NCBI RefSeq assembly: GCF_000331305.1
Contig: NZ_KB217481.1
Coordinates: 1 to 64,000 of the forward strand
Origin: Calothrix sp. PCC 7103
Lineage (GTDB): Bacteria; Cyanobacteriota; Cyanobacteriia; Cyanobacteriales; Nostocaceae
Length of the DNA stretch: 64,000 nt
Reading direction: 5' to 3'
The translations under genes were made by a program, and so were the position numbers. Position 1 is the stretch's first letter, and each line of letters opens with the position of its first letter. This document shows positions 1 through 64,000 of the stretch, piece after piece. A model generated the notes under the pieces. The model had not been told where the DNA came from, did no database searches, and saw only the letters and a list, made by a program, of their open reading frames with translations.

Positions 1-538
1 ATCTAAATCTATTAACACTGCACAGTAGTTACCCTTTCCTTTTCTTAAAGCTATTTCATCAATTCCCAGCCTTTTTAAATTCTTAGGTTTTGTTAAATTT
101 AGTTTTTCAGATGCATCTTTTTAACATTCTTTCTATCTCTTCTGTTGTGACTATACCTCTTGATGCCACGCTATGTATGTCGTTTTCTAAAACTTCTTGT
201 ATTATTTTGTTTGCAAGGCGATTTGTATAGGTTCTTTTCTTTCTTGCAAACTCAAATTCTTCACTAAACGGTTTTTTACAAATTCTACATTTAAATTGGC
301 GCCGATTTATTTCTAAAAAAATTGGTTTCTCTCCAAAAGGTAAATCTTTAATAATATGACGATGGTTTTGATGTAGTTTATGACTCTCCGTACCACAAGA
401 TGGACATACACTATACAGCTTTATTGGCTCTGTTCGTAAAATTATTCCAATTTCGTTATAAATGCTGTGCGATATAACTTTTACTTCGTCTATATCCAGA
501 ATTTGTGATAAGATTTTTATATCTTTTTTATTAGTCAT
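1..538 (-). pseudogene. ISL3-family transposase, frameshifted and running off the window edge
   Basis: The start is at 538 and the first 143 codons read as an ISL3-type transposase N-terminus: a zinc-binding segment with two Cys pairs (CPSCG near residue 46 and CRICKKPF near residue 84), then a basic HTH-like region. The frame then ends. A one-base change at a run of five A in the coding strand (five T at 118-122) moves the homology into another frame, where LGIDEIALRKGKGNY and then LIDLD are read down to position 1. That is the start of the ISL3 catalytic core with its first acidic residue. The direction of the slip (one extra A) is not the usual -1 programmed shift of IS elements, so decay is the simplest reading. 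The rest of the element lies outside the window. The family call is fairly firm from the DEIALRKG motif. Confidence 0.75.
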
Positions 539-708
539 GACTGTAAATGTACCCTAAAATACAATGAACGTACATACAGTCAATAATAAATAAGACTTAC
601 AAGTCAATCCTATCAAGCATTTTTGTAATATTTTTTACAATAAATTAATAATAGTTGACATCTTTATTTAACAATTTAGCATAACAACTACTGAAGAACC
701 ACTTTTTA

Positions 709-1167
709 TTGCCTCCAGTCATTAAATTTATTTTAGATAAAGAAGGTAAAACACCAAAACAAATAGATGAACTTAAAAAAAGGAGTAATAAATTACTAGA
801 ATTTTTACCAAGACGTATGTATGAAAACTATCTGCTTTTACCCGAAGCAATAGCTCACGTTATTAATTCTCATGACAAAGAGCGAGATACTCCCGTAGAA
901 AAAGTAGAAGTTAGTGAATGGATTGATAAAAAGAAGCAAGTTAGAGAGTATATTAAAAGTGATGTAACAGATAGCGATTGCCTTAATGAAGTAGATGCTT
1001 CTAAACTTTTGAAAGACCTATTTGCAGAATTATCTGAAGCGCGAGTTGAATTTAAAAAGCCTCAGCATCCTTATGAAATAACAAAATGGATAATTGCAAA
1101 TCAACCTGAATATTTATCTGACCTAGCACAATTTTTAAAAAATATACTTGATGGCAGAAATATTTAA
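709..1167 (+). pseudogene. C-terminal remnant of an AAA/OLD-type ATPase-like protein
   Basis: An open frame of 152 codons begins only with a TTG and has no ribosome binding site. In-frame sense codons continue upstream to a TAA at 682, so the true 5' end is missing. The text RRMYENYLLLPEAI, preceded by VIKFILDKE, resembles the C-terminal part of cyanobacterial AAA/OLD-type ATPases, where an [RE]-x-YE-NYLL motif follows the TOPRIM-like region. The ISL3 fragment lies just upstream, which suggests that transposition or rearrangement removed the ATPase domain. The family assignment is tentative. A small independent gene is the alternative, but the absent start signal argues against it. Confidence 0.4.
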
Positions 1168-1290
1168 TCTCTATAAAAAATGACTTGAGTAGTTCTCAAT
1201 CAAGATATCAGGCGCCTTATAGAACGTGACTATATCTGCCAAACTTTCGTCTTAAAAACCAACTTATGCTCAAAAATTTCGTCGGTTTCT

Positions 1291-1446
1291 TTATTTTTTT
1301 TTAGGTTTTGTTTTTGCTACTCTTTTCAGAGAATATTTTAATTCATTTAATTTTATACGAATAGTTTCATTTGTTGGTAGTTCTTTATCGTATCCGCTTA
1401 ATAAATAGGGTATAAAAGTATGGCGCCGTTGTGTGAAGGCGCGCGA
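1291..1446 (-). pseudogene. Short coding remnant, unknown family
   Basis: Read on the minus strand, about 52 codons are open and end at a TAA at 1291-1293. The text contains RRHTFIPYLLSGYDKELP and ends with a Lys-rich tail (TKPKKK). Composition and codon use look coding, but there is no start codon or ribosome binding site, and an in-frame TAG stands just upstream. I do not recognise the family. The rest of the 1168-1562 gap holds two GGCGCC sites and the structured repeat at 1497-1548. Confidence 0.25.
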
Positions 1447-1496
1447 GTAGAGCTAGTGATATTGCCCTATTGCCTCCGAATCTGTTAAATGACATT

Positions 1497-1548
1497 AAAA
1501 TCCTCGCTTATGGTTCTAGACCCTAACAAATTTTGGGTCTAGTTACAA
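1497..1548. repeat. Structured direct repeat, copy 1 (candidate attachment site)
   Basis: This 52-bp stretch matches 20429-20480 in the same orientation at 40 of 52 positions by eye. Both ends are well conserved (CTCGCTTATG on the left, TAGTTACAA on the right). The middle varies but stays palindromic: CTAGACCC pairs with GGGTCTAG here, and CCCAT pairs with ATGGG in the other copy. It lies directly downstream of a tyrosine recombinase gene. Inverted arms around a short core fit an attachment site, although a terminator-like hairpin is also possible. Confidence 0.4.
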
Positions 1549-1562
1549 CACCCCTAGTAATT

Positions 1563-2588
1563 TTACAATTCAGGGCGAAGTATGCTCCCGTTCTGAGACA
1601 CACCCTTAAATTCCTTAATTGCTGCTTTAGAGTCAGCAGCTTTGGTATATCGACGAAAATTTGAAACTGATTTATGCCGCATTAAAGTCATAGCATGGTA
1701 AGGATTGATACCTGCTATTATGAGATTAGTGCCGAAAGTATGGCGGAATTGGTGCGCGTGAAAACTATGCCCAGTCTCCTTTTTTAGCTGATGACAAAGC
1801 TTATTTATAGTATCGTAAGTAATTCTTTCCCCTTTATTGCGCCATGAACATGAGGTAAATAAGGGCGCCTCCGATTTTTCACCGTCCTTGTTAAAACCTG
1901 GCATTTGTCGGCGCCAGTTCAAATAATTTTCAATTAAATCTAAGCACCATTGCTCCAGTGGTACTGTTCCCACCGAACCTGCTTTAGCGACTTTAACATC
2001 TAAACACTCGCCATCATAATCACCAAAATTCAAACTGCAAACCTCGCTTGCTCGTAACCCGTGCAGCAATACTCCTACTATCGCGAGGTTACGTTCTGGG
2101 TAAGTTGTTTCTCCTGCGGCGCCGAAAATATCAGCAACAATTTTTTCGTTAAGATTATTAGCTCCCGGTTCTTTGACTTTAGGTAAATCAACTGCCAAAG
2201 TTGGGTCAGCTTTTACGTATCCTGAGCGAAACATCCAGTTATAAAAATTTTTCAGAGTTCCAAGCACCCGTCGCACCGTAGCTTCTTTCAACGCGCGCTT
2301 ATTCTCTGACTCTCGCTGTAAATATAATTTAAAGTTTGCGATTTGCCTTGGCTCAACCTCCACCCACGAAGTATCACACCACTCAAGGAAATATTTCAAA
2401 TCTTGACGGTACGCTTTCTCGGATTTCGGCGCCAGGTTACGAGCTGCTAAAAATTCGTCAATCCTTAACTCCCTCAAATCCTTAACTTTATTAATGGGTA
2501 CTGGCGCACTGTGATTGATTTGAATAATTACAGGGTCGGGAACCGCTCTAAATCGCGACATTGTTTTTTTGATGAGTACATTTGGCAT
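1563..2588 (-). CDS. Tyrosine recombinase (XerC/D-like integrase), copy 1
   Basis: This 341-residue protein has an N-terminal SAM-like core-binding domain (about residues 40-130, with KAYRQDLKYFLEW) and a C-terminal catalytic domain. The first Arg is in HGLRASE, the His-x-x-Arg box is HQFRHTFG, a conserved His is in LMRHKS, and the nucleophilic Tyr is in FRRYTKA. These residues form the DNA-cleaving site of the lambda-integrase/Xer family. A closely similar protein is encoded at 23608-24591; the two are nearly identical in the catalytic half and differ mainly before residue 40. The structured repeat at 1497-1548 lies just past its 3' end. It probably moves the neighbouring island, but substrate and site are inferred. 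Confidence 0.9.
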   Translation of the reverse strand: MPNVLIKKTMSRFRAVPDPVIIQINHSAPVPINKVKDLRELRIDEFLAARNLAPKSEKAYRQDLKYFLEWCDTSWVEVEPRQIANFKLYLQRESENKRALKEATVRRVLGTLKNFYNWMFRSGYVKADPTLAVDLPKVKEPGANNLNEKIVADIFGAAGETTYPERNLAIVGVLLHGLRASEVCSLNFGDYDGECLDVKVAKAGSVGTVPLEQWCLDLIENYLNWRRQMPGFNKDGEKSEAPLFTSCSWRNKGERITYDTINKLCHQLKKETGHSFHAHQFRHTFGTNLIIAGINPYHAMTLMRHKSVSNFRRYTKAADSKAAIKEFKGVSQNGSILRPEL

Positions 2589-3282
2589 TGTACACGGATA
2601 GCTATAAAATTGTTTCAGCTAAAAAATATCTGTAACCTTAATATAGTAGGTTTGTTTGCTTGTACTTAGGGCGCCTTGGGTAGTTTTGTAATGGTAAATT
2701 AAGAAAAAATTAGGTGTGTTGCTTAACATCAAAGGAAACTTGCTGAGATGTGGGGGGTTTGGAGTAGGTAATGGTGGGCGCCGCAACTGCCCAGTTGAAG
2801 CTCTCAACAACTCTTTTAACACTCCCGTGTCATGGTAGTCCACCTGTTCTGACTAAGAATTTTTTAGTAAACTTGAAAAAGTAGCTACTAAGTAATTCTA
2901 TTAAGTCTGCCCGATAAAATTGTTATTGAAGTTTGCTCTAAAGGCAATGTAAAAATAGACAATTTAGTAGAATGCTGCAAAAATAAACGCGCATAGCCCA
3001 TCGACGTAATCCTTATAGGGGTGGAATTTTGGTCTTAACCCGGTTTTATGTTCGTTTGCTATTCTCGCCCTGCCCTCTGCCTTTTTCGCGCCATTCGACC
3101 ATGTGTTGGTGCCTGTATTGAAATGTTAATTTTAGTTTTTACCACATGAATCGGTTGTGGGCGATAGTGTGACCTTCGACCTCTAGGTAAAGTTTTGTAA
3201 AGATTCACAGCTTTTGCGTAAAAGCCTTATGTGCGGGAAGATACCAGAGTAGAGATTCCCTCATGTGTAACCAGAAGTACTG
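2589..3282. other. Non-coding stretch upstream of the sigma-like gene
   Basis: I see no convincing gene here. A 74-codon minus-strand frame at 2619-2843 has low-complexity text and no ribosome binding site. The last GGCGCC before the long GGCGCC-poor zone is at about 2778. The 3' half should hold the promoter of the gene at 3283, but I cannot point to a clear box. Confidence 0.4.
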
Positions 3283-3960
3283 ATGAGCAACGATTTTCAC
3301 GAGAGAGACAACGATCTCAACCTGCAACTACAGCAGCTTGTCAAGGAGGTAAAGCAATTTTCGGCTACTGATGATAGCCCAGTCATCAGAGCGAAGCGAC
3401 GAATAGCTTTAAATCGCCTAATTAATGCTATCCAGTTTTCTGGACGATTGAGTAAGCAAACTAAGTGGTTAGGATTGCCTAATTACCCAGATTATTATAA
3501 TGAGGCTTTACAGAAAACTTTGATAGAAATTTGTAATGGAATTGAGCAGTATAATCCACAGTATCCTGTAATGGCATGGGTAAATCAAACTTTTAAGTGG
3601 CGTTTTGATGATTTAATTACTAAAGAGCAGAAAAAAGGATTGACTCAGGTTCCTAAAAATAAAGAAATGTCTCCTATTTTATCTCTAGATAATCTTCACG
3701 AAGAATTAATTATAGATGATGATATATCTGATGAAGAACAACTTAAGCAAATAATAGAAGCTGATACAGAAAATTATTTGACTAATGAAATAATTCAAGG
3801 ACATCCACAAGTTAGTTTAAAAGTGATTCTTATGTTGTTATTAGCAGGAAAAAAGTGGAAAGAAATATCTGAAGAATTAGGTGTTCCGATGACGACAGCT
3901 TCTAGTTTTTATCAGCGTCGGATGCGTAAAATTATAGCATATGTTAAGAAATATATATAG
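3283..3960 (+). CDS. Sigma-70-like protein of a conflict-type operon
   Basis: The 225-residue product resembles an ECF-size sigma factor. A region-2-like helical segment (about 60-120, with YNPQYPVMAWVNQTFKWRFDDLI) matches the part of sigma-70 proteins that binds core polymerase and melts the -10 box. The C-terminal segment (about 180-225, WKEISEELGVP then SSFYQRRMRKI) reads as a region-4 helix-turn-helix. Between them is an acidic linker. The DUF1822 gene follows after 42 bp and the protease gene after another 43 bp, so it heads an operon with them. It may drive expression of the protease/CHAT genes or act as a DNA-binding partner rather than a true sigma factor. Start chosen at the first ATG. 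Confidence 0.6.
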   Translation: MSNDFHERDNDLNLQLQQLVKEVKQFSATDDSPVIRAKRRIALNRLINAIQFSGRLSKQTKWLGLPNYPDYYNEALQKTLIEICNGIEQYNPQYPVMAWVNQTFKWRFDDLITKEQKKGLTQVPKNKEMSPILSLDNLHEELIIDDDISDEEQLKQIIEADTENYLTNEIIQGHPQVSLKVILMLLLAGKKWKEISEELGVPMTTASSFYQRRMRKIIAYVKKYI

Positions 3961-4002
3961 AAGCTTGTTAACCAAGAGGTCAAGTCAAATACAGGAGATT
4001 TT

Positions 4003-4935
4003 ATGAATAGTACTACTGATACTCTTACTTTCACCGTTCCTTTGTCTTTTGAGGCTCATTCGCTTGCTCAAAAATGTCGTCAAGGTATTTCTAACCAAGG
4101 AAAATCTGAACAGGTTTATTTAAATACTTTGGCTGTGTACGCAGTAAATAATTATCTACGTTGTATGGGATTTGAAACTGATTGGGAACAGAGTGATAGC
4201 CATGATAATGTAGCGATTAGAATCATGGATGTGGCTGATTTAACAGTCAAAAATATTGGCAAATTAGAATGTCGTCCTGTTTTAGTAGATGCTGAGATTT
4301 TGCAAATTCCACCAGAGGTTTGGCAAGATAGGGTGGGTTATGTGGCTGTGCAATTAAATCCTGCTTTAAAGTCCGCAACAATTTTAGGTTTTACTCGCGA
4401 TGCTACAGATGAAGTTCCTTTAAGTAAGTTACAATCTTTGTCAGATTTTTTGCTTTATCTGAGTGAGTTGGAAGTAGTAAAATCTCGACAGAAAGAAAAA
4501 TTGCCCAATATTGTGAAAATAGGGCAATGGTTAGAGGGATTAGTTGATAGTGGTTGGGAAAATATTGATAAACTGTTAAAGCCTCAACAATTGGGATTGG
4601 CTTTTAAAAAAGAGATGAGTGTGACACGGGGGCAACCAATAGATTTGGGGATGCAAATTGATAAAATTTCCCTTGCTTTGGTTCTTAAAATTACCTCAGA
4701 ACCTCATAGTGAAGAAATTGATATTTTAATACAAGTTCACCCGATGGGAGAAATTACTTTACCGGAAGGGGTGAAGTTAATTATTAGTGATGAATTTGGG
4801 GAAACTGTTTTGGAAGCTATATCGAGGGATGAGGATAATTGGATTCAAAAAGAATTTAGTGCTGAGTTGGGAGAAAAGTTCAAGATAACTATTGCTTTTG
4901 GTGATTCGATGTTGACTAAAGATTTTGAAGTGTAA
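4003..4935 (+). CDS. DUF1822 family protein
   Basis: The 310-residue protein matches the cyanobacterial DUF1822 family. The N-terminus has FTVPLSFEAHSLAQK followed by VYLNTLAVYAVNNYL, the usual opening. The middle holds the conserved VLVDAEILQIPPEVW and a segment (VGYVAVQLN... ATILGFTRDA) typical of the family. An AGGAG ribosome binding site stands 6-7 bases before the ATG. The molecular function of DUF1822 is not known. In cyanobacteria the family occurs beside small sigma-like proteins and CHAT or TPR proteins, and the same layout is seen here. It is translated just before the protease gene, so a shared role is likely. No membrane segment or catalytic motif is visible. Confidence 0.8.
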   Translation: MNSTTDTLTFTVPLSFEAHSLAQKCRQGISNQGKSEQVYLNTLAVYAVNNYLRCMGFETDWEQSDSHDNVAIRIMDVADLTVKNIGKLECRPVLVDAEILQIPPEVWQDRVGYVAVQLNPALKSATILGFTRDATDEVPLSKLQSLSDFLLYLSELEVVKSRQKEKLPNIVKIGQWLEGLVDSGWENIDKLLKPQQLGLAFKKEMSVTRGQPIDLGMQIDKISLALVLKITSEPHSEEIDILIQVHPMGEITLPEGVKLIISDEFGETVLEAISRDEDNWIQKEFSAELGEKFKITIAFGDSMLTKDFEV

Positions 4936-4978
4936 TTTAATAGCTTTTGATTGAATACAAACCTATTGATAACAGACA

Positions 4979-7900
4979 ATGAACAAAATTATCGCCCTAG
5001 TTTCTACTTTACTACTTTTACCTTATCCAACATTGGCTTTGGAAATTGCTACTAATCCTTCTTCTCAAAAAGCTTCTGAAAGTTCCTATTGTCAACTGGA
5101 AACAGAAAATGGAGACTTGTTGTCAGAAAAGCAGTTACAAAGTCTTGCGAGTAAAATCACAGTTAAAGTTATTGGAGATAATAATGGTGGTTCAGGAACT
5201 TTACTTGGTAAGCAAAGTAATTCCTATTTAGTTCTTACTAATGCTCATGTTGTCAGAGGGGTTAATTCTATTAATCTTAAAACTGCTGATGGAAAAACTT
5301 ATCCAGCAGAAATTGTGAAACAAACAAATTTTGAAAAATCTGATTTGGCTCTGTTGAAATTTCAGAGTCGTTCTAATTATTGCGTCGTTGATGTGATAGG
5401 AGCAGCTCCCAATAAAGATATGCCAGTTTTAGCGGCTGGATTTTCTGGGGAGAAGGGTGAAATGGTATTTCGGACGGGGCAAGTTAAACAAGTTCTTGGA
5501 CAAAGTTTAAAGGATGGTTATCAAATTGGTTATAGCAGCGATATTGAGCAGGGAATGAGCGGTGGACCAATTATTAGCAGTCAGGGAATGATTGTTGGGG
5601 TTAATGGTAGGGGTACTTATCCGATTTTAAATAGTGGTTATGTTTATCAGAATGGCTCCCGTCCCAGTGATGCAGAAATTCAGGAAATGCGGAAGTTGAG
5701 TTGGGGTATTCCTGCTTCTACTTTTTTAGCACAGGTAAATGGGGAAATTCTTACTGCTTATGGTTTACCTTTACCAAAATCACAACCTACCGTACCCACA
5801 ACGCAGTTAACTGGATGGTTAGGAGACTTAGAACAAAAAGCTAAACAATTTACGGTCAGAATTGATAGTAGTGATGGTGGCAACGGTTCAGGGATAATTA
5901 TAGCTAAAAATGGGGATACTTATACAGTATTAACAGCAGCGCACGTTTTTGGTGAAGAAAAAAATATCTACAAAATATGTGGTTACTGTAATTATCAAAT
6001 ACTTGCGCCAGATGGTAAACAATATCCTGTAGAGAAAAGCACAATTAAAACAGAATCGGGCGTTGATTTAGGGGTGGTTAAATTTACCGCGCCTAACCAG
6101 AATTACCAAGTAGCTACTCTAGCAAACTATAACCCCAATGATTTTGATTATATCTTGACTGCTGGCTATCCCGATTTAGAGAATAATTCACCTTGGTGGT
6201 TGACAATGGGGCAGATTTTCGATAAAGAAAGTGGATTAATACAATCTAGACAATCAGATTTTCAAACTGATAGTTCTGGTAAATCACAAACAGCAAGTTC
6301 TTTAACCGGAGGATATGAATTAGTTTACACCAGCATCACTTATGGTGGCATGAGTGGCGGCCCAGTTTTAGATTCTCTAGGACGAGTGATAGGAATTCAT
6401 GGACGTGCAGAAGGAGAACAAGCTTTTGATGAGAAAACCGGAGATATGGGTACTAGTGAAGGAAGAGTACAACTAGGTTATAGTTTAGGTATTCCGGTGA
6501 GTACCTTTTTAGGATTAGTAACAAAATTGGGAGTGCAAGCGCAAAAAGTAGAAACTGATCCTGCACCGCAGTTAAAAGCCGAACAAATTAGGTCTGTTGA
6601 AAAAGCAATATTATCAACAGATATCGACAAAGGAAATGCAAAAGCCAGCCAATGGATAGAAAGGGGAAATCAACTGTGGCGCTTGCGTCGTCATAAAGAA
6701 GCAGTTACAGCATTTGATGAAGCTATCAAGCTGAAACCAGCATTTGTTCATTTAGCTTATTATGGTAAAGGTTTGGCTTTGGGGTGGAGTAGAAAATATC
6801 CAGAAGCAATAGCTGCATTAGAGTCAGCAACCAAACTCAAAGGAGACTTTGTAGATGCTTGGCAAACACTAAGCACAGTTTATCGTTACTTCCAGCAGCC
6901 AGAAAAGGGGTTAGTAGCAATAGATAAAGCAATTCAACTCCAGCCAAACAACCCAAATCTGTACAATGAGAAAAGAGGATTATTAAAGAATTTAAAGCGA
7001 TACGCAGAAGCAGAAGCAGCACTAAATAAAGCAATTGACCTCAATCCCCGCGCTGCGTTTTATATCAATCGGGGTGTTCTTTACCGAGAACAGAAGAAAG
7101 GGGAATTAGCACTTGCTGATTTCAACAAAGTTATTGATATTAATCCTCAAGATGCTGCTGCTTACTACAATCGGGGTCTGATTTATTATGAGCAGAAGCA
7201 ATGGGAATTAGCACTTGCTGATTTCAATGAAGCCATTGATATTAATCCGACTTTTGCTGATGCTTACAACAATCGCGGTTTTCTTTACTTTGAGCAGAAT
7301 AAATGGAATTTAGCACTCGCTGATTACAACAAAGCTATTGATATTAATCCTCAGTTGGCTCAAGCTTACAACAATCGGGGTATTCTTTACAAAGAGCAGA
7401 AGCAATGGGAATTAGCACTAGCTGATTACAACAAAGCCATTGATATTAATCCTCAGTTGGCTCAAGCTTACTACAATCGGGGTATTCTTTACAAAGAGCA
7501 GAAGCAATGGGAATTAGCACTGGCTGATTACACCAAAGCCATTGATATTAATCCTCAGGATGCGACTGCTTACAACAATCGGGGTATTCTTTACTATGAG
7601 CAGAAGCAATGGGAATTAGCACTGGCTGATTACACCAAAGCCATTGATATTAATCCTCAGTTTGCTCAAGCTTACTACAATCGGGGTATTCTTTACAAAG
7701 AGCAGAACAAATGGGATTTAGCACTGGCTGATTACAACAAAGCCATTGATATTAATCCTCAGTTTGCTCAAGCTTACTACAATCGGGGTATTCTTTACAA
7801 AGAGCAGAACAAATGGGATTTAGCACTGGCTGATTATACCAAAGTCATTGATATTAATCCTCAGTTGGCTCAAGCTTACTACAATCGAGGAAATCTTTAC

Positions 7901-8230
7901 CAAGAGCAGAAGAAATGGGATTTAGCACTTGCTGATTTCAACAAAGCCATTGCTATTAATCCTGAGTATGTTAATGCTTACCACAATCGGGGTCTACTTT
8001 ACTATAACCAGAAAAAATGGGATTTAGCCCTAGCTCATTTTAACAAAATTCTTGAAGTTGCTAGCCCAGAGTATCCTGATGGTTATTTCGGTAGAGGAAT
8101 GGTTTATGCACTCATGGGTGAAAAACAAAAAGCTATTCCAGATTTGCAAAGAGCAGCGCAACTTTTTCAATCTCAAGGTAATACTGCTGGTTATGAGCAA
8201 GCAATGAATCTTTTAAAATCATTACAATAG
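4979..8230 (+). CDS. Secreted protein with two trypsin-like domains and a TPR array
   Basis: The 1083-residue product has a signal peptide (residues 1-20) and then two chymotrypsin-fold serine protease domains. The first carries His90 (TNAHVV), Asp122 (SDLALL) and Ser194 (GMSGGP). The second carries His322 (TAAHVF), Asp363 (VDLGVV) and Ser459 (GMSGGP). Both triads look intact. From about residue 555 to the end run some 13-14 TPR units; the central ones (units near 700-1000, with EQKQWELALADYNKAIDINPQ) are nearly identical at DNA level, which indicates recent internal expansion. A periplasmic or exported protease with a protein-binding array is the natural reading. A full paralogue is encoded on the other strand at 14819-17887. 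The gene is third in the sigma/DUF1822 operon. Confidence 0.85.
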   Translation: MNKIIALVSTLLLLPYPTLALEIATNPSSQKASESSYCQLETENGDLLSEKQLQSLASKITVKVIGDNNGGSGTLLGKQSNSYLVLTNAHVVRGVNSINLKTADGKTYPAEIVKQTNFEKSDLALLKFQSRSNYCVVDVIGAAPNKDMPVLAAGFSGEKGEMVFRTGQVKQVLGQSLKDGYQIGYSSDIEQGMSGGPIISSQGMIVGVNGRGTYPILNSGYVYQNGSRPSDAEIQEMRKLSWGIPASTFLAQVNGEILTAYGLPLPKSQPTVPTTQLTGWLGDLEQKAKQFTVRIDSSDGGNGSGIIIAKNGDTYTVLTAAHVFGEEKNIYKICGYCNYQILAPDGKQYPVEKSTIKTESGVDLGVVKFTAPNQNYQVATLANYNPNDFDYILTAGYPDLENNSPWWLTMGQIFDKESGLIQSRQSDFQTDSSGKSQTASSLTGGYELVYTSITYGGMSGGPVLDSLGRVIGIHGRAEGEQAFDEKTGDMGTSEGRVQLGYSLGIPVSTFLGLVTKLGVQAQKVETDPAPQLKAEQIRSVEKAILSTDIDKGNAKASQWIERGNQLWRLRRHKEAVTAFDEAIKLKPAFVHLAYYGKGLALGWSRKYPEAIAALESATKLKGDFVDAWQTLSTVYRYFQQPEKGLVAIDKAIQLQPNNPNLYNEKRGLLKNLKRYAEAEAALNKAIDLNPRAAFYINRGVLYREQKKGELALADFNKVIDINPQDAAAYYNRGLIYYEQKQWELALADFNEAIDINPTFADAYNNRGFLYFEQNKWNLALADYNKAIDINPQLAQAYNNRGILYKEQKQWELALADYNKAIDINPQLAQAYYNRGILYKEQKQWELALADYTKAIDINPQDATAYNNRGILYYEQKQWELALADYTKAIDINPQFAQAYYNRGILYKEQNKWDLALADYNKAIDINPQFAQAYYNRGILYKEQNKWDLALADYTKVIDINPQLAQAYYNRGNLYQEQKKWDLALADFNKAIAINPEYVNAYHNRGLLYYNQKKWDLALAHFNKILEVASPEYPDGYFGRGMVYALMGEKQKAIPDLQRAAQLFQSQGNTAGYEQAMNLLKSLQ

Positions 8231-8447
8231 TTATGAAAAATAACTCAGGTAGAAGCATTATTTCACTGACTACTACCTGAATCGTTTCTCAAAACACTTG
8301 CATATATTTTCCTTTATTCAAAAATAATCAACTTTTGTAATCCTCTCCCCCTCCTGCGTAAAATCACTTAGTCGAGAAAGTAATAGAAATAGAAGCAATC
8401 AAAAAGCTTGCATCACCTCGAATAAAGATTTAACAAGGGGAAGAATT

Positions 8448-8876
8448 ATGTTGAAAAAAATCACTGCATCTGTGTTAACTTCCGTTGGGTTATTAACTCT
8501 TAACGCAAATCCTTCACTAGCAGAAAATACCGTTAATTTTACTAATCATCAAACCCTTTATCCTTCAACTTGTGCTGTCGTGATTGAAGGTGAAAAATAT
8601 GAATGTGATTATGCAGTTATGGGAGCTTTTGATGATGCTAGTGCCAATATTAAATTATGCAGCGAGGACGCTTGTATAATCCTCATGCTTTCTCCTTACC
8701 AACTGACTAATATTGCCAATGGGGAGGAATTTCGAGTCAGACAAATAGCTCTGCAAAAAGGAAATTCAATTATTGCACAATGGGATGTCTCTATGCGCTG
8801 TGATTCTAACGCTACTGGTATGGGATGTGTTGGAGAATCGGATAATGGAGGAGAAATTGCTGTTTATATGGAGTAG
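8448..8876 (+). CDS. Small secreted protein of unknown family
   Basis: The 142-residue protein begins with a clear signal peptide (MLKKITASVLTSVGLLTLNA, cleavage after the following SLA). The mature part is acidic and has six Cys (STCAVV, YECDY, LCSEDAC, MRCDS, MGCVG), which suggests disulfide bonds outside the cytoplasm. An AAGGGGA ribosome binding site precedes the ATG. I do not recognise the family. It lies between the secreted protease-TPR gene and the CHAT gene, so it may be a periplasmic partner or inhibitor of the protease; that is inference from position only. Confidence 0.65.
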   Translation: MLKKITASVLTSVGLLTLNANPSLAENTVNFTNHQTLYPSTCAVVIEGEKYECDYAVMGAFDDASANIKLCSEDACIILMLSPYQLTNIANGEEFRVRQIALQKGNSIIAQWDVSMRCDSNATGMGCVGESDNGGEIAVYME

Positions 8877-8981
8877 GATTTTAGTAAATTTATGTAACAA
8901 ATACACTAATTTGCGTAAAATACTACCAAGTTAGCAGCAATCTAAGTGAAAGTATTTTTCCGGATAGGAGTGGTGACGGCG

Positions 8982-11900
8982 ATGAAAAAGTTGGTTGTCC
9001 TCAAGCTAGATGGTCAGTTGGTTGAGGGGGTGCGTGTTAGTTTAGAAATTGGTGAGGATGGTTCGCGTCCTTCTGTTGAACTGAGTGACAACCAATTAAA
9101 ATTACCTCCTATCCCAACCCTACCTGAGATATATCAACGCTGGTGCAGAAGTTATCGCAGTTTGGATGGACACCGGATTAAACCGAAAAAAGAGCAGATT
9201 TCTAATATTCGGTTTAAATCTCTTAAGGATGAATGTGAGGAACTAGCTACTAATATCAAACAGAACTTTCTTAGTTGGTTGCAAGCTGACTCGTTTCGTT
9301 TGATTAAGGAGCAATGTTCTATCCATTTATCTCCTGATGACGAGGTGCGTTTTATTATTCGTACTACTGACAACCAATTACGAAAGCTTCCTTGGCATTT
9401 ATGGGATTTATTTGAGCATTATCCTTATGCTGAAATAGGATTTAGTTCTAATACTGCTCAACGTTTTCTCAGAAAATATCGCCCTCATGTGAGAATTTTG
9501 ATTATTTTGGGGAATAGTGATGGGATTAATGTTGCTGATGATGAGAAATTGTTAAAGCAGTACTGCAAAAATGCAGAGCTAGTTGTTTTAGCAGAACCTT
9601 TACCGTCAGAATTGAATGAGTGCCTTTGGGATGAAAGAGGCTGGGATATTATCTTTTTTTCTGGGCATAGTCGAACGGAGGAAAGCCAAGGAAGGATATT
9701 TCTCAACCGTAGCGATAGTTTAACAATGCAGGATTTGCGGGAAGGGTTAAAAACGGCAGTTAGGCAAGGTTTACAGTTAGCTTTTTTTAATTCTTGCGAT
9801 GGTTTAGGACTTGCCAGTGAATTAGAAAGTTTGTATATTCCTCAAGTAATTGTGATGCGGGAACCAGTACCAGATAAGGTTGCAAATCAGTTTTTGAAAT
9901 ATATTTTTCAAGAGTTTACTGGTGGGAAATCTCTCTATCAATCGGTAAATATCGCGCGCAAAAAATTACAGGGTTTAGAGAAAGATTATCCCTGTGCTAG
10001 TTGGCTACCTGTGATTGTCCAAAATCTATTAGAAACACCTCCTACTTGGCAGAGTTTGGGAGCAATCGCTAATTGTCCCTATCGCGGTTTAGCTGCTTTT
10101 CAGGAGGAGGACGCACCCTACTTTTTTGGACGGCAAACTGTCACGTACCAGTTAGTTAATGCGGTGAAGCAAAAACCACTGATTGCTGTTATTGGTGCTT
10201 CTGGCAGTGGTAAATCTTCGGTTGTTTTTGCAGGGTTGATTCCGCAATTAAAGCAAGATAAAAATAGAGATTGGCAGATTCTTTCTTTCCGTCCGGGGAA
10301 TAATCCATTTGAGTCTTTAGCTATTGCTTTTGGTTCAATATTAACCAAAGTTAACCCTTCTGCAAACGATTTAGTCACAGAGACAGAAGCTTTGAATTTA
10401 CCCAATTCTCTTATAGAAAAAGGAGATAGGGAAGTTTTGTTTGAATCTTATTATCAGCAAAAATTATCAGAATTAGAATTAGAAGTAAACTTAACAGTAG
10501 ATTTAAAAGCGAGTAATTTAGCATTATTTTATACTATTGAAAAAATTATTCAAGATTCACCTAGAAAACATTTAGTTCTAATTGCTGACCAATTTGAAGA
10601 ACTTTATACCCTTTATAATCATGCAGAAGAACGGCAAATATTTTTAGATAATCTCTTGAATGCAGTTGAGAAAGCTCCTAGTTTTACTTTGATTTTAACT
10701 TTACGAGCAGACTTTTATGGAGAGGCTTTATCCTACCGTAGATTAGCGGATGCATTGCAAGATGCTCATATAAATTTAGGCGCCATGAATGCCCAAGAAT
10801 TAGAAGCAGTGATAACACAACCTGCGACAATTTATAATGTGCAGCTAGAAGAGGGGTTAACTCAGCGTTTAGTTGATGCAGTTTTACAATCTCCCAATCA
10901 TTTACCTCTGCTGGAATTTACTTTAACTCAGTTGTGGCAAAAACAATATCAGGGATATCTAACTCATCAAGCATATACAGAAATTGGTGGTGTGGATACT
11001 GCATTAGCAAACCATGCAGAAGAAATTTATGCTCAATTAAATACAATAGATAAAGACAGAGTACAAGAGATATTTATTCAGCTAGTACAACCAGGAGAAG
11101 CAAGTACAGATATTCGTCGTTTGGCAACTCGTGGGGAAGTAAAAGACGAAAATTGGGATTTAGTCACTCGGTTAGCTAATTCGCGGTTGGTGGTGGCAAA
11201 TTGTAATCAAATTACGGGAATTGAAACTGTGGAAATTATCCACGAAGCATTAATTAAAAATTGGCGCCGATTTGGACAATGGATGAGGGTTGATGGAGAT
11301 TTTCGCCGTTGGCAAGAGCAATTACGGGTAATAATTAAACAGTGGGAAAATAGCGGTAAAGATGTTGGAGGATTGTTAAGGGGAAAGCCTTTAATTGATG
11401 GGGAAGATTGGTTATTAAAACGCAGTCATCAAATTAGCGATGATGAACAAAATTTTATTAATTTAAGTTTGGAGTTACGGCAGAAAGAGGAAGAAGCCAA
11501 AAATGCTGCACGGAAGAGTGTTCTCATCTGGTTAACTGGTGGTTTAGTCACAGCTTTACTATTAGCGGGATTAGCTTTATTTCAATGGCGACAGGCTGAA
11601 TATCAACGGAGAAAAGCAGAAATTAATGAACTAAAAACTGTGAGTTTTTCGGCTAAAGATATCATTAAATCAGGAAATGATATTGGAGCATTAACTTCGA
11701 TACTAAAAAATAGTCAATCTCTGGATAAATTAGATACTTTATACACTAAAACTAAAATAGGGGTACTAACTTCTCTACTGGAAACTTTGCATCAAATTCG
11801 AGCATATAATCAGCTAGAAGGACATCAAGGTACAGTTACTAGCGTTAAGCACAGTCCAAATGGTCAGATTTTAGCTTCAGCCAGCCAAGATGGTAAAATT

Positions 11901-13664
11901 AAAATTTGGCTGCGAGATGGAAAGTTAGTACAAACATTAACAGGACATAAACAAGGAGTTTTTAGCGTTACTTTTAGTAGTAATGGGAAGTTTCTCATTG
12001 CTGCTAGCTTTGATAATACTATTACTTTCTGGAGATATAATTCTCAAAACAATTTATTTGAAAAACGTCCTTTTTTAACCGTTACAGATACTGATACTAA
12101 AATAATCAGGTCATTTGCGTTAAGCCCTAATAACCATATTCTTGCTACTGGATATCAAAATGGTCAAGTTAAACTGCAAACATTGAAGGGTGAAAAGCTT
12201 CAAAAAATTCAGCAAGAAATTCAGGCACATAACGCCAAAATATGGAGTTTGAATTTTAGTCCAGATGGTAAAACTCTCGCCACTGCTTCTGCTGACAAGA
12301 CAGTTAAACTTTGGAACTTAGATGGAAAAGTATTAAAAACTCTCAAAAGTCATGAAGATGAGGTTTTGAGTGTTGCATTTAGTCCAGATGGGAAATCATT
12401 AGCTTCTGGAAGTAAGGATAACGCCGTTAAACTTTGGGATTTGTCAGGTAAATTATTGCACACCTTCAAAGGTCATACAAATGAAGTTTTAGACGTGCGC
12501 TTTAGTGGGGATGGTAAATTATTAGCTTCTGCAAGTGCTGATGATACAGTCATAGTTTGGAGTACTCAAGGTGAATCAAAACAAGAAATTTATACTTTTA
12601 GAGGACATGGGGATAAAGCATCGGAAGCTAGTTTTAGTCCTGATGAACAAACTTTAGCCACTGCAAGTGCTGATAAGGCTGTTAAACTGTGGCGTTTGGA
12701 TGGCATTTTACCGAGTTTTGAGGGGAACAGTGTTAGTGTCAGTCCCAACAGCAAAATTATTGTGACGGGAAATCAACAAGGTGTCATTACTTTGCGGCAA
12801 AAAGATGGAGGTTTAATCAGAAGTTTTAAAGGACATGAAAAAAAAATTATGAAGGTGCATTTTAGTCCCGATGGGAAAATGATTGTTTCTATCGGTAAGG
12901 ACAATCAAATTAAACTTTGGAATTTATCAGGTAAATTAATCAAAAGTTGGCAGGGACATGAGGGTAATAATAGCAGCAGTGTTTTTGAGCCTATCAGGGA
13001 TATTAGTTTTAGTCCAGATGGTAAATCTCTAGTTAGTATTGGGCAAATTGATGTTAAATTGTGGGATTTGTCAGGTAATGTGTTGCACAATTGGCAAGTT
13101 GATAATCAAATTATGACCAGTATTAACTTTAGTCCAGATGAGAAAACTTTAGTAGCTGCGGTTGGTAAAGCAGTTCAAATCTGGAATCTGGATGGTAAAT
13201 TATTATCAACATTATCAGGACATACTGGAATGATTGCATCTGTTAGTTTTAGTCCAGATGGGAAAATAATAGCGACTGCTGGTAATGATAAAACAGTGAA
13301 GCTTTGGGATATGTCTGGAAAGTTATTAATAAATATACTCCATAGGGATAATGTTTACAGCGTTGGTTTTAGTCCAGATAGCCAAATTCTGATTTCCGCA
13401 AGTGGTGGTAATATCAATTTCTGGGGATTGGATGGGAAGTTAATTAATAGCTTGCAAGGGGGAGAAATTTCAATAACAGATGTGAGTTTTAGTCCTGATG
13501 GCAAGATGTTTACTTCTGTGGATATGAAAAATAATATAATTTTATGGAGTTTGGATATTGATAATTTACAACAGCTTAGTTGTAATTGGTTGCGTGATTA
13601 CTTGGCTAATAATTCTACTCTTAATGAGGATGAAAGAAGGATTTGTGATAGTGTCTATCGTTAA
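8982..13664 (+). CDS. CHAT-protease / nSTAND NTPase / WD40 giant protein
   Basis: The protein is about 1560 residues from the ATG at 8982 (a GGAG lies 10-15 bases upstream; the open frame extends back to a GTG at 8946). The CHAT caspase-like domain covers roughly 150-360, with the catalytic His in FFSGHS (about 228) and the Cys in FNSCDGLG (about 271). The STAND-type P-loop NTPase follows, opening with CPYRGLAAFQEED, Walker A GASGSGKSS near 405 and a Walker B LVLIADQFEELY near 535. A single transmembrane helix lies near 845-870. About 13-14 WD40 repeats (recurring FSPDG) fill 945-1530. This is the layout of a switchable signalling protease: WD40 sensing, NTPase gating and CHAT cleavage. With proteases and a sigma-like protein beside it, a conflict or cell-death role is likely but unproven. 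Confidence 0.88.
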   Translation: MKKLVVLKLDGQLVEGVRVSLEIGEDGSRPSVELSDNQLKLPPIPTLPEIYQRWCRSYRSLDGHRIKPKKEQISNIRFKSLKDECEELATNIKQNFLSWLQADSFRLIKEQCSIHLSPDDEVRFIIRTTDNQLRKLPWHLWDLFEHYPYAEIGFSSNTAQRFLRKYRPHVRILIILGNSDGINVADDEKLLKQYCKNAELVVLAEPLPSELNECLWDERGWDIIFFSGHSRTEESQGRIFLNRSDSLTMQDLREGLKTAVRQGLQLAFFNSCDGLGLASELESLYIPQVIVMREPVPDKVANQFLKYIFQEFTGGKSLYQSVNIARKKLQGLEKDYPCASWLPVIVQNLLETPPTWQSLGAIANCPYRGLAAFQEEDAPYFFGRQTVTYQLVNAVKQKPLIAVIGASGSGKSSVVFAGLIPQLKQDKNRDWQILSFRPGNNPFESLAIAFGSILTKVNPSANDLVTETEALNLPNSLIEKGDREVLFESYYQQKLSELELEVNLTVDLKASNLALFYTIEKIIQDSPRKHLVLIADQFEELYTLYNHAEERQIFLDNLLNAVEKAPSFTLILTLRADFYGEALSYRRLADALQDAHINLGAMNAQELEAVITQPATIYNVQLEEGLTQRLVDAVLQSPNHLPLLEFTLTQLWQKQYQGYLTHQAYTEIGGVDTALANHAEEIYAQLNTIDKDRVQEIFIQLVQPGEASTDIRRLATRGEVKDENWDLVTRLANSRLVVANCNQITGIETVEIIHEALIKNWRRFGQWMRVDGDFRRWQEQLRVIIKQWENSGKDVGGLLRGKPLIDGEDWLLKRSHQISDDEQNFINLSLELRQKEEEAKNAARKSVLIWLTGGLVTALLLAGLALFQWRQAEYQRRKAEINELKTVSFSAKDIIKSGNDIGALTSILKNSQSLDKLDTLYTKTKIGVLTSLLETLHQIRAYNQLEGHQGTVTSVKHSPNGQILASASQDGKIKIWLRDGKLVQTLTGHKQGVFSVTFSSNGKFLIAASFDNTITFWRYNSQNNLFEKRPFLTVTDTDTKIIRSFALSPNNHILATGYQNGQVKLQTLKGEKLQKIQQEIQAHNAKIWSLNFSPDGKTLATASADKTVKLWNLDGKVLKTLKSHEDEVLSVAFSPDGKSLASGSKDNAVKLWDLSGKLLHTFKGHTNEVLDVRFSGDGKLLASASADDTVIVWSTQGESKQEIYTFRGHGDKASEASFSPDEQTLATASADKAVKLWRLDGILPSFEGNSVSVSPNSKIIVTGNQQGVITLRQKDGGLIRSFKGHEKKIMKVHFSPDGKMIVSIGKDNQIKLWNLSGKLIKSWQGHEGNNSSSVFEPIRDISFSPDGKSLVSIGQIDVKLWDLSGNVLHNWQVDNQIMTSINFSPDEKTLVAAVGKAVQIWNLDGKLLSTLSGHTGMIASVSFSPDGKIIATAGNDKTVKLWDMSGKLLINILHRDNVYSVGFSPDSQILISASGGNINFWGLDGKLINSLQGGEISITDVSFSPDGKMFTSVDMKNNIILWSLDIDNLQQLSCNWLRDYLANNSTLNEDERRICDSVYR

Positions 13665-13823
13665 ACTATTTTTTTGTTTGTATTGAGAACTTCAGTCCTC
13701 AAAATAAGGACTTTATTCCTTACTACAAACTTAAGATAATATGCAAGTTGCGTAGCTTCTGAATGACTCTGGTATAATTACTAATATATTTGAAATCAAA
13801 ATATACTTTTACTACTTAAAAAT

Positions 13824-14675
13824 ATGTCCCGATTAAAGTTAATTTTAACCTGCTTAGGTTTGGCTGCTCTTACTACTTTTAGTGTAAATGTTCCAAGTGT
13901 TAAAGCCTCTCCCGTAGTGGTTCAAGAAGTACAAACCAAGGCAAAGGATTGGTTTGATAAAGGAATAATTAAAGTTAATGAAGGAAATTATCAAGAAGCC
14001 TTGGCGGATTTTACAGAAGCTATTAATATTGAACCTCGGTATGCTGAGGCTTATTATCGTCGCGGTTTAATTTATGCTAAATATCCTGAAAATCAGCCAT
14101 TAAATGCTGATGGAACAGTAAAGGGTTGTCAAAGAATTGACGCTTATCGAATTATTTGTCCGGTTTCAGTTCAAAATAAGGTTCAAGAAAGTAAGGGTAA
14201 AGCAATTACCGATTTTACCCAAGCAATTCAACTTAATCCCCAATATACAGCAGCTTATCATCAAAGGGGATTGCTTCAAGAAAATGGGGAGAATAAATTA
14301 CAAGACTTAGAAATGGCGGTAAATCTTTATTATTCTAAAATTCCGGGTTATTTGAAGGAAAATAAATATGAGACAGCAGCTAAGATTTTGCAGGCTGTTG
14401 AGGAAATAAATATTGCTAAAAAATCTGTGAATTCCCTGATGTTTGGGACAAAGGCTTCCCTAGAAAATCCCATAGGTTCTTCAACAGATTCTCCTAACAA
14501 AAAATCACCTCAAGAGTTAATAGCTGAAGCTCTTCACGCTTTGAGGAAGGGAGATGTACAAACTGCTCTCCAGAAATTGGAGGAAGCTGGGAGGATTTAT
14601 AAGGAGAGGAAAGATGAGGGTAGGTATCAAGAAGTACAGAGGATGATTGCGGAGATTAAGGGAAAAGGTAAATAG
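13824..14675 (+). CDS. Secreted TPR protein
   Basis: The 283-residue protein has a signal peptide (residues 1-30, ending VPSVKAS). Two TPR-like units follow, at about 45-80 (YQEALADFTEAINIEPRYAE) and about 120-150 (AITDFTQAIQLNPQYTA), with a further helical C-terminal part rich in Lys and Glu. No enzymatic motif is seen. It is the last plus-strand gene of the island and lies 159 bp after the CHAT gene, a gap that may hold its own promoter. Its TPR units resemble those of the two protease-TPR proteins, so it may be a periplasmic adaptor for them. The exact role is unknown. Confidence 0.7.
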   Translation: MSRLKLILTCLGLAALTTFSVNVPSVKASPVVVQEVQTKAKDWFDKGIIKVNEGNYQEALADFTEAINIEPRYAEAYYRRGLIYAKYPENQPLNADGTVKGCQRIDAYRIICPVSVQNKVQESKGKAITDFTQAIQLNPQYTAAYHQRGLLQENGENKLQDLEMAVNLYYSKIPGYLKENKYETAAKILQAVEEINIAKKSVNSLMFGTKASLENPIGSSTDSPNKKSPQELIAEALHALRKGDVQTALQKLEEAGRIYKERKDEGRYQEVQRMIAEIKGKGK

Positions 14676-14818
14676 GTAAATGGGATTAAATGTAGGAAAT
14701 ATTTACACCAATCCCAGATTTTTATTTTTGTACCTGTTTTAAGATGTTCGTTGCTTGTTAGATAGTAAACAGCAGAATTATTTTGAGATTGATACACGTT
14801 TAATAAACTAGTATGCTG

Positions 14819-17800
14819 TTAATGAGGTGGCTCTAGCAAGCTTTTAATTTTAGAATTAGACAGCATTTTTTTTGTATCACTCAGTAAATTTTCACCCCAG
14901 CCCATTTCTTTTAAAACTTCAATCTTTGCTATATCTTTGTTTAACTGTAAAGCCACTTTAGATAATTGATAAGCTTTTTCCTGTTCTCCTCTACTATACA
15001 ATGCAACAGCAAGAGCAAAATTTGCTTCTGCGGCATGAAGTTTTTCTTCTGGATAATCATCAACAATTTTTATAGCTTTTTCCCATTGTTTTATTGCTGC
15101 ATCTAGTGATTGTTGCTCATATTTAATTAAGCCAATATTGATATTAACTCCGGATTGGTTAGGCTCTATTTCGAGAGATTTATAGTAATCAAGTAATGCT
15201 AATTTATACTGCTGCTTGATTTGGTAAAGAATTGCTCGACTTGTATAAACATTATATCCATCTGAAAACCGAGGATTAATCTCAATAGAACTATTGAAAT
15301 CAGCTAAGGCTAAATCCCATTTTTTTTGGCTACGATAGACAATTCCTCTCTCAAGATAAGCTCTAGCATTCGGAGCAATGTCAATGGCTTTATTGAAATC
15401 AGTTAAGGCTAAATCCCATTTATTCTGCTTACGATAAAACATTCCTCTCTGAAGGTAAGTTCTAGCATTCGGAGCAATATCAATGGCTTTATTGAAATCA
15501 GCTAAGGCTAAATCCCATTTATTCTGCTTACGATAAAATTCTCCTCTATCAATGTAATTATCAACATTTTGAGGATTAACATCAATGACTTTGTTTAAAT
15601 CAGCTAAGGCTAAATCCCATTTATTCTGGCTTTGATATACTTGAGATCGTAATGAGTAGGAATGAGGGCTTTTAGGGTTGATATCAATGGCTGTATTGAT
15701 ATCAGAGTGTGCCAAATGTAATTTTTTTTGTATCCTATATACATCACCCCGCAGAATATATAAAATATAAATTTTGGGATTTATATCAAGAACTGTATTA
15801 ATGTCAGCTAGTGCTAGATCAAACTTTTTTTGTTGACCATATGATAAAGCACGAAATACTAATAGTTTTGGGTTTTTTGGTTGTTTTTGAATTGCTTTAT
15901 TTATTGCTGTGAATGCTTTATCTGGTTGATTTAATTGTCCGGATAATATTATGCTTAGTATTTGCAAAGCAGCAACAAAGTCTGATTTGAGTTTTACCGT
16001 TTTTTCTAATGCAGCTACAGCTTCTTGATATTTTTCATCTTCAAATAATGCTAATCCTTTACCATAGTAAGCCAAATAAGCAAAATCTGATTGGAGGTTA
16101 ATAACTTGATCGAAGGCTTTTACTGCATCTGAATAACGTCCCAAACGCCAAAATTGATTCCCTCTTTCTAGCCATGTAGAAGCATGTGCATTTCCTTGTG
16201 ATACGTCAGATGATAATATGGCTTTTTGGACAGATTCTATTTTTTGTGTGTCGAGTTGAGGTGATTGGAAATTTTCTTCTACCTTTGCAGGTTTCGCATC
16301 TAGCCTTGCCATTAAACCTAAAAAAGTATTTATAGGAATGCCTAAACTATAGCCTAGCTGTACTTTAGTTTTGTAACTCCCAGAATTACCAGTTGTTTTA
16401 TCTATTACTTCTTCTCCTTCTGCACGTCCATGAATCCCAATTACTCGTCCGTCAGAGTCCAATACTGGTCCCCCACTCATTCCTCCATCGGTGATACTGC
16501 TATAAACTAACTCATATCCTCCAGTTAAGAAACTAGCAGTTCGTAACTGACTAGAACTATTATTTTGAAAGTCAGATTGCCGAACTCTTATGAATCCCCA
16601 TTCTTTCTCAAAAATCCTTCCTGCTGTAAATCGCCAAGGTGAATTATTTCCTAATTTAGGATATCCCGCAGTAAACATATACTGACGATTACTAGGATTA
16701 TAATTTGCTAAAGTGGCTACTTCATAGTTTTGCTCACTAACAAATTTAACTACTCCTAAATCAACACCTTCCTCTCTTTTAATCGTACTTTTATCTACAG
16801 CATATTTGTTCCCATCAGGAGCAATAATTTTATACTTAAAATCACCACATGGCTGTTTTTCATTATCTCTTTCACAAACCACATGGGCTGCTGTTAATAC
16901 TGTATAGGTGTAGGTATTTCCATTTTTATTTTTAGCAATAATCACCCCAGAACCATTATTATTAACGTCATTAATATCCTTACTACTACTATCAATCCTA
17001 ACAGTAAATTCTTTAGCTTTTTTCTCTAAATCTCCTAACCATCCAGTTAACTGTGGTTCTGGAACGCTGGCTGTAGTTTTTGGTAAAGGTAAACCATAAG
17101 CAGTAAGTATATCAGCATTCACCTCAGCTAAAACAGTTGCAATCGGAATCCCCCAACTCAACTTTCGCATCTCCTGAATTTCTGACTCACTCGGACGCGA
17201 ACCATTTTGATAGACATAACCACTATTTAAAATCGGATAAGCACCTCGTCCATTAATTCCAACCAGTATCCCGCTACTGTGAATAATTGCACCACCACTC
17301 ATCCCCTGTTCGATATTGCTGGTATAGCCAATTTGATATCCTTCCTTAAGGGGTTGAGAAATTTGTTGAATTTTGCCATGACTAAATACCATTTCTCCCT
17401 TTTCCCCAGAAAATCCCCCAGCAAGAACTGACATTGTTGTATCGGGAAGAAAATCAGCAACTTTTATAGGGCAATAAATTTCATTATTTTTAAATTGTAA
17501 TAATGCCAAATCAAATTTTTTAAACTTAGTATTAGGGACGATTTGTGCAGTATGAGTTTTCCCATCAATCGTTTTGAGATTGACAGAATTAACCCCTCTG
17601 ACAACATGGGAATTAGTGAGGACTAAATACGTATTTCCTTTTTTAGCAAGTAGCGTACCTGAACCCCCATTATTATCGCCAATCACTTTGACTGTAATGC
17701 GACTAGCGATAGTTTCTAATTGTTTTTCTGAATATTCTAAATAATCGTCTTTTCCCTTTTCTGGTATTATTTCGCAATTTGAATTTTGAGGTGCTGTTTG

Positions 17801-17887
17801 GGCTTTTGCAGTAAGTGTAATAGCAAAATTAGGGAACTGAAAAAGTAGAATTGAGGTAATTATGGCGATGTTTTTATTCATGTTCAT
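14819..17887 (-). CDS. Second secreted protein with two trypsin-like domains and TPR array
   Basis: The 1022-residue paralogue of the 4979-8230 product has the same order: signal peptide (1-30), protease 1 with His94 (TNSHVV), Asp126 (FDLALL) and Ser197 (GMSGGA), protease 2 (TAAHVV, VDLGVV, GMSGGP), then TPRs from about 545 onward. The protease halves are very similar in the two proteins, while the TPR halves are diverged and differ in repeat number. Repeats here are less uniform apart from a few near-identical units (RKQNKWDLALADFNKAIDI). It is encoded convergently to the preceding TPR gene. Two double proteases with different TPR arrays suggest one enzyme type with two sets of binding partners. 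Confidence 0.83.
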   Translation of the reverse strand: MNMNKNIAIITSILLFQFPNFAITLTAKAQTAPQNSNCEIIPEKGKDDYLEYSEKQLETIASRITVKVIGDNNGGSGTLLAKKGNTYLVLTNSHVVRGVNSVNLKTIDGKTHTAQIVPNTKFKKFDLALLQFKNNEIYCPIKVADFLPDTTMSVLAGGFSGEKGEMVFSHGKIQQISQPLKEGYQIGYTSNIEQGMSGGAIIHSSGILVGINGRGAYPILNSGYVYQNGSRPSESEIQEMRKLSWGIPIATVLAEVNADILTAYGLPLPKTTASVPEPQLTGWLGDLEKKAKEFTVRIDSSSKDINDVNNNGSGVIIAKNKNGNTYTYTVLTAAHVVCERDNEKQPCGDFKYKIIAPDGNKYAVDKSTIKREEGVDLGVVKFVSEQNYEVATLANYNPSNRQYMFTAGYPKLGNNSPWRFTAGRIFEKEWGFIRVRQSDFQNNSSSQLRTASFLTGGYELVYSSITDGGMSGGPVLDSDGRVIGIHGRAEGEEVIDKTTGNSGSYKTKVQLGYSLGIPINTFLGLMARLDAKPAKVEENFQSPQLDTQKIESVQKAILSSDVSQGNAHASTWLERGNQFWRLGRYSDAVKAFDQVINLQSDFAYLAYYGKGLALFEDEKYQEAVAALEKTVKLKSDFVAALQILSIILSGQLNQPDKAFTAINKAIQKQPKNPKLLVFRALSYGQQKKFDLALADINTVLDINPKIYILYILRGDVYRIQKKLHLAHSDINTAIDINPKSPHSYSLRSQVYQSQNKWDLALADLNKVIDVNPQNVDNYIDRGEFYRKQNKWDLALADFNKAIDIAPNARTYLQRGMFYRKQNKWDLALTDFNKAIDIAPNARAYLERGIVYRSQKKWDLALADFNSSIEINPRFSDGYNVYTSRAILYQIKQQYKLALLDYYKSLEIEPNQSGVNINIGLIKYEQQSLDAAIKQWEKAIKIVDDYPEEKLHAAEANFALAVALYSRGEQEKAYQLSKVALQLNKDIAKIEVLKEMGWGENLLSDTKKMLSNSKIKSLLEPPH

Positions 17888-17965
17888 GTTGAAGAATTAT
17901 GAAAAACGCAGAGAATACTTAAAAAGATAAGAAGACGCGATATGTCGCGTGTCCAATTTGTATAG

Positions 17966-17992
17966 ACAAAGCGGGCAGGATGCCCGCACTAC
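17966..17992. repeat. Short GC-rich palindrome of a dispersed family
   Basis: The sequence GCGGGCAGGATGCCCGC forms a hairpin in an otherwise AT-rich gap. A related palindrome (GCGGGCATCCCTGCCCGC) is at about 45173-45190, and CATCCTGCC/GGCAGGATG arms occur at 40887-40940. It looks like a small dispersed REP-type repeat. It could also end transcription of the protease gene's upstream neighbour. Confidence 0.4.
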
Positions 17993-18036
17993 AGTGATTT
18001 TACATTTTTGGTTATTCCATTGAACTGCACATCAGC

Positions 18037-18618
18037 TTAGGTAGGGATATTTTCTACAGGAGCTTTTTTGAAATACTCTTTCATGTCAATATATATTTGC
18101 TGACCTGAGTTTTGATAGAGTGGTGGTTCTCCTCTTCCTGCTACTAATGTATCGATAAGCCTTTGTAAAACTAGACCAGGATTACTACCAGGTCTAATAG
18201 TGAATAGTTGATTTGCCCCATTACAAGTTTCGCCTTGATTGGGAATACTGCAAATTACTGGATAGCCATTATTGATTCCGTGAGTCAGATAATTTAAGCT
18301 GCCATTATCATAAAACTGTTGAAACTTTTGAGTGACTATCTCACACCTTTTTTGAGAACTGAAGGAAGGAGGAAAAACTTGTGATTTCCAAGCAATTATA
18401 CGGATATGCTCTTCACGTTCGGGAACCCAAGCAACCGTTGCGGGAATTCTTTCACTGCTTGCTTTATCAAATATTTCTCGACATAAAAAAGTGACTTTAT
18501 TTGGCTGAGAGCTAGTAGCAACAGGTTGACTGAAAGCAGGAGAAATACTGATAGTCAATGTTGCCGCAGAAGTTAAGGTAGCGAGTGCTAAAGCTATGGA
18601 AGACAATTGACGTTGCAT
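18037..18618 (-). CDS. COP23 domain secreted protein
   Basis: The 193-residue product has a signal peptide (residues 1-30, ending AFSQP) and then the COP23 pattern: KVTFLCREIFDK, a PATVAWVPEREEHI segment, CEIVTQKFQ, a single INNGYPVICSI box and the conserved LFTIRPGSNP-LVLQRL stretch. Cys residues at LCRE, KRCEI, VICSI and ETCNG fit disulfide bonding. COP23 was first named as a rhythmically expressed cyanobacterial membrane protein; its function is not settled. Here it stands 75 bp downstream of the DegP-like protease gene on the same strand, so the two are probably cotranscribed. Confidence 0.75.
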   Translation of the reverse strand: MQRQLSSIALALATLTSAATLTISISPAFSQPVATSSQPNKVTFLCREIFDKASSERIPATVAWVPEREEHIRIIAWKSQVFPPSFSSQKRCEIVTQKFQQFYDNGSLNYLTHGINNGYPVICSIPNQGETCNGANQLFTIRPGSNPGLVLQRLIDTLVAGRGEPPLYQNSGQQIYIDMKEYFKKAPVENIPT

Positions 18619-18693
18619 AGTTTTAATCCTTCAAGAAAGTAAGATTGATGATGTAATTCAAAAAAACCGATAATAATGATCTAAATTAGTCAT

Positions 18694-19896
18694 TTAAGGT
18701 TGAGCATTTGCCCGTAAGCTATAATCTCCAATTTCACCCCTGTCGAGGGAATTAGCTATGATGAGAAAAACTCCATCTGCTGGTAAAGCCGTCGTAATTT
18801 GAGCATTAAAATCACCTGGTCCTCTGTCATCGTTTTCTGCTATTTTTAGAAGTTGCTGACCTTCAGTAGACTCAATAACTTGAAATAAACTTAGAACTGG
18901 GTTAATTTTCTGACTCGTCATTTCAATCACGACCTGCTGACCTTTCTTACCTTGAAATTGGTAAAAATCAGCAAAACTGCGATCTTCGAGAGTGCGATCG
19001 CCCTTACTCAAACTGCCCTTAACCACTTGACCATTGAGTGTAATTGTCCGAATCGATGGTTCTTGAGTTCGTGTAAATAGGGTAGAAACTGGAGAAACAT
19101 CTTTTTTTCTCGCTGCAACGATAAAAGACTGTACCTGGGAGACAGGAATAGAAAAATTCATCCCAGCATTTAGTTCGTTGTCCCCTGAAATCCCCGATGT
19201 ATTCACACCAATTACTTGACTTTGAGAGTTGAGCAGGGGACCACCGGAATTACCCCCCATAATCACAGCATTGTGTTGAATTTCTCCATCACTAGGGTTA
19301 ATGCGAGTGATATTACCTTGGGTAAATGTACCCTCAAATATTGCATCCAAAGGAGTACCAAGAGCAAAAACGCGATCGCCTACTTTTGCACTACCAGGAG
19401 TGGCTAAAGCAAGGGTACGTAAGTTTTTTTGTCCATGAATTTTCAGAACTGCTAAATCTAAACCACCCTTACCAAAACCCATCACATCTGCACTGAATTT
19501 TCTCCCATCCGGAAAAACCACTGTCACCACTTGAGGAAACTCAGCTGGTTTATAGGTTTTTGCTTCTTCTTCGCTTCGTGGTGGTGGCTTAATTACATGA
19601 GCATTAGTAATAATAAACCCATCTTTACTAATAACAAAACCGCTCCCATGACCTGTTTCTGTTTTTACTGTCACCACTGCTGGGCTAGCTTTTTCGTAGA
19701 CTCTACGGTTAAGCTGCTCATCAGGCGTTTGCGCTAAGACACGGTTTGAGTAACTAGCTTCCCCTCCATTCAGGGATAGTATTTGCTCTATGGTACTTAT
19801 ACCTGTCAGAGCAAATACAGTACACAGTGTTAAAGTTCCTAATTTTGAGAATCGCTTGTTAATCATCGCTTTAGATTTAGTTCGTAAATTCCCCAT
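18694..19896 (-). CDS. Exported DegP/HhoA-like serine protease with PPC domain
   Basis: The 400-residue protein has a signal-anchor or signal peptide at about 18-56 (the next in-frame Met is residue 11 and is a possible start). The trypsin-like domain has His100 (TNAHVI), Asp147 (GLDLAVL) and Ser217 (GGNSGGPL), the classical HtrA/DegP triad. Instead of a PDZ domain, the C-terminus (about 285-395) reads as a bacterial pre-peptidase C-terminal (PPC) domain: a beta-rich stretch with DFYQFQGKKGQQVVIEM and NDDRGPGDFNAQI. It is the fifth trypsin-type domain in 15 kb. Two canonical HIP1 octamers (GCGATCGC) fall in this gene and none elsewhere in the window. Confidence 0.85.
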   Translation of the reverse strand: MGNLRTKSKAMINKRFSKLGTLTLCTVFALTGISTIEQILSLNGGEASYSNRVLAQTPDEQLNRRVYEKASPAVVTVKTETGHGSGFVISKDGFIITNAHVIKPPPRSEEEAKTYKPAEFPQVVTVVFPDGRKFSADVMGFGKGGLDLAVLKIHGQKNLRTLALATPGSAKVGDRVFALGTPLDAIFEGTFTQGNITRINPSDGEIQHNAVIMGGNSGGPLLNSQSQVIGVNTSGISGDNELNAGMNFSIPVSQVQSFIVAARKKDVSPVSTLFTRTQEPSIRTITLNGQVVKGSLSKGDRTLEDRSFADFYQFQGKKGQQVVIEMTSQKINPVLSLFQVIESTEGQQLLKIAENDDRGPGDFNAQITTALPADGVFLIIANSLDRGEIGDYSLRANAQP

Positions 19897-20647
19897 TGAA
19901 AGTCAAAAAATGAGATTTTCAGATAAATGCGACTGAAATCACAATATCATGCTGAATTTTCTCTGTAAAAAGACTTAAACGTGCTAATCTCGATAGTACG
20001 ACCAGCTTTAGTCCCAACAGCTTGGACACGTTCATGTTGAACCCCTTAAAAATTGCCTTCTAGTAGGATTACGGAGTGAGGAGGATTTTTTTACGCAGGC
20101 TCTAAAGTTTTTTCTAATTTATTGCCCAACAATAAGGGTATTTACCGAATTTAGTGTCACTAGGAGGATAACTTGGCAGGAAAAGACGGTATATGTTTCC
20201 AATCGCAAGAAGGACAAATTATGCTTCAAAGCCCCAAACTCAAGCAGGGAAAGGATGTATAAACTATAACTGGTGTTAATTCAACGTTTTTATTAGGTTT
20301 AGAGGATGCAAAATTTTAAGACTTACGTATAGCTTTATGCTTCCATTTTGCACTTTCGGAAAAATTATGCTTCTTATGTTAGGATTTACTGACAATCAAT
20401 TAACGGAACAATAAGGGTTTCAGACTCTAAAATTCTCGCTTATGCTTCCAAGCCCATCGAAGTTATGGGTATAGTTACAAAGTGATTTGCGCTTCCTTGA
20501 CTAGGCTAGCGATGCCTCAGTAAAGTAAATACTCAGTAAAGTAAATACGTACTATACTTTTAGATAATGATTTAAATTTTGATTGCGGATTTTAGAGTAG
20601 TAGTCATGTAGTAATAGTAGATACAAATGATATAAGTATAGAGGTAT
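19897..20647. other. Non-coding stretch with repeated TTATGCTTC motifs and att-like repeat copy 2
   Basis: I find no gene here. The motif TTATGCTTC occurs at about 20219, 20335, 20367 and 20440 in the same orientation, the last one inside the repeat at 20429-20480. Repeated short direct motifs beside a structured core are what arm-type sites of tyrosine recombinases look like, but other DNA-binding proteins could use them. The 3' end (20550-20645) should hold the promoter of the next gene. Confidence 0.4.
20429..20480. repeat. Structured direct repeat, copy 2 (candidate attachment site)
   Basis: This is the partner of 1497-1548: same orientation, 40 of 52 identical by eye, with compensatory changes that keep a short stem (CCCAT with ATGGG). 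It ends the long zone that lacks GGCGCC; the first GGCGCC after it is at about 20816. Confidence 0.4.
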
Positions 20648-20650
20648 GTG

Positions 20651-21085
20651 ATGGAACCATTAACTACTGCTGCAATCGCTGTTGGCTCCGTAATCGCTAC
20701 TAAAGCCCTAGAAAAAACGGGCGAAAAGGTGGGCGAAGCTTTATGGGATAAAACTGGCAAGTTCCTCGTCACACTGCAAAAACAGTCTCCTCACACTGTT
20801 GCTGCAATCGAAAAGGCGCCTGAACAGCCACTCGATTATGGTAATGCTGTACTAAATGTAGAAGCATCAGCTAGAACAAATCCTGAACTAGCCCAGGTTA
20901 TGCAAGAACTAGCAGAAGTGGCTTCTTCTGCACCTATCCCTAATTTAACAAAAGTTCTCCAAGATATAGCTTCTTCACTTAAATCACAATCTTCTAGTAA
21001 TCAAATTTCTATCGATAAAATTGATAAAATTGTTAACTTTGCTCAGGGTAATATTAGTATTAAAGAGCAAAATGTTACCATTTGA
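20651..21085 (+). CDS. Small Ala/Gly-rich protein preceding a NACHT gene
   Basis: The product is 144 residues from the ATG at 20651, which has AGAGGT upstream. The N-terminus (PLTTAAIAVGSVIATKALEK) is hydrophobic and small-residue rich, like the short N-terminal modules found before or fused to NACHT and TIR proteins in cyanobacteria. The middle is helical, and the end (KIVNFAQGNISIKEQNVTI) looks beta-rich. The stop TGA at 21083 is in the same frame as the NACHT gene that follows, with 20 coding-like codons between it and that gene's first usable start. It is therefore either a separate adaptor or the N-terminal module of a fusion broken by one stop codon. Confidence 0.6.
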   Translation: MEPLTTAAIAVGSVIATKALEKTGEKVGEALWDKTGKFLVTLQKQSPHTVAAIEKAPEQPLDYGNAVLNVEASARTNPELAQVMQELAEVASSAPIPNLTKVLQDIASSLKSQSSSNQISIDKIDKIVNFAQGNISIKEQNVTI

Positions 21086-23605
21086 CTACAACCGCTCGAA
21101 CGGGAACGGGTAAAGTTAAATCCCATTGACTGGTGCCAAGTTTGTTTGGACAAATTTGAAGAACAAGTAAGGATTAATCGTAGTCGGCGCCGAGCGACTA
21201 ATAACGCTTACGAGTTAGATATATATGTACCGTTAGGCTTGATTGGGCGTAAGCACCAACCTCGTCGTGATATTGATTTTCTTGCAAAAGGTGAAATTAC
21301 ATCTGAAAAAGGAACCGCTATATATGAGCTTCCTCAAGAAGTCATCGAAAAGGTATATAAATATAACATTTTTTTGGAAGAAGTTATAGGAGATATCTTA
21401 AGTAATAAAAATAATAAGAATATAGCAATTATTGGAGAACCAGGAGCTGGAAAAACTACGTTACTGGAAAAAATAGGTAAATATTTACTTGCGAATCAAG
21501 CATTACCTATTTATATTCCTTTGAGCAACTTATCAGGTTTTAAACTTAAGCAATACTTGTATAGTATATGGATGCCAAAAGAAGCAAATCCTGAACAATT
21601 ACGAGAATTATTAAATACGAAGCAGGTTTGGTTCTTACTAGATGGTGTAGACGAAATCAATGCTTCTGCATCTGCTGCTTTAAATCAAATAATTAGTTTT
21701 ATAAATGAATTACCAAAGATGCGCTTCGTAGTAACTTGTCGATTAAATGTCTGGGACGCTAGCACGAAAAATTTACTTGATTTTCAAAATTATAAGACTC
21801 AAGATTTTACCCATGAGCAGGTAAAAAATTTCATTAATCTGTGGTTTGAACGTGCAAAGTCTTATCAAGGATATTATTTATGGCGAAAATTAAATGAACC
21901 AGGAAGAGAACGCTTACTGGATTTAGTCAAAAATCCTTTAAGACTTGCTTTAATGTGTCAAGCTTGGCACTTGAACCACAATACAGATTTGCCATCAACA
22001 CAAGCAGCGCTTTACGACAGATTTGTACGCAATTTTTATGAATGGAAACAAGAACAGTTTTATACAATCGACGAGCAAGATAAACTAAACAAATCTTTGG
22101 GTAAATTGGCACAAGTTGCTATAGATTCTTCCCAAATTAGATTCCGTATTGGAGAAAAACTTGCAATTTTAGTAATGGGAAATGATTTATTTAACCTTTC
22201 TTTGACACTAGGTTGGTTAAATCAAGTAGACAGAGATAAAGAAACTGATGAAGCATTTTACGCATTCTATCATGCTACTTTTCAAGAATATTTTGCTGCT
22301 ATAGCAATTGATGACTGGAGTTTTTTTTTACCCCGCACGCATAAAAATAAACCTATAAAAAATGAGCGATATAGAATTTTTGAGACAGAATGGAGGCAAG
22401 TTTTTTTATTATGGGTAGGACGCCAAGATATACAAAAAGAATATAAAGAAGAGTTTTTCACTAAATTGATAAATTTTCAAGATGGTTGCGATAACTTTTA
22501 TAAGTATCAAGCTTATTTTTTAGCAGGTCTTGGAACCACTGAGTTTAAAAAATCTTCTATTAGCTCTGAAATTATAAATCAAATTTTAAAGTGGAGTCAA
22601 GGTGACTTTAGTACAATCGAATTGTTTTTATGGCGTGAAAATCTTCATATACTAATTGAAGAAGATGCTAAAGTTGCATTATCACAAATCAATAAAGATA
22701 AAAAGGCAGAAGTTTTAGATAAATTTGGTAAAGTAGATAAATACTCTAATTTGAATAATGTAAATGAAGATGCTATTGACTTACTTGTTAAGGACGCTTT
22801 GGGAAATGATAAGTATAGGAGTTGGACAGCGATACAACATTTATCTCAAATCAGTGATAGTAATCAATATGTTATCAAAAAATTAGCTGATTTAACATGG
22901 AATGCACTAAACAAATCTACTTGCGTGAGAGCGGCAGAAGTTTTAGCTATAATTGACCCTAGCAACCAAGATGCTGTTGACGTATTTGCTAAGATAGCCT
23001 GGAACGCACGAAATGAGTACGACCGCAGGGAAGCAGTACATATTTTATGTAAAATCAGTGTTACTAATCAATTTGCTATCAAAGCATTAGCTAAGTTAGA
23101 TTGGAGCGCGCAAGGTACACGTATTTGCAGGCAAGTAGTTTCAGCTTTAGGTGAAGTTGAACCTGGTCAACAAGATGCTATTAATTTATTAATTGAGTTA
23201 ATACGTGACGTGCAAGATATATATACTCGTAGAATAGCAGTTTTAATTTTAGGAAAAATCAGTGCAAACAATCAAGATGCTATTAATGCATTAATTAAAT
23301 TAGCCTGGAGCGCGCAAGATATATATACTCGTAGAGTAGCAGTTTTAGCTTTAGGTGAAGTTGAACCTGGTCAACGAAATGCTATCAATATGTTAGTTAA
23401 GCTAATACGTAACGTGCAAAGCGGATGCATGAAGGAAGCAATACCTGCTTTAAAAAGAACTTTGACAGATGATTTTATACTATTTGTTATAGCTCAGTTG
23501 AAAAATCGCTCAAAGCTTGATTTTGATGTTTATGATGTAATTTGGAAGAGTGCTAAATCTCTTACATATCCTGAATTTTACAAAGCATGGCGCCGTTGGT
23601 GGTAG
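21086..23605 (+). CDS. NACHT NTPase with HEAT-like repeats (start uncertain)
   Basis: The core has Walker A GEPGAGKTT (residues 97-105 if counted from a TTG at 21146), Walker B FLLDGVDEI (163-171), a sensor-like VTCRLNVW and the NACHT box YHATFQEYFAAIAI. From about 560 to 790 the protein consists of HEAT-like units with recurring ALGEVEPGQ and WSAQD motifs. Bacterial NACHT proteins of this kind act in phage defence, with the repeats as sensor. There is no ATG before the P-loop: the only early start is TTG at 21146 without a ribosome binding site. The family-like text ERERVKLNPIDWCQVC lies upstream of it, running back to the in-frame TGA at 21083. The coding extent given here therefore starts after that TGA. 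Confidence 0.75.
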   Translation, partial: LQPLERERVKLNPIDWCQVCLDKFEEQVRINRSRRRATNNAYELDIYVPLGLIGRKHQPRRDIDFLAKGEITSEKGTAIYELPQEVIEKVYKYNIFLEEVIGDILSNKNNKNIAIIGEPGAGKTTLLEKIGKYLLANQALPIYIPLSNLSGFKLKQYLYSIWMPKEANPEQLRELLNTKQVWFLLDGVDEINASASAALNQIISFINELPKMRFVVTCRLNVWDASTKNLLDFQNYKTQDFTHEQVKNFINLWFERAKSYQGYYLWRKLNEPGRERLLDLVKNPLRLALMCQAWHLNHNTDLPSTQAALYDRFVRNFYEWKQEQFYTIDEQDKLNKSLGKLAQVAIDSSQIRFRIGEKLAILVMGNDLFNLSLTLGWLNQVDRDKETDEAFYAFYHATFQEYFAAIAIDDWSFFLPRTHKNKPIKNERYRIFETEWRQVFLLWVGRQDIQKEYKEEFFTKLINFQDGCDNFYKYQAYFLAGLGTTEFKKSSISSEIINQILKWSQGDFSTIELFLWRENLHILIEEDAKVALSQINKDKKAEVLDKFGKVDKYSNLNNVNEDAIDLLVKDALGNDKYRSWTAIQHLSQISDSNQYVIKKLADLTWNALNKSTCVRAAEVLAIIDPSNQDAVDVFAKIAWNARNEYDRREAVHILCKISVTNQFAIKALAKLDWSAQGTRICRQVVSALGEVEPGQQDAINLLIELIRDVQDIYTRRIAVLILGKISANNQDAINALIKLAWSAQDIYTRRVAVLALGEVEPGQRNAINMLVKLIRNVQSGCMKEAIPALKRTLTDDFILFVIAQLKNRSKLDFDVYDVIWKSAKSLTYPEFYKAWRRWW

Positions 23606-23607
23606 CT

Positions 23608-24591
23608 TTATAATTCAGGGCGAAGTATACTACCTTTCTGAGACGCGCCATGAAATTCTTTAATCGCTGCCTTAGAATCAGCAGCTTTGGTATAACGACG
23701 AAAATTAGAAACTGATTTATGCCGCATTAAAGTCATTGCATGATAAGGGTTGATGCCTGCCATTATTAAGTTTGTACCGAAGGTATGGCGAAATTGGTGA
23801 GCATGAAAATTATGTCCAGTTTCCTTTTTTAGCTGAAGGCAAAATTTGTTTATAGTATCATAAGTAATTCTCTCTCCTTTATTGCGCCAGGAACATGAAG
23901 TAAATAAAGGTGCCTCCGAAGTCTCGCCACCCTTGTTAAACCCTGGCATTTGTCGGCGCCAGTTCAAATAATTTTCAATTAAATCTAAACACCATTGCTC
24001 AAGTGGCACTGTACCCGCCGAACCCGCTTTAGCAACTTTAACCTCTAAACACTCGCCATCATAATCGCCAAAGTTCAAACTACAAACTTCACTTGCCCGT
24101 AACCCATGCAGCAACACTCCTACTATCGCGAGGTTTCGTTCTGGATAACTGGTCTCGGAAGCGGCGGCGAAAATATCAGCAACAATTTTATCGTTAAGGT
24201 TGTTAGCTCCCGGCTCTTTCAGTTTTGGTAAATCAACCGCTATCGTCGGGTCACTTTTAACGTACCCAGACCGGAACATCCAGTTAGAAAAATTTTTCAA
24301 TGTTCCCAGCACCCGCCGCACACTCGCAGGCGCCAGCTTCTTTTTATAAATAAGAAAATCTTTGAACTGAGCAACGTCTCTAGGTGCCAACTCAACCCAG
24401 CTAATGTTAGACCACTCCAAAAAATATTTTAAATCCTGCCGATACGCCTTTTCAGTTTTAGGCGCCAGACTTCTAGCCTGCAAAAACTCTTTAACTCTTA
24501 ACTCTCGAATATCAACACTTTCTAGTGGTGGAGCAATCTTCCCCCCATCCAACGTTATTAGCTTTGGTTCAGGTATATCTCTCAACGGCAT
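23608..24591 (-). CDS. Tyrosine recombinase (XerC/D-like integrase), copy 2
   Basis: The 327-residue protein is very similar to the recombinase at 1563-2588 and has the same orientation. The core-binding domain covers about 28-115. Catalytic residues are Arg in HGLRASE, the HQFRHTFG box, His in LMRHKS and Tyr in FRRYTKA, all intact. Differences from copy 1 lie in the first 30 residues and a short stretch near residue 90. The stop codon is 2 bp from the stop of the convergent NACHT gene. Two near-identical recombinases in direct orientation 22 kb apart could bracket a mobile region or could recombine with each other. Confidence 0.9.
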   Translation of the reverse strand: MPLRDIPEPKLITLDGGKIAPPLESVDIRELRVKEFLQARSLAPKTEKAYRQDLKYFLEWSNISWVELAPRDVAQFKDFLIYKKKLAPASVRRVLGTLKNFSNWMFRSGYVKSDPTIAVDLPKLKEPGANNLNDKIVADIFAAASETSYPERNLAIVGVLLHGLRASEVCSLNFGDYDGECLEVKVAKAGSAGTVPLEQWCLDLIENYLNWRRQMPGFNKGGETSEAPLFTSCSWRNKGERITYDTINKFCLQLKKETGHNFHAHQFRHTFGTNLIMAGINPYHAMTLMRHKSVSNFRRYTKAADSKAAIKEFHGASQKGSILRPEL

Positions 24592-24708
24592 AAAACACTT
24601 AGTTAAATATTATTCAGGTACATATTCCAGATAATAACCATTATCTTGACTAAGACAATTAATATACAATCAAGGTAATACATATGTACTAGTATTGATA
24701 TTTAGTTT

Positions 24709-25020
24709 GTCGGTTCGCACTGAAACTGCAAATTGTCGCGCAGAAGCTGCAATTTTTTCGCATGGTGGTGCAATTTTTTGCTAGAAGCCTTATACTACGT
24801 GAGTCTAAAATTTAAGTAGAATAAAAATAAAAGCATTAAAAGCTAATTAATATAATGCTTTTAGCCTCAGTGCAAGCAAAGTCCTATAATTTGCAACAGC
24901 AGCGCGAATTATTCCCAAAATTTGCGCTAGCGTGCGAAATTTTTGCACGACTGTGCGAAAATTAATGGCTGAAACGACGTAATTACGTTCCAGAATTTGC
25001 AACTTCTGTGCGAACCTACA
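24709..25020. mobile_element. 312-bp non-autonomous transposon with subterminal repeats
   Basis: The ends are imperfect inverted repeats of about 27 bp: GTCGGTTCGCACTGAAACTG on the left against a right end that reads TGTAGGTTCGCACAGAAGTT in reverse complement. A 5-bp direct repeat AGTTT (24704-24708 and 25021-25025) flanks it. Inside, TTCGCAC-N5/6-TGCAA-type units are repeated three times at the left end and four times, inverted, at the right end. There is no ORF. A related sequence without the insert occurs at 54762 (AGTTTATAAGTTAAGGG). Multiple subterminal sites, TGT...ACA ends and a 5-bp duplication resemble elements moved by Tn7/Mu-like transposases; which transposase is inference. Confidence 0.65.
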
Positions 25021-25069
25021 AGTTTATAGGTTAAGGGTTTAAGGCTTTCGCATCAAACAAGCAGGCGCC
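25021..25069. repeat. Dispersed repeat, copy 1 (with 54762-54810)
   Basis: About 48 bp starting AGTTTATAGGTTAAGGGTTT and ending in CAGGCGCCTC recur at 54762-54810 with only four or five differences. The repeat ends at a GGCGCC site in both places. In this copy the 312-bp element is inserted at its left edge. Confidence 0.6.
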
Positions 25070-25254
25070 TCTTGATGATTCAAGTAACAATTTGCAAAAC
25101 CCTCCCGATTGGGTTAAATCGATAAGGTTCAAGTAAGAGATTTTCAGCGTTGCATAAATTCAGGATAAATCAGCGGTTGAAACCATTGATTATTCGTTTC
25201 AAATTGGTCAAAATCATTCCTCTATTCATCAACGCCAGATTTTCTAACGGTGTA

Positions 25255-25422
25255 AGAGGATGTTTGAAAAATCAGATAAGGTATAAATTGTCCCAAGCGA
25301 GTGGAGTACAGCGGAACGTGAAATCTAAAGTTTCAAGCATATACTTAGATGCTACTCTACGGAAAAAGCTTCGCTTTACGTGCGCGACTCATGACTTCAC
25401 AGACACTTTTCAAACATCCTCT
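25255..25422. mobile_element. 168-bp MITE-like element with 16-bp terminal inverted repeats
   Basis: The ends are perfect inverted repeats, AGAGGATGTTTGAAAA at the left and its complement at the right. The inside contains a segment (about 25337-25396, with GATGCTACTCTACGG) that recurs at about 46183-46236. A 95-codon open frame crosses the element but its text looks non-coding. The adjacent target duplication is not clear. Confidence 0.5.
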
Positions 25423-25484
25423 AAAGGGCGCCTATAGGGTTGTTTTGTTTAAATGACATTCATTGCATTATTATATAGTTCCGT

Positions 25485-25706
25485 TTACATTGACTTAACT
25501 CCGTACTCCTTTTCCATCAAAGATAGTAAATCTTCTTGTATGGGTGTCAAATATGGTGTTGGTAAGTGTGCGTATAATTCAAACATAGACACAACTACTT
25601 CTTCCAAATTAGGAACTTCAGAAAGGCGCCGCAGTCTAGTATGTAATTTCTTAGCTGCCGCGCGCTCTTCTTCTAATAAATTATTGTTCAGGTTCAGAGA
25701 CTCCAT
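25485..25706 (-). CDS. Small helical protein, unknown family (tandem pair, gene 2)
   Basis: From an ATG at 25706 (ATGGAGTCTCTG; another in-frame ATG lies at 25727) it encodes about 73 residues. Its pattern ...LLEEERAAAKKLHTRLRRL...PYLTPIQEDLLSLMEKEYGV closely follows that of the gene just upstream (LRRL against MRRL, PYLTPIQ and EK-YGV shared). The two overlap by about 25 bp in different frames. This is a tandem duplication of a small soluble protein; no function is known to me. Confidence 0.5.
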   Translation of the reverse strand: MESLNLNNNLLEEERAAAKKLHTRLRRLSEVPNLEEVVVSMFELYAHLPTPYLTPIQEDLLSLMEKEYGVKSM

Positions 25707-25959
25707 AATTTTTCTCAATTGTTGCAAGTAACTCGAATTGTATCGGCGTTAAATACGGTTGCGACTGTTTACCAAAATAAGTAAGTAGACTATTTACTGC
25801 TCCATCGCAATCTGGTAATTGGTGCAGGCGCCGCATCCGCCCTAGCAATTCTCGCATAAATACACGATTATCATCGCTTAGTTCCAATGATAATAAATGT
25901 TCTATCTTAACAACGTATTCCGCTTCCCAAGTTTCAATGGTACATGAATATTCACCCAC
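25681..25959 (-). CDS. Small helical protein, unknown family (tandem pair, gene 1)
   Basis: The 92-residue product has an N-terminal part with EAEYVVKIEHLLSLELSDD, then the shared block MRRLHQLPDCDGAVNSLLTY and the conserved PYLTPIQFELLATIEKNYGV. It is the first gene of the overlapping pair. The repeated motif set supports both as real genes. Cytoplasmic, mostly alpha-helical by appearance. No known domain recognised. Confidence 0.5.
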   Translation of the reverse strand: MGEYSCTIETWEAEYVVKIEHLLSLELSDDNRVFMRELLGRMRRLHQLPDCDGAVNSLLTYFGKQSQPYLTPIQFELLATIEKNYGVSEPEQ

Positions 25960-26074
25960 ATGAGTAACGGCGCCCCAACATCCACTCTTAGAGGCTTAAC
26001 TTAAATAATTACTTAAACGCTGTAAAGCTTACCTATAAACGCTTTTCCTTTTGAAGTGAGCGGTGCCTGTAAAT

Positions 26075-26713
26075 TTATTCTAAATCTGGTATATAAAAAA
26101 ATTGATACTCTTTAACGCTAGTATCAAACATCAAAAATTCCCAATAAAAGACTATTTTTCCAACTTTCGTATCAAGTTTTCCACAGTAAGACAGTGTATT
26201 AGATGTAAATATATTAATGTTGTTATTCTCAATTTTGTAAATAAATTCATTCTCATCATTCTTATTTTGATTAAACCATTCGATTAACTTTTGTTTACTA
26301 ATTTGTTCTTTATCCAATACTCTTACACTTAAAATTGTTCCATCCGGATAAAACTTCATTAAATTATAACAATTATTTCTGACAAGTGTACAATATAATC
26401 CATTACAATAAATCAGCCAGTAATACTGAAGATATTTAGAAACAGCAATTTTAATTTTTAATTCTTCTCTATTTTTCAATAACTTGTAAGCGACAAAATT
26501 AATTTCTTCATCGTTACTATTTAATGCTTGTAGCAAAATCTCTAAACCTTCCTCATCATACTTCAAAGCTTCTGACAAAGCAGCTATTCTTTCTGCAACT
26601 AAGAAACTTGACAATCGTTGTTTAACTCTTTTTATTTCTTCTTCAGCAGAATTTATAGGCGCCGAATTTTGTCCACCCAATACAACGTCGTACTCTTTAG
26701 GATTATTTGTCAT
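26075..26713 (-). CDS. HEAT-like cyanobacterial protein with variable C-terminus
   Basis: The 212-residue product opens with KEYDVVLGGQNSAPINSA, then KQRLSSFLVAERIAALSEAL and GLEILLQALNS. This is the common N-terminal module of many cyanobacterial proteins (VLGGQ start plus a HEAT-like helical repeat) that are otherwise fused to GUN4, WD40 or pentapeptide domains. Here the C-terminal half (about 95-212) is Asn/Tyr/Phe-rich and beta-like (FYPDGTILSVRVL, GKIVFYWEFLMF), which I do not recognise. It is likely a cytoplasmic adaptor-type protein. Adjacent genes lie on the same strand but 116 bp or more away. Confidence 0.6.
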   Translation of the reverse strand: MTNNPKEYDVVLGGQNSAPINSAEEEIKRVKQRLSSFLVAERIAALSEALKYDEEGLEILLQALNSNDEEINFVAYKLLKNREELKIKIAVSKYLQYYWLIYCNGLYCTLVRNNCYNLMKFYPDGTILSVRVLDKEQISKQKLIEWFNQNKNDENEFIYKIENNNINIFTSNTLSYCGKLDTKVGKIVFYWEFLMFDTSVKEYQFFYIPDLE

Positions 26714-27605
26714 AAAGTTCTTACACTTTGAAATTTAATCAATTATATTCGACGTATCATATATAATTATCGATTAATCTATACAATCTCGAACTACGGC
26801 GCCTTTTGCCGAGTCATGATGAGCTTAGTCGATGATAACTAATCCGGTGCTGGCATAATTTTTACTATGTGCGAGAGTTTGAATACTATTCACTTGTATC
26901 AAGAATCAGTTGGTTTATACCCACACAACAGCGCAATTTAACCAATTATGCACGCACTAATTTTGAAGAACCAAGGAAGAACTTTTAGCATTGACAGGAG
27001 CTTATCACGATGGAAATCCATATTGGTAAATTATTTTGATTTTCATTATTTTTAACAATCTTATTCCCTCTTAAGATTTAATGTCATCCGAAAATAACAC
27101 GAGATGTTAATGAATGCACAATTCTACTTATTATCACGGTAGCAAGGAAACAAATACATATTTTTAAGACATTTACTACGTAAAAACACCGTTCATATAT
27201 TTGTTTAGAAGCGCCTGAATTAACTACTTTCTATTGTTAATATTAACTCTGCTACTACTCAATTAAATTACAGGCACCATCCTTCTAAGTAAAAACTTTC
27301 ACAGTTAGTATACTTTGATTCAGTATTGATATTAATTATTATTCTAATAGTATTAATCCTGGGAAGTAGTATTTGTCTTTATTGAAGGTGCTGCATTTCT
27401 AAAAGTATTCTCTAAGAAAGCTGGAAACGATTATGCTAGCTGGGATTGTAGATATTTTGGAGAAGAACCGCCACGCGATGCTAGTACCAATGTTTAGCTT
27501 ACCCGGTCTTCTGTTCTATTGATGCTTTTAGCCCTGTTGAAGCGTTCTAGCCAAAGTTGACACATTTCTTCTCGAAGAGTAGAGTGACTCTTTTGCAATC
27601 ACTCA
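26714..27605. other. Gene-poor stretch with decayed coding remnants
   Basis: I see no intact gene. Two plus-strand stretches read as protein: a 17-codon end LALTGAYHDGNPYW near 26990-27030, and 38 codons at 27381-27497. Neither has a start. The rest is AT-rich, with GGCGCC at about 26800. Confidence 0.4.
27381..27497 (+). pseudogene. Short coding remnant
   Basis: Thirty-eight codons ending in TAG read FLKVFSKKAGNDYASWDCRY then FGEEPPRDAS. The text is protein-like with balanced codons, but no start codon or upstream frame is visible. Probably the 3' end of a lost gene; family not recognised. Confidence 0.3.
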
Positions 27606-27687
27606 TTTCTTCTACATCCTTACACCTATCTTATGAATGTCCGGTGCCACTGTCTACAGGGAGCAATGCGAACGACAACAGGCGCCT
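27606..27687. repeat. Dispersed repeat (three copies), copy 1
   Basis: The shared core reads CGGTGCCACTGTCTACAGGG then GAACGACAACAGGCGCCTT. The other copies are at 28082-28207 and 29967-30100. All end at a GGCGCC. This copy is the shortest and lies just downstream of the zinc-ribbon gene's 3' end. Confidence 0.6.
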
Positions 27688-27700
27688 TTCATATTTCTTT

Positions 27701-28084
27701 TTACCCAACTAGTTCTTCGCCGCAAGAGCAGCGACGGTTTCCATTAGGAGCGGCGCCATATTGACCTGTGCAACGATAACAGAAAAGATTATCGCATGTG
27801 ACACATATACTCAAATTCTCTAATTTGTAAGTTTCTCCACATAAACTACAATACTCGCGTTTGCGGAGCATTCTATCATAGTTTTCGTTGCCAATAGCTT
27901 GTCTATTAGCTCTGCCAAACTCTATTAAGTCTTCTCCTACTTCTTCTTTTTTTGCTCCTGAACTGAAAACCCATAGGTATACGCGCATACGTTCATAGTC
28001 GGTTGCAAATAGCTCTGTGCTGCTTTTGCCGCTTTCTTTCCAACGAGTTAATGCTGTGTTCAAGCCTTCTTTAAAGGTTGACAT
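27701..28084 (-). CDS. Small protein with C-terminal zinc-ribbon/RING-like Cys cluster
   Basis: The 127-residue protein has a helical N-terminal half (1-78) and a Cys-rich C-terminus: CSLCGETY, ICVTCDNLFCYRC and RRCSCGEE, eight Cys in CxxC pairs. That could bind two zinc ions as a zinc ribbon or treble-clef/RING-like fold. It lacks the spaced His of a classical RING, so ubiquitin-ligase activity cannot be claimed. The upstream region and first codons lie in dispersed repeat copy 2, and a second copy of that leader at 29967 no longer has this gene behind it. Role unknown. Confidence 0.55.
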   Translation of the reverse strand: MSTFKEGLNTALTRWKESGKSSTELFATDYERMRVYLWVFSSGAKKEEVGEDLIEFGRANRQAIGNENYDRMLRKREYCSLCGETYKLENLSICVTCDNLFCYRCTGQYGAAPNGNRRCSCGEELVG

Positions 28085-28207
28085 ATAATTTCTCCTAGAG
28101 GTAAATTATTTTTTTGCAATCAGTAATTTATACATCTGTACATGTATCTTATGAATCTTCGGTGCCACTGTCTACAGGGAGCAATGCGAACGACAACAGG
28201 CGCCTTT
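28082..28207. repeat. Dispersed repeat (three copies), copy 2, containing the zinc-ribbon gene leader
   Basis: This copy covers the start and 5' region of the zinc-ribbon gene (GACATATAATTTCTCC), then CAGTAATTTATACATCTGTA, and ends ACGACAACAGGCGCC. Being duplicated as a promoter-bearing unit, it may carry the gene's promoter. Confidence 0.55.
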
Positions 28208-28364
28208 TGAAGGTGTACATATACAGGGCAAACGCATATAAATTTTGTAAGCCTTACATAGCGGGAGTTTCAGATTTTAGTTACAAAATTAAATAATGGC
28301 TAAAATCTTTATCCCGTAAGCACTGTAAAAATAAGGTACGTTTGCCTGGAGTGTGGAATGTGGG

Positions 28365-29675
28365 TTAGACAATACTCAGGTTGTTCAAATTGCCCGTAAA
28401 TCCGGTTATTTCGATGATGCTGTCTGTGGTTGCAGAAAATCCAGCCCTGCCATCATTGAGTGCCAGGAAGGTACGGTCAATCAAGCCATCCCGGAATCTA
28501 AAGGTGGAAGCACCATTGACCACAAAGTTGGTGGAGGTCAACACCTGCTGAATGCTTGTTTCAGTCAAAGCACCCACGTACCCCAGTTTTCGGATTTGAG
28601 CGGCTGAAATCGCCCTAGTACTATCTATAACATCAATCCCGATCTGCAAGTCTGTAATCACATCGTAATTGGACAGTAGAGAGTCTGTCAGTGATTGATA
28701 CTGGAAGGTATCTACACCACTTCCACCAGTAAGTAAATCGCCCCCTGCTCCCCCGCGAATCGTGTCATTACCTGCACCAGCATTGATAATGTCGTTGCCA
28801 CCAGCACCAAAAAGACTATCAGCTTTACTAGTGCCCGTGACTGTAAAACGCTCAATGCCCGTAAAATTGATGAAATCTAAGTTGGTAGTGTTTGTAGCGC
28901 TAACATCACGCTCGGCAGTGCCATAAGAATTACTGCCATTGAAGCGCATCCCTGTCCCTGTGTCGCCAACCGAGTAGTCGATAATCAGATGATCAAAACC
29001 GGCGCCCCCAAAAACGGTGTCCGAACCCAATCCAGCATTAATTGTGTCGTTGCCTGCGCCTGTTTCGAGCTTATCGTTTTGCCGGAGAACAGCGCCGTTG
29101 AGAATGCCAGACTGGAGAATAGTATCGTTGCCACTGCCTGTTTCGAGTGAAAACCCCTCGAAATTAGTTGCTCTGACAACCCCAGCAATGTTGATATCTT
29201 GGAGATTGGTGAGGGTGAGGTTCGCTGTTTGCTTAGAAAGATTTAGCACTAAGTAGTCAAAGCCGGCGCCACCATCGAGTGTGCCAATATTTCCTGCAAT
29301 CTGTCTTACATTCACCCAATCGTTGCCTGCCCCAGCACGAATGATACTATTGGTGGTATCGAGGGTAAAAGTGTCATCTTTGCTGGTGCCAGTAACAGTG
29401 AACTGCTCAATACTGAAGAAAAGAATGGAGTCTAGCGATCTACGGGCGCCATTGACGGTATTAAAGCTCATCCCCGTGCCTGTATCCCCAATTGAGTAGT
29501 CCAGGATGAGATGATCGATACCATCATCGCCATACACGTAGTCTTTACCCAGTCCAGGGTTGATTGTGTCGTTACCACCATTGGTTCTGATGACATCATT
29601 GCTGCGAAAAACTACACCATTGACCAGGGTGGGTCTGATGACGGTATCGTTACCGTTGCCTGTGATAATTTGCAT
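28365..29675 (-). CDS. RTX-type calcium-binding secreted protein
   Basis: The 436-residue protein is built of hemolysin-type repeats (GGxGxDxxx variants: NGNDTVIR, GGNDTINPG, AGAGNDWVN, GSGNDTILQ, GGAGFDHLI). They form parallel beta-rolls when calcium binds. A C-terminal segment (about 300-345, GGSGVDTFQYQSLTDS then DVITDLQIGIDVID) is the usual end module of cyanobacterial RTX proteins and probably carries the type I secretion signal. There is no N-terminal signal peptide, as expected for that route. The gene has higher GC and different codon choice from its neighbours. No enzymatic domain is present, so a structural or surface role is likely. Confidence 0.8.
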   Translation of the reverse strand: MQIITGNGNDTVIRPTLVNGVVFRSNDVIRTNGGNDTINPGLGKDYVYGDDGIDHLILDYSIGDTGTGMSFNTVNGARRSLDSILFFSIEQFTVTGTSKDDTFTLDTTNSIIRAGAGNDWVNVRQIAGNIGTLDGGAGFDYLVLNLSKQTANLTLTNLQDINIAGVVRATNFEGFSLETGSGNDTILQSGILNGAVLRQNDKLETGAGNDTINAGLGSDTVFGGAGFDHLIIDYSVGDTGTGMRFNGSNSYGTAERDVSATNTTNLDFINFTGIERFTVTGTSKADSLFGAGGNDIINAGAGNDTIRGGAGGDLLTGGSGVDTFQYQSLTDSLLSNYDVITDLQIGIDVIDSTRAISAAQIRKLGYVGALTETSIQQVLTSTNFVVNGASTFRFRDGLIDRTFLALNDGRAGFSATTDSIIEITGFTGNLNNLSIV

Positions 29676-29756
29676 GATTTTCAGTGTGCTTTTACTTTGG
29701 GTTAAATGAGAACGCTCTATTTGTAGCTTTTTTGTCTAACGACTGCTGACTATTAA

Positions 29757-29972
29757 CTATTGACTAATGACCTTTACAACACCTATAGTTGTGAGATGCT
29801 CCCATAAATTAGAATTAGCATCCTTAAGATTCCAAGTCCAACCTGTACTTGTAGATTGCACTCTGACAACTACAGAATAAGGTTTATTCTGCACCCAAGA
29901 ATGCTGCCAATTAATTCTCATGTAAAGGATAAATGCACCCTCGTTAGCAAAGTATGTTTTGACAAAAAGGTT
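29757..29972 (-). pseudogene. 3' remnant of an unknown gene fused to the repeat leader
   Basis: About 70 minus-strand codons read FVKTYFANEGAFILYMRINW then HSWVQNKPYSVVVRVQS and end at TAG 29757-29759. The text is clearly protein-like. The frame enters the dispersed repeat copy 3 at about 29967, where a start for the zinc-ribbon leader (ATGTCAACC) exists in another frame. It looks as if recombination at the repeat replaced the 5' part of this gene. Family not recognised. Confidence 0.4.
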
Positions 29973-30100
29973 GACATATAATTTCTCCTTGAAGAGGTAA
30001 ATTGATTCAAGATAAATCAGTAATTTCTACATCTGTACATATATCTTATAAATATTTTATACCACTGTCTACATGTTTGACGCGAACGACAACAGGCGCC
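29967..30100. repeat. Dispersed repeat (three copies), copy 3
   Basis: It shares GTTGACATATAATTTCTCC, CAGTAATTTCTACATCTGTA and the ending ACGACAACAGGCGCC with copy 2 over about 130 bp, with small indels. It no longer precedes an intact zinc-ribbon gene. Confidence 0.55.
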
Positions 30101-30229
30101 TTGAATACTTACATTTAAACTAAAAGCAACAGTAAGATTCTGTGTCGCTCGCATAGCATGTGATGACAATTAAAGCTTTATGGTGTAAAATTTAACACTA
30201 TAAATTATGTAAATTAAAATTATCTGAAT

Positions 30230-31792
30230 ATGTTAAAACTCGAATTATTTCCTTCTTTTCTGGTTCTTCAACGGTTAGTGGATGGTTCTCTTAACCAAAG
30301 TCAGAATTTAATTACTGCTTTACGAAGATGGGTTTTAATCAATTGGTTTTACACAGAAGAGAATAGTAATTTTAGTAAGTATCAGAATGAGGGAATTACT
30401 TTTAATGCATGGAGCGGACACTTTTTTAATCAAGACGTGTTAAATTTACAAGCACCCATTCAATCTGGGCACCCCTTTGGTCGTTTATTAGAAAAAAATG
30501 ATGAAATTTTTAAGTCTCATCATCCTCATTGCTCATGTTATAAAACAACTGTAGACTGGTTAAACTTTTATAATGTTAGTGTTGATGATTGGTTAGAAGA
30601 TTTACAGAAACATATTCATATATCAGCACCTACTATTACTAAGGTTATACACGACCGCTTATTTGCTAAGGTGAGAAAAACTCTGCAAGCAGATATTAAT
30701 TTTTTGATAGCAAAAGAATGTTTTAAACAAGGAATATCGTTATTACACAAACAAAATGTGATTTATCTTGTGGATCAACTACCAGATTGGATTTATCAAA
30801 AAGTCTCAACGCAAACAATTTCTGAGATAACTTTTCCTGAGTTAAATGCTACTGAACTGACAGATTTGGCGCAAGCGCTAGATATGTTGAGTTTTCTTGA
30901 CCCGAAACTGGCGCCAATTGCTGATAAGCTTTCTTGGGAGGTGTATGGTGTTCGACGGGTATTTTTACATGTAGATTATATTTTGTCGGATGAGATGCAG
31001 GTCAATGCTGATAACTGGCAGGAGAAGTTACAAGAAAATTGGCGCCATCAAGAGGTTAAACCAGTTTTGCTAAACTATGGTAGTGTTCGTTGCGGTGATA
31101 AACAATGTTTAGTGTATCCCGTATGTATATACTATGCACAAAGAACAAAATATTTATTTGCTTATGGTTTAAATCCCAATGGTGATGTAAATTGGTATAT
31201 TTATCGTTTAGAAAGAATTCGGTCATTATGTTTTATTAATTGGTCAGATAAATTAATTCCTCCACAACTTTTAGATAAGTATCTCACAAATCAATTACCA
31301 GAACCAAAAGATGTAGAAAGGGAGATGAGAAGCGCTTGGGGAATGGAAATGAATAAACCTCCCCGCTTAATGCTACTTCGATTTAATCATGCTTATCATC
31401 AAAGCTATGTTCAAAATACTTTGCGTCACGATACTTTTACTTGGATAAAATCACCAGCAAAGTTAGCAAAAGTTATTGATGCTTGGACTAATAGTGCCTC
31501 GGAAGCAAAATTTTTATACTCTATATACAACAAACACCCTAATGATGCATATTACTCTGTTATGTATCGTGATAATGATAATAATATAATTATGCGCTTA
31601 CTTGCTTGGGGCGCCAATGTGGAGGTGTTATTTCCAATCGATTTACGAGAACGTATTGCTCAAAGTATTCGCGATGCGTATAAGTTTTATGAAGTTGAGC
31701 ATCAGGAAAAATATAGCATGTTGCAAGCAAATGAAGAACCCCTTCCCATACATGCGAAGGAGTGCTTTATGCAAGGTGGAATTCCTCAATGA
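30230..31792 (+). CDS. WYL-domain protein resembling the CRISPR-associated TIGR03985 family
   Basis: The 520-residue protein has a helical N-terminal half, in which a His/Cys cluster stands out (HHPHCSCY near 103). The middle to C-terminal half has the WYL-like segment CIYYAQRTKYLFAYG followed by NWYIYRLERIRSL. WYL domains bind ligands, often nucleic acids, and control transcription of CRISPR and other defence genes. TIGR03985 is a cyanobacterial CRISPR-associated family of this type and length. The gene opens the CRISPR locus, 1.2 kb upstream of RT-cas1 with an M48 protease gene in between. GGAAAC hairpins before RT-cas1 and before the NYN gene are candidate targets. Confidence is moderate because the family is divergent. 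Confidence 0.6.
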   Translation: MLKLELFPSFLVLQRLVDGSLNQSQNLITALRRWVLINWFYTEENSNFSKYQNEGITFNAWSGHFFNQDVLNLQAPIQSGHPFGRLLEKNDEIFKSHHPHCSCYKTTVDWLNFYNVSVDDWLEDLQKHIHISAPTITKVIHDRLFAKVRKTLQADINFLIAKECFKQGISLLHKQNVIYLVDQLPDWIYQKVSTQTISEITFPELNATELTDLAQALDMLSFLDPKLAPIADKLSWEVYGVRRVFLHVDYILSDEMQVNADNWQEKLQENWRHQEVKPVLLNYGSVRCGDKQCLVYPVCIYYAQRTKYLFAYGLNPNGDVNWYIYRLERIRSLCFINWSDKLIPPQLLDKYLTNQLPEPKDVEREMRSAWGMEMNKPPRLMLLRFNHAYHQSYVQNTLRHDTFTWIKSPAKLAKVIDAWTNSASEAKFLYSIYNKHPNDAYYSVMYRDNDNNIIMRLLAWGANVEVLFPIDLRERIAQSIRDAYKFYEVEHQEKYSMLQANEEPLPIHAKECFMQGGIPQ

Positions 31793-31833
31793 GGTTTTTA
31801 TTTAATATAAGTTCCTCGTCTCAATGCTTCAAT

Positions 31834-32829
31834 TCATTTATGTATTGGGGGATGAGTATTTTTTAACCAGTGAAATACACCTGTTGTTTCTTTCATTGAT
31901 ACTCGAATCCACAGGGTTGACATTTCTTCTCGGTTCTTTTTCGGTGGCTGAAATGGTAGTTTATCTAAAGTTGCTAATGCTGATACCATTGCATCGACAC
32001 TGGTGAGTCTTGCGGCAACTGCATCTGCATGATATTCTCGCCAACGACTATGCCAAAAGGTTAATAATGTTACTAATCCTTGAGCGATTAATGGTAGCAG
32101 CATCAATATTAACCAAATTAGTACGCCAACGAACAAAGCTGTTGCATGTTGCCAATTACCAAGCAGTCCATAAATTACACCTGCTATTAACATTAATAAT
32201 GCGGCAAATCTGCCTAAGTACCACACTACCAGCAACATTGGTGCAAAAAGTATCATCATTACTCCACCCCAAGCTGCGGAAAGTAGAGTTTTTGCCATTG
32301 TATCTAGGTTAGCAATATGACCGATTTCGTGAGCCATTACTGCTGCAACTTCTTCTCGATTTAATTGTTTGATTAAACCAGTGGTGACAACTACCATTGA
32401 GTATGAACGAGTGGCGCCTACTGCGTATGCATTAGGATTATCATCGCACAATTCAATTCCAACGACAGGCGCCTTGCTCATATTTTCTGCAATTGCAATA
32501 TCTCGAACTGTAGCACATAACCATTGTTCAATATCTGAGTAGAGTGCTTTTTCGTCGAGTAGGAATGGGTTGATTATGCGTATATTTCTTTGGCTAATGT
32601 AAGTTGGAACAGCAGAGAAATATCTGTAGGTTGTGGATATAAACCAGTACAAACTAGGTAAACCAATACAGGCTAAGAAAAATAAACCAATGATAAAATT
32701 GAAGGCGCCTTGTTGAAAAAGTAGCAACCCGTAGTAGCTAGCGCACAACCCATACATTAAAACAGCGAAACAAAACAATGCCATTATAGCTATTACAGCT
32801 AAATTACCCCGTGCATTTTTGAATTTCAT
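31834..32829 (-). CDS. M48-family (HtpX-like) membrane zinc metalloprotease
   Basis: The 331-residue protein has two N-terminal transmembrane helices (about 10-35 and 44-66). Next comes the NPNAYAVGATRSYSMVVVT segment typical of the family and the zinc motif HEIGH at 167-171. Two further membrane segments (about 185-215 and 230-260) follow, then the third-ligand region REYHADAVAARL and the C-terminal THPP box. It belongs to membrane protein quality-control proteases of the HtpX/M48B group. Its overlap in position with the CRISPR locus is unusual, but it is oppositely oriented, so no functional tie is implied. Confidence 0.85.
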   Translation of the reverse strand: MKFKNARGNLAVIAIMALFCFAVLMYGLCASYYGLLLFQQGAFNFIIGLFFLACIGLPSLYWFISTTYRYFSAVPTYISQRNIRIINPFLLDEKALYSDIEQWLCATVRDIAIAENMSKAPVVGIELCDDNPNAYAVGATRSYSMVVVTTGLIKQLNREEVAAVMAHEIGHIANLDTMAKTLLSAAWGGVMMILFAPMLLVVWYLGRFAALLMLIAGVIYGLLGNWQHATALFVGVLIWLILMLLPLIAQGLVTLLTFWHSRWREYHADAVAARLTSVDAMVSALATLDKLPFQPPKKNREEMSTLWIRVSMKETTGVFHWLKNTHPPIHK

Positions 32830-32904
32830 AGCTTGGCTCTATTCGGATAAATTACACAATTCAAGATGTGAACCCAAGATGTGATGCTGTAATTTATCAC
32901 CCCT

Positions 32905-32975
32905 TTGGAAACTTGCCTTTCCAAGGCACCTGATTCAGATGTTTAGAACATTTTTATTAGGAAACTCGCCTTTCC
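32905..32975. promoter_or_regulatory. Two GGAAAC hairpins upstream of RT-cas1
   Basis: TTGGAAACTTGCCTTTCCAA (32905-32924) and GGAAACTCGCCTTTCC (32960-32975) are near-perfect palindromes. A third, TGGAAACTCGCGTTTCCA, is at 37097-37114 before the NYN gene. Their placement before two operons of the CRISPR zone suggests operators or RNA hairpins. The protein that would bind them is not known. Confidence 0.4.
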
Positions 32976-33021
32976 AAGTAGGTACTAAAGTAATGGTAGC
33001 GTTTACATAAATATATTTTGT

Positions 33022-35715
33022 ATGGAAGGAATAATTAACGAGTTCCTGGCATTGCATAATTTTCAGCGTGCCTGGGAAAAAGTCGCAGAAAAACGTGGAT
33101 GTGCAGGTGTAGATAAAGAAACCATTGATATATTTGCTCGTAACCAAGCGCTGAATATTTATCAATTACGTGATGATGTGGCAAATGGTAGTTATGAACC
33201 ACTACCTTGTAGACAAGTTATAATACCTAAAAAAAATGGACAATCAAGAGAGTTAAAAATACCTACAGTTCGTGACCGCATTGTTCAGCAAGCACTATTA
33301 AATGTGTTTTATCCTGTCATGGAGGATATATTTTCTCCTGCGAGTTTTGCCTATCGTCCGAATTTATCTTATTTAAATGCAGTTGAAAGAATTGCTGATT
33401 TGCGCGATGAAGGTTATACTTGGGTGTTTGATGCGGATATTGCCAAGTTTTTTGATAATATCGAACATTCTAGGTTATTACAGCAACTTCGGCGCCATCT
33501 CGACCATCCCGGAATTTTGTGTTTAATTAAATCTTGGATATCGGTGGGTGTTATGACAGATGAAGGTTTAGTGTTATCTCAAAAGGGTATTCCTCAAGGT
33601 GCAGTAATTTCGCCAATTTTAGCAAATATTTATCTACATGAATTTGATGAAATTATAACTGCCAAGAATTTACAACTCGTGCGCTATGCGGATGATGTGC
33701 GCCATTTAACCAGGTGCTAGACTCCTCTCACAGAGAGGAGAGGTTAGGAAAATAAATAAGACCTCTGGGTCAACAACTTACCTAATGGTGAAAAGCCAAA
33801 GGGGACAGTAGCATGTTGATAAAGCAGGAGAAGTTAGAAGACGCTTATAATTTTGTTCTGCAAGACCCGTGTGATATGGTGAGAGCCAAACTGCCCAAAC
33901 CTCAGTTTCCAGTGATGGAAGCGTACATCCCCCGACTTATAGCGTCTCATGGCGGGGTCACTGTAATAGGATGGTTAAGTCGTCGCCATCTGAACTTTCC
34001 TTACAGTGAACGGTAAGGAACGACCTTACTCAAGGAAACGGAAAAGGCACCTAAGTCACGCTCGATACATCTAGCATTTAGGGAAAGTGGGATTACCCGC
34101 CGTGCCGAGAGGCACAGGGTAACGGAGTCACCGTAGTACTCAGAAGACGGGAAAGCCGTCTACAAGGGGAAGGGTGACAGGTGTTACAAAACTCGACTTG
34201 TGAGGTACGCGAGATGCGAAACGCCGAAACTATGTTGGGAATTAACACTGGAGAGCCGTGATGCTCCGAAAGGCGCAAGTCCGGTTCGGGGAGGGGCGAA
34301 CAGAAAAGTGCTTTTAGTAACTCGCTGGTCGCCTACTCTACTTTATAATTTTAGCACGTACTCAACCAGAGATTTTAGCAGCCAAAACAGAAATTATCAA
34401 TTTACTAGATTCTATGGGACTGGCAATAAATGTAGAAAAAACCAGAATCACCAACTTTGAGCGTGGTTTTTGCTTTCTTGGTCATGGCTTTTTAGATAAT
34501 GCAATTTTTCCTGTAGATACTCAAGAACCAAAGCTCAAACACGAGACCGAGAAACAACCAAAGGGAAATCAGCGTAAAAAAAAAACAACACACCAAGACA
34601 ACGTAACTATTCTTAGTCAAGCTTTGGTAGCAGAGACAAATAGCGAAGCAATCTCTGAAGACAGCGACGATGACAATACTCTTTTACAACACAATATTTG
34701 GAACCAGGAAATGGCAGCAATTTACTTAATTGAACAAGGAACAAGTATTTATAAAGACCATCTGCGCTTTATTATTCATGTCAACGAAAAGCCAAAGCTA
34801 GAAATACCAATTCGAGAAGTTGAGCAAATCATGATTTTTGGAAATATTCAACTCTCTACTCCTGTAATTAATGCGTGCTTAAAAGAACAAATAGCTGTAT
34901 TATTTTTAAATCAATCCGGTCAATATCATGGACATTTATCGAGCGAAGAATCTACAAATATAGATAACCATTTAGCTCAACTTGAACGGCGTAATGATTA
35001 TGTGTTTCAATTGAATGTGTCCAAAGCAATTGTTTTTGGTAAACTAGTTAATTCCAAACAGCTACTAGCAAAATTTAACCGCAAACGAAAAATTACGGTA
35101 ATAGAAAAAGCAATCTTTGGAATTAATCAAGATATTGCATCTTTAGAATTGGTAGATAATTTAGATTCTCTACGTGGTTATGAAGGAATTACAGCAGCTA
35201 GATATTTTCCGGCATTTGGTCAGTTAATAACTAATACAAACTTTGAATTTTCGCTTCGTAATCGTCAACCTCCTACTGACCCAATTAATTCATTATTAAG
35301 TTTTGGGTACACTCTTCTATTTAACAACGTCATGAGCTTTATTGTTGCCGAAGGTCTTTCTCCTTATATTGGTAATTTTCACTATGGAGAAAAGCAAAAA
35401 CCTTACTTGGCTTTCGACTTAATGGAAGAATTTAGGTCTATAATTGTTGATAGCTTAGTATTGAATATTATCAATCATTCTCTATTAAAACCAACAGATT
35501 TTGAAATTATACCTAGTACAGGAGGAGTATATTTGCACCAATCAGCCAGACGAATTTTTCTCAAACAATTTGAAACGCGCATGAATGAAGAAGTATCCCA
35601 TCCAGATTTGCAATCTCAAGTTACTTATCGTCATGCGATACAATTACAGGTTAGACGTTATAAGCGCTGCTTATTATCAGGAGTTCCTTATGAAGCATTT
35701 TTAAGAAATACTTAA
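33022..35715 (+). CDS. cas1: Reverse transcriptase-Cas1 fusion, split by a group II intron
   Basis: Exon 1 (33022-33696) encodes 225 residues of a retroviral-type RT domain, from KKNGQSRELKIPTVRDRIVQ to the catalytic RYADD. Exon 2 (34342-35715) resumes in frame with FIILARTQPEILAA and then encodes the Cas1 domain: LRGYEGITAARYFPAFG (metal-binding Glu) and NFHYGEKQKPYLAFDLMEE (His and acidic ligands). The spliced product is about 682 residues, normal for RT-Cas1 proteins, which integrate spacers and can acquire them from RNA. Unspliced message would stop seven codons into the intron. No Cas6 domain is fused and no cas6 is in the window, so crRNA processing must be supplied elsewhere. cas2 follows after 9 bp. 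Confidence 0.88.
33697..34341 (+). mobile_element. ORF-less group II intron inside RT-cas1
   Basis: The 645-bp insert starts GTGCGCC, the GUGYG-type 5' end, and ends ...CTCTAC. Near the 3' end, at about 34251-34285, GAGCCGTGATGCTCCGAAAG is followed by CGCAAGTCCGGTTC: a domain V hairpin with the GAGCCG/CGGTTC stem. A domain VI-like stem follows. The interior text (GGTAACGGAGTCACCGTAGT, GAAGACGGGAAAGCCGTCT) is typical of bacterial IIB-type introns. No intron-encoded RT/maturase ORF is present; the 67-codon frame at 33813-34016 does not look like one. Splicing in vivo would then need a maturase in trans. Boundaries are set by restoring YADD-F of the RT motif in frame. Confidence 0.88.
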
Positions 35716-35724
35716 TATTATAAG

Positions 35725-36000
35725 ATGCTAGTCGTTGTTGTATATGATATTCCTGATGACAAAAGGCGCACGAAGTTATCCAATTTTCTCGAAGGTCATG
35801 GGCAAAGAGTCCAATTTTCTGTATTTGAATGTTTCTTAAGTTTAGAGGAGATGCGGCAACTTTATGTAAAAGTAAGAAAGCTAGTTAAACCAGTTGAGGA
35901 TAATGTTCGCTTTTATTGGATATCTCAAGACGCCATACAGAGGGTGTTAACCATAGGGGGTGAGGCACCACAACAGCCGCCAAACTATTATGTTATCTAG
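35725..36000 (+). CDS. cas2: CRISPR-associated endonuclease-like protein Cas2
   Basis: The 91-residue product begins MLVVVVYDIPDDKRRTKLSN, with the ferredoxin-fold start and the conserved Asp of Cas2, and continues with GHGQRVQFSVFEC and VRFYWIS, all family-typical. Cas2 forms the dimer between two Cas1 dimers in the spacer-integration complex. It lies 9 bp after RT-cas1 and the leader of array 1 starts right after its stop. A 3'-terminal relic of a second cas2 lies before array 2. Confidence 0.95.
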   Translation: MLVVVVYDIPDDKRRTKLSNFLEGHGQRVQFSVFECFLSLEEMRQLYVKVRKLVKPVEDNVRFYWISQDAIQRVLTIGGEAPQQPPNYYVI

Positions 36001-36216
36001 CTTTGAAGGTTGTAAACAATATTTTTGGCGCCGTTTCCACACCACTCGCCAAATCGCTGAAACCCTATCTTTCTCGTTGAGTGGTGTGGACTAATTACAC
36101 AGCAAAGTTTTGAGGCATGTATATGTATCAAATTTTGGGCAAATATATTATAATTATGGAAGTGGTGTGGATTCGTGGCTCGAAACCCTTATCCAGTAAG
36201 CGCTACTAGATGAACT
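36001..36216 (+). promoter_or_regulatory. Leader of CRISPR array 1
   Basis: This is the AT-rich, ORF-free segment between cas2 and the first repeat. It is homologous over its whole length to 45450-45665 before array 2 (shared blocks: TTTCTCGTTGAGTGGTGTG, AAAGTTTTGAGGCA, GCAAATATATTATA). Conservation beyond the repeats marks promoter and integration signals. Confidence 0.7.
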
Positions 36217-36855
36217 CCTTACCGATTGGTTTAAATCGGAATTATTGAAAACCATGTCAGAGTTCCTTGGGGGAACTCTGACCCTGATAATGCCTTACCG
36301 ATTGGTTTAAATCGGAATTATTGAAAACATTTTTCCTTATAGGACTAAACGAGCTGGCGGTTCTGCCTTACCGATTGGTTTAAATCGGAATTATTGAAAA
36401 CCGCACGTTGTCACCAGTCACCGAAGTGTTGCTGGTCCTTACCGATTGGTTTAAATCGGAATTATTGAAAACTCTTTCTTTGTCAGAAATAAACATATGA
36501 ACAAATTAAACCTTACCGATTGGTTTAAATCGGAATTATTGAAAACCATGATGCCCAGCAAGGCGGCACGAATCGTGTAGGCCCTTACCGATTGGTTTAA
36601 ATCGGAATTATTGAAAACACGGAGAAGCTTCCAAAGGAAAGCACTGTCCCAACGCTTCCCTTACCGATTGGTTTAAATCGGAATTATTGAAAACGCAGAA
36701 AGATTCTGCCGCTGGGTTTCTTTGTACTTGCTAACTGCAAGTACAGCAACCTTACCGATTGGTTTAAATCGGAATTATTGAAAACTGAAATACTTCTTCA
36801 CTCTCGTTTTGTCTTTGTGCCTTACCGATTGGTTTAAATCGGAATTATTAACACA
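36217..36855 (+). CRISPR. CRISPR array 1: nine repeats, eight spacers
   Basis: The repeat is 36 bp, beginning CCTTACCGATTGGTTTAAAT and ending in TTGAAAAC, with a short internal stem CCGATT/AATCGG. Repeats start at 36217, 36293, 36366, 36437, 36511, 36583, 36659, 36750 and 36820; the last is degenerate in its final six bases, which marks the distal end. Spacers are mostly 35-40 bp, one is 55 bp (36695-36749) and one 34 bp. The leader and cas2 side are at the left, so transcription is on the plus strand and the crRNA tag would be TTGAAAAC. Spacer 1 is a near-perfect palindrome. Confidence 0.97.
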
Positions 36856-36862
36856 CTTCTTA

Positions 36863-36898
36863 GCTCGTTAAATTTGCTAACGAGCTTTCTTTGTTTTT
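36863..36898 (+). terminator. Rho-independent terminator after array 1
   Basis: GCTCGTTA and TAACGAGC form an 8-bp stem with a short AT loop, followed by TTTCTTTGTTTTT. An equivalent hairpin follows array 2 at 45939-45972, so the trailer was duplicated with the array. Confidence 0.75.
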
Positions 36899-37096
36899 CA
36901 CCTGTTAGATAAGTTTGGAATAATTACCAGTTTGTAATTAAGGCGCCTATCTATAGCGTTTCCTGTTCTAATGAAGTATACAAAAGCAGGCAGGGAGGAA
37001 ATGCTGTAATACTCTCTCACAAAATATTAAACACCTGTAGAGAGATAAAGTAGTATAAAGTCGGTACAGTAAGCATTTGAAGCAAAATACAAGTTG

Positions 37097-37114
37097 TGGA
37101 AACTCGCGTTTCCA
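37097..37114. promoter_or_regulatory. GGAAAC hairpin upstream of the NYN gene
   Basis: TGGAAACTCGCGTTTCCA is a near-perfect palindrome (arms TGGAAAC and GTTTCCA) about 65 bp before the NYN gene start. It matches the two hairpins before RT-cas1. Confidence 0.4.
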
Positions 37115-37178
37115 ACCATAGGGTTTAATAGAGCATGTACAAGTAAAAACCCAAACTAAAAACGAATTGGGAGAATCT

Positions 37179-37751
37179 ATGCTTAGAACTCGTCGTGTGC
37201 TGATTTTTGCAGACAGCGATAATACTTATCTGGCAGCGCAAAGTTTTAATAGAAAAATAGACTGGCAAAAAATTTGTCAGTATCTAGCTGACCCAAAAGA
37301 AGGTAGAGAATTAATAGAGATGGTAATTTATGTTGGTCTACCTCCAGCGAGGGAAAGATTTGAAGAGCAGCGCAAGACCAAAGAGAAATTTGTGTATTGG
37401 GCTAGAAATAATGGTTTTTTAGTTGTCGCAAAAGAAGGAAAAGCTAAAGGGGAGGATTATGATAGTAATATTGATGTTGTCATGGCAATGGATGCTATTG
37501 AATTGGCTTTGGAAGTGAAACCAGATATTGTTGTTTTAGTGACTGGAGATTCTGATTTTGCTTATTTGGCTGAAAAGTTAAGAAGAAGAGGAATGCGGGT
37601 TGAAGTTGCATCTGTGGAGCAATCATTAGGTAGCGAGTTAAAAAATGCTGCTAATAGTATTGTGGATTTAATCGAGGTATTTGATTCGTTTAACGTTCAA
37701 AATAATAATCAAACCTTCCACAGAATTGGAAATAACAGCATATTCGATTAA
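37179..37751 (+). CDS. NYN domain (LabA/DUF88-like) protein, predicted ribonuclease
   Basis: The product is 190 residues from the ATG at 37179, chosen because GGGAG stands 5 bases before it. The PIN-like NYN fold is shown by three acidic motifs: FADSDNTYLAAQ at the N-terminus, DSNIDVVMAMDAI near 95-107 and LVTGDSDFAYLAEKLRRRG near 120-138. These group the metal-binding Asp residues of an endoribonuclease. The family includes cyanobacterial LabA-like proteins and many defence-associated nucleases. It heads the gene set that leads into the ubiquitin-like cassette, but the 160-bp gap and an inserted repeat make cotranscription uncertain. Confidence 0.8.
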   Translation: MLRTRRVLIFADSDNTYLAAQSFNRKIDWQKICQYLADPKEGRELIEMVIYVGLPPARERFEEQRKTKEKFVYWARNNGFLVVAKEGKAKGEDYDSNIDVVMAMDAIELALEVKPDIVVLVTGDSDFAYLAEKLRRRGMRVEVASVEQSLGSELKNAANSIVDLIEVFDSFNVQNNNQTFHRIGNNSIFD

Positions 37752-37786
37752 TCAGAAGTATCTCAATTTGGCAAAAATATAAATTG

Positions 37787-37880
37787 TCATTCTGAGCGTA
37801 GCGTAAACGGAGTTTTCCCGCAGGGAAGAATCTTGTTAAAATTCGAGTTTTTGAAGATACTTCGTTTCTCAGCATGACAT
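37787..37880. repeat. MITE-like repeat with TGTCATTCTGAG ends, copy 1
   Basis: The roughly 94-bp element begins TGTCATTCTGAGCGTAGCG and ends CTCAGCATGACA, an imperfect inverted repeat. Copy 2 is at 38253-38346. Confidence 0.6.
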
Positions 37881-37911
37881 AAAAGTTCGTAGTTTTGGAG
37901 TGAAAGAAGTT

Positions 37912-38349
37912 ATGCAAACAATTAATGGCAAATTAATTACCGAAGAGAAGCAGCAATTAGATAACCTCAAACATCATGCTACAAATCTAATGCAAACCTA
38001 TCAAGAGTTAGAAGTACAACTTGCAGAAATTCAACAACATAATGTTAAATATTTGGAAGAAATTAATACAATTAAAAATCACCTTAGCAAGCTTGATAAA
38101 AGATGTATTCTTTTAGAAGAATCTATTACCAGACAGTTGATTCAGTTTGTTGTCTTAAATATTTGCGCTGTCTTTGGATTATTTGGTTTATGGGTCTGGT
38201 TTAGTAATAACAATAAACCTGTTAGCATATCAGCGAATCAAACAATAAATTGTCATTCTGAGCGTAGCAAAGAATCTTTATTATATTCAAGTTTTTTTAA
38301 GATGCTACCCTGCGGGAAAACTGCGTTAACGTACCTCAGCATGACATGA
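37912..38349 (+). CDS. Coiled-coil protein with one C-terminal membrane helix
   Basis: From the ATG at 37912 (a GTG at 37900 is possible) about 145 residues are encoded. Residues 10-80 form a coiled coil (TEEKQQLDNLKHHATNLMQT, then LEEINTIKNHLSKLDKR), followed by one transmembrane helix (LIQFVVLNICAVFGLFGLWVW, near 87-107). The last third (from about HSERSKES) is read from repeat copy 2 and its text is not protein-like, so the original C-terminus was probably lost when the repeat inserted. It may tether neighbouring proteins to the membrane. Function unknown. Confidence 0.55.
   Translation: MQTINGKLITEEKQQLDNLKHHATNLMQTYQELEVQLAEIQQHNVKYLEEINTIKNHLSKLDKRCILLEESITRQLIQFVVLNICAVFGLFGLWVWFSNNNKPVSISANQTINCHSERSKESLLYSSFFKMLPCGKTALTYLSMT
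38253..38346. repeat. MITE-like repeat with TGTCATTCTGAG ends, copy 2
   Basis: It begins TGTCATTCTGAGCGTAGCA and ends CTCAGCATGACA and overlaps the 3' part of the preceding gene, supplying its stop codon. Its inside contains GATGCTACCCTGCGG, related to segments at 25340 and 46200. Confidence 0.6.
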
Positions 38350-38425
38350 TACTCCCAAACATCCTAATTCAGCAATAGATTATTGATGTTTTTACTAATT
38401 TTCACAGCAATTATAAGGAGATAAA

Positions 38426-38641
38426 ATGAGAGCAGTTGTCAACGGTAAGTTAATAGATTTACCACAAGGAATAACAGTAGAGCAGTTGAGGAAGAAATTA
38501 CCAGAAATTGGTCAAGATGATGTGATGGAAGAAGGTTTTAGTGGAGCTAGACCTTTGAAGAATAACGAAGCACTCAAAGAAGGGTCAAAGGTTTGGAGCG
38601 TTCCCAAAATTGTTAAAGGTTGTAGTAGTATTGAAGTGTAG
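38426..38641 (+). CDS. Ubiquitin-like (beta-grasp) small protein
   Basis: The 71-residue product (AAGGAG before the ATG) follows a beta-grasp pattern: a first hairpin RAVVNGKLIDLPQGITVEQL, a helix EQLRKKLPEIG, then short strands ARPLKNNEALKEGSKVWSVP. Length and order suit a ubiquitin-like modifier of the bacterial conjugation cassettes. The C-terminus does not end in Gly-Gly; it ends KGCSSIEV, so if it is conjugated, trimming after the Gly by the JAMM peptidase two genes downstream is conceivable (inference). It lies 7 bp before the E2-like gene. The identification rests on context as much as on sequence. Confidence 0.6.
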   Translation: MRAVVNGKLIDLPQGITVEQLRKKLPEIGQDDVMEEGFSGARPLKNNEALKEGSKVWSVPKIVKGCSSIEV

Positions 38642-38648
38642 GTGAAAT

Positions 38649-39134
38649 ATGACAATTACAATTAGCCAAGATAAGTTTGAATTTAAACCCACTGCAAGAT
38701 TAATTGAAGAACTGAAGCTGTTGGAGAAAGTTGCAAAAAATATTATTGTCGGAACCAAAACTATTGAGAATACACAATACACAGCAATTTTAGTCAAGGG
38801 AATGCCTTTATCTTCCCAAAAGTTCACTGTTTCTAACACGGATGTTTTGTTTTTACTACCTCCAGAGTACCCTGAATTACCCCCCATTGGTTGTTATCTC
38901 AATTATCCCTGGAATACAACCGGGGAAGGAGACCATCATTTTACCAGACAAAGCTATTATGGGGCGCCTTTTTTAAGTGGTGAAGGATGGTATTGGTACT
39001 GCGTAGGACTGGGAGGAGGATTTAACCGTGAAGTCTGGTTGAACTCTTGGAAACCAAGTAGTCAAGTCGATAAAGGACATAATCTCGCAACGCTGTTTGT
39101 CACCGCACGTTATGCGATTAATAGCGATGACTAA
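38649..39134 (+). CDS. Prokaryotic E2-like (UBC-fold, family E type) protein
   Basis: The 161-residue protein shows the E2 core landmark DVLFLLPPEYPELPPIGCYL (residues 65-84), the PxxYPxxPP box of UBC folds. Next comes a family-E-like C-terminal half, WYWYCVGLGGGFNREVW and a SWKPSSQVDKGHNLATL end, where the W-P-x-D pattern is shared with bacterial E2 family E. Cys82 and Cys118 are the visible candidates for a thioester-forming residue; which one, if either, acts is not clear from sequence. It would pass the ubiquitin-like protein from the E1 domain to a target. Tight spacing with the flanking modifier gene supports one operon. Confidence 0.7.
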   Translation: MTITISQDKFEFKPTARLIEELKLLEKVAKNIIVGTKTIENTQYTAILVKGMPLSSQKFTVSNTDVLFLLPPEYPELPPIGCYLNYPWNTTGEGDHHFTRQSYYGAPFLSGEGWYWYCVGLGGGFNREVWLNSWKPSSQVDKGHNLATLFVTARYAINSDD

Positions 39135-39215
39135 TATTTGTTAGGTGCAGGTTGGGTTTCGCGCACAGAAACCCAACGTTTCGATAATTCCTTAAATAAT
39201 TAAGAATGATATTTT

Positions 39216-40625
39216 ATGACACTTCAAAATCAGTCTGTTGAATATTGCTTACATATACCACCAAAAATGTGGCAAGCGTTTCGTCAAAACATGTTAGACT
39301 GTAGAAACTATAATGAAGAAGTAATTGGCTTTATTTTTTGTCAACTTCATCAAGTCTCCAAAAGAAAAATTCGCTTTATCCCCAAAGGTTGGATTGTTCC
39401 TTTACAAGATTGCTATGAAATGCAATCTGCAAATGGGTTAGTTTTAACGCAAAAGTTTCATTCCTATTTATTGGAAAAATATGTTGATGCTGGATTGCAT
39501 GTAGTTCATGTACATACGCACGTTGGAGAAATGGCGCCAGATTTTTCTTCTGTAGACGACTACTATGAATCGGAATATGCTCTTTTTTTAACCAAGAATT
39601 TTTCACAAAGACCCCGTTTAATTTCTGGAGTGTTTAATCAGTCTTTGCAAGAATCTCAATTTCGTATCTGGGATAGAAGAGGTAAAAACTTTTATAATGT
39701 TAAATTTAATCATTCGTATTTGGAGAAAAATAATTATAGCACAAGCTTACACGTTCAGGGGGCGCCTTCTATATTCAATAATCAAGATTTAATGTTTGCG
39801 AGGCAAAAAGTATTTGGTGAAACTTGTCAAAAACAACTCAGTGAACTAAAAGTGAGTCTAATTGGTTGTGGTGGTATTGGCTCTATTTTTGCAGAATCAT
39901 TAGGTAGACTAGGTGTGAAAAAATGGGTGTTAATTGACCCAGACCAGCTAGAAACGGTCAATCTGAACCGAATGCCACTCGCTACACAAAAAATGGTTGA
40001 GCAGCGATGGTATAAAGTTGATTACATCAAGCATTTGATTAAAAAGATTTATCAGACAGGTTCCTGTGTCAATGCCATACCAACATCAATAAACGATGAA
40101 ATCGCCAAAGCAGAAATTGCAACATCAGATATTATAGTGGTGGCAACAGATAATCATCTTTCTCGCAAACAAGCTCAAGAATTAGCATTACATTATATGC
40201 GTCCTTTAATTTGCCTTGGTACGCATATAGATATTAACCCATTTAACAATATGCCACGCATGTTTTGCCGTGTTACCGTCCCTCCTCTGGGAGGTGGTTG
40301 GTGTTTAATGTGTGGAAACATAATTAGCCTACAAAAAGCGGCCGTCGAATCGGCGCCTATGCAAATCAATCAAATGGTTAATCGCGCGGGTTATTTAGAA
40401 GGAATAAACGACCCAGCAGTATTTTGGCTAAATAGCATTTGTGCGAACACTGGAGTTGGTGTAATTCATGGAATAGTCAGCGGTTTTCTCAATGTAGATA
40501 ATGGAATTGATTGGGTTTATGAATTTCCTAGTTCTACTTGGCGCACCACTGATATTGAGTATTTGGAAACCCCCGATTGTTATTTTTGCTCTCAATTTGA
40601 CGGTTTGGAAGCGTATCGCAAATAA
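39216..40625 (+). CDS. JAMM (JAB) peptidase fused to ThiF/E1-like adenylating enzyme
   Basis: The 469-residue protein has two domains. The N-terminal JAMM domain has Glu35 (NEEVIGF) and the metal motif HVHTHVGEMAPDFSSVDD (98-115: His100, His102, then Ser111/Ser112 and Asp114/115). The C-terminal E1 domain has the Rossmann GCGGIG at 217-222, the ATP-binding DPDQLETVNLNRM (241-253), and two CxxC pairs (WCLMCG and CYFC) that should bind zinc. E1 would activate the ubiquitin-like protein and JAMM would trim or remove it. The fusion joins the BilC and BilD roles of known bacterial ubiquitin-like systems in one chain. It completes the cassette with the genes at 38426 and 38649. Confidence 0.85.
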   Translation: MTLQNQSVEYCLHIPPKMWQAFRQNMLDCRNYNEEVIGFIFCQLHQVSKRKIRFIPKGWIVPLQDCYEMQSANGLVLTQKFHSYLLEKYVDAGLHVVHVHTHVGEMAPDFSSVDDYYESEYALFLTKNFSQRPRLISGVFNQSLQESQFRIWDRRGKNFYNVKFNHSYLEKNNYSTSLHVQGAPSIFNNQDLMFARQKVFGETCQKQLSELKVSLIGCGGIGSIFAESLGRLGVKKWVLIDPDQLETVNLNRMPLATQKMVEQRWYKVDYIKHLIKKIYQTGSCVNAIPTSINDEIAKAEIATSDIIVVATDNHLSRKQAQELALHYMRPLICLGTHIDINPFNNMPRMFCRVTVPPLGGGWCLMCGNIISLQKAAVESAPMQINQMVNRAGYLEGINDPAVFWLNSICANTGVGVIHGIVSGFLNVDNGIDWVYEFPSSTWRTTDIEYLETPDCYFCSQFDGLEAYRK

Positions 40626-40652
40626 AAGTGAACATTAATAGGAGTAGCAATG

Positions 40653-40889
40653 ATGTAGAATCAAAAGTTTATTATTTGTTTACTGTATGATTTATTCGAC
40701 TTGACCGTTGGACGTGTCTTATTTCCAATTCCGTTCTTTGGAGAAATTATCGGATGTGCGATGTGTATACAAATGTTTGGCACAGATGGACTGTTTTATG
40801 CATTGGAAGCTATTGATGTAACTGAGCAAATTGATGGGTTTGTTCCTGTGGCTACTCTCATTGCATTAAAAAACAAACCAGTCGCATAG
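40653..40889 (+). pseudogene. Small protein gene with an amber stop at codon 2
   Basis: After an AGGAG at 40640-40644 come ATG ATG (40650-40655), TAG (40656-40658) and then, in the same frame, 76 open codons reading QKFIICLLYDLFDLTVGRVL and on through PIPFFGEIIGCAMCIQMFGT to a TAG at 40887. The ribosome binding site and start fit the frame exactly, so a GAG-to-TAG change is the simple explanation. The alternative is initiation at a TTG at 40701, which would give 62 residues but lacks a binding site. The text is hydrophobic and protein-like. Family unknown; it follows the JAMM-E1 gene by 27 bp. Confidence 0.5.
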
Positions 40890-40945
40890 GCATCCTGCCT
40901 GTGCCTTCCGTGCATTTTTTGCATTCGGTCAGGCAGGATGACTAA
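40887..40945. repeat. Long palindrome CATCCTGCC/GGCAGGATG
   Basis: GGCATCCTGCC and GGCAGGATG arms enclose about 30 bp with a T run. It belongs with the small dispersed palindromes at 17966 and 45173. It may stop transcription before cas10. Confidence 0.45.
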
Positions 40946-40953
40946 CCTACGTC

Positions 40954-41105
40954 TGAAATTTCGTCATTCGCGTAGATAGAGGTGACGGGTTGGAAAAACT
41001 CTGCAATTATGTAATTAAGCTTTAGAAATTCTTGCTTTGACTTTTATTTATACAGATTAAAAAAATCAGTACTTTAGCAGGCTGTATCAATTGTTTGCTA
41101 TATGA
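40954..41105 (+). promoter_or_regulatory. Upstream region of cas10, shared with the Cmr6-Cmr1 gene
   Basis: About 140 bp here and at 46033-46180 are homologous (shared blocks AAATTTCGTCATTCGC, AATTATGTA-TTAAGCTTT, TTGCTTTG). Both lie before the first gene of a type III effector segment. Conservation without coding content suggests a common promoter and control region. Confidence 0.55.
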
Positions 41106-41156
41106 TTTTTGATACTGAGTATCAATTTCAACGATAAATCCATTTTGAGGAAGAGT

Positions 41157-42809
41157 ATGGTTGATGAAAAAATATACACCGCATTTACCTTTGCACCAGT
41201 TCAAGCGACTATCGAAAAATCTCGGAAGTTACGCGATTTGTACGGCGCCTCGCAAATTCTGTCATATTTAAGTCAGCAGGTAGCATTAGAGGCGAAGAAA
41301 ACAGCATACGTAATTTCACCAGCAAACCCTAATATAGATAAGGGAATGCCAAACCGTATTTTAATTAGGGGTAGGTTTGGTGAAAAACAAGCTCGTAATG
41401 CTTTGACTCAGGCTTGGAAACTTATTTTAAATGAGTGCCAAACTTGGATAGAAAGGAATTTACGCGAAGATGTTCTTTCCCAAAGATATTGCTGGGATAG
41501 GGAATGGGCAAATTGGGGCAACCATGCTTGGGAAGTGTTTTGGGGTGAAGGGGAAACTATACCTCAAGCGCTTCAAGATTTGGAAACTCGCAAGCTTTCT
41601 CGCAGTTGGACTGCTGTTAATTGGATAGGGGAAAGTTCTAGTTTAACTGGTACAGATGGTATTGCGTTTCCAGGTATTGGCGCCACAAGCAGAAATCCGA
41701 ATACTTGTAAATGGGGTGATGAGGATGATGAGATTAAGGCGTTTTATAAAAGTCTTGCTTGTGTATTAGAATATAAGTCTCTTGATGAAGAACCCGAAGG
41801 TACGTTTGTTGCTACGAATGAAAAGTTAAGTATTCCTGAGTTAGTCAAAAGACTGGTAACTAGAGACAATATTGCTGAACGTTTAGGTATGACTCCACTT
41901 GAGGAGGGTTTTAGTGATATTTATCGGCGCCCAGAAACAATAACTGACTCAGACAAGGGACGTTGGACTGGTTGGTTTATGGGGGATGGCGACAAGGTTG
42001 GTGAGCATTTAAAATATTTGTCACGGTTAGATAACAATGATGAAGCCATTCAAAATTTTAGTCAGGCAATGCGTAATTGGGGTGATAAGTTCAGTAATGA
42101 TTTTTTTAATGTTCAAAAGCTAGGTAGAGTTGTTTATGCAGGTGGTGATGATTTTTTAGGTGTTATTTATAATGAGAAACATCAGGCGCCAATTAATCCC
42201 CAAGCAGCACTAGATTGGTTGATAGAGTTTCCTAACCAATGGGCAGAACATGGTCAGTTAAAAGAAGATAAAGAGATTTTGGGTGTTAGTGTTGGGTTTA
42301 TATGGGCTGCTCATAGTGTACCGCAACGAGATGTATTACAACACTGTCGAGAAGCTGAAAAAGTTTCTAAATCTTTAGGGCGCCATCGAGTCACAATTCG
42401 AGTTTTATTTAATAGTGGTCAATATCTTGAATGGACTTGTCCTTGGGATAAATTAAGTATTTTACGACAGTATCGCGATAGAGATTATAAAACATATGCA
42501 GAATGGCAAGCAAGTAATTTTAAAAAAGAATTACAACCAAATTGGAGTCATATATATACAGATTTATCGCAATTAACCGCACGTCATGCTTTTCAACTTG
42601 ACAAAGATACTTTTGACACAGAGTTTGCTATTCAGTTTCTCAATATTTACTTTCCCGGAATTGAAGATGAATTACTCGATTATGATGCAACTCAACATCT
42701 AGTTGGATTTAGTGATGATGCGGATGGTTTTGAGCGCGCGAAAGCAACGGTGGAATGGATATGTAATTTAATTAATGTCGGATGGCATTTATGTTCCAAC
42801 AATCTGTAA
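41157..42809 (+). CDS. cas10: Cas10 (Cmr2-type) large subunit of type III-B effector, HD domain absent
   Basis: The product is 550 residues from the ATG at 41157 (GAGGAAG six bases upstream; the open frame starts earlier at 41109). The first palm domain begins almost at once (YTAFTFAPVQATIEKSRKLR) and includes GWFMGDGDKVGEHL. The second palm has the cyclase motif GGDD at 329-332 (YAGGDDFLG), so synthesis of cyclic oligoadenylates on target RNA binding is predicted. There is no N-terminal HD nuclease and the protein is about half the size of archaeal Cmr2, as in other short cyanobacterial III-B Cas10s. The CARF-HEPN protein encoded at 47962 is the expected receiver of the signal. cmr3 overlaps its end. 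Confidence 0.9.
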   Translation: MVDEKIYTAFTFAPVQATIEKSRKLRDLYGASQILSYLSQQVALEAKKTAYVISPANPNIDKGMPNRILIRGRFGEKQARNALTQAWKLILNECQTWIERNLREDVLSQRYCWDREWANWGNHAWEVFWGEGETIPQALQDLETRKLSRSWTAVNWIGESSSLTGTDGIAFPGIGATSRNPNTCKWGDEDDEIKAFYKSLACVLEYKSLDEEPEGTFVATNEKLSIPELVKRLVTRDNIAERLGMTPLEEGFSDIYRRPETITDSDKGRWTGWFMGDGDKVGEHLKYLSRLDNNDEAIQNFSQAMRNWGDKFSNDFFNVQKLGRVVYAGGDDFLGVIYNEKHQAPINPQAALDWLIEFPNQWAEHGQLKEDKEILGVSVGFIWAAHSVPQRDVLQHCREAEKVSKSLGRHRVTIRVLFNSGQYLEWTCPWDKLSILRQYRDRDYKTYAEWQASNFKKELQPNWSHIYTDLSQLTARHAFQLDKDTFDTEFAIQFLNIYFPGIEDELLDYDATQHLVGFSDDADGFERAKATVEWICNLINVGWHLCSNNL

Positions 42810-43825
42810 ACAATTTCAAATATATATATTATATTTATCCCTTGGGAATGATGTATGGAAGTAGAGGAGCTTTCCTTTCTCCAGAAAACTTAGTTGGTCG
42901 TTCGGGTGCAAAGTTTCCTCCCGAAGCTTCCACGTTATCTGGGTTGATATTTGGTGTAAATAAAATTCAAAAAACTTTTACTCAACAAGAGTTACGTAAT
43001 AATCTTTGTGTAGCTGGTCCATTTTGGTCTACTAACGATAACGAAAAAGAAAACTTCTATGTTCCTATTCCTTGGACAAAAATTATTAGTAAAAAAGGTG
43101 TAGACGAATGGATATTTAAAGATGGTAACTTTTTTTTGGAAAGTCACGAGGATGGAGAGGAAAATTCCGCTCAAAAAATGGAACCAGACTACCAATGGCA
43201 AAGAATTACCGCTTGGCAAGACTCAGCAGATATTCTCAAAGCGAATGAGGTAGTTGCTACTAATCCTTGGAAATTTGTTTCTATGCTGCACCCTAGCTTA
43301 GAATTGAACCAAAGATGTGTTAAAGCAAAAGATGGTTTATTCCTTGAAAATACAGTGCAAATACCCGAAGATATTTGTATTGTATATCTTGCAAATTATC
43401 CCATAGAAAACGGGTGGTATCGATTTGGTGGTGAAAATCATTTAGTCCAAGTAGAATGCGAAGAAATTACATTAACAGATGTACTCAAACTCTTAAATCA
43501 ACCTATCGAGCGTTCATTTGCATTAATTACACCAGGAATTTGGGGTTCAACACGTTTCTCTTTTCGCTACCCCCAACACGAAAGTTTCCCCAAAGACAAT
43601 ATCAAAATGTTGACTGATAAACCTGTTCCTTATCGCTACCGTGCGAAAGGTCAACTGGGACGAGGTAGATATGCAGTCCCTCCGGGTAGTGTTTATGTAT
43701 TAGATACTCCCCTCAATAAATCTTGGTGGAATTGGGATACAGATTGGTTTCCTTCTGAAGGATACAGCTTACAGCGAGTTGGGTGCGGTTTATCTTTACC
43801 AATTACAATTAAAGGAGTTGCTTAA
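42791..43825 (+). CDS. cmr3: Type III-B RAMP protein Cmr3
   Basis: The roughly 344-residue protein starts with YIYYIYPLGMMYGSRGAFLS, the usual Cmr3 opening of a RAMP ferredoxin fold. It continues with FPPEASTLSGLIFGVNK and a C-terminal glycine-rich segment RAKGQLGRGRYAVPPGSVYV. Cmr3 contacts Cas10 and the 5' tag of the crRNA. The start is either 42791 or an in-frame ATG at 42782; both overlap the cas10 3' end, which implies translational coupling. It ends in TAATG shared with cmr4. Confidence 0.85.
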   Translation: MFQQSVNNFKYIYYIYPLGMMYGSRGAFLSPENLVGRSGAKFPPEASTLSGLIFGVNKIQKTFTQQELRNNLCVAGPFWSTNDNEKENFYVPIPWTKIISKKGVDEWIFKDGNFFLESHEDGEENSAQKMEPDYQWQRITAWQDSADILKANEVVATNPWKFVSMLHPSLELNQRCVKAKDGLFLENTVQIPEDICIVYLANYPIENGWYRFGGENHLVQVECEEITLTDVLKLLNQPIERSFALITPGIWGSTRFSFRYPQHESFPKDNIKMLTDKPVPYRYRAKGQLGRGRYAVPPGSVYVLDTPLNKSWWNWDTDWFPSEGYSLQRVGCGLSLPITIKGVA

Positions 43826-44688
43826 TGTTGTCTAATATATACAAACAAGCTTACGGTACTATTGAAACATTATCACCTCTCCATGTCGGCGCCACAGCAG
43901 GAGAAGAAGCAGGAAATTTAAACTTAGTATTTCGTGACCAGTTTACACAAACAGGTGTAATACCGGGTAGTTCCATACGTGGTCGGTTTCGTGCAGATAT
44001 GCGTCAAGTGTATGGTGAAGCGGAAGCAAAATATTGGTATGGTGATGGTGCAGGTTCTGAACAACACAATTTAAATAACGAGTCTATAGTTAAATTTGAA
44101 CATGCTTCTGTTGTTTGGATTCCTGTATTTTGTCCTGGTCAACCAATAGTTTGGGTAAGTTGTTCCTACTTGCTTAAACGTTACAACCGTATAACAGGTA
44201 AAAAGCTTGCTATACCCGACCGTTACACAGGTTCTAGTAATCTTAGAACTCGTGAATCTCAAGGACGCAAAACGTTATTTTTTAACTTAGGTTTTTTAAC
44301 AGTTAATAAACAGCAAGACCTCAAAGAGTTTTTCCCAGATGGAAATCAGCAACCTTCTGTAATTGTGGATGATGCTGATATGGCGATGATTCATGATATG
44401 GCATTATATCGCCAAAGTCGTGTGCGTTTAAAGGCAACCGAAAAAGTTGTAGATGGTGGTGGCTTTTTTAATACAGAAGCATTACCAGAAGGCACAATTT
44501 TAATTTTCCCTATCGCTATTAAACAATATCAAGGCGCCGATGAGGCAGTCAAACCAATAGAAAAGAAATGGGAACCCTTTGGTAAATCTCAAAACGACAA
44601 ACCAACACCAACAGAAGCGGAAATGTATTTAGGTGGCTTAGAATCTATTGGATTTGGTCATTGCGTAATTAATTTAAAAAATATATAA
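43825..44688 (+). CDS. cmr4: Type III-B backbone RAMP protein Cmr4
   Basis: The 287-residue protein has LSPLHVGATAGEEAG and VIPGSSIRGRFR (44-56), the Gly-rich loop of the Csm3/Cmr4 backbone family that lines the crRNA and cuts target RNA every six bases. In most Cmr4 and Csm3 proteins the catalytic Asp lies in a V-D-x-P-I/V-x-R-D/E stretch; here the corresponding text is GNLNLVFRD, with Leu or Asn in place of that Asp. RNA cleavage by the backbone may therefore be weak or lost, unless Asp38 or another acid replaces it. Start overlaps the cmr3 stop. Confidence 0.85.
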   Translation: MLSNIYKQAYGTIETLSPLHVGATAGEEAGNLNLVFRDQFTQTGVIPGSSIRGRFRADMRQVYGEAEAKYWYGDGAGSEQHNLNNESIVKFEHASVVWIPVFCPGQPIVWVSCSYLLKRYNRITGKKLAIPDRYTGSSNLRTRESQGRKTLFFNLGFLTVNKQQDLKEFFPDGNQQPSVIVDDADMAMIHDMALYRQSRVRLKATEKVVDGGGFFNTEALPEGTILIFPIAIKQYQGADEAVKPIEKKWEPFGKSQNDKPTPTEAEMYLGGLESIGFGHCVINLKNI

Positions 44689-44706
44689 TTAAAGAGGTAT
44701 CAAACT

Positions 44707-45132
44707 ATGACGTGGCAACCTTATAATTTAGACCAAGAAGCCCAGCGTTTAGTCTTAAAATATCGTAACACCGAAGGCGCCATAGGACAATCGCACAAAA
44801 TGCGAACAACCGTTGCGTTCGGATTAGAAAGATTTTGGGGAGAACATTTACGCTTACTAGGAAAAAACGATTCAAAGGATAAAAATAAGGGTAAATATTG
44901 GCGAGACGCTTGGAAAACATTTGCAAGTATTATGCTGCCAACAGGAATTAAGCTTCCAAGCGAAGATGTAGATGCTAAAGACAGCAAAGCAATTACAAAA
45001 GTAGCACAGGATTTATGGAATCTTAATTTGGATGACCAACGCATTTGTTTAGCTGTGTTAACACAATTTTGCGACAGCTTAGTTTGGTGGACTCAAAGAT
45101 ATAAACTCCCTGGTACTCAAGATGATGGATAA
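44707..45132 (+). CDS. cmr5: Type III-B small subunit Cmr5
   Basis: The 141-residue helical protein has the small-subunit traits: an N-terminal long helix (DQEAQRLVLKYR), a central KYWRDAWKTFASIMLPTGIK and a C-terminal AVLTQFCDSLVWWTQRYKL, close to what cyanobacterial Cmr5 proteins show. It lines the groove opposite Cmr4 in the effector complex. AAAGAGGT before the ATG serves as ribosome binding site. The next effector gene is 1.16 kb further on, beyond array 2, so the operon is interrupted here. Confidence 0.75.
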   Translation: MTWQPYNLDQEAQRLVLKYRNTEGAIGQSHKMRTTVAFGLERFWGEHLRLLGKNDSKDKNKGKYWRDAWKTFASIMLPTGIKLPSEDVDAKDSKAITKVAQDLWNLNLDDQRICLAVLTQFCDSLVWWTQRYKLPGTQDDG

Positions 45133-45363
45133 ATATATCCCATCTCAATATAGCAGTAAATATTTTGTGGAGCGGGCATCCCTGCCCGCTATCTTACATT
45201 TTGTAATAATAACTTGTGTATTTGTCGATTATTGGCTTCGCTCTTACCCGCATAGGGTTGAAAACCCATATGCTAATAGCATAAGCCCTCTGAAAGAGGA
45301 CTAAAAATCATTGTGATTTTAAGTACTATATATTGTCGATGTTGTGGCTTTTACTTAGAGGTG
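45133..45363. other. Gap after cmr5 with a palindrome
   Basis: GCGGGCATCCCTGCCCGC at about 45173-45190 forms a strong hairpin and probably stops or slows transcription from cmr5. The remaining sequence has no convincing ORF; a 60-codon frame at 45122-45304 looks incidental. Confidence 0.45.
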
Positions 45364-45449
45364 TTATTGGATATCCCAGATTCAATTGAAGGGTAATAGC
45401 CATAGGAGGTTACACCATGCATCATAGGCAAAACTATTACGCTATCTAG
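45364..45449 (+). pseudogene. Relic of the cas2 3' end
   Basis: TATTGGATATCCCAGATTC here matches TATTGGATATCTCAAGACG in cas2 at 35913, and the end reads AACTATTACGCTATCTAG against cas2 AACTATTATGTTATCTAG. Over 86-88 bp both copies end at an aligned TAG and continue into homologous leaders. Small indels disrupt the frame. It shows that array 2 arose by copying the cas2-leader-array module. Confidence 0.75.
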
Positions 45450-45665
45450 CTTTGAGGGTCATAAAGTTTATTATTGGCGCCGTAACCACACCACTCGGCA
45501 AATCCCCAAAACCCTATATTTCTCGTTGAGTGGTGTGTATTGCTTGCACAGTAAAGTTTTGAGGCACATGTATGTATCAAATTCTTAGCAAATATATTAT
45601 ACTTTTACAAGTGGTGTGTATTTGTGGCTTGGAACCCTTGCCCAGTAAGCCCTGCTAGATGAACT
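45450..45665 (+). promoter_or_regulatory. Leader of CRISPR array 2
   Basis: It is homologous along its length to the array 1 leader, including TTTCTCGTTGAGTGGTGTG and CAAATATATTATA and the final TAGATGAACTCC before the first repeat. It should still allow transcription and perhaps spacer uptake. Confidence 0.65.
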
Positions 45666-45919
45666 CCCTTCCAATTGGGTCAAATTGGAATCATTGGAAA
45701 CTTTGACGTTTGTACTCAAAATAGATTAAAGCACAAACTGACCCTTCCAATTGGGTCAAATTGGAATCATTGGAAACTATACGAATTGCTGGCCATTTGC
45801 AGCTTTCTGTGCACCCTTCCAATTGGGTCAAATTGGAATCATTGGAAACTCTGGACCGTAGTAGCTGAGTATCAGCCCCTGTCCCCTCCCAATTGGGTCA
45901 AATTGGAATCATTGGAAAC
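45666..45919 (+). CRISPR. CRISPR array 2: four repeats, three spacers
   Basis: The repeat is 36 bp, beginning CCCTTCCAATTGGGTCAAAT and ending ATTGGAAAC, with the stem CCAATT/AATTGG. Repeats start at 45666, 45742, 45814 and 45884 (the last has two small changes). Spacers are 34-40 bp. The repeat differs from that of array 1 at about nine positions but keeps its plan and stem, so the two are diverged sister repeats. No repeats follow 45919. Confidence 0.95.
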
Positions 45920-45938
45920 GTTCAGGGGGGAAGCGACT

Positions 45939-45972
45939 GCTCGTTGCCAAATTTAGTAACGAGCTTTCTCTA
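45939..45972 (+). terminator. Rho-independent terminator after array 2
   Basis: GCTCGTT and AACGAGC form a stem with a 12-base loop, followed by TTTCTCTATTTTTT. It is the counterpart of the terminator after array 1. Confidence 0.7.
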
Positions 45973-46032
45973 TTTTTTAGCAGTTAGATAAGTTTGGAAT
46001 AATTACCAGTATGTAATTAAGGCGCCGTTTCC

Positions 46033-46180
46033 AAAATTTCGTCATTCGCATAATTAGGCGTGACAGTTGGAGAAATCTTTGTAATTATGTAGTTAAGCTT
46101 TGAAAGTTATTGCTTTGGCTTGTGTTTACACTGTGTAAAAAATTGGTGTTTTAGCAAGTAGAATCTAGGTTTTTAGGCGT
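46033..46180 (+). promoter_or_regulatory. Upstream region of the Cmr6-Cmr1 gene, shared with cas10
   Basis: It is homologous to 40954-41105. The homology begins within ten bases of a GGCGCC (46021-46026) at which homology to the array 1 trailer ends, so two duplicated blocks join here. Confidence 0.55.
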
Positions 46181-46294
46181 ATACTTAAGATGCTACCCTA
46201 CGGGAAAAGCTCCGCTTTACGTTCGCGACTCATGACAATAAACGACCTCTAAAATCTATTCATTGTCGAAGGCAAATCTAAAATCTAAAATAAA

Positions 46295-47965
46295 ATGGTT
46301 AATATCAACGAAATACCGCTGATGTTCCAAGCCCAAATTAGCGGACGCGGGCAGGTACAATATATTGGAGACCCAACAAATATAAAACGCTGGGTTAACG
46401 AATGGAAAGAAGGCGCCCTTCATCAAGCTCCTACATGTATCTCACAACCAGATAGTAAAACCTTTCAAAAGAAAAAGTACAAAATTACTTGGCGAATGCT
46501 CTCTAATAGCGGGCAAGATGCAGATATTATTCGTCCTATTATAGCTGCTGGTGGTTTTCCTTATTATCCCGGCGCCAGTATGAAAGGTGCATTTCTACGA
46601 CAATGTACACCAGAACAAAAAGAGCGTTACTGCGGTAGAAAAACATCTGAGAATCAAGTTCTACCGGGTCTTATTCCGTTACGGTTTCACGGTGGATATC
46701 CTAAAGATGATAATTGGAAAGATACCGAATTAATTGATATCATTCATCCCCAGGAAAGCTGGCAAGTTAAAAACAGCGATGATAAACCAAGTGCGAAACT
46801 ACAAATATCATTGTTGGAACCATTACTATTATTTGGTATTTCCTGCACACAAGAATTAGATGAAGCTGAGTGGAATACTATTTGGAGCATTTGGGAAAAA
46901 GCTTTAGAACAAGGAATAGGTTGCCGTACTAGTGCAGGTTACGGTCATCCAGTGAAGCATCCCAATACTCGACTAGTAACAATGTTTTTATCTGGACAAG
47001 GACTAGCATCAAAGTTATTAGACAATGTTGGGGAGTTTCGTCCTAACATGTTCAAAGCAGCATTACGTGGTCATACCCTGCGACTATTTAGCGGTGTTAC
47101 TAGCATAGAAACAGCAGAAGAATTAACACGCGAACTTTGGGGAGGTTTTGATGGCAAGAATTCTATATTAGGTTCTTTGGGAATAGCTTTTACTGCGAAC
47201 TCAGATAATTTAGCAATAGATTTCTACAGATGTAATAATACCCAAATGCCAACATATGAGTTAACCGAAGGGGTATTAAATATTCTTTGCTTACGTCAGC
47301 TTCCTAGTGAAGAAAGAGAGAAATTAAAGAAATTAGCCATTCAACTCGTTAAATTTTCCATGCTGCTTGGAGGTTTTGGAAAATCATGGCGAAGAGTTGA
47401 CCACCGTTTGGTTTACCCAGACTACTTAAAAAATAATCGGAAACCAATGATAGGTTGTCATTGGGAATTTAAAAAAAACTCTCAAAGCTTGTATTTACCT
47501 ATAAATCAGCTTGAGGATATTAGCAAATTCCTTGACACTCTATACAATAAATCAATTCCCAATTGGGTAACATCAAGAGGCAAGAAACTTAATAATAGTA
47601 TAAACGATTGGCGTGAAGTATGGCGCCCAGAGAAAGTAGAAGTTTACGCGCGCATTGCCAAAAACATCACAGATAGCCATGCGATAAAATGGTTTCACGG
47701 TGAGTACAAAAAAGGTTACTCAATAAAAGGCTCAAAGCTAACTGGGAAGGTTGAGAGAAATAACAAAAGCCAAATTGGTAGAATATGGCACCGTATGTAC
47801 CCACGCTATATCATCAAAAATGGTGAAAATAAACTAAAACTAGATGAATATGTAGAAATATTAACAGTTTTTCCAGATGAAGCAGAAGCAACTTTAGACT
47901 TTTTAGATTTTGTTGAATTCGATAGTGACTTTACCAGAGTTTGGAAACAGGGAGAAGAACAATGA
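46295..47965 (+). CDS. Double RAMP protein, Cmr6-Cmr1-like
   Basis: The 556-residue protein contains two RAMP-like parts. The first (about 60-230) has the loop FPYYPGASMKGAFLRQ and the closing GIGCRTSAGYGHP, as in Cmr6. The second begins near 250 with FRPNMFKAALRGHTLRLFSG and LGSLGIAF, which resembles the Cmr1 start where a LRG-x-R motif binds the 3' part of target RNA. No separate cmr1 or cmr6 is present, so a fused subunit that caps the complex is likely. The C-terminal 200 residues are not assigned. It has its own upstream region like that of cas10 and overlaps the next gene by four bases (ATGA). Confidence 0.7.
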   Translation: MVNINEIPLMFQAQISGRGQVQYIGDPTNIKRWVNEWKEGALHQAPTCISQPDSKTFQKKKYKITWRMLSNSGQDADIIRPIIAAGGFPYYPGASMKGAFLRQCTPEQKERYCGRKTSENQVLPGLIPLRFHGGYPKDDNWKDTELIDIIHPQESWQVKNSDDKPSAKLQISLLEPLLLFGISCTQELDEAEWNTIWSIWEKALEQGIGCRTSAGYGHPVKHPNTRLVTMFLSGQGLASKLLDNVGEFRPNMFKAALRGHTLRLFSGVTSIETAEELTRELWGGFDGKNSILGSLGIAFTANSDNLAIDFYRCNNTQMPTYELTEGVLNILCLRQLPSEEREKLKKLAIQLVKFSMLLGGFGKSWRRVDHRLVYPDYLKNNRKPMIGCHWEFKKNSQSLYLPINQLEDISKFLDTLYNKSIPNWVTSRGKKLNNSINDWREVWRPEKVEVYARIAKNITDSHAIKWFHGEYKKGYSIKGSKLTGKVERNNKSQIGRIWHRMYPRYIIKNGENKLKLDEYVEILTVFPDEAEATLDFLDFVEFDSDFTRVWKQGEEQ

Positions 47966-49533
47966 GTCTTTGGATATTAACAACAGGTAACAGCGACATT
48001 CACCTCAAACATGACAAAAATTGGGGCGCCATATATAACAAAGAAGTTAGAAGCAAACTTGAGTGCAATAAATTTGCTAACGTCGTGCAAATTAACCCCG
48101 ATGATAAAAGTCTTGGTTATAAGGCGCCGACAAGGGTATTAGGTCATGTATATGAAAACCAGGGAGAGAAATATGAAACAGATTTAGAATTTCCATTGCT
48201 TAACACCTTCCGCAACTACTTTGAAGAAAATAAAATTAAACTGGATAAAGTAATTATCCTGCTAACCAACCAAGCAAACGTCTTCAACGAGCAATCAAGA
48301 GTTTATAAATATAGTCCTTACTGGCAAGACACCTGCACCCTAGAATCAATACTTAAATGGTATTTTGAGAAATATTTTAACTTAGTACCAAAATTTGAAA
48401 AACTAGAACCTGAAATAAACAAAGGTCTAGACCGCTGGAACGAAACCTTAAACCTTGTGGCAAATACCATCAACAAAATCGAATATAACGTATTAAAACC
48501 CGTTTATATCAGCCATCAAGCAGGTACACCAGCAATTTCATCCGCAGTACAATTTCTAAGCTTAAACAAATTTCAAAAAGTCAAATTTGTCCTGAGCAAT
48601 CAATACTATGATATTACATACAACCAAGAAGCCAAAGCCGAAGAAGTAAGCTATCCTCAGCTATCAAAACCAGAAGGAATCAGTAACAGCGATTCCGAAT
48701 ACTATCGAGGAATGCAAATAGAAAGAGCAAAACAGCTAATAATTGATGGATTTCCCGGCGCTGCACTTAAAATAGTAGAAGGAATAGAAAGAATTCAACC
48801 AGAAGCACTCAACGAACTGCAAAAGATGGTTAACTTCTTTAATCTATATAATAACAGCAACACAGAAGACTCCAAAATAGATAATGCCACACAACGTATA
48901 GCAGAAAGCATAGACCTAGTTAGCTTTTTCTTCGCTCAAAAAAACTACATACAAGGAGTATCCTTACTTTCCGCAGCCCAAGAAACATTTTTAAAAGTAG
49001 CCATTAGCCATTTAACCAGTACCATTACAACTCAATATAATGGAGTTACAGCCTCTAAATTAGTAAATTGGAATAGTAAAGGATTATTTTTAATTAACCA
49101 CTCCAGCTTAAAAAACAATGACAATGAAAATACTAAAAACGGAATACTCAAAATTCTCAAATTTCCAATAGAAAAACATACATCCAAATTCTATTTATAC
49201 ACACATAAAAAAGATGGAACATTAGAATTTACTCGTATAGGCATGTTAAAATGGTTATGTAAACTCAGAGAAGACTTTAAACCTTGGTTAACCCTAGAAG
49301 AAGCAGAGCTACGCAACCAACTCATGCATAACCTACAAGGAATGCAAGATATAGATGTATTAGAATATCTACTAGGGTATCCTGAAGAAAAACCAAGCTC
49401 AAAAACAGTCAAAGACACCTACGAAAAATCTGTCAGGCAACCATTTTTTAATGCTATGAGCAAATTTAAATTACATTACACACCTAACAAACTCAAACAA
49501 AGATTAGAACATATTGCGAATTTACTAGCATAG
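47962..49533 (+). CDS. CARF-HEPN effector (Csm6/Csx1-like)
   Basis: The product is 523 residues from the ATG at 47962, which overlaps the stop of the previous gene. The N-terminal part is a Rossmann-like CARF domain (LWILTTGNSDIHL at the start, VYISHQAGTPAISSAVQFLS near 185-205) that would bind cyclic oligoadenylates made by Cas10. The C-terminal half is helical and carries the HEPN motif R-x4-H as R451-N-Q-L-M-H456 in AELRNQLMH. The domain order and motif predict an RNase triggered on target recognition that degrades RNA broadly. The family is divergent and I cannot name a precise Csx number. Confidence 0.75.
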   Translation: MSLWILTTGNSDIHLKHDKNWGAIYNKEVRSKLECNKFANVVQINPDDKSLGYKAPTRVLGHVYENQGEKYETDLEFPLLNTFRNYFEENKIKLDKVIILLTNQANVFNEQSRVYKYSPYWQDTCTLESILKWYFEKYFNLVPKFEKLEPEINKGLDRWNETLNLVANTINKIEYNVLKPVYISHQAGTPAISSAVQFLSLNKFQKVKFVLSNQYYDITYNQEAKAEEVSYPQLSKPEGISNSDSEYYRGMQIERAKQLIIDGFPGAALKIVEGIERIQPEALNELQKMVNFFNLYNNSNTEDSKIDNATQRIAESIDLVSFFFAQKNYIQGVSLLSAAQETFLKVAISHLTSTITTQYNGVTASKLVNWNSKGLFLINHSSLKNNDNENTKNGILKILKFPIEKHTSKFYLYTHKKDGTLEFTRIGMLKWLCKLREDFKPWLTLEEAELRNQLMHNLQGMQDIDVLEYLLGYPEEKPSSKTVKDTYEKSVRQPFFNAMSKFKLHYTPNKLKQRLEHIANLLA

Positions 49534-49864
49534 ACGTTTGAATTGATTGCATTTTTATGTAAAATTATTCTAGTGCAAGCATTTTTCGCAATATGGCGCC
49601 TTTGCCAACCTGACACCGCAAACCTATGGCTGTTTTTATCAAACGCTTGTTATATAACCTTCAAACAACCACCAACCAAAGGTTTCAAGCATTTGACAGC
49701 AAATAGAGGTTCGCGGAAACCCCAAAACCATTGCCACAACTCAATTTCAACCTAATTAACCCCAAAAGAAAATTGACAACCAATGCCTGAAACGGTACTC
49801 TTAAATGTGGTTCGCGGAAACGGGTATCGTAACCCTTTAATCACAAGGGTTTCAAAACCCAACA
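49534..49864 (+). promoter_or_regulatory. Leader region of CRISPR array 3
   Basis: The gap between the CARF-HEPN gene and array 3 has no convincing gene; a 70-codon frame at 49543-49755 looks incidental. GGTTCGCGGAAAC occurs twice (about 49709 and 49809). It is not similar to the leaders of arrays 1 and 2. Confidence 0.45.
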
Positions 49865-50554
49865 GTCTCCACTAACCATGTGGAGGCGCCTTAATGAAAA
49901 CTTAAATCTTACCCCACCCTTGATTTTATCTTTCTGTCTCCACTAACCATGTGGAGGCGCCTTAATGAAAACTCAAAGCAATCACTTCGACCCCACAATA
50001 AATCATTGTCTCCACTAACCATGTGGAGGCGCCTTAATGAAAACATCAGGCGCCTGTTTTTCAAAAACGTCTGCTGGCTCATCGCGTCTCCACTAACCAT
50101 GTGGAGGCGCCTTAATGAAAACTTCGTCTCTATCTGGACGATAGGAACCACTTTCTTGTCTCCACTAACCATGTGGAGGCGCCTTAATGAAAACAAGTCT
50201 ATTTAGCTCGTCTAGTCCATTTTTCCAGGTCTCCACTAACCATGTGGAGGCGCCTTAATGAAAACTTTGCTTCTTCAGGAGATAAAAGTCCCACAAAGGG
50301 TCTCCACTAACCATGTGGAGGCGCCTTAATGAAAACCCTAGACATGCGGTCTAGAGAGCGGGCAAACTTGTCTCCACTAACCATGTGGAGGCGCCTTAAT
50401 GAAAACTTACACATTTCTGTGTATTTATCAGTCTCAAAATGTCTCCACTAACCATGTGGAGGCGCCTTAATGAAAACTCTAGACTTGAGTTGTACCACTG
50501 ATAAAACCCTACAACATGTCTCCACTAACCATGTGGAGGCGCCTTAATGAAAAC
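49865..50554 (+). CRISPR. CRISPR array 3: ten repeats, nine spacers
   Basis: The repeat is 37 bp, beginning GTCTCCACTAACCATGTGGA and ending TTAATGAAAAC, with the stem CTCCAC/GTGGAG and a GGCGCC inside. Repeats start at 49865, 49936, 50008, 50086, 50158, 50229, 50300, 50370, 50441 and 50518 and are all identical by eye. Spacers are 33-41 bp. The repeat is unrelated to those of arrays 1 and 2, so a different processing enzyme or another cas set may serve it. Spacer 3 also contains GGCGCC. Confidence 0.97.
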
Positions 50555-50899
50555 AGTACGTGTTGGCGATAACGCTCCACGAGAAATTAATACTTTGAGC
50601 CACCCATTCTACAATTGAGCCAATTCGTGTAATACAGACTCAGTTGTTTTAAATCGCGTTTTCAACAGCAGTTTTTCAAATGATAAGCTTTATTACATAC
50701 AATTTTGGCGCTTTCCCCAGCACTGGGCACATGCGATGCGATTATAAGCCCTCCTTCCCCCTCTGTAAATCAACCCTTTCTAATTTCGGCGCCTGTACAA
50801 AATAAGAAACAATTTCTTAATTCCCTATTTCTAATGCAGGCATCTCGCTCTCGCGCCATCTCCATGTAAATTTTTATTACAGATTTGAGGGAAGTGTTA
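50555..50899. other. Non-coding stretch after array 3
   Basis: No ORF or clear structure. One GGCGCC lies near 50788. It should contain the 3' end of the array transcript and that of the convergent NB-ARC gene. Confidence 0.4.
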
Positions 50900-53800
50900 T
50901 TAAGCGTAATAATCACGCAATGATTTGAGATTTTCACGGATAGTGGCTGTCGTAGGATGATCTGCCCCTAAGCTAAGTTCTGCAATTTCCAAAGCTTTTT
51001 GAAACAGTGGTTCGGCTTCACTGTACCGTCCTTGGTCTCTGTAGAGTCCTGCCAGGTTGTTGTAACTGCTGGCAACAGAGGGATGCTCTTCTCCCAGTAG
51101 CCGTTGAAAAAGTGACAAAGCTTTTTGAAACAGTGGTTCGGCTTCACTGTACCGTCCTTGGTATAAGTAGAGTTGAGCCAGGTTGTTGTAACTGCTGGCA
51201 ACATCGGGATGCTCTTCTCCCAGTAGCCGTTGAAAAAGTGACAAAGCTTTTTGAAACAGTGGTTCGGCTTCACTGTACCGTCCTTGGTCTCTGTAGAGTC
51301 CTGCCAGGTTGTTGTAACTGGTGGCAACATCGGGATGCTCTTCTCCCAGTAGCCGTTGAGAAAGTGACAAAGCTTTTTGAAACAGTGGTTCGGCTTCACT
51401 GTACCGTCCTTGGTATAAGTAGAGTCCTGCCAGGTTGTTGTAACTGCTGGCAACATCGGGATGCTCTTCTCCCAGTAGCCGTTGCCTGAGTGACAAAGCT
51501 TTTTGAAACAGTGGTTCGGCTTCACTGTACCGTCCTTGGTATAAGTAGAGTCCTGCCAGGTTGTTGTAACTGCTGGCAACATCGGGATGCTCTTCTCCCA
51601 GTAGCCGTTGCCTGAGTGACAAAGCTTTTTGAAACAGTGGTTCGGCTTCACTGTACCGTCCTTGGTTATCGTAGAGTCCTGCCAGGTTGTTGTAACTGGT
51701 GGCAACATCGGGATGCTCTTCTCCCAGTAGCCGTTGAGAAAGTGACAAAGCTTTTTGATACAGTGGTTCGGCTTCACTGTACCGTCCTTGGTTAAAGTAG
51801 AGTTGAGCCAGGTTGTTGTAACTGCTGGCAACATCGGGATGCTCTTCTCCCAGTAGCCGTTGCCTGAGTGACAAAGCTTTTTGAAACAGTGGTTCGGCTT
51901 CACTGTACCGTCCTTGGTTAAAGTAGAGTTGAGCCAGGTTGTTGTAACTGCTGGCAACATCGGGATGCTCTTCTCCCAGTAGCCGTTGCCTGAGTGACAA
52001 AGCTTTTTGATACAGTGGTTCGGCTTCACTGTACCGTCCTTGGTCTCTGTAGAGTGCTGCCAGGTTGTTGTAACTGGTGGCAACAGAGGGATGCTCTTCT
52101 CCCAGTAGCCGTTGCCTGAGTGACAAAGCTTTTTGATACAGTGGTTCGGCTTCACTGTACCGTCCTTGGTCTCTGTAGAGTGCTGCCAGGTTGTTGTAAC
52201 TGGTGGCAACATCCGGATGCTCTTCTCCCAGTAGCCGTTGAGAAAGTGACAAAGCTTTTTGATACAGTGGTTCGGCTTCACTGTACCGTCCTTGGTTATC
52301 GTAGAGTCCTGCCAGGTTGTTGTAACTGGTGGCAACATCCGGATGCTCTTCTCCCAGTAGCCGTTGCCTGAGTGACAAAGCTTTTTGAAACAGTGGTTCG
52401 GCTTCACTGTACCGTCCTTGGTTATCGTAGAGTGCTGCCAGGTTGTTGTAACTGGTGGCAACATCGGGATGCTCTTCTCCCAGTAGCCGTTGCCTGAGTG
52501 ACAAAGCTTTTTGAAACAGTGGTTCGGCTTCACTGTACCGTCCACGTTCGTTCAAGTAGTAGCCTGTCCTAGAAAATAGTAAAGCGGCTTGTTCCAACTC
52601 AAATTGATACTGCTCCACCCAATAAATTGCAGCTATCGCATGGGGTAAAAGTCGCTCACAGTCTTGCCAATTTGTATATTCTCCAGCATCCGGGAAGACT
52701 TGTGTGACCGCACAAACAGTCCTTTCTGCCCAAAGACGGCAGCTATCCGAATCCATCTCGGCTTTTAAGACGAGCTGCACTAGGCGGTGAATATCAAAGG
52801 TTTTATGAGTTGAGTTGCGGTAAATCAACGAAAACCGTCCCGCTTCTGCAATGATTTTCACAAAATCTAGGGGTTTGTCTGCTAAAAAGCTGAGAAAATC
52901 TCCCAATTGTGCCGCACCTTGAGTAAAAATTTCTTCGGGAATTGCATCAGCTGCTAAAAAGGCAGAAACACGAATCAAATCGGCGGCGGTTGGGTTGCGT
53001 TCTAATACCTTTTTAAAGGCTAGGGAAAAGGTGATGCTTGCGCTCTCGTGGTCAATTGCCAGTTCGCCTCGTTCTGCCAGTAGTCTCGCGCCTTCTTCCC
53101 GGTAAAATTGCAAATACTCCGCCAAACTGGAGGGAATTTCTTCAATAAATGCTCCTGCTTGATCTAATGCTAAAGGTAAACCGTCCATTTCCCGCGAGAT
53201 TGTCTGAGCCAAATTGCGTTCGGATTCACTCACCCCATCTAGCCCCGCTTGCTCTGCAATCAGCTTGGCACGCCGTAGCAACAACAGCGCCCCATCTTTA
53301 GCTAGCATTTTTTTGACCTCAATTCGCTGATATATCCCCGTAGCAAAGGCGCGGGTAGTCAACAATACCTGACCTTGATGCGCCCCAGGTAGAAACGGGA
53401 CTAGCATCGGAATTTCGTCCGCATTATCTAAAATCAACAACCAGCCGTGATGTGTTGCTAACCACTGCTTCACTGCGGTAATTATTAAGCTTTCATCCTT
53501 TTCCTGGCTAACGGGTAAATTAAGTAACTGGGCAACCTCCACAAAACCCGACACCAATTCTAGTTTGTCTGGCGCCCTCACCCACAGTATCGCCTCATAC
53601 TCGTTGCCATAGCGATAGGCAAACTCGATAGCCGTCTGGGTTTTGCCAATCCCACCTAACCCGCTTAATGCTGCTGACTTGCGTGCTAATAAGGCATTGC
53701 GTATTTCTTGCAATACAGTTTCACGCCCTGTAAAAAATGGGTTGCGCGGGTATGGTATGTTACACACTTTCTGTGGAGCCGTCTTAATTCTCTTCGCAAT

Positions 53801-54046
53801 AGCCTGTAATTCCGAATTTCCAGGGTTTGTCTTATACGCTGCACAGATTAAGTCTTTAATCCATCCCCCTGCTTCTGCTGTTTGTATTATTGTGAAGATA
53901 ATATCTTGTAAATTACCTGATGAAGCAATTGCTTCAAGGTTTTTATCTAATTCAAACGACAGCATTTGCTCTAACGATGCTTTAGTCGGGAAAGCACTCA
54001 CTAAAGCTTCTCGTATTTCCTTACGCTGCCGTCCAGATAAATTCAT
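50900..54046 (-). CDS. EAD1-NB-ARC-TPR STAND protein
   Basis: The 1048-residue protein starts with an effector-associated domain of EAD1 type (about 3-85, LSGRQRKEIREALVSAFPT, then NLQDIIFTIIQTAEAGGWI), a death-like adaptor that recruits an effector with a matching domain. The NB-ARC NTPase follows: FFTGRE at 104-109, Walker A GLGGIGKTQ at 129-137 and Walker B LLILDNAD at 203-210. The rest from about 500 holds twelve near-identical 42-residue TPR units (RYSEAEPLFQKALSLRQRLL) and a diverged thirteenth. Variation is confined to a few positions. This is the plan of bacterial NLR-like sensors. No effector with EAD1 is next to it, so a remote partner is needed. Confidence 0.88.
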   Translation of the reverse strand: MNLSGRQRKEIREALVSAFPTKASLEQMLSFELDKNLEAIASSGNLQDIIFTIIQTAEAGGWIKDLICAAYKTNPGNSELQAIAKRIKTAPQKVCNIPYPRNPFFTGRETVLQEIRNALLARKSAALSGLGGIGKTQTAIEFAYRYGNEYEAILWVRAPDKLELVSGFVEVAQLLNLPVSQEKDESLIITAVKQWLATHHGWLLILDNADEIPMLVPFLPGAHQGQVLLTTRAFATGIYQRIEVKKMLAKDGALLLLRRAKLIAEQAGLDGVSESERNLAQTISREMDGLPLALDQAGAFIEEIPSSLAEYLQFYREEGARLLAERGELAIDHESASITFSLAFKKVLERNPTAADLIRVSAFLAADAIPEEIFTQGAAQLGDFLSFLADKPLDFVKIIAEAGRFSLIYRNSTHKTFDIHRLVQLVLKAEMDSDSCRLWAERTVCAVTQVFPDAGEYTNWQDCERLLPHAIAAIYWVEQYQFELEQAALLFSRTGYYLNERGRYSEAEPLFQKALSLRQRLLGEEHPDVATSYNNLAALYDNQGRYSEAEPLFQKALSLRQRLLGEEHPDVATSYNNLAGLYDNQGRYSEAEPLYQKALSLSQRLLGEEHPDVATSYNNLAALYRDQGRYSEAEPLYQKALSLRQRLLGEEHPSVATSYNNLAALYRDQGRYSEAEPLYQKALSLRQRLLGEEHPDVASSYNNLAQLYFNQGRYSEAEPLFQKALSLRQRLLGEEHPDVASSYNNLAQLYFNQGRYSEAEPLYQKALSLSQRLLGEEHPDVATSYNNLAGLYDNQGRYSEAEPLFQKALSLRQRLLGEEHPDVASSYNNLAGLYLYQGRYSEAEPLFQKALSLRQRLLGEEHPDVASSYNNLAGLYLYQGRYSEAEPLFQKALSLSQRLLGEEHPDVATSYNNLAGLYRDQGRYSEAEPLFQKALSLFQRLLGEEHPDVASSYNNLAQLYLYQGRYSEAEPLFQKALSLFQRLLGEEHPSVASSYNNLAGLYRDQGRYSEAEPLFQKALEIAELSLGADHPTTATIRENLKSLRDYYA
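50960..52540 (-). repeat. Tandem 126-bp coding repeats
   Basis: Twelve units of 126 bp, each one TPR, are over 90 percent identical in DNA. A second frame stays open for over 500 codons across them only because the unit repeats. Such uniformity means recent expansion or gene conversion. Confidence 0.85.
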
Positions 54047-54052
54047 GTTTTA

Positions 54053-55011
54053 AAACCAACGACAATTTTTCAGCTAACTGTGAACTTAATAGAAGTCGGA
54101 TAGGTCGGCTACCCAGTTCCCCCATTGAACCGTATGTACGAGTTTCCAAGTTCAATTATCAGGCAAATCATAAAGCTATGCCCCAGAATGGATTTGTTGA
54201 CGGGCGTAGATATAGCGTAGCTGATATCAGGGGCAAGTAGTATAAACACTCAGTTTGTAGTATACAGTAGCATAAATAAAAGCTTATTATGCACGTTCAA
54301 TATTGTTTTAACTTTAGCTGATTGAAAGTGATAATGGTTTAAAAAGAGGGAACAGGGAACGGGGAACAGGGAACAGGGAAAGACTGCAAGAGAAAGGGGG
54401 ATTTTGACCCCAACTATAGCTTACAACGTAATAGTTGATGGGGAATTAAACCCACTGATTTTGCCTTGAAAACAAACGTTCAACAGTTCGTTCCTCACTG
54501 TTGCCCGTTCCCTGTTCCCTGTTCCCTTCTTCGTTAAATAATTCTAAGTATATCAATAGCTAAAAAATATACACAACAATGTTTATAGATTTACAGTTGC
54601 CCTAAAACTATTAATTACCTATCAAATAGTCAAAATTTAGGGAAAGCTTTTTATTTGTTTTGGTTACAAATCGCTACAATCGTTGGTGTAGAAGAAATAG
54701 AAGCGATGAAGGGAAGATACTATAGCCGATTGGGGAAGAACCCATCCACACGCAATTATAGTTTATAAGTTAAGGGTTTAAAGCTTTCGCATGAAACGAG
54801 CAGGCGCCTCAAGAGCGGTATTATGAGTTAAATAATTGACATCTATGAAGAGCATCTACTGTTTTATAACAGGTGTTTTATAGTTATAGAAGCGCAAAGC
54901 TATACGAAATAAAGCTTTTAAGCCATTTGGTGTAAAATGTGAGTGAAATTTAAAATTACATGTCAAAATAATTGACCGCCTGACGGCGGAAAAAATAAAA
55001 AGAGCAAAGGG
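54053..55011. other. Repeat-rich non-coding stretch
   Basis: No gene is supported. GGGAACAGGGAACGGGGAAC-type text at 54347-54385 and its complement (CCCGTTCCCTGTTCCC) at 54503-54530 can form a long hairpin around an AT-rich loop. The dispersed repeat copy 2 is at 54762-54810. The 3' end (54900-55011) lies behind the FGE gene. Confidence 0.5.
54762..54810. repeat. Dispersed repeat, copy 2 (with 25021-25069)
   Basis: It reads AGTTTATAAGTTAAGGGTTT and ends in GCAGGCGCCTC. Unlike copy 1 it carries no inserted element, so it serves as an empty-site reference for the 312-bp transposon. Confidence 0.6.
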
Positions 55012-55878
55012 CTACTTAAGAATCCTGCCGAACGCGCAGACAACTCGAAAACCAATAATGTTGAGGATGAAGCGGCGCCCCACCCCCATGCTGTTGTTGC
55101 GAGACGCACAACGGCAGTATCCAGGAAATTCATACCAAGAACCGCCCCGCAGCACGGCATAACCCTTTTTTAGATAAAGATTATCATCGTCACTATCTAA
55201 CCAAGCACTACCATCAGTTGGCGCCCCTTCATAGTTATTGTGCCAATCATCAAGACACCATTCCCAAAGGTTCCCATGCATGTCACACAGTCCAAAGGCG
55301 TTAGCTACGTCAAAACTGTCCACGGGTGTTGTTGACTCACGGTAAATACCATTTGAGCCTCGACCATAGGAACCTGACAATTTAGATTCTTTGTTATCTG
55401 TACCTCGATAATTAGCTAAGTCTGTTGTAATTGTCTCACCAAAATGAAATGGTGTAGTTGTTCCTGCACGACAGGCATATTCCCATTCTGCTTCGCTAGG
55501 GAGGCGGTAGGGTCTTTTGGTATATTCAGAAAGACGCTGGCAAAATTCAATTGTATCGTACCAGGAAACTGTCTCTACTGGAAGGTTATCACCTTTAAAT
55601 TCAGAAGGGTTAAGATTAAGTTCGTGGTTTACTTGAGGAAGAGAGGCTACTGCTTGCCATTGTGCTTGGGTGACAGGATACTTACTCATAAAGAAAGTTG
55701 AAACTTTGACTTGGTGCTGGGGGCGTTCTGATTTACTACTGCCTTCTTCCGTTTCTGGCGCCCCCATTATAAAGCTACCGTCAGGAATCAACATCATCTC
55801 TAGTTCAACTTTATTACCCAAGACTTCAACAAAATATTTTGCGGCGCCTTGACTATATCTAATAAGTGTTCTTGTCAT
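55012..55878 (-). CDS. FGE-sulfatase/C-type-lectin-fold protein with a DGR-type variable C-terminus
   Basis: The 288-residue single-domain protein has the formylglycine-generating-enzyme-like fold: FIMGAPETEEG, HQVKVSTFFMSKYPVTQAQW, LPSEAEWEYACRAG and MHGNLWEWCLDDW. The catalytic Cys pair of true FGE enzymes is not evident, so a binding role is more likely. The end, RGGSWYEFPGYCRCASRNNS to IGFRVVCAFG, holds a variable stretch that differs from its sister at 55982 only where a template would have adenines. It is the last gene of the minus-strand operon, 103 bp after the vWA/FGE fusion. It probably serves as a diversified ligand-binding receptor of that system. Confidence 0.85.
   Translation of the reverse strand: MTRTLIRYSQGAAKYFVEVLGNKVELEMMLIPDGSFIMGAPETEEGSSKSERPQHQVKVSTFFMSKYPVTQAQWQAVASLPQVNHELNLNPSEFKGDNLPVETVSWYDTIEFCQRLSEYTKRPYRLPSEAEWEYACRAGTTTPFHFGETITTDLANYRGTDNKESKLSGSYGRGSNGIYRESTTPVDSFDVANAFGLCDMHGNLWEWCLDDWHNNYEGAPTDGSAWLDSDDDNLYLKKGYAVLRGGSWYEFPGYCRCASRNNSMGVGRRFILNIIGFRVVCAFGRILK
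55051..55136 (-). other. DGR-type variable region 1
   Basis: Codons in the 3' end of the FGE gene are mostly NNC/NNT where the sister gene has other NNC/NNT, with a constant TGCCGTTGTGCGTCTCGC (55099-55116) between two variable blocks. Examples of codon pairs with the sister: AAC/TAC, AAC/ATC, AGC/GAC, CGC/GAC, TTC/GAC. All can derive from AAC in a template by changes at adenines. A conserved TTTTCG-GTTGTCTGCGCG follows, as an IMH-like end. Confidence 0.75.
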
Positions 55879-55981
55879 AAATTGGTATCTATATTTTTAC
55901 AAAAATTTTAGATCGCTCCGCTACGCTAATAAAGAAAAAAGAAAAGAAGTGCAGAGAGAAAAATAACTAAAGTATAAAGGG

Positions 55982-58609
55982 CTACTCAATAATCCTCCCG
56001 AACGCGCAGACAACCCGAAAACCAACATTGTCGCTGATGTCGTCGTCGCGCACCACCCTATTGTCGATGTAGCGAGACGCACAACGGCAGGCTTCAGGAT
56101 GGTCGTACCACGAACCACCCCGCAGTATGGCAACACCTTTTTTTTGATAAAGATTATTATTTTTACTATCTAGCCAAGCACTCCCATCTGTGGGCGCCCC
56201 TTCATAATTCTCGTGCCAATCATCAAGACACCATTCCCAAACGTTTCCGTGCATATCATATAGTCCAAAGGCATTGGCTACCTTAAAACTGCCCACGGGT
56301 GTTGTGGAAGCACGGTATTTTCCTTTTGAACCAGTACTGTAAGTGTAGTTAGCATTATAATTTGCTAGTTCTGATGTAATTGTCTCGCCAAAATGAAATG
56401 GTGTAGTTGTTCCTGCACGACAGGCATATTCCCATTCTGCTTCGCTGGGGAGGCGGTAGGGTTTGTTGGTGTATTTAGAGAGACGCGCGCAAAATTCAAC
56501 CGCATCGTACCAGGAAACTGTGTCTACCGGAAGGTTATCACCTTTGAATCTAGAAGAAGGGTTAGGATTAAGTTCCCGGTTTACTTGAGGGAGAGAAGCT
56601 ACTGCTTGCCATTGTGCTTGGGTTACAGGATACTTGCCCATGCGAAAGGGACTAATAGTCACTGTGTGCTGAGGACTTTCAGTTTTGGAGTACCCTATTT
56701 CATCTTCTAAAGAACCCATCAGGAAATGACCTCCTGGGATTTCCATTAACTCTAATTCGATTCTTCCTTCTAAAACTTCTATAATGCTTGTTGCCTGTTT
56801 TTGTTGGCGGTTAATTACCCAACGATTACCAAATCCTAAAAGTTGGCTTTTCCGTTCTAAGGTCGCGATATAAAATTCAGATGTGCGGGTTTCTTCTATT
56901 TCAACGATGGCTACTTTAAAAGTGCAGGTTTTTAGTTCTGGAATTTGCTCATCTTCGGTGTTAGATTCTGAGTCTGGCAGAGGCGAGACTAATATGTTAC
57001 CAGCAACTTGTTCAGCGAAATCTGCATACTCGCCACCAAGATTTTTTAATACTTCTATTGTTACCGTAGCAAAGGGCAATATTTGCTCATGTTGTTCCTG
57101 ACTGAAGTCTTGATATTTTAATAAAAGCGCGGTAAAACTTTTGATTGATAAACCTAAGTTATCTGCTATGTAACTCGACACTACATCTAAGACGTTTTCA
57201 GTTTCTCCTAAGCGAGTTGCCTGGTTAAGTAGTTTTCTAACTTCTGGGACAAAATCATATTTTGGATTTTCACCGTTATCTAAAGTATTAGTTCGCTGAA
57301 TCATTCCGCTTAAAAATACTTCTGCCACATGTACAGGTGTCGATTTATTCTTTAATAATTTCTCTTGAATTAAATTTATTACTGGTAAGCTAACTGGGGC
57401 TGCTGCCATTAATCCGGCTAACCGTTGCGCTGTAAGTGAAGCCGTAGCTAAAAAACGGTCTACTAAGTTTTCTGGGGATGGTTCCTGGGATTTGACTGTT
57501 GCTGATTTTTGAACTTGTTCGGCTACAAAATCCAACTCGAAGACAAATCCTGGCGTGTACGTATTTCCACGACCTGCTATAACTTTCGCCCAATTTTTTA
57601 GTGAGAAAGCTTCTAGGGTAACTACAGGCAACTTTAAAACTCGCTCCCCTTTTAGTTCTTCCCACAGTGATGGCAATACTAAATTAGAATTAGGCACTCC
57701 AGGATTAAATGCACTTAGTTGCAGTTTGTAGCCCAAGCCTAGCTCTGTACTTTGCCATAGCCTTTCCGGAAAAAGCTGTACAATTGCTGTTAGTGCTTTA
57801 TTTGACCATTCCTGCAACCATTGGTGAATTTTTGCTTGTTGCCAAATATTAGATACACAGTCGCTAACAAGTAAAATTAAAGAGCGTCTATTGCTAGAAA
57901 TTAACTCTTTGTAACTATGTTGGTAGTGACTTTTTTGACTGCCTTGTCTACGTCTGGTTAATTGTAAATGCCCATTATCTGTACTCGATAAGTTCCAAGC
58001 CCTAACGGCACCAAATGCACCATGACTTTGCAACAGCTTTTGTAATTCATCAATAGTTTCTGTCCAAATAAATAAAGCGCGAGATTCTTCAACTACTAGC
58101 TCAAGGCTCAACCAGCGTTCTGGTTCTGGTTTGGTGACTGGCAACCAAATATCTCGCTCGGCAATACGGGTTACAGTGGCTTCAGCATCAAGTATAGTTT
58201 TAATTGCAGAAGGAACTTTCCGCATCAAAGGTCGCAAAGCTCTACTGATTGACAGTTTATTTTGTAAAGCAGCGGCGCCTGGAGTTTGAAAAGGTAAAGC
58301 GTTGGCGCCTGTCTTTTTCTCAGGTTCTTCTTGGGTTATTGAGTCTTGGGAATAAATATTGATGGTAGAATCTGCTTCTGGGGTAGATTGTGCTTTTATT
58401 ATTTTTCCATCTTCGATGCCTTGGCTTGTTTCTTGTTGTGGTAATGGTTGTTGATTTTCTGTTGTAGTCTCCCCAACTCCCATTTGCAGGGCTAACCAAA
58501 TAGTATCAGCTATATCCTCGTCACTTAATTCTAAACATTCCATTAATCCACTGCGCTCTAAGTGAGCGAGTAGACGTTCAACTGCGTTATGGCGAGATAC
58601 TTTACTCAT
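55982..58609 (-). CDS. SAV_2336/vWA-like protein fused to an FGE/C-type-lectin domain
   Basis: The 875-residue protein has three parts. A short N-terminal helical domain (about 1-48, AVERLLAHLERSGLMECLEL) looks like an adaptor. The middle (about 135-380) resembles the SAV_2336-type vWA-like domain: RWLSLELVVEESRALFIW, RRSLILLVSDCVSNIWQQ and a PERLW-TELG stretch. The C-terminus (about 600-875) is an FGE-like domain (FLMGSLEDE, LPSEAEWEYACRAG, MHGNVWEWCLDDW, RGGSWYDHP) with a variable end. It overlaps the MoxR gene by eight bases. Known ternary systems pair MoxR, vWA and VMAP proteins; here the vWA partner carries its own diversified binding domain. Confidence 0.75.
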   Translation of the reverse strand: MSKVSRHNAVERLLAHLERSGLMECLELSDEDIADTIWLALQMGVGETTTENQQPLPQQETSQGIEDGKIIKAQSTPEADSTINIYSQDSITQEEPEKKTGANALPFQTPGAAALQNKLSISRALRPLMRKVPSAIKTILDAEATVTRIAERDIWLPVTKPEPERWLSLELVVEESRALFIWTETIDELQKLLQSHGAFGAVRAWNLSSTDNGHLQLTRRRQGSQKSHYQHSYKELISSNRRSLILLVSDCVSNIWQQAKIHQWLQEWSNKALTAIVQLFPERLWQSTELGLGYKLQLSAFNPGVPNSNLVLPSLWEELKGERVLKLPVVTLEAFSLKNWAKVIAGRGNTYTPGFVFELDFVAEQVQKSATVKSQEPSPENLVDRFLATASLTAQRLAGLMAAAPVSLPVINLIQEKLLKNKSTPVHVAEVFLSGMIQRTNTLDNGENPKYDFVPEVRKLLNQATRLGETENVLDVVSSYIADNLGLSIKSFTALLLKYQDFSQEQHEQILPFATVTIEVLKNLGGEYADFAEQVAGNILVSPLPDSESNTEDEQIPELKTCTFKVAIVEIEETRTSEFYIATLERKSQLLGFGNRWVINRQQKQATSIIEVLEGRIELELMEIPGGHFLMGSLEDEIGYSKTESPQHTVTISPFRMGKYPVTQAQWQAVASLPQVNRELNPNPSSRFKGDNLPVDTVSWYDAVEFCARLSKYTNKPYRLPSEAEWEYACRAGTTTPFHFGETITSELANYNANYTYSTGSKGKYRASTTPVGSFKVANAFGLYDMHGNVWEWCLDDWHENYEGAPTDGSAWLDSKNNNLYQKKGVAILRGGSWYDHPEACRCASRYIDNRVVRDDDISDNVGFRVVCAFGRIIE
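56021..56110 (-). other. DGR-type variable region 2
   Basis: The same constant TGCCGTTGTGCGTCTCGC (56072-56089) and conserved end are present, with different codons at the variable sites (TAC, ATC, GAC, GAC, GAC, AGC, GAC) and one codon more than in region 1. Flanking codons outside these blocks are nearly unchanged between the two genes. Confidence 0.75.
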
Positions 58610-59645
58610 CTTCTTCGACCTGACCTAAATCTTGAAGAAGCAGCTTAATTAGCGCATCTTTAGTTGATATACGCCCCTTTGTTACCATAAACAAGGCATT
58701 GAGTAGTTGGTCATTTGCTAAAGTTTCTGTTTTCCTTTTTTCAATAAAATCGTCAACTAAAGTATCAAGCGCTTGGTCAGTCAACCTATCAGATTTTTCA
58801 GGGTCTTTTAATTCCTCGCCTAAATGAGCTGTAATAATTTTTATTAAATGCTCTTTCTCTGGCTCTCTCATTGTTAAACGTAAACATCGCCTTAAAAATG
58901 GTGGGGGGAAGTCTCGTTCGCCATTGCTAGTTAAGATTACAAACGGAAAAGTCGTACAGATTACTTGCCCTTCAATTATGTCAGCACTATTATCCGCTGT
59001 ATATGCTGTACGAACTGTAGCGGTTTTAACTTCTTTCTTAATTCTAACAAGCTCAGAAATTTCAAAGCGCCCTTCTTCAAAAATAGTTAAAAGGTCGTTA
59101 GGTAAATCTATATCACTTTTGTCAATTTCATCAATTAAGAGAATACGAGGCTTTTTCGATGGCAGTAAGGCTGTTCCTAATGGTCCAAGTGTAATAAATT
59201 TCTCAATACTTTTTAGTTGTAGTTGCAGTTGTTCTTCTCTTTCCTGAGAAGATAATTGTGAAGAATTATCCTGCTGCCTTACTTCTTGCAACCGTTGTAA
59301 TCGAGCAATTGCATCATAATTATAAAGCCCATCTTTAAGAGTAGTACGGGTAGTAATAGGCCAATACAATACTTCTCCTAGGTTTAATTCTCTAGCTACC
59401 GCATAAGCAAGAGATGATTTTCCTGTTCCCGGTTTTCCCGTCACTAATAGAGGGCGCCGCAAATACAAAGCGGCATTAACCATTTTGATTTCTTCTTCCT
59501 TGGCTTGAAATGTTTCTCCTCTTCGTTGGCGCCGGGTTTCTCCTGGTTTGCTATCTTTATCGAAGGGGCGCCAGTTGGGAGGAGGTGGTAGTTTCCAGTC
59601 ATCACGAGGTTCATTGTTTCCTTTAAAAATCTGCCAGTCATTCAT
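58602..59645 (-). CDS. MoxR-type AAA+ ATPase
   Basis: The 347-residue protein has Walker A GKPGTGKSS (70-78), Walker B ILLIDEIDKSD (168-178), sensor 1 VILTSNGERDFPPPFLRRC and the arginine-finger region, all of the MoxR group of AAA+ proteins. These work with vWA proteins to remodel or load partners. The Gln/Ser-rich insert at 120-145 is unusual. It sits between the VMAP-like gene (9 bp upstream) and the vWA/FGE gene (overlapping), which fixes it as the NTPase of the ternary system. Confidence 0.88.
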   Translation of the reverse strand: MNDWQIFKGNNEPRDDWKLPPPPNWRPFDKDSKPGETRRQRRGETFQAKEEEIKMVNAALYLRRPLLVTGKPGTGKSSLAYAVARELNLGEVLYWPITTRTTLKDGLYNYDAIARLQRLQEVRQQDNSSQLSSQEREEQLQLQLKSIEKFITLGPLGTALLPSKKPRILLIDEIDKSDIDLPNDLLTIFEEGRFEISELVRIKKEVKTATVRTAYTADNSADIIEGQVICTTFPFVILTSNGERDFPPPFLRRCLRLTMREPEKEHLIKIITAHLGEELKDPEKSDRLTDQALDTLVDDFIEKRKTETLANDQLLNALFMVTKGRISTKDALIKLLLQDLGQVEEDE

Positions 59646-59654
59646 AATTATTTT

Positions 59655-61010
59655 TTATAGGTAATTTTGCGTTACACGTTGTTCTGGTGGTAGTACATTT
59701 GGGTCATCCCAAAGCAAGCATAAATGGCGGCCAACGTGATTTTCTGGGGAGTCGCAATCAAAAGCACTAAGTCTTTCCTGTTTTACTTTATCTGGTACTT
59801 GTTCTAAATAGCAATCCTTCAGTATTTTATCTAATGCTGATTGATTTATAATTTGGGGAAGTTGTTTACGAACCCATAAGGCTAGGGGAACAGATGCTTG
59901 CCAAAGAAGTGTACCCGGTTCTTTATTTTGAAAAACAGTCGTTATTTTTACCGCCAATACATCTTTGTTTAATTTAAATTGCTTAAATAAGCTTCTAGGA
60001 TTATCACTAGAAGCCAAAATAAAAATTTTTTCGGCGGGTTCAACAAATTTATTCCTTAAAATATTTGCTTTTTCTCGCCACTTTATAACTGACGGGTCAT
60101 TACCTCTTAATCTTTCTGAACAGCGAAGTAAAACTTCATACTCATCGCCAATTGTTGTGCTATAATCATTTTCATTTTCTTGCCAATTCTCCCAATAATC
60201 AACAGCATAATTCATGAGTTTAGCTGGTAAGAAAACATGAATTTGTTTTATGGATTTTTGATATTTACAACAAATTTGAGCAATCATTTTTTTCAATAAT
60301 TCAGGAACGTTACTTAAAGTTTCATCTGTGACTATTTCAGTTTGTTGATTGATGGTAAGCTGTTCAAAATTAGATGAGAAAGATTGTCCATACTGAGTTA
60401 TATTTTTGTTTAGCCAAGATTCAACTATATATTTTCCTCTCCGCTCACTAATTGCTACCATAAGCCCAAGAAAATATTGTTGTTGTTTTTCATTTAGCTC
60501 TGACTTTAAGTGCTGAATTAATTGCTGACAGTTATTAATATTTTGCTCTGCCCATTCGTTTAACCTTCCATTTAGATTTACAGACAATGATTGCTCTAAT
60601 AATAAATGAATAACAAATTTTTCCATATAACTACATGCATCTTTGTCATGAGGTAATTGTAATCCTTTAATTAACTCCATTGCATCATTAGGATTTATTT
60701 GTTTATTAATTAATCTATTAGGTAAAGATAAATTATAAGCATTTAAAATATTACTTTTATATAAATCAAAATCAGTATTTAGAATAATTATTAAATCTTG
60801 AATGTTTGAAATTTTAATTTCTTGTAAATCATTCTCTACTTTTTTCATTTCCTCCAATGTATTATCTAGTTTAAATTGCAGTCGATTTTTTACGTCTGCA
60901 TCACTTGCTGCTTTATAGTCGCGCTCAAGACCTTCATAATCTTTGTTATAGTCTGCTAATCTTTTTTCTAAACTCTCCTTTCTCAGCCTATTTGTGAAAT
61001 TACTCTCCAT
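59655..61010 (-). CDS. VMAP-like protein (vWA-MoxR-associated) with N-terminal coiled-coil adaptor
   Basis: The 451-residue protein begins with a coiled coil (residues 5-66, LEKRLADYNKDYEGLERDYK) that is nearly identical to the C-terminal tail of the hydrolase encoded just upstream. A helical middle (70-190) precedes a C-terminal domain with IKQIHVFLPAKLMNYAVDYW (about 255-275), KIFILASSDNPRSLF and LPLALW-like PLALWVRKQ, and the end NHVGRHLCLLWDDPN. That pattern resembles the VMAP-C domain of ternary conflict systems, thought to link the sensor module to an effector. The 11-bp overlap with the hydrolase gene means translational coupling. The exact subfamily is uncertain. Confidence 0.65.
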   Translation of the reverse strand: MESNFTNRLRKESLEKRLADYNKDYEGLERDYKAASDADVKNRLQFKLDNTLEEMKKVENDLQEIKISNIQDLIIILNTDFDLYKSNILNAYNLSLPNRLINKQINPNDAMELIKGLQLPHDKDACSYMEKFVIHLLLEQSLSVNLNGRLNEWAEQNINNCQQLIQHLKSELNEKQQQYFLGLMVAISERRGKYIVESWLNKNITQYGQSFSSNFEQLTINQQTEIVTDETLSNVPELLKKMIAQICCKYQKSIKQIHVFLPAKLMNYAVDYWENWQENENDYSTTIGDEYEVLLRCSERLRGNDPSVIKWREKANILRNKFVEPAEKIFILASSDNPRSLFKQFKLNKDVLAVKITTVFQNKEPGTLLWQASVPLALWVRKQLPQIINQSALDKILKDCYLEQVPDKVKQERLSAFDCDSPENHVGRHLCLLWDDPNVLPPEQRVTQNYL

Positions 61011-62229
61011 GATTGATTTGATTTAACTCCTTTTCTATTTTTTTCATTTCCTCCAATATACTATCTAATTTAAATTGCAGTCGATTTTTTACGTCTGCAT
61101 CACCTGCTGCTCTAAGGTCACGTTCAAGACCTTCATAATCTTTTTCATAGTCTGCTAATCTTTTTTCTAAATTATTCTTTTTTAAACGCAGCGCTGTACT
61201 AGGCGCTTTTTGAGGATTAGGTTGATTTATTATATTTCCGCCTATTTGATTAGCGTTGACTATATCCGCATTAATTATTCCGCCACCAAATTGGGCGCCT
61301 TGCAAGTAAAAATTGGATATACTTGGAGGCGCCTGTGATGACTTGTCTTCCTTCTCACTCACTGATTGATCTTCGGATGATTCTAAAGAAGATTGCAAAT
61401 AATCTTTAATAAAATTTTTAACGCCTAAATATACTTTGTTATCTCCTGGCTTTGGTTTAGCAATGGTGTCGTGGTCTGCATCGATTGCAATTGGTTTTAC
61501 GTCCACAATACCAGGATTAGCACTGCTTGCGTTTACGACTAAAACCCCGCTAGTCGGTCTTGTTTCATAGTAAACTTTGGTTGCAATACCAAACTCTCCC
61601 ACGTGTTGACGATACCATTCATCAAGTTCCCGTAACTGGGGAGCATGAGCCTTAAGTTCTTCAACACTAACCGTACTCAAAAATCCTGTAAAAGATTTTA
61701 CCCATTGTGCAAGGTCAGACCCTAGGTGGGGAGTTGATAAAAATACAATTCCTTTGGTAGAGTCAATTACCGCCTTTTTTCTTTTATCTCGCGGGAAATT
61801 CTCCGCAGTACTTAACATTTTTTTGACAAGCAATCCGCCCATGCTATGAGTCACGAAAATAATCGGGCGCCTGCCGAAGTCAAAATTTTCTAAATCATCA
61901 AGTAAGTTACTAGCTTGGTCAAAAAGTGGCATAGCGGAACCATTAGCTCTTAAGCGTGCTGCACTGTAGCCAAAAGTCCAAATTCCAGCTTCTACTCCGG
62001 AATCTTTTAAATCCTTCCCTAGCCAATTTAACCAGCAGTTATTTTTCTGGTAGTCTTTATCGTTGGGATTTTGCCAGTGCCAGGTATTCCAAGCATGACC
62101 TGCCAAACCATGCACAAAAACTACATCCCCCAAACGATTTGGATTATCGCATCCTAATACTGAAATCAATCCCAGCATATCACTATCACCATTTGGTCGT
62201 GGGTTGGGGGTAGGTTTGTTGCCGAACAT
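61000..62229 (-). CDS. Alpha/beta-hydrolase effector with C-terminal adaptor coiled coil
   Basis: The 409-residue protein has an alpha/beta-hydrolase fold of PGAP1/DUF676-like type: oxyanion-side VVFVHGLAGHAWNTW (36-50), nucleophile Ser129 in VTHSMGGLL, and a His candidate in DADHDTIAK near 260. A linker with NFYLQGAQFGGG then leads to a coiled coil (about 345-405, LEKRLADYEKDYEGLERDLR). The coiled coil matches the start of the VMAP-like protein. Lipase-type effectors that attack membranes are a known option in EAD-coupled systems. First gene of the operon; its start is the ATG at 62229. Confidence 0.8.
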   Translation of the reverse strand: MFGNKPTPNPRPNGDSDMLGLISVLGCDNPNRLGDVVFVHGLAGHAWNTWHWQNPNDKDYQKNNCWLNWLGKDLKDSGVEAGIWTFGYSAARLRANGSAMPLFDQASNLLDDLENFDFGRRPIIFVTHSMGGLLVKKMLSTAENFPRDKRKKAVIDSTKGIVFLSTPHLGSDLAQWVKSFTGFLSTVSVEELKAHAPQLRELDEWYRQHVGEFGIATKVYYETRPTSGVLVVNASSANPGIVDVKPIAIDADHDTIAKPKPGDNKVYLGVKNFIKDYLQSSLESSEDQSVSEKEDKSSQAPPSISNFYLQGAQFGGGIINADIVNANQIGGNIINQPNPQKAPSTALRLKKNNLEKRLADYEKDYEGLERDLRAAGDADVKNRLQFKLDSILEEMKKIEKELNQINHGE

Positions 62230-62945
62230 GGTTCACGTTCCTTTTAATCCAGAATCGAGTACTATATTACAAAATCTACCGTTTCCCACCAAGCTTTTCC
62301 TGAAATCAGTATTTTACCATCAAAATCAAATCCACAAGATTTGGCTAGGTTTGTTTGAAAATTTGATACAGCCCTACCTATCCAGGCAAGTTTTTCACGT
62401 TCTGAAGTTGCCAAAAGCTTTACAGTACAAGCTTTCAGGTTATTCGGTGTAAAAATCGAGTTCGATAAAAAATTACACCGAATAAATTGGTTGTGGCGCC
62501 TATCCGAAAAAAATAGTGTTTTCAGAAATTATTCGGTGTAAGATTTTTGTAAAATTTTAAATTACACCGAATAAAACATTACAGCTTACGGCGCCGATAA
62601 CCAAAAATAGATTAATCTTTTTCTGCTTTCATCGAGCTTCTTAAAAGTATGATTTACAAGTACCAGCACTAGACGAGGCTTTTGCACCAGACCAAGATGG
62701 CGTATTTTTTGCCCGTTGTTATCAACAGTCCTAGTAAAAGATATTTCAATTTCATTATTTTAAAAAACATTGCAACATCTGCATTATAAAATTTATAATC
62801 GATGTGTTAAGTGAAGCTACAATGAATTTATGTAGCTGATTTTAAAAAGTTAGATGTTAATTACAAACGTTTTGATAAATAAAATTAAACTTTACGCGAT
62901 ATGCCATTTTATGTTTAGTAAAATGGCACAGTTACAAGATTATGT
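62230..62945. other. Non-coding stretch with paired inverted repeats
   Basis: No gene is supported. It should contain the promoter of the minus-strand ternary operon near 62230-62330. The main structure is the set of TTATTCGGTGTAA palindromes at 62440-62575. Confidence 0.45.
62440..62575. repeat. Two hairpins built from four TTATTCGGTGTAA arms
   Basis: TTATTCGGTGTAA stands at 62440 and 62529, and its exact complement TTACACCGAATAA at about 62473 and 62562. Each pair encloses 17-20 bp. Between the two hairpins is a GGCGCC. It could be two operators for a dimeric protein, or a small element made of two stems. Confidence 0.6.
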
Positions 62946-63653
62946 TTACCTGTCTGTTGTATAACACACAGGACTGGCGCCTCCGGGTCTGGAGTAGGCA
63001 GAACGACCTCCGCAGTTACCACCTCTTCTATCTAAATCGTAGGGGCATTCACATCCTTGTCCTTGTCTTGCTGCACGAATTGGCATGGGAGCAGCAGGAA
63101 TAGTAGTTGATGCAGTATTACCACTACATGGTTTTGATTCTCTAGCTTGCTTCCAAGGGTTAGCAGGATTCCACACACCTAACCCTTCACTTCTAGCTGC
63201 TCGTTCCGCACTCAAAAATGAATTTCGAGAACCAGCACAGTTACTAAGATATTTACAGAATATAACAGCGCGACCTTCTCTGACAAGTTGCAAATTTACG
63301 CTAGTATTTCCGTTATATATTTCGGCAACTAGGCGCCCACTTTTATCTCTTCCTTGCTGGCTTACTTTAACGTTGATAGTTTGACCTACAGGAGCTAATT
63401 GAGACAATCTCTGAGTTGCTTGCTTATCAAAAGGAGTTTGCCCAATTTCGGGCGTGTCAACGCAAGATAATCTGATTTTTTCAATACGATTTCCAATTTT
63501 TGCTAATAATGTATCGCCATCTTGAATTTTAGTAACCGTTGCTTGTTGCAGTTGAGAATTCTTAGCTTGCACTAAATCCGAAGTGATAACGACTAAAATA
63601 AATCCAAGGATTATACAAGATATAATAGTAAAACGTTTAATAATGCTTGTCAT
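62946..63653 (-). CDS. Secreted staphylococcal-nuclease-like protein
   Basis: The 235-residue protein has a signal or anchor peptide (about 8-30). The SNase domain (37-165) contains ATVTKIQDGDTLLAKIG, the active-site RLSCVDTPEIGQTPFDK, and GRDKSGRLVAEIY, with the Asp/Arg/Glu set of the OB-fold nuclease present as far as can be seen. A Cys-rich tail (CECPYDLDRRGGNCGGRSAY) follows, a common end in secreted cyanobacterial nucleases. It would cut DNA or RNA outside the cytoplasm. It is not clearly tied to the operon downstream. Confidence 0.85.
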   Translation of the reverse strand: MTSIIKRFTIISCIILGFILVVITSDLVQAKNSQLQQATVTKIQDGDTLLAKIGNRIEKIRLSCVDTPEIGQTPFDKQATQRLSQLAPVGQTINVKVSQQGRDKSGRLVAEIYNGNTSVNLQLVREGRAVIFCKYLSNCAGSRNSFLSAERAARSEGLGVWNPANPWKQARESKPCSGNTASTTIPAAPMPIRAARQGQGCECPYDLDRRGGNCGGRSAYSRPGGASPVCYTTDR

Positions 63654-63703
63654 AATTTAATGTATGTCTAAATAAATTTCAATAAAATTACAATCATATG
63701 TTA

Positions 63704-63970
63704 TTATTCAAACAGCCGTAGTTGGTTGGGTTCAGTAATAACCAATTCCAATTTATTGTTTATTTTTTTAGGGTAAACACTATTAATTTCTATCATTTTA
63801 TTTTGCAATGACAGAGTATTACCTACATTCGGTATTTGATTTAATATGTCAGAGGTGACAACAACGCTGTATAACTTCCCACTATTGCTAGATAAATTTA
63901 AACGAATCGTGCTATCATCAGGGCGACTCCAACCATTGACCCGTCCAACAATACTAGTATTTTTAGTCAT
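63704..63970 (-). CDS. Small hypothetical protein
   Basis: The 88-residue product has alternating polar and hydrophobic residues that suggest a small beta-barrel (SIVGRVNGWSRPDDSTIRLN, KLYSVVVTSDIL, NKLELVITEPNQLRLF), possibly OB-like. It has no signal peptide or Cys. It lies 51 bp upstream of the nuclease gene on the same strand and may share its operon. Function unknown. Confidence 0.5.
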   Translation of the reverse strand: MTKNTSIVGRVNGWSRPDDSTIRLNLSSNSGKLYSVVVTSDILNQIPNVGNTLSLQNKMIEINSVYPKKINNKLELVITEPNQLRLFE

Positions 63971-64000
63971 AGCTGTTTGACGTTTGGAGTTATTATCAGC

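Follow-up and report, generated by a model that had tools for sequence, protein, structure and literature searches.

Two FGE genes of a conflict operon in the cyanobacterium Calothrix sp. PCC 7103, here called genes A and B, are probably a retired pair of remote targets of a diversity-generating retroelement (DGR). It is likely that their FGE modules carry 3′ ends that were written by a DGR in the past, from a template that was not found, and that these ends are now drifting, probably as fixed surfaces. The window analysed here is the whole stretch of 64,000 nucleotides at positions 1 to 64,000 of contig NZ_KB217481.1 (assembly GCF_000331305.1).

Judged from its gene content, the operon with genes A and B is a VMAP ternary conflict system. 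An earlier note on this DNA had placed both FGE genes in a ternary conflict operon, and the matches to VMAP profiles bear this out. The genes are as follows.

55012..55878, minus strand: gene A, stand-alone FGE (C-type-lectin fold) protein, 288 aa; PF03781, 180.4 bits against a cut-off of 23.3
55982..58609, minus strand: gene B, 875 aa, SAV_2336 N-terminal region and C-terminal FGE domain; NF041121, 451.6 bits (cut-off 200), and PF03781, 194.3 bits
58602..59645, minus strand: AAA ATPase of MoxR type; AAA_5, 37.7 bits, above its cut-off
59655..61010, minus strand: VMAP protein with EAD9 (PF20028, 96.6 bits), VMAP-M1 (PF19963, 63.6 bits) and VMAP-C (PF19962, 50.5 bits), each above cut-off
61000..62229, minus strand: predicted effector, an alpha/beta hydrolase carrying EAD9 at its C-terminus; EAD9, 60.6 bits, and DUF676, 23.0 bits, above cut-off

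The PF03781 FGE domain forms the C-terminal end of both gene A and gene B. The predicted model of gene A has a pLDDT of 82, and TvpA (2y3c) is its third best Foldseek match. The N-terminal SAV_2336 region of gene B is a possible candidate for the vWA component: vWA was frequent in the top Foldseek matches of its low-confidence model (pLDDT 64), none of them with E <= 0.001. The ATPase also matches bpMoxR, the only MoxR-specific Pfam model listed, with 24.7 bits, slightly below the cut-off of 27. PADLOC assigned the hydrolase to DUF626_VIII (72.7 bits) and gave no match for gene A, gene B or the VMAP protein.

The genome contains three DGRs. A search of it for an adenine-rich template fitting the constant blocks of A and B, a DGR reverse transcriptase (RT) and an avd gene, as the earlier note had proposed, found all of these at one locus. 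Its template repeat, TR1, is on the same contig as the window genes, ~167 kb distant, and is accompanied by a DGR-type RT, an avd gene and two cis targets. The RT of this element, DGR1 (at C10:223218), contains IGNLTSQ, the DGR-type motif that replaces QGxxxS, together with YVDD, and the avd gene matches NF033474 with 138.3 bits (cut-off 80). The cis targets differ from TR1 at 13/33 and 15/33 adenines and at 0/94 other positions, so that DGR1 has the RT motif, the avd gene and the adenine-only differences between template and variable region (VR) that characterize DGRs. An in-frame stop at codon 10 makes activity of this RT doubtful; the two remaining DGR RTs of the genome have no stop within the stretch read. 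Within the window, the only RVT_1 match (33223-33699) carries an IPQG motif and not the DGR motif, and nothing found so far contradicts the earlier statement that a DGR template and RT are missing from the window.

The constant blocks reported for the 3′ ends of A and B are present, and the two ends align in 127 columns apart from three bases inserted in gene B.

55026..55152, minus strand: gene A variable region of 127 nt, the stretch homologous to TR1; mismatches to TR1 at 17/33 adenines and 14/94 other positions
55996..56125, minus strand: gene B variable region of 130 nt, 3 nt of which are an insertion relative to TR1; mismatches to TR1 at 14/33 adenines and 12/94 other positions

Differences between the two genes are biased towards template adenines far beyond chance. 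They fall in 28 of the 127 columns, affecting 20/33 TR1 adenines against 8/94 other positions (Fisher P = 6e-9). At codon positions 1 and 2 the restriction is sharper still, with differences at 20/30 TR1 adenines and 1/55 others (P = 4e-11), and seven of the eight non-adenine substitutions are at third codon positions. Mismatches to TR1 itself are likewise concentrated at adenines (P = 8e-5 for gene A and 7e-4 for gene B). The suggestion that every difference could come from template adenines therefore applies to 20 of the 28; the other eight, and the 3-base indel, lie outside it.

As in remote DGR targets, the variable regions of A and B are at the 3′ ends of C-type-lectin-fold genes, and their changes are concentrated at template adenines. 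They lack the identity at non-adenine positions expected of remote targets of the genome's DGRs. Both contain many non-adenine mismatches to TR1, compared with 0/94 in the cis targets; eight of these mismatches are common to A and B, and the 3′ GC-rich stretch of the two genes is also unlike TR1. Because its non-adenine skeleton differs from theirs, TR1 has not overwritten A and B recently. The other templates fit no better, with non-adenine mismatches at 26/88 (A) and 22/90 (B) positions for TR2 and 20/82 (A) and 14/82 (B) for TR3. By comparison, a remote gene 3.2 Mb from TR2 shows 15/29 adenine and 2/99 non-adenine changes relative to that template; both of the latter are at the 3′ edge, and the core non-adenine positions all match. 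Distance alone is therefore not the reason for the mismatch of A and B. The earlier proposal that the two genes are DGR targets holds for past rewriting of the adenine type and is not supported for current targets of TR1. Numerous changes away from adenines, which that note had named as a refuting outcome, were seen in part.

Templates of other genomes were also compared. None of 22 full-length templates, three of them from this genome, fits A or B, and the lowest non-adenine mismatch among them is 12/93 for A and 10/95 for B. The set comprises 12, two and a further eight templates (L125, L115, L082, L093, L087, L072, L167 and L169); L168, with counts identical to those of L153, was left uncounted, the hybrid-like L151 was retained as a template, and partial or interrupted copies (L154, L158, L178) and target-template hybrids (L149/L166) were left out. 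The partial template L117 has non-adenine mismatches at 10/59 (A) and 5/59 (B) positions. L179, a template with a Cys-type block adjoining a DGR RT, was rejected, since its non-adenine mismatches number 15/87 against A and 14/89 against B. As a separate observation, which speaks against retirement, the proposed common template with the skeleton of the window genes is absent among all templates compared.

In the assembly, parts of which are masked or of unknown sequence (100 N in L027 is one example), a DNA search with the end of gene A matched at five places. These are TR1, its two cis targets, and A and B, which are the only matches in the window; there was no further similar copy. The 3′ end pattern of the window genes occurs at four places in four of 217 family genomes (two template copies and two target genes), a pattern from the stretch behind TR1 at 14 places in 13 of the 217, and a pattern of the Cys-type block at seven places in six of 388 genomes of the order. 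Plasmid records with a match numbered 30, with none covering 80% of the A-B stretch. Among relatives, Richelia, where two DGRs were found, has an orthologous FGE pair that neither of the two TRs detected in it fits, and for Mastigocoleus, which has the same operon, a DGR RT was not found at E <= 1e-20. The source template of A and B may have been lost or changed, or may be absent from the assembly.

Silent sites suggest how the two ends came to resemble each other. In the window pair, synonymous differences amount to 4/29 in the variable region and 58/136 in the body (P = 0.003), a test that rests on four differences in 29 sites, with 28 gene pairs compared. The cis pair of DGR1 gives 0/29 and 76/136 (P = 1.6e-9). 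Nonsynonymous differences between A and B run the other way, at 23/91 in the variable region and 79/497 in the body (P = 0.035). Gene conversion alone was rejected as an explanation, since nonsynonymous divergence rises while synonymous divergence falls. The low synonymous divergence looks as if a single template had been used to rewrite A and B after their duplication, with drift since then. On this view, the last ~40 codons of each gene would be the product of past mutagenic retrohoming, in which a cDNA of a template repeat, randomly altered at the template's adenines, takes the place of the 3′ end. Such replacement would have happened one or more times since A and B were duplicated, with a common template as the source. 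At present diversification would be dormant, with the variable regions subject to ordinary drift and the FGE surfaces probably serving as fixed surfaces in recognition.

Two elements lie downstream of the genes.

54974..54989, minus strand: GC hairpin ~22 nt past the gene A stop, pattern CCGCCNNNNGGCGGTC; candidate homing-target hairpin or terminator
55911..55926, minus strand: GCGTAGCGGAGCGATC element behind gene B, a second element type behind VR genes of relatives; one genomic copy

The genome has three copies of CCGCCNNNNGGCGGTC, behind gene A and behind both cis targets of DGR1. TAGCGnAGCGGA was found behind 14/121 VR genes and 1/521 control ORF ends. The specific core separated VR genes from controls better than a loose hairpin search, which gave 35/134 VR genes, 48/540 control ORF ends and 61/6,700 shuffles; from the control rate, hairpins are fairly common behind other ORFs too. 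The matches stem from related loci and are not independent. A T-run follows the hairpin, which could therefore be a terminator. Both A and B retain a downstream element typical of VR genes, an observation that runs against retirement, and through these elements the two genes could still be addressable.

The elements bear on the possibility that A and B are still live as remote targets, with TR1 acting on them in trans through an RT of the genome, or with a template hidden in masked or unassembled sequence doing so. We regard this as unlikely, although TR1 is on the same contig, the gene A hairpin otherwise occurs in this genome only behind the cis targets of DGR1, two other DGR RTs are free of stops over the part that was read and the distant target of TR2 matches its template core. 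Full-length homing from TR1 would erase the non-adenine mismatches, many of which are between variable sites, and the GC-rich 3′ stretch is also unlike TR1; furthermore, the DGR1 RT carries its early stop, and the assembly search gave no additional similar copy. A less probable version of events has TR1 or its ancestor writing A and B and then acquiring another skeleton, as recombination with a target gene could bring about, with the cis targets following. Template skeletons do vary among the family genomes compared, and template-target hybrids occur (L149, L151). B is slightly closer to some foreign templates than to TR1 (10/95 for L151 against 12/94), and A is closer to the template of the same-genus genome G006 (12/93 against 14/94). 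That template, L157, is however nearly TR1, with the cis targets of DGR1 differing from it at only 2/93 non-adenine sites, and the TR1 skeleton therefore predates the split from G006.

It is very improbable that no DGR was involved and that the tails of A and B, as parts of a lectin-like surface, were driven apart by positive selection or gene conversion. Such surfaces can evolve fast, and eight of the 28 differences are outside TR1 adenines. Neither process alone would be expected to confine changes at codon positions 1 and 2 to template adenines, or to raise nonsynonymous and lower synonymous divergence in one stretch, and the genome contains real templates of the same design. Past writing by a DGR followed by drift remains the preferred reading. 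A tentative extension of it, which we hold to be rather doubtful, is a write-then-lock process in this operon lineage, in which a DGR diversifies the FGE pair and the pair later loses contact with its template, leaving a selected binding surface fixed and the downstream target element in place. If this were true, the operons of Richelia and Mastigocoleus would provide additional examples, and the fixing of memory in a bacterial immune receptor would be a recurring step.

The value of this genome lies in its internal comparison: it combines three DGRs, matching cis targets, a matching distant target and a tandem conflict-operon pair that does not match. Tests at non-adenine and synonymous sites split live from retired targets, which plain counts of TR-VR identity do not. 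Should sequencing reads confirm the pattern, it would represent a route from a hypervariable bacterial receptor to a fixed one.

DGR-diversified FGE domains in VMAP ternary systems have already been published. The passages of Kaur et al. 2020 (PMC7159879) on VMAP systems report a DGR link in ~80% of those of cyanobacteria and gammaproteobacteria, some with TR copies 'elsewhere in the genome'. The present operon resembles them in its VMAP, its MoxR ATPase, and its FGS/FGE-fused component, whose C-terminus is hypervariable, and differs in that the TR elsewhere mismatches the operon genes at non-adenine positions. Ternary systems with DGR-diversified lectin domains and degenerate DGR loci, like those seen here, appear in the sections of Dore et al. 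2024 (PMC10907252) on putative antigen sensors, where trans targets were identified by a perfect non-adenine match and some VRs were without a perfect match in the genome (DGR 7). The main case there is from another phylum, unlike the unmatched pair described here, which is in a cyanobacterial operon of a genome with three DGRs. The remote variable proteins described by Vallota-Eastman et al. 2020 (PMC7517822) are similar in being dispersed FGE/CLec paralogs with TR-VR homology, and include all3226 of Nostoc PCC 7120, which retains remnant homology and lacks an adjoining RT. In that account remote targets are defined by identity >50%, whereas non-adenine and synonymous tests are used here. Finally, the downstream hairpins are like that of the BPP-1 target as presented by Guo et al. 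2011 (PMC3240598), a GC hairpin downstream of the VR with variable stem sequence and a small loop; those found here are mostly ~45-56 nt beyond the stop codon (22 nt in gene A), with stems of 5-6 bp compared with 7-10 bp in BPP-1.

Diversity-generating retroelements (DGRs) work by adenine-directed mutagenic homing and vary lectin-fold binding surfaces, and differences of this kind mark the 3' ends of two adjacent genes. These close a minus-strand cluster that runs from 62229 to 55012, with neighbouring genes overlapping or no more than 103 bases apart:

First gene, starting at 62229, minus strand: alpha/beta hydrolase with EAD9
Second gene, minus strand: VMAP protein with EAD9, VMAP-M1 and VMAP-C
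Third gene, minus strand: AAA ATPase of MoxR type
55982-58609, minus strand, fourth gene: gene B (875 aa), a SAV_2336 N-terminal region fused to an FGE domain
55012-55878, minus strand, last gene: gene A (288 aa), an FGE domain alone

Downstream, at 50900-54046, an EAD1 protein containing a long series of TPR repeats, nearly identical to one another, is possibly an associated effector. Elsewhere in the window, a reverse transcriptase (RT) fragment in a 243-aa open frame (33223-33699) carries an IPQG motif that we take to resemble those of group II introns. Two ORFs (45675-45956 and 49909-50206) are built of short repeated units like a CRISPR array, and the genes at 43825-49533 may, we assume, encode type III CRISPR proteins.

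The variable regions of A and B, homologous to template repeat TR1, align over 127 columns, with a 3-base insertion in B, and differ in 28 of them: 20 of the 33 TR1 adenines compared with 8 of the 94 other positions (P = 6e-9). At first and second codon positions, 20/30 adenine and 1/55 other columns differ; at third positions the counts are 0/3 and 7/39. The earlier note's view that the differences are of the DGR kind is thus borne out, while its claim that every one of them can come from a template adenine fails at the eight remaining columns. In an alignment of 64 sequences for gene A, the highly variable residues (248-250, 252, 253, 260-263, 266, 269 and 271-273) are interspersed with conserved ones (244, 245, 251, 254, 255 and 275). 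The predicted structure of A (64 sequences, pLDDT 82) has PvdO as its best PDB match and, in third place, the Treponema DGR target TvpA (2y3c, E 1.7e-15). The N-terminal part of B is poorly modelled (pLDDT 64), and its matches, a NorQD complex chain on top (E 3e-3) and then several vWA domains, do not reach E 0.001.

The genome (11.58 Mb in 12 contigs) matches the RVT_1 profile at 17 places, three of which (C10:223218, C7:8400376 and C7:5993724) combine the DGR motif [IV]GNLTSQ with YVDD; an adenine-rich template repeat lies near each of these three RTs. DGR1 is on the window's own contig, C10 (321,658 bases, with the window at positions 1-64000), about 167 kb from A and B:

C10:221682-222602 and C10:224524-226092: its two FGE target genes (the cis pair)
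C10:222872-222989: match of its template repeat, TR1
C10:223011-224069 (L023:5512-6570): its RT gene
avd gene of DGR1: NF033474 at 138.3 bits (cut-off 80)

Every difference between the cis targets and TR1 falls on an adenine of the template (13/33 and 15/33; 0/94 other positions). Codon 10 of the DGR1 RT gene is an in-frame stop, and translation may start behind it. Among 39 RT rows, which include repeats of the same gene and some partial genes, this RT contributes six with the stop, the RT at locus L072 also has a stop, and the other 32 show none, so copies free of the stop exist in relatives. Given that the cis targets agree with TR1 wherever its core has no adenine, either the stop arose recently, perhaps, or they may be served by another RT. 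The DGR2 cis target gene (L024; C7:8402617, locus L032) has an in-frame TAA inside its FGE match. Between ternary-type genes and a DGR1 target gene lies a 430-aa ORF (L023:8694-9986), presumably IscB-like.

TR1 is the nearest of the genome's own templates to the window genes, with mismatches at 14/94 non-adenine positions in A and 12/94 in B, eight of them common to both; the corresponding values are 26/88 and 22/90 for TR2, and 20/82 and 14/82 for TR3. None of the 22 full-length templates compared fits: the lowest mismatch with A is 12/93 and with B 10/95, and a partial template gives 10/59 and 5/59. Templates elsewhere were sought with patterns in 217 genomes of the family and 388 of the order and with one DNA search in 198 relatives; the assembly searched contains stretches of N. 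Because homing carries the template sequence over the entire region, mismatches between the variable sites mean that TR1 has not recently rewritten the two regions at full length. Distance by itself does not explain this: the FGE gene C7:5170229-5170912 (L034), which lies 3.2 Mb away from TR2, fits that template. It is changed at 15/29 adenines and 2/99 other positions, both of the latter at the match's 3' edge, and every non-adenine core position agrees. This gene is probably a live remote target of TR2. A further FGE gene, at C12:805287, belongs to the drifted class (15/29 adenine and 15/101 other changes against TR2). At L149 and L151, in two other genomes (G201 and G254), a target gene runs into a template-type downstream region and a template has a target-type upstream region, as if templates and targets recombine.

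Relatives with matches are filamentous cyanobacteria, and the best named matches of gene B are in Richelia sp. UBA3308 (68%) and Mastigocoleus testarum (65%). In both Richelia (L070) and Mastigocoleus (L071), a MoxR-like ORF, a B-type gene (read as two ORFs in Mastigocoleus) and a second FGE gene stand in the window's order. A stretch is also common to Calothrix sp. HK-06 and a same-genus genome, G006 (loci L041, L109). At E <= 1e-20 the Richelia genome has two DGR RTs and none was found in that of Mastigocoleus; the Richelia pair fits neither of its own templates (16/87 and 20/91 against the first, 19/85 and 18/78 against the second).

Differences within gene pairs, variable region against gene body.
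DGR1 cis pair: synonymous 0/29 against 76/136 (P = 1.6e-9); nonsynonymous 21/91 against 98/497, no rise (P = 0.48)
Window pair: synonymous 4/29 against 58/136 (P = 0.003; few differences, and one of 28 pairs tabulated); nonsynonymous raised, 23/91 against 79/497 (P = 0.035)
Richelia pair: synonymous 12/28 against 40/134 (P = 0.19); nonsynonymous raised, 23/92 against 54/502 (P = 0.0006)
Mastigocoleus pair: synonymous 11.3/27 against 66/134 (P = 0.53); nonsynonymous raised, 34/93 against 66/493 (P = 6e-7)

We read these counts as a series of ages, in which the cis pair would be recently rewritten, while A and B would both have been rewritten from one template and have drifted since; for the window pair the counts support this reading and do not prove it. 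The Richelia and Mastigocoleus pairs would be older, or written from different templates.

A conserved element follows the stop codon of many variable genes. CCCTTT lies no more than 12 nt from the stop in 64/121 such genes compared with 1/521 control ORF ends, and is followed by a pyrimidine-rich stretch, in some genes then by a GC hairpin or GCGnAGC, and often by a T-run. GCGnAGC stands behind 33/121 variable genes and 10/521 controls, while the hairpin core CGCC-N3/4-GGCG has 22 matches among the 121 and 5 among the 521. The pair adjoining this core, outside the search pattern, is complementary in 22/22 (C-G in 15, T-A in 7), and the next outward pair in 13/22. Both window genes carry the element:

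54974-54989: element behind gene A, hairpin form
55911-55926: element behind gene B, of the other form and present once in the genome

The sequence CCGCCNNNNGGCGGTC has three copies in the genome, behind gene A and behind both DGR1 targets. The element also occurs at L023, L109, L117 and other variable-gene loci, and behind the two DGR1 cis targets the hairpin loop is found in either orientation (GTTA and TAAC). The hairpin or downstream element is possibly a terminator, or possibly reflects mere common descent of the flank. In phage BPP-1, according to PMC3240598, efficient homing needs a hairpin behind the variable region.

We propose that the present surfaces of A and B would have been obtained by homing from a shared template, and that both genes would then have lost their match to any template in reach. 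They may now be fixed recognition modules, signalling via MoxR and VMAP to the hydrolase. An antigen-sensor role in ternary systems is a published proposal, put forward ahead of experiment in passages of PMC10907252. The A/B pair itself was not found in the open-access papers searched, supplements aside. Published work already describes remote targets, variable regions without a matching template, and FGE domains linked to DGRs in the VMAP systems of cyanobacteria, and the layout of the window's cluster is that of the VMAP ternary systems in PMC7159879.
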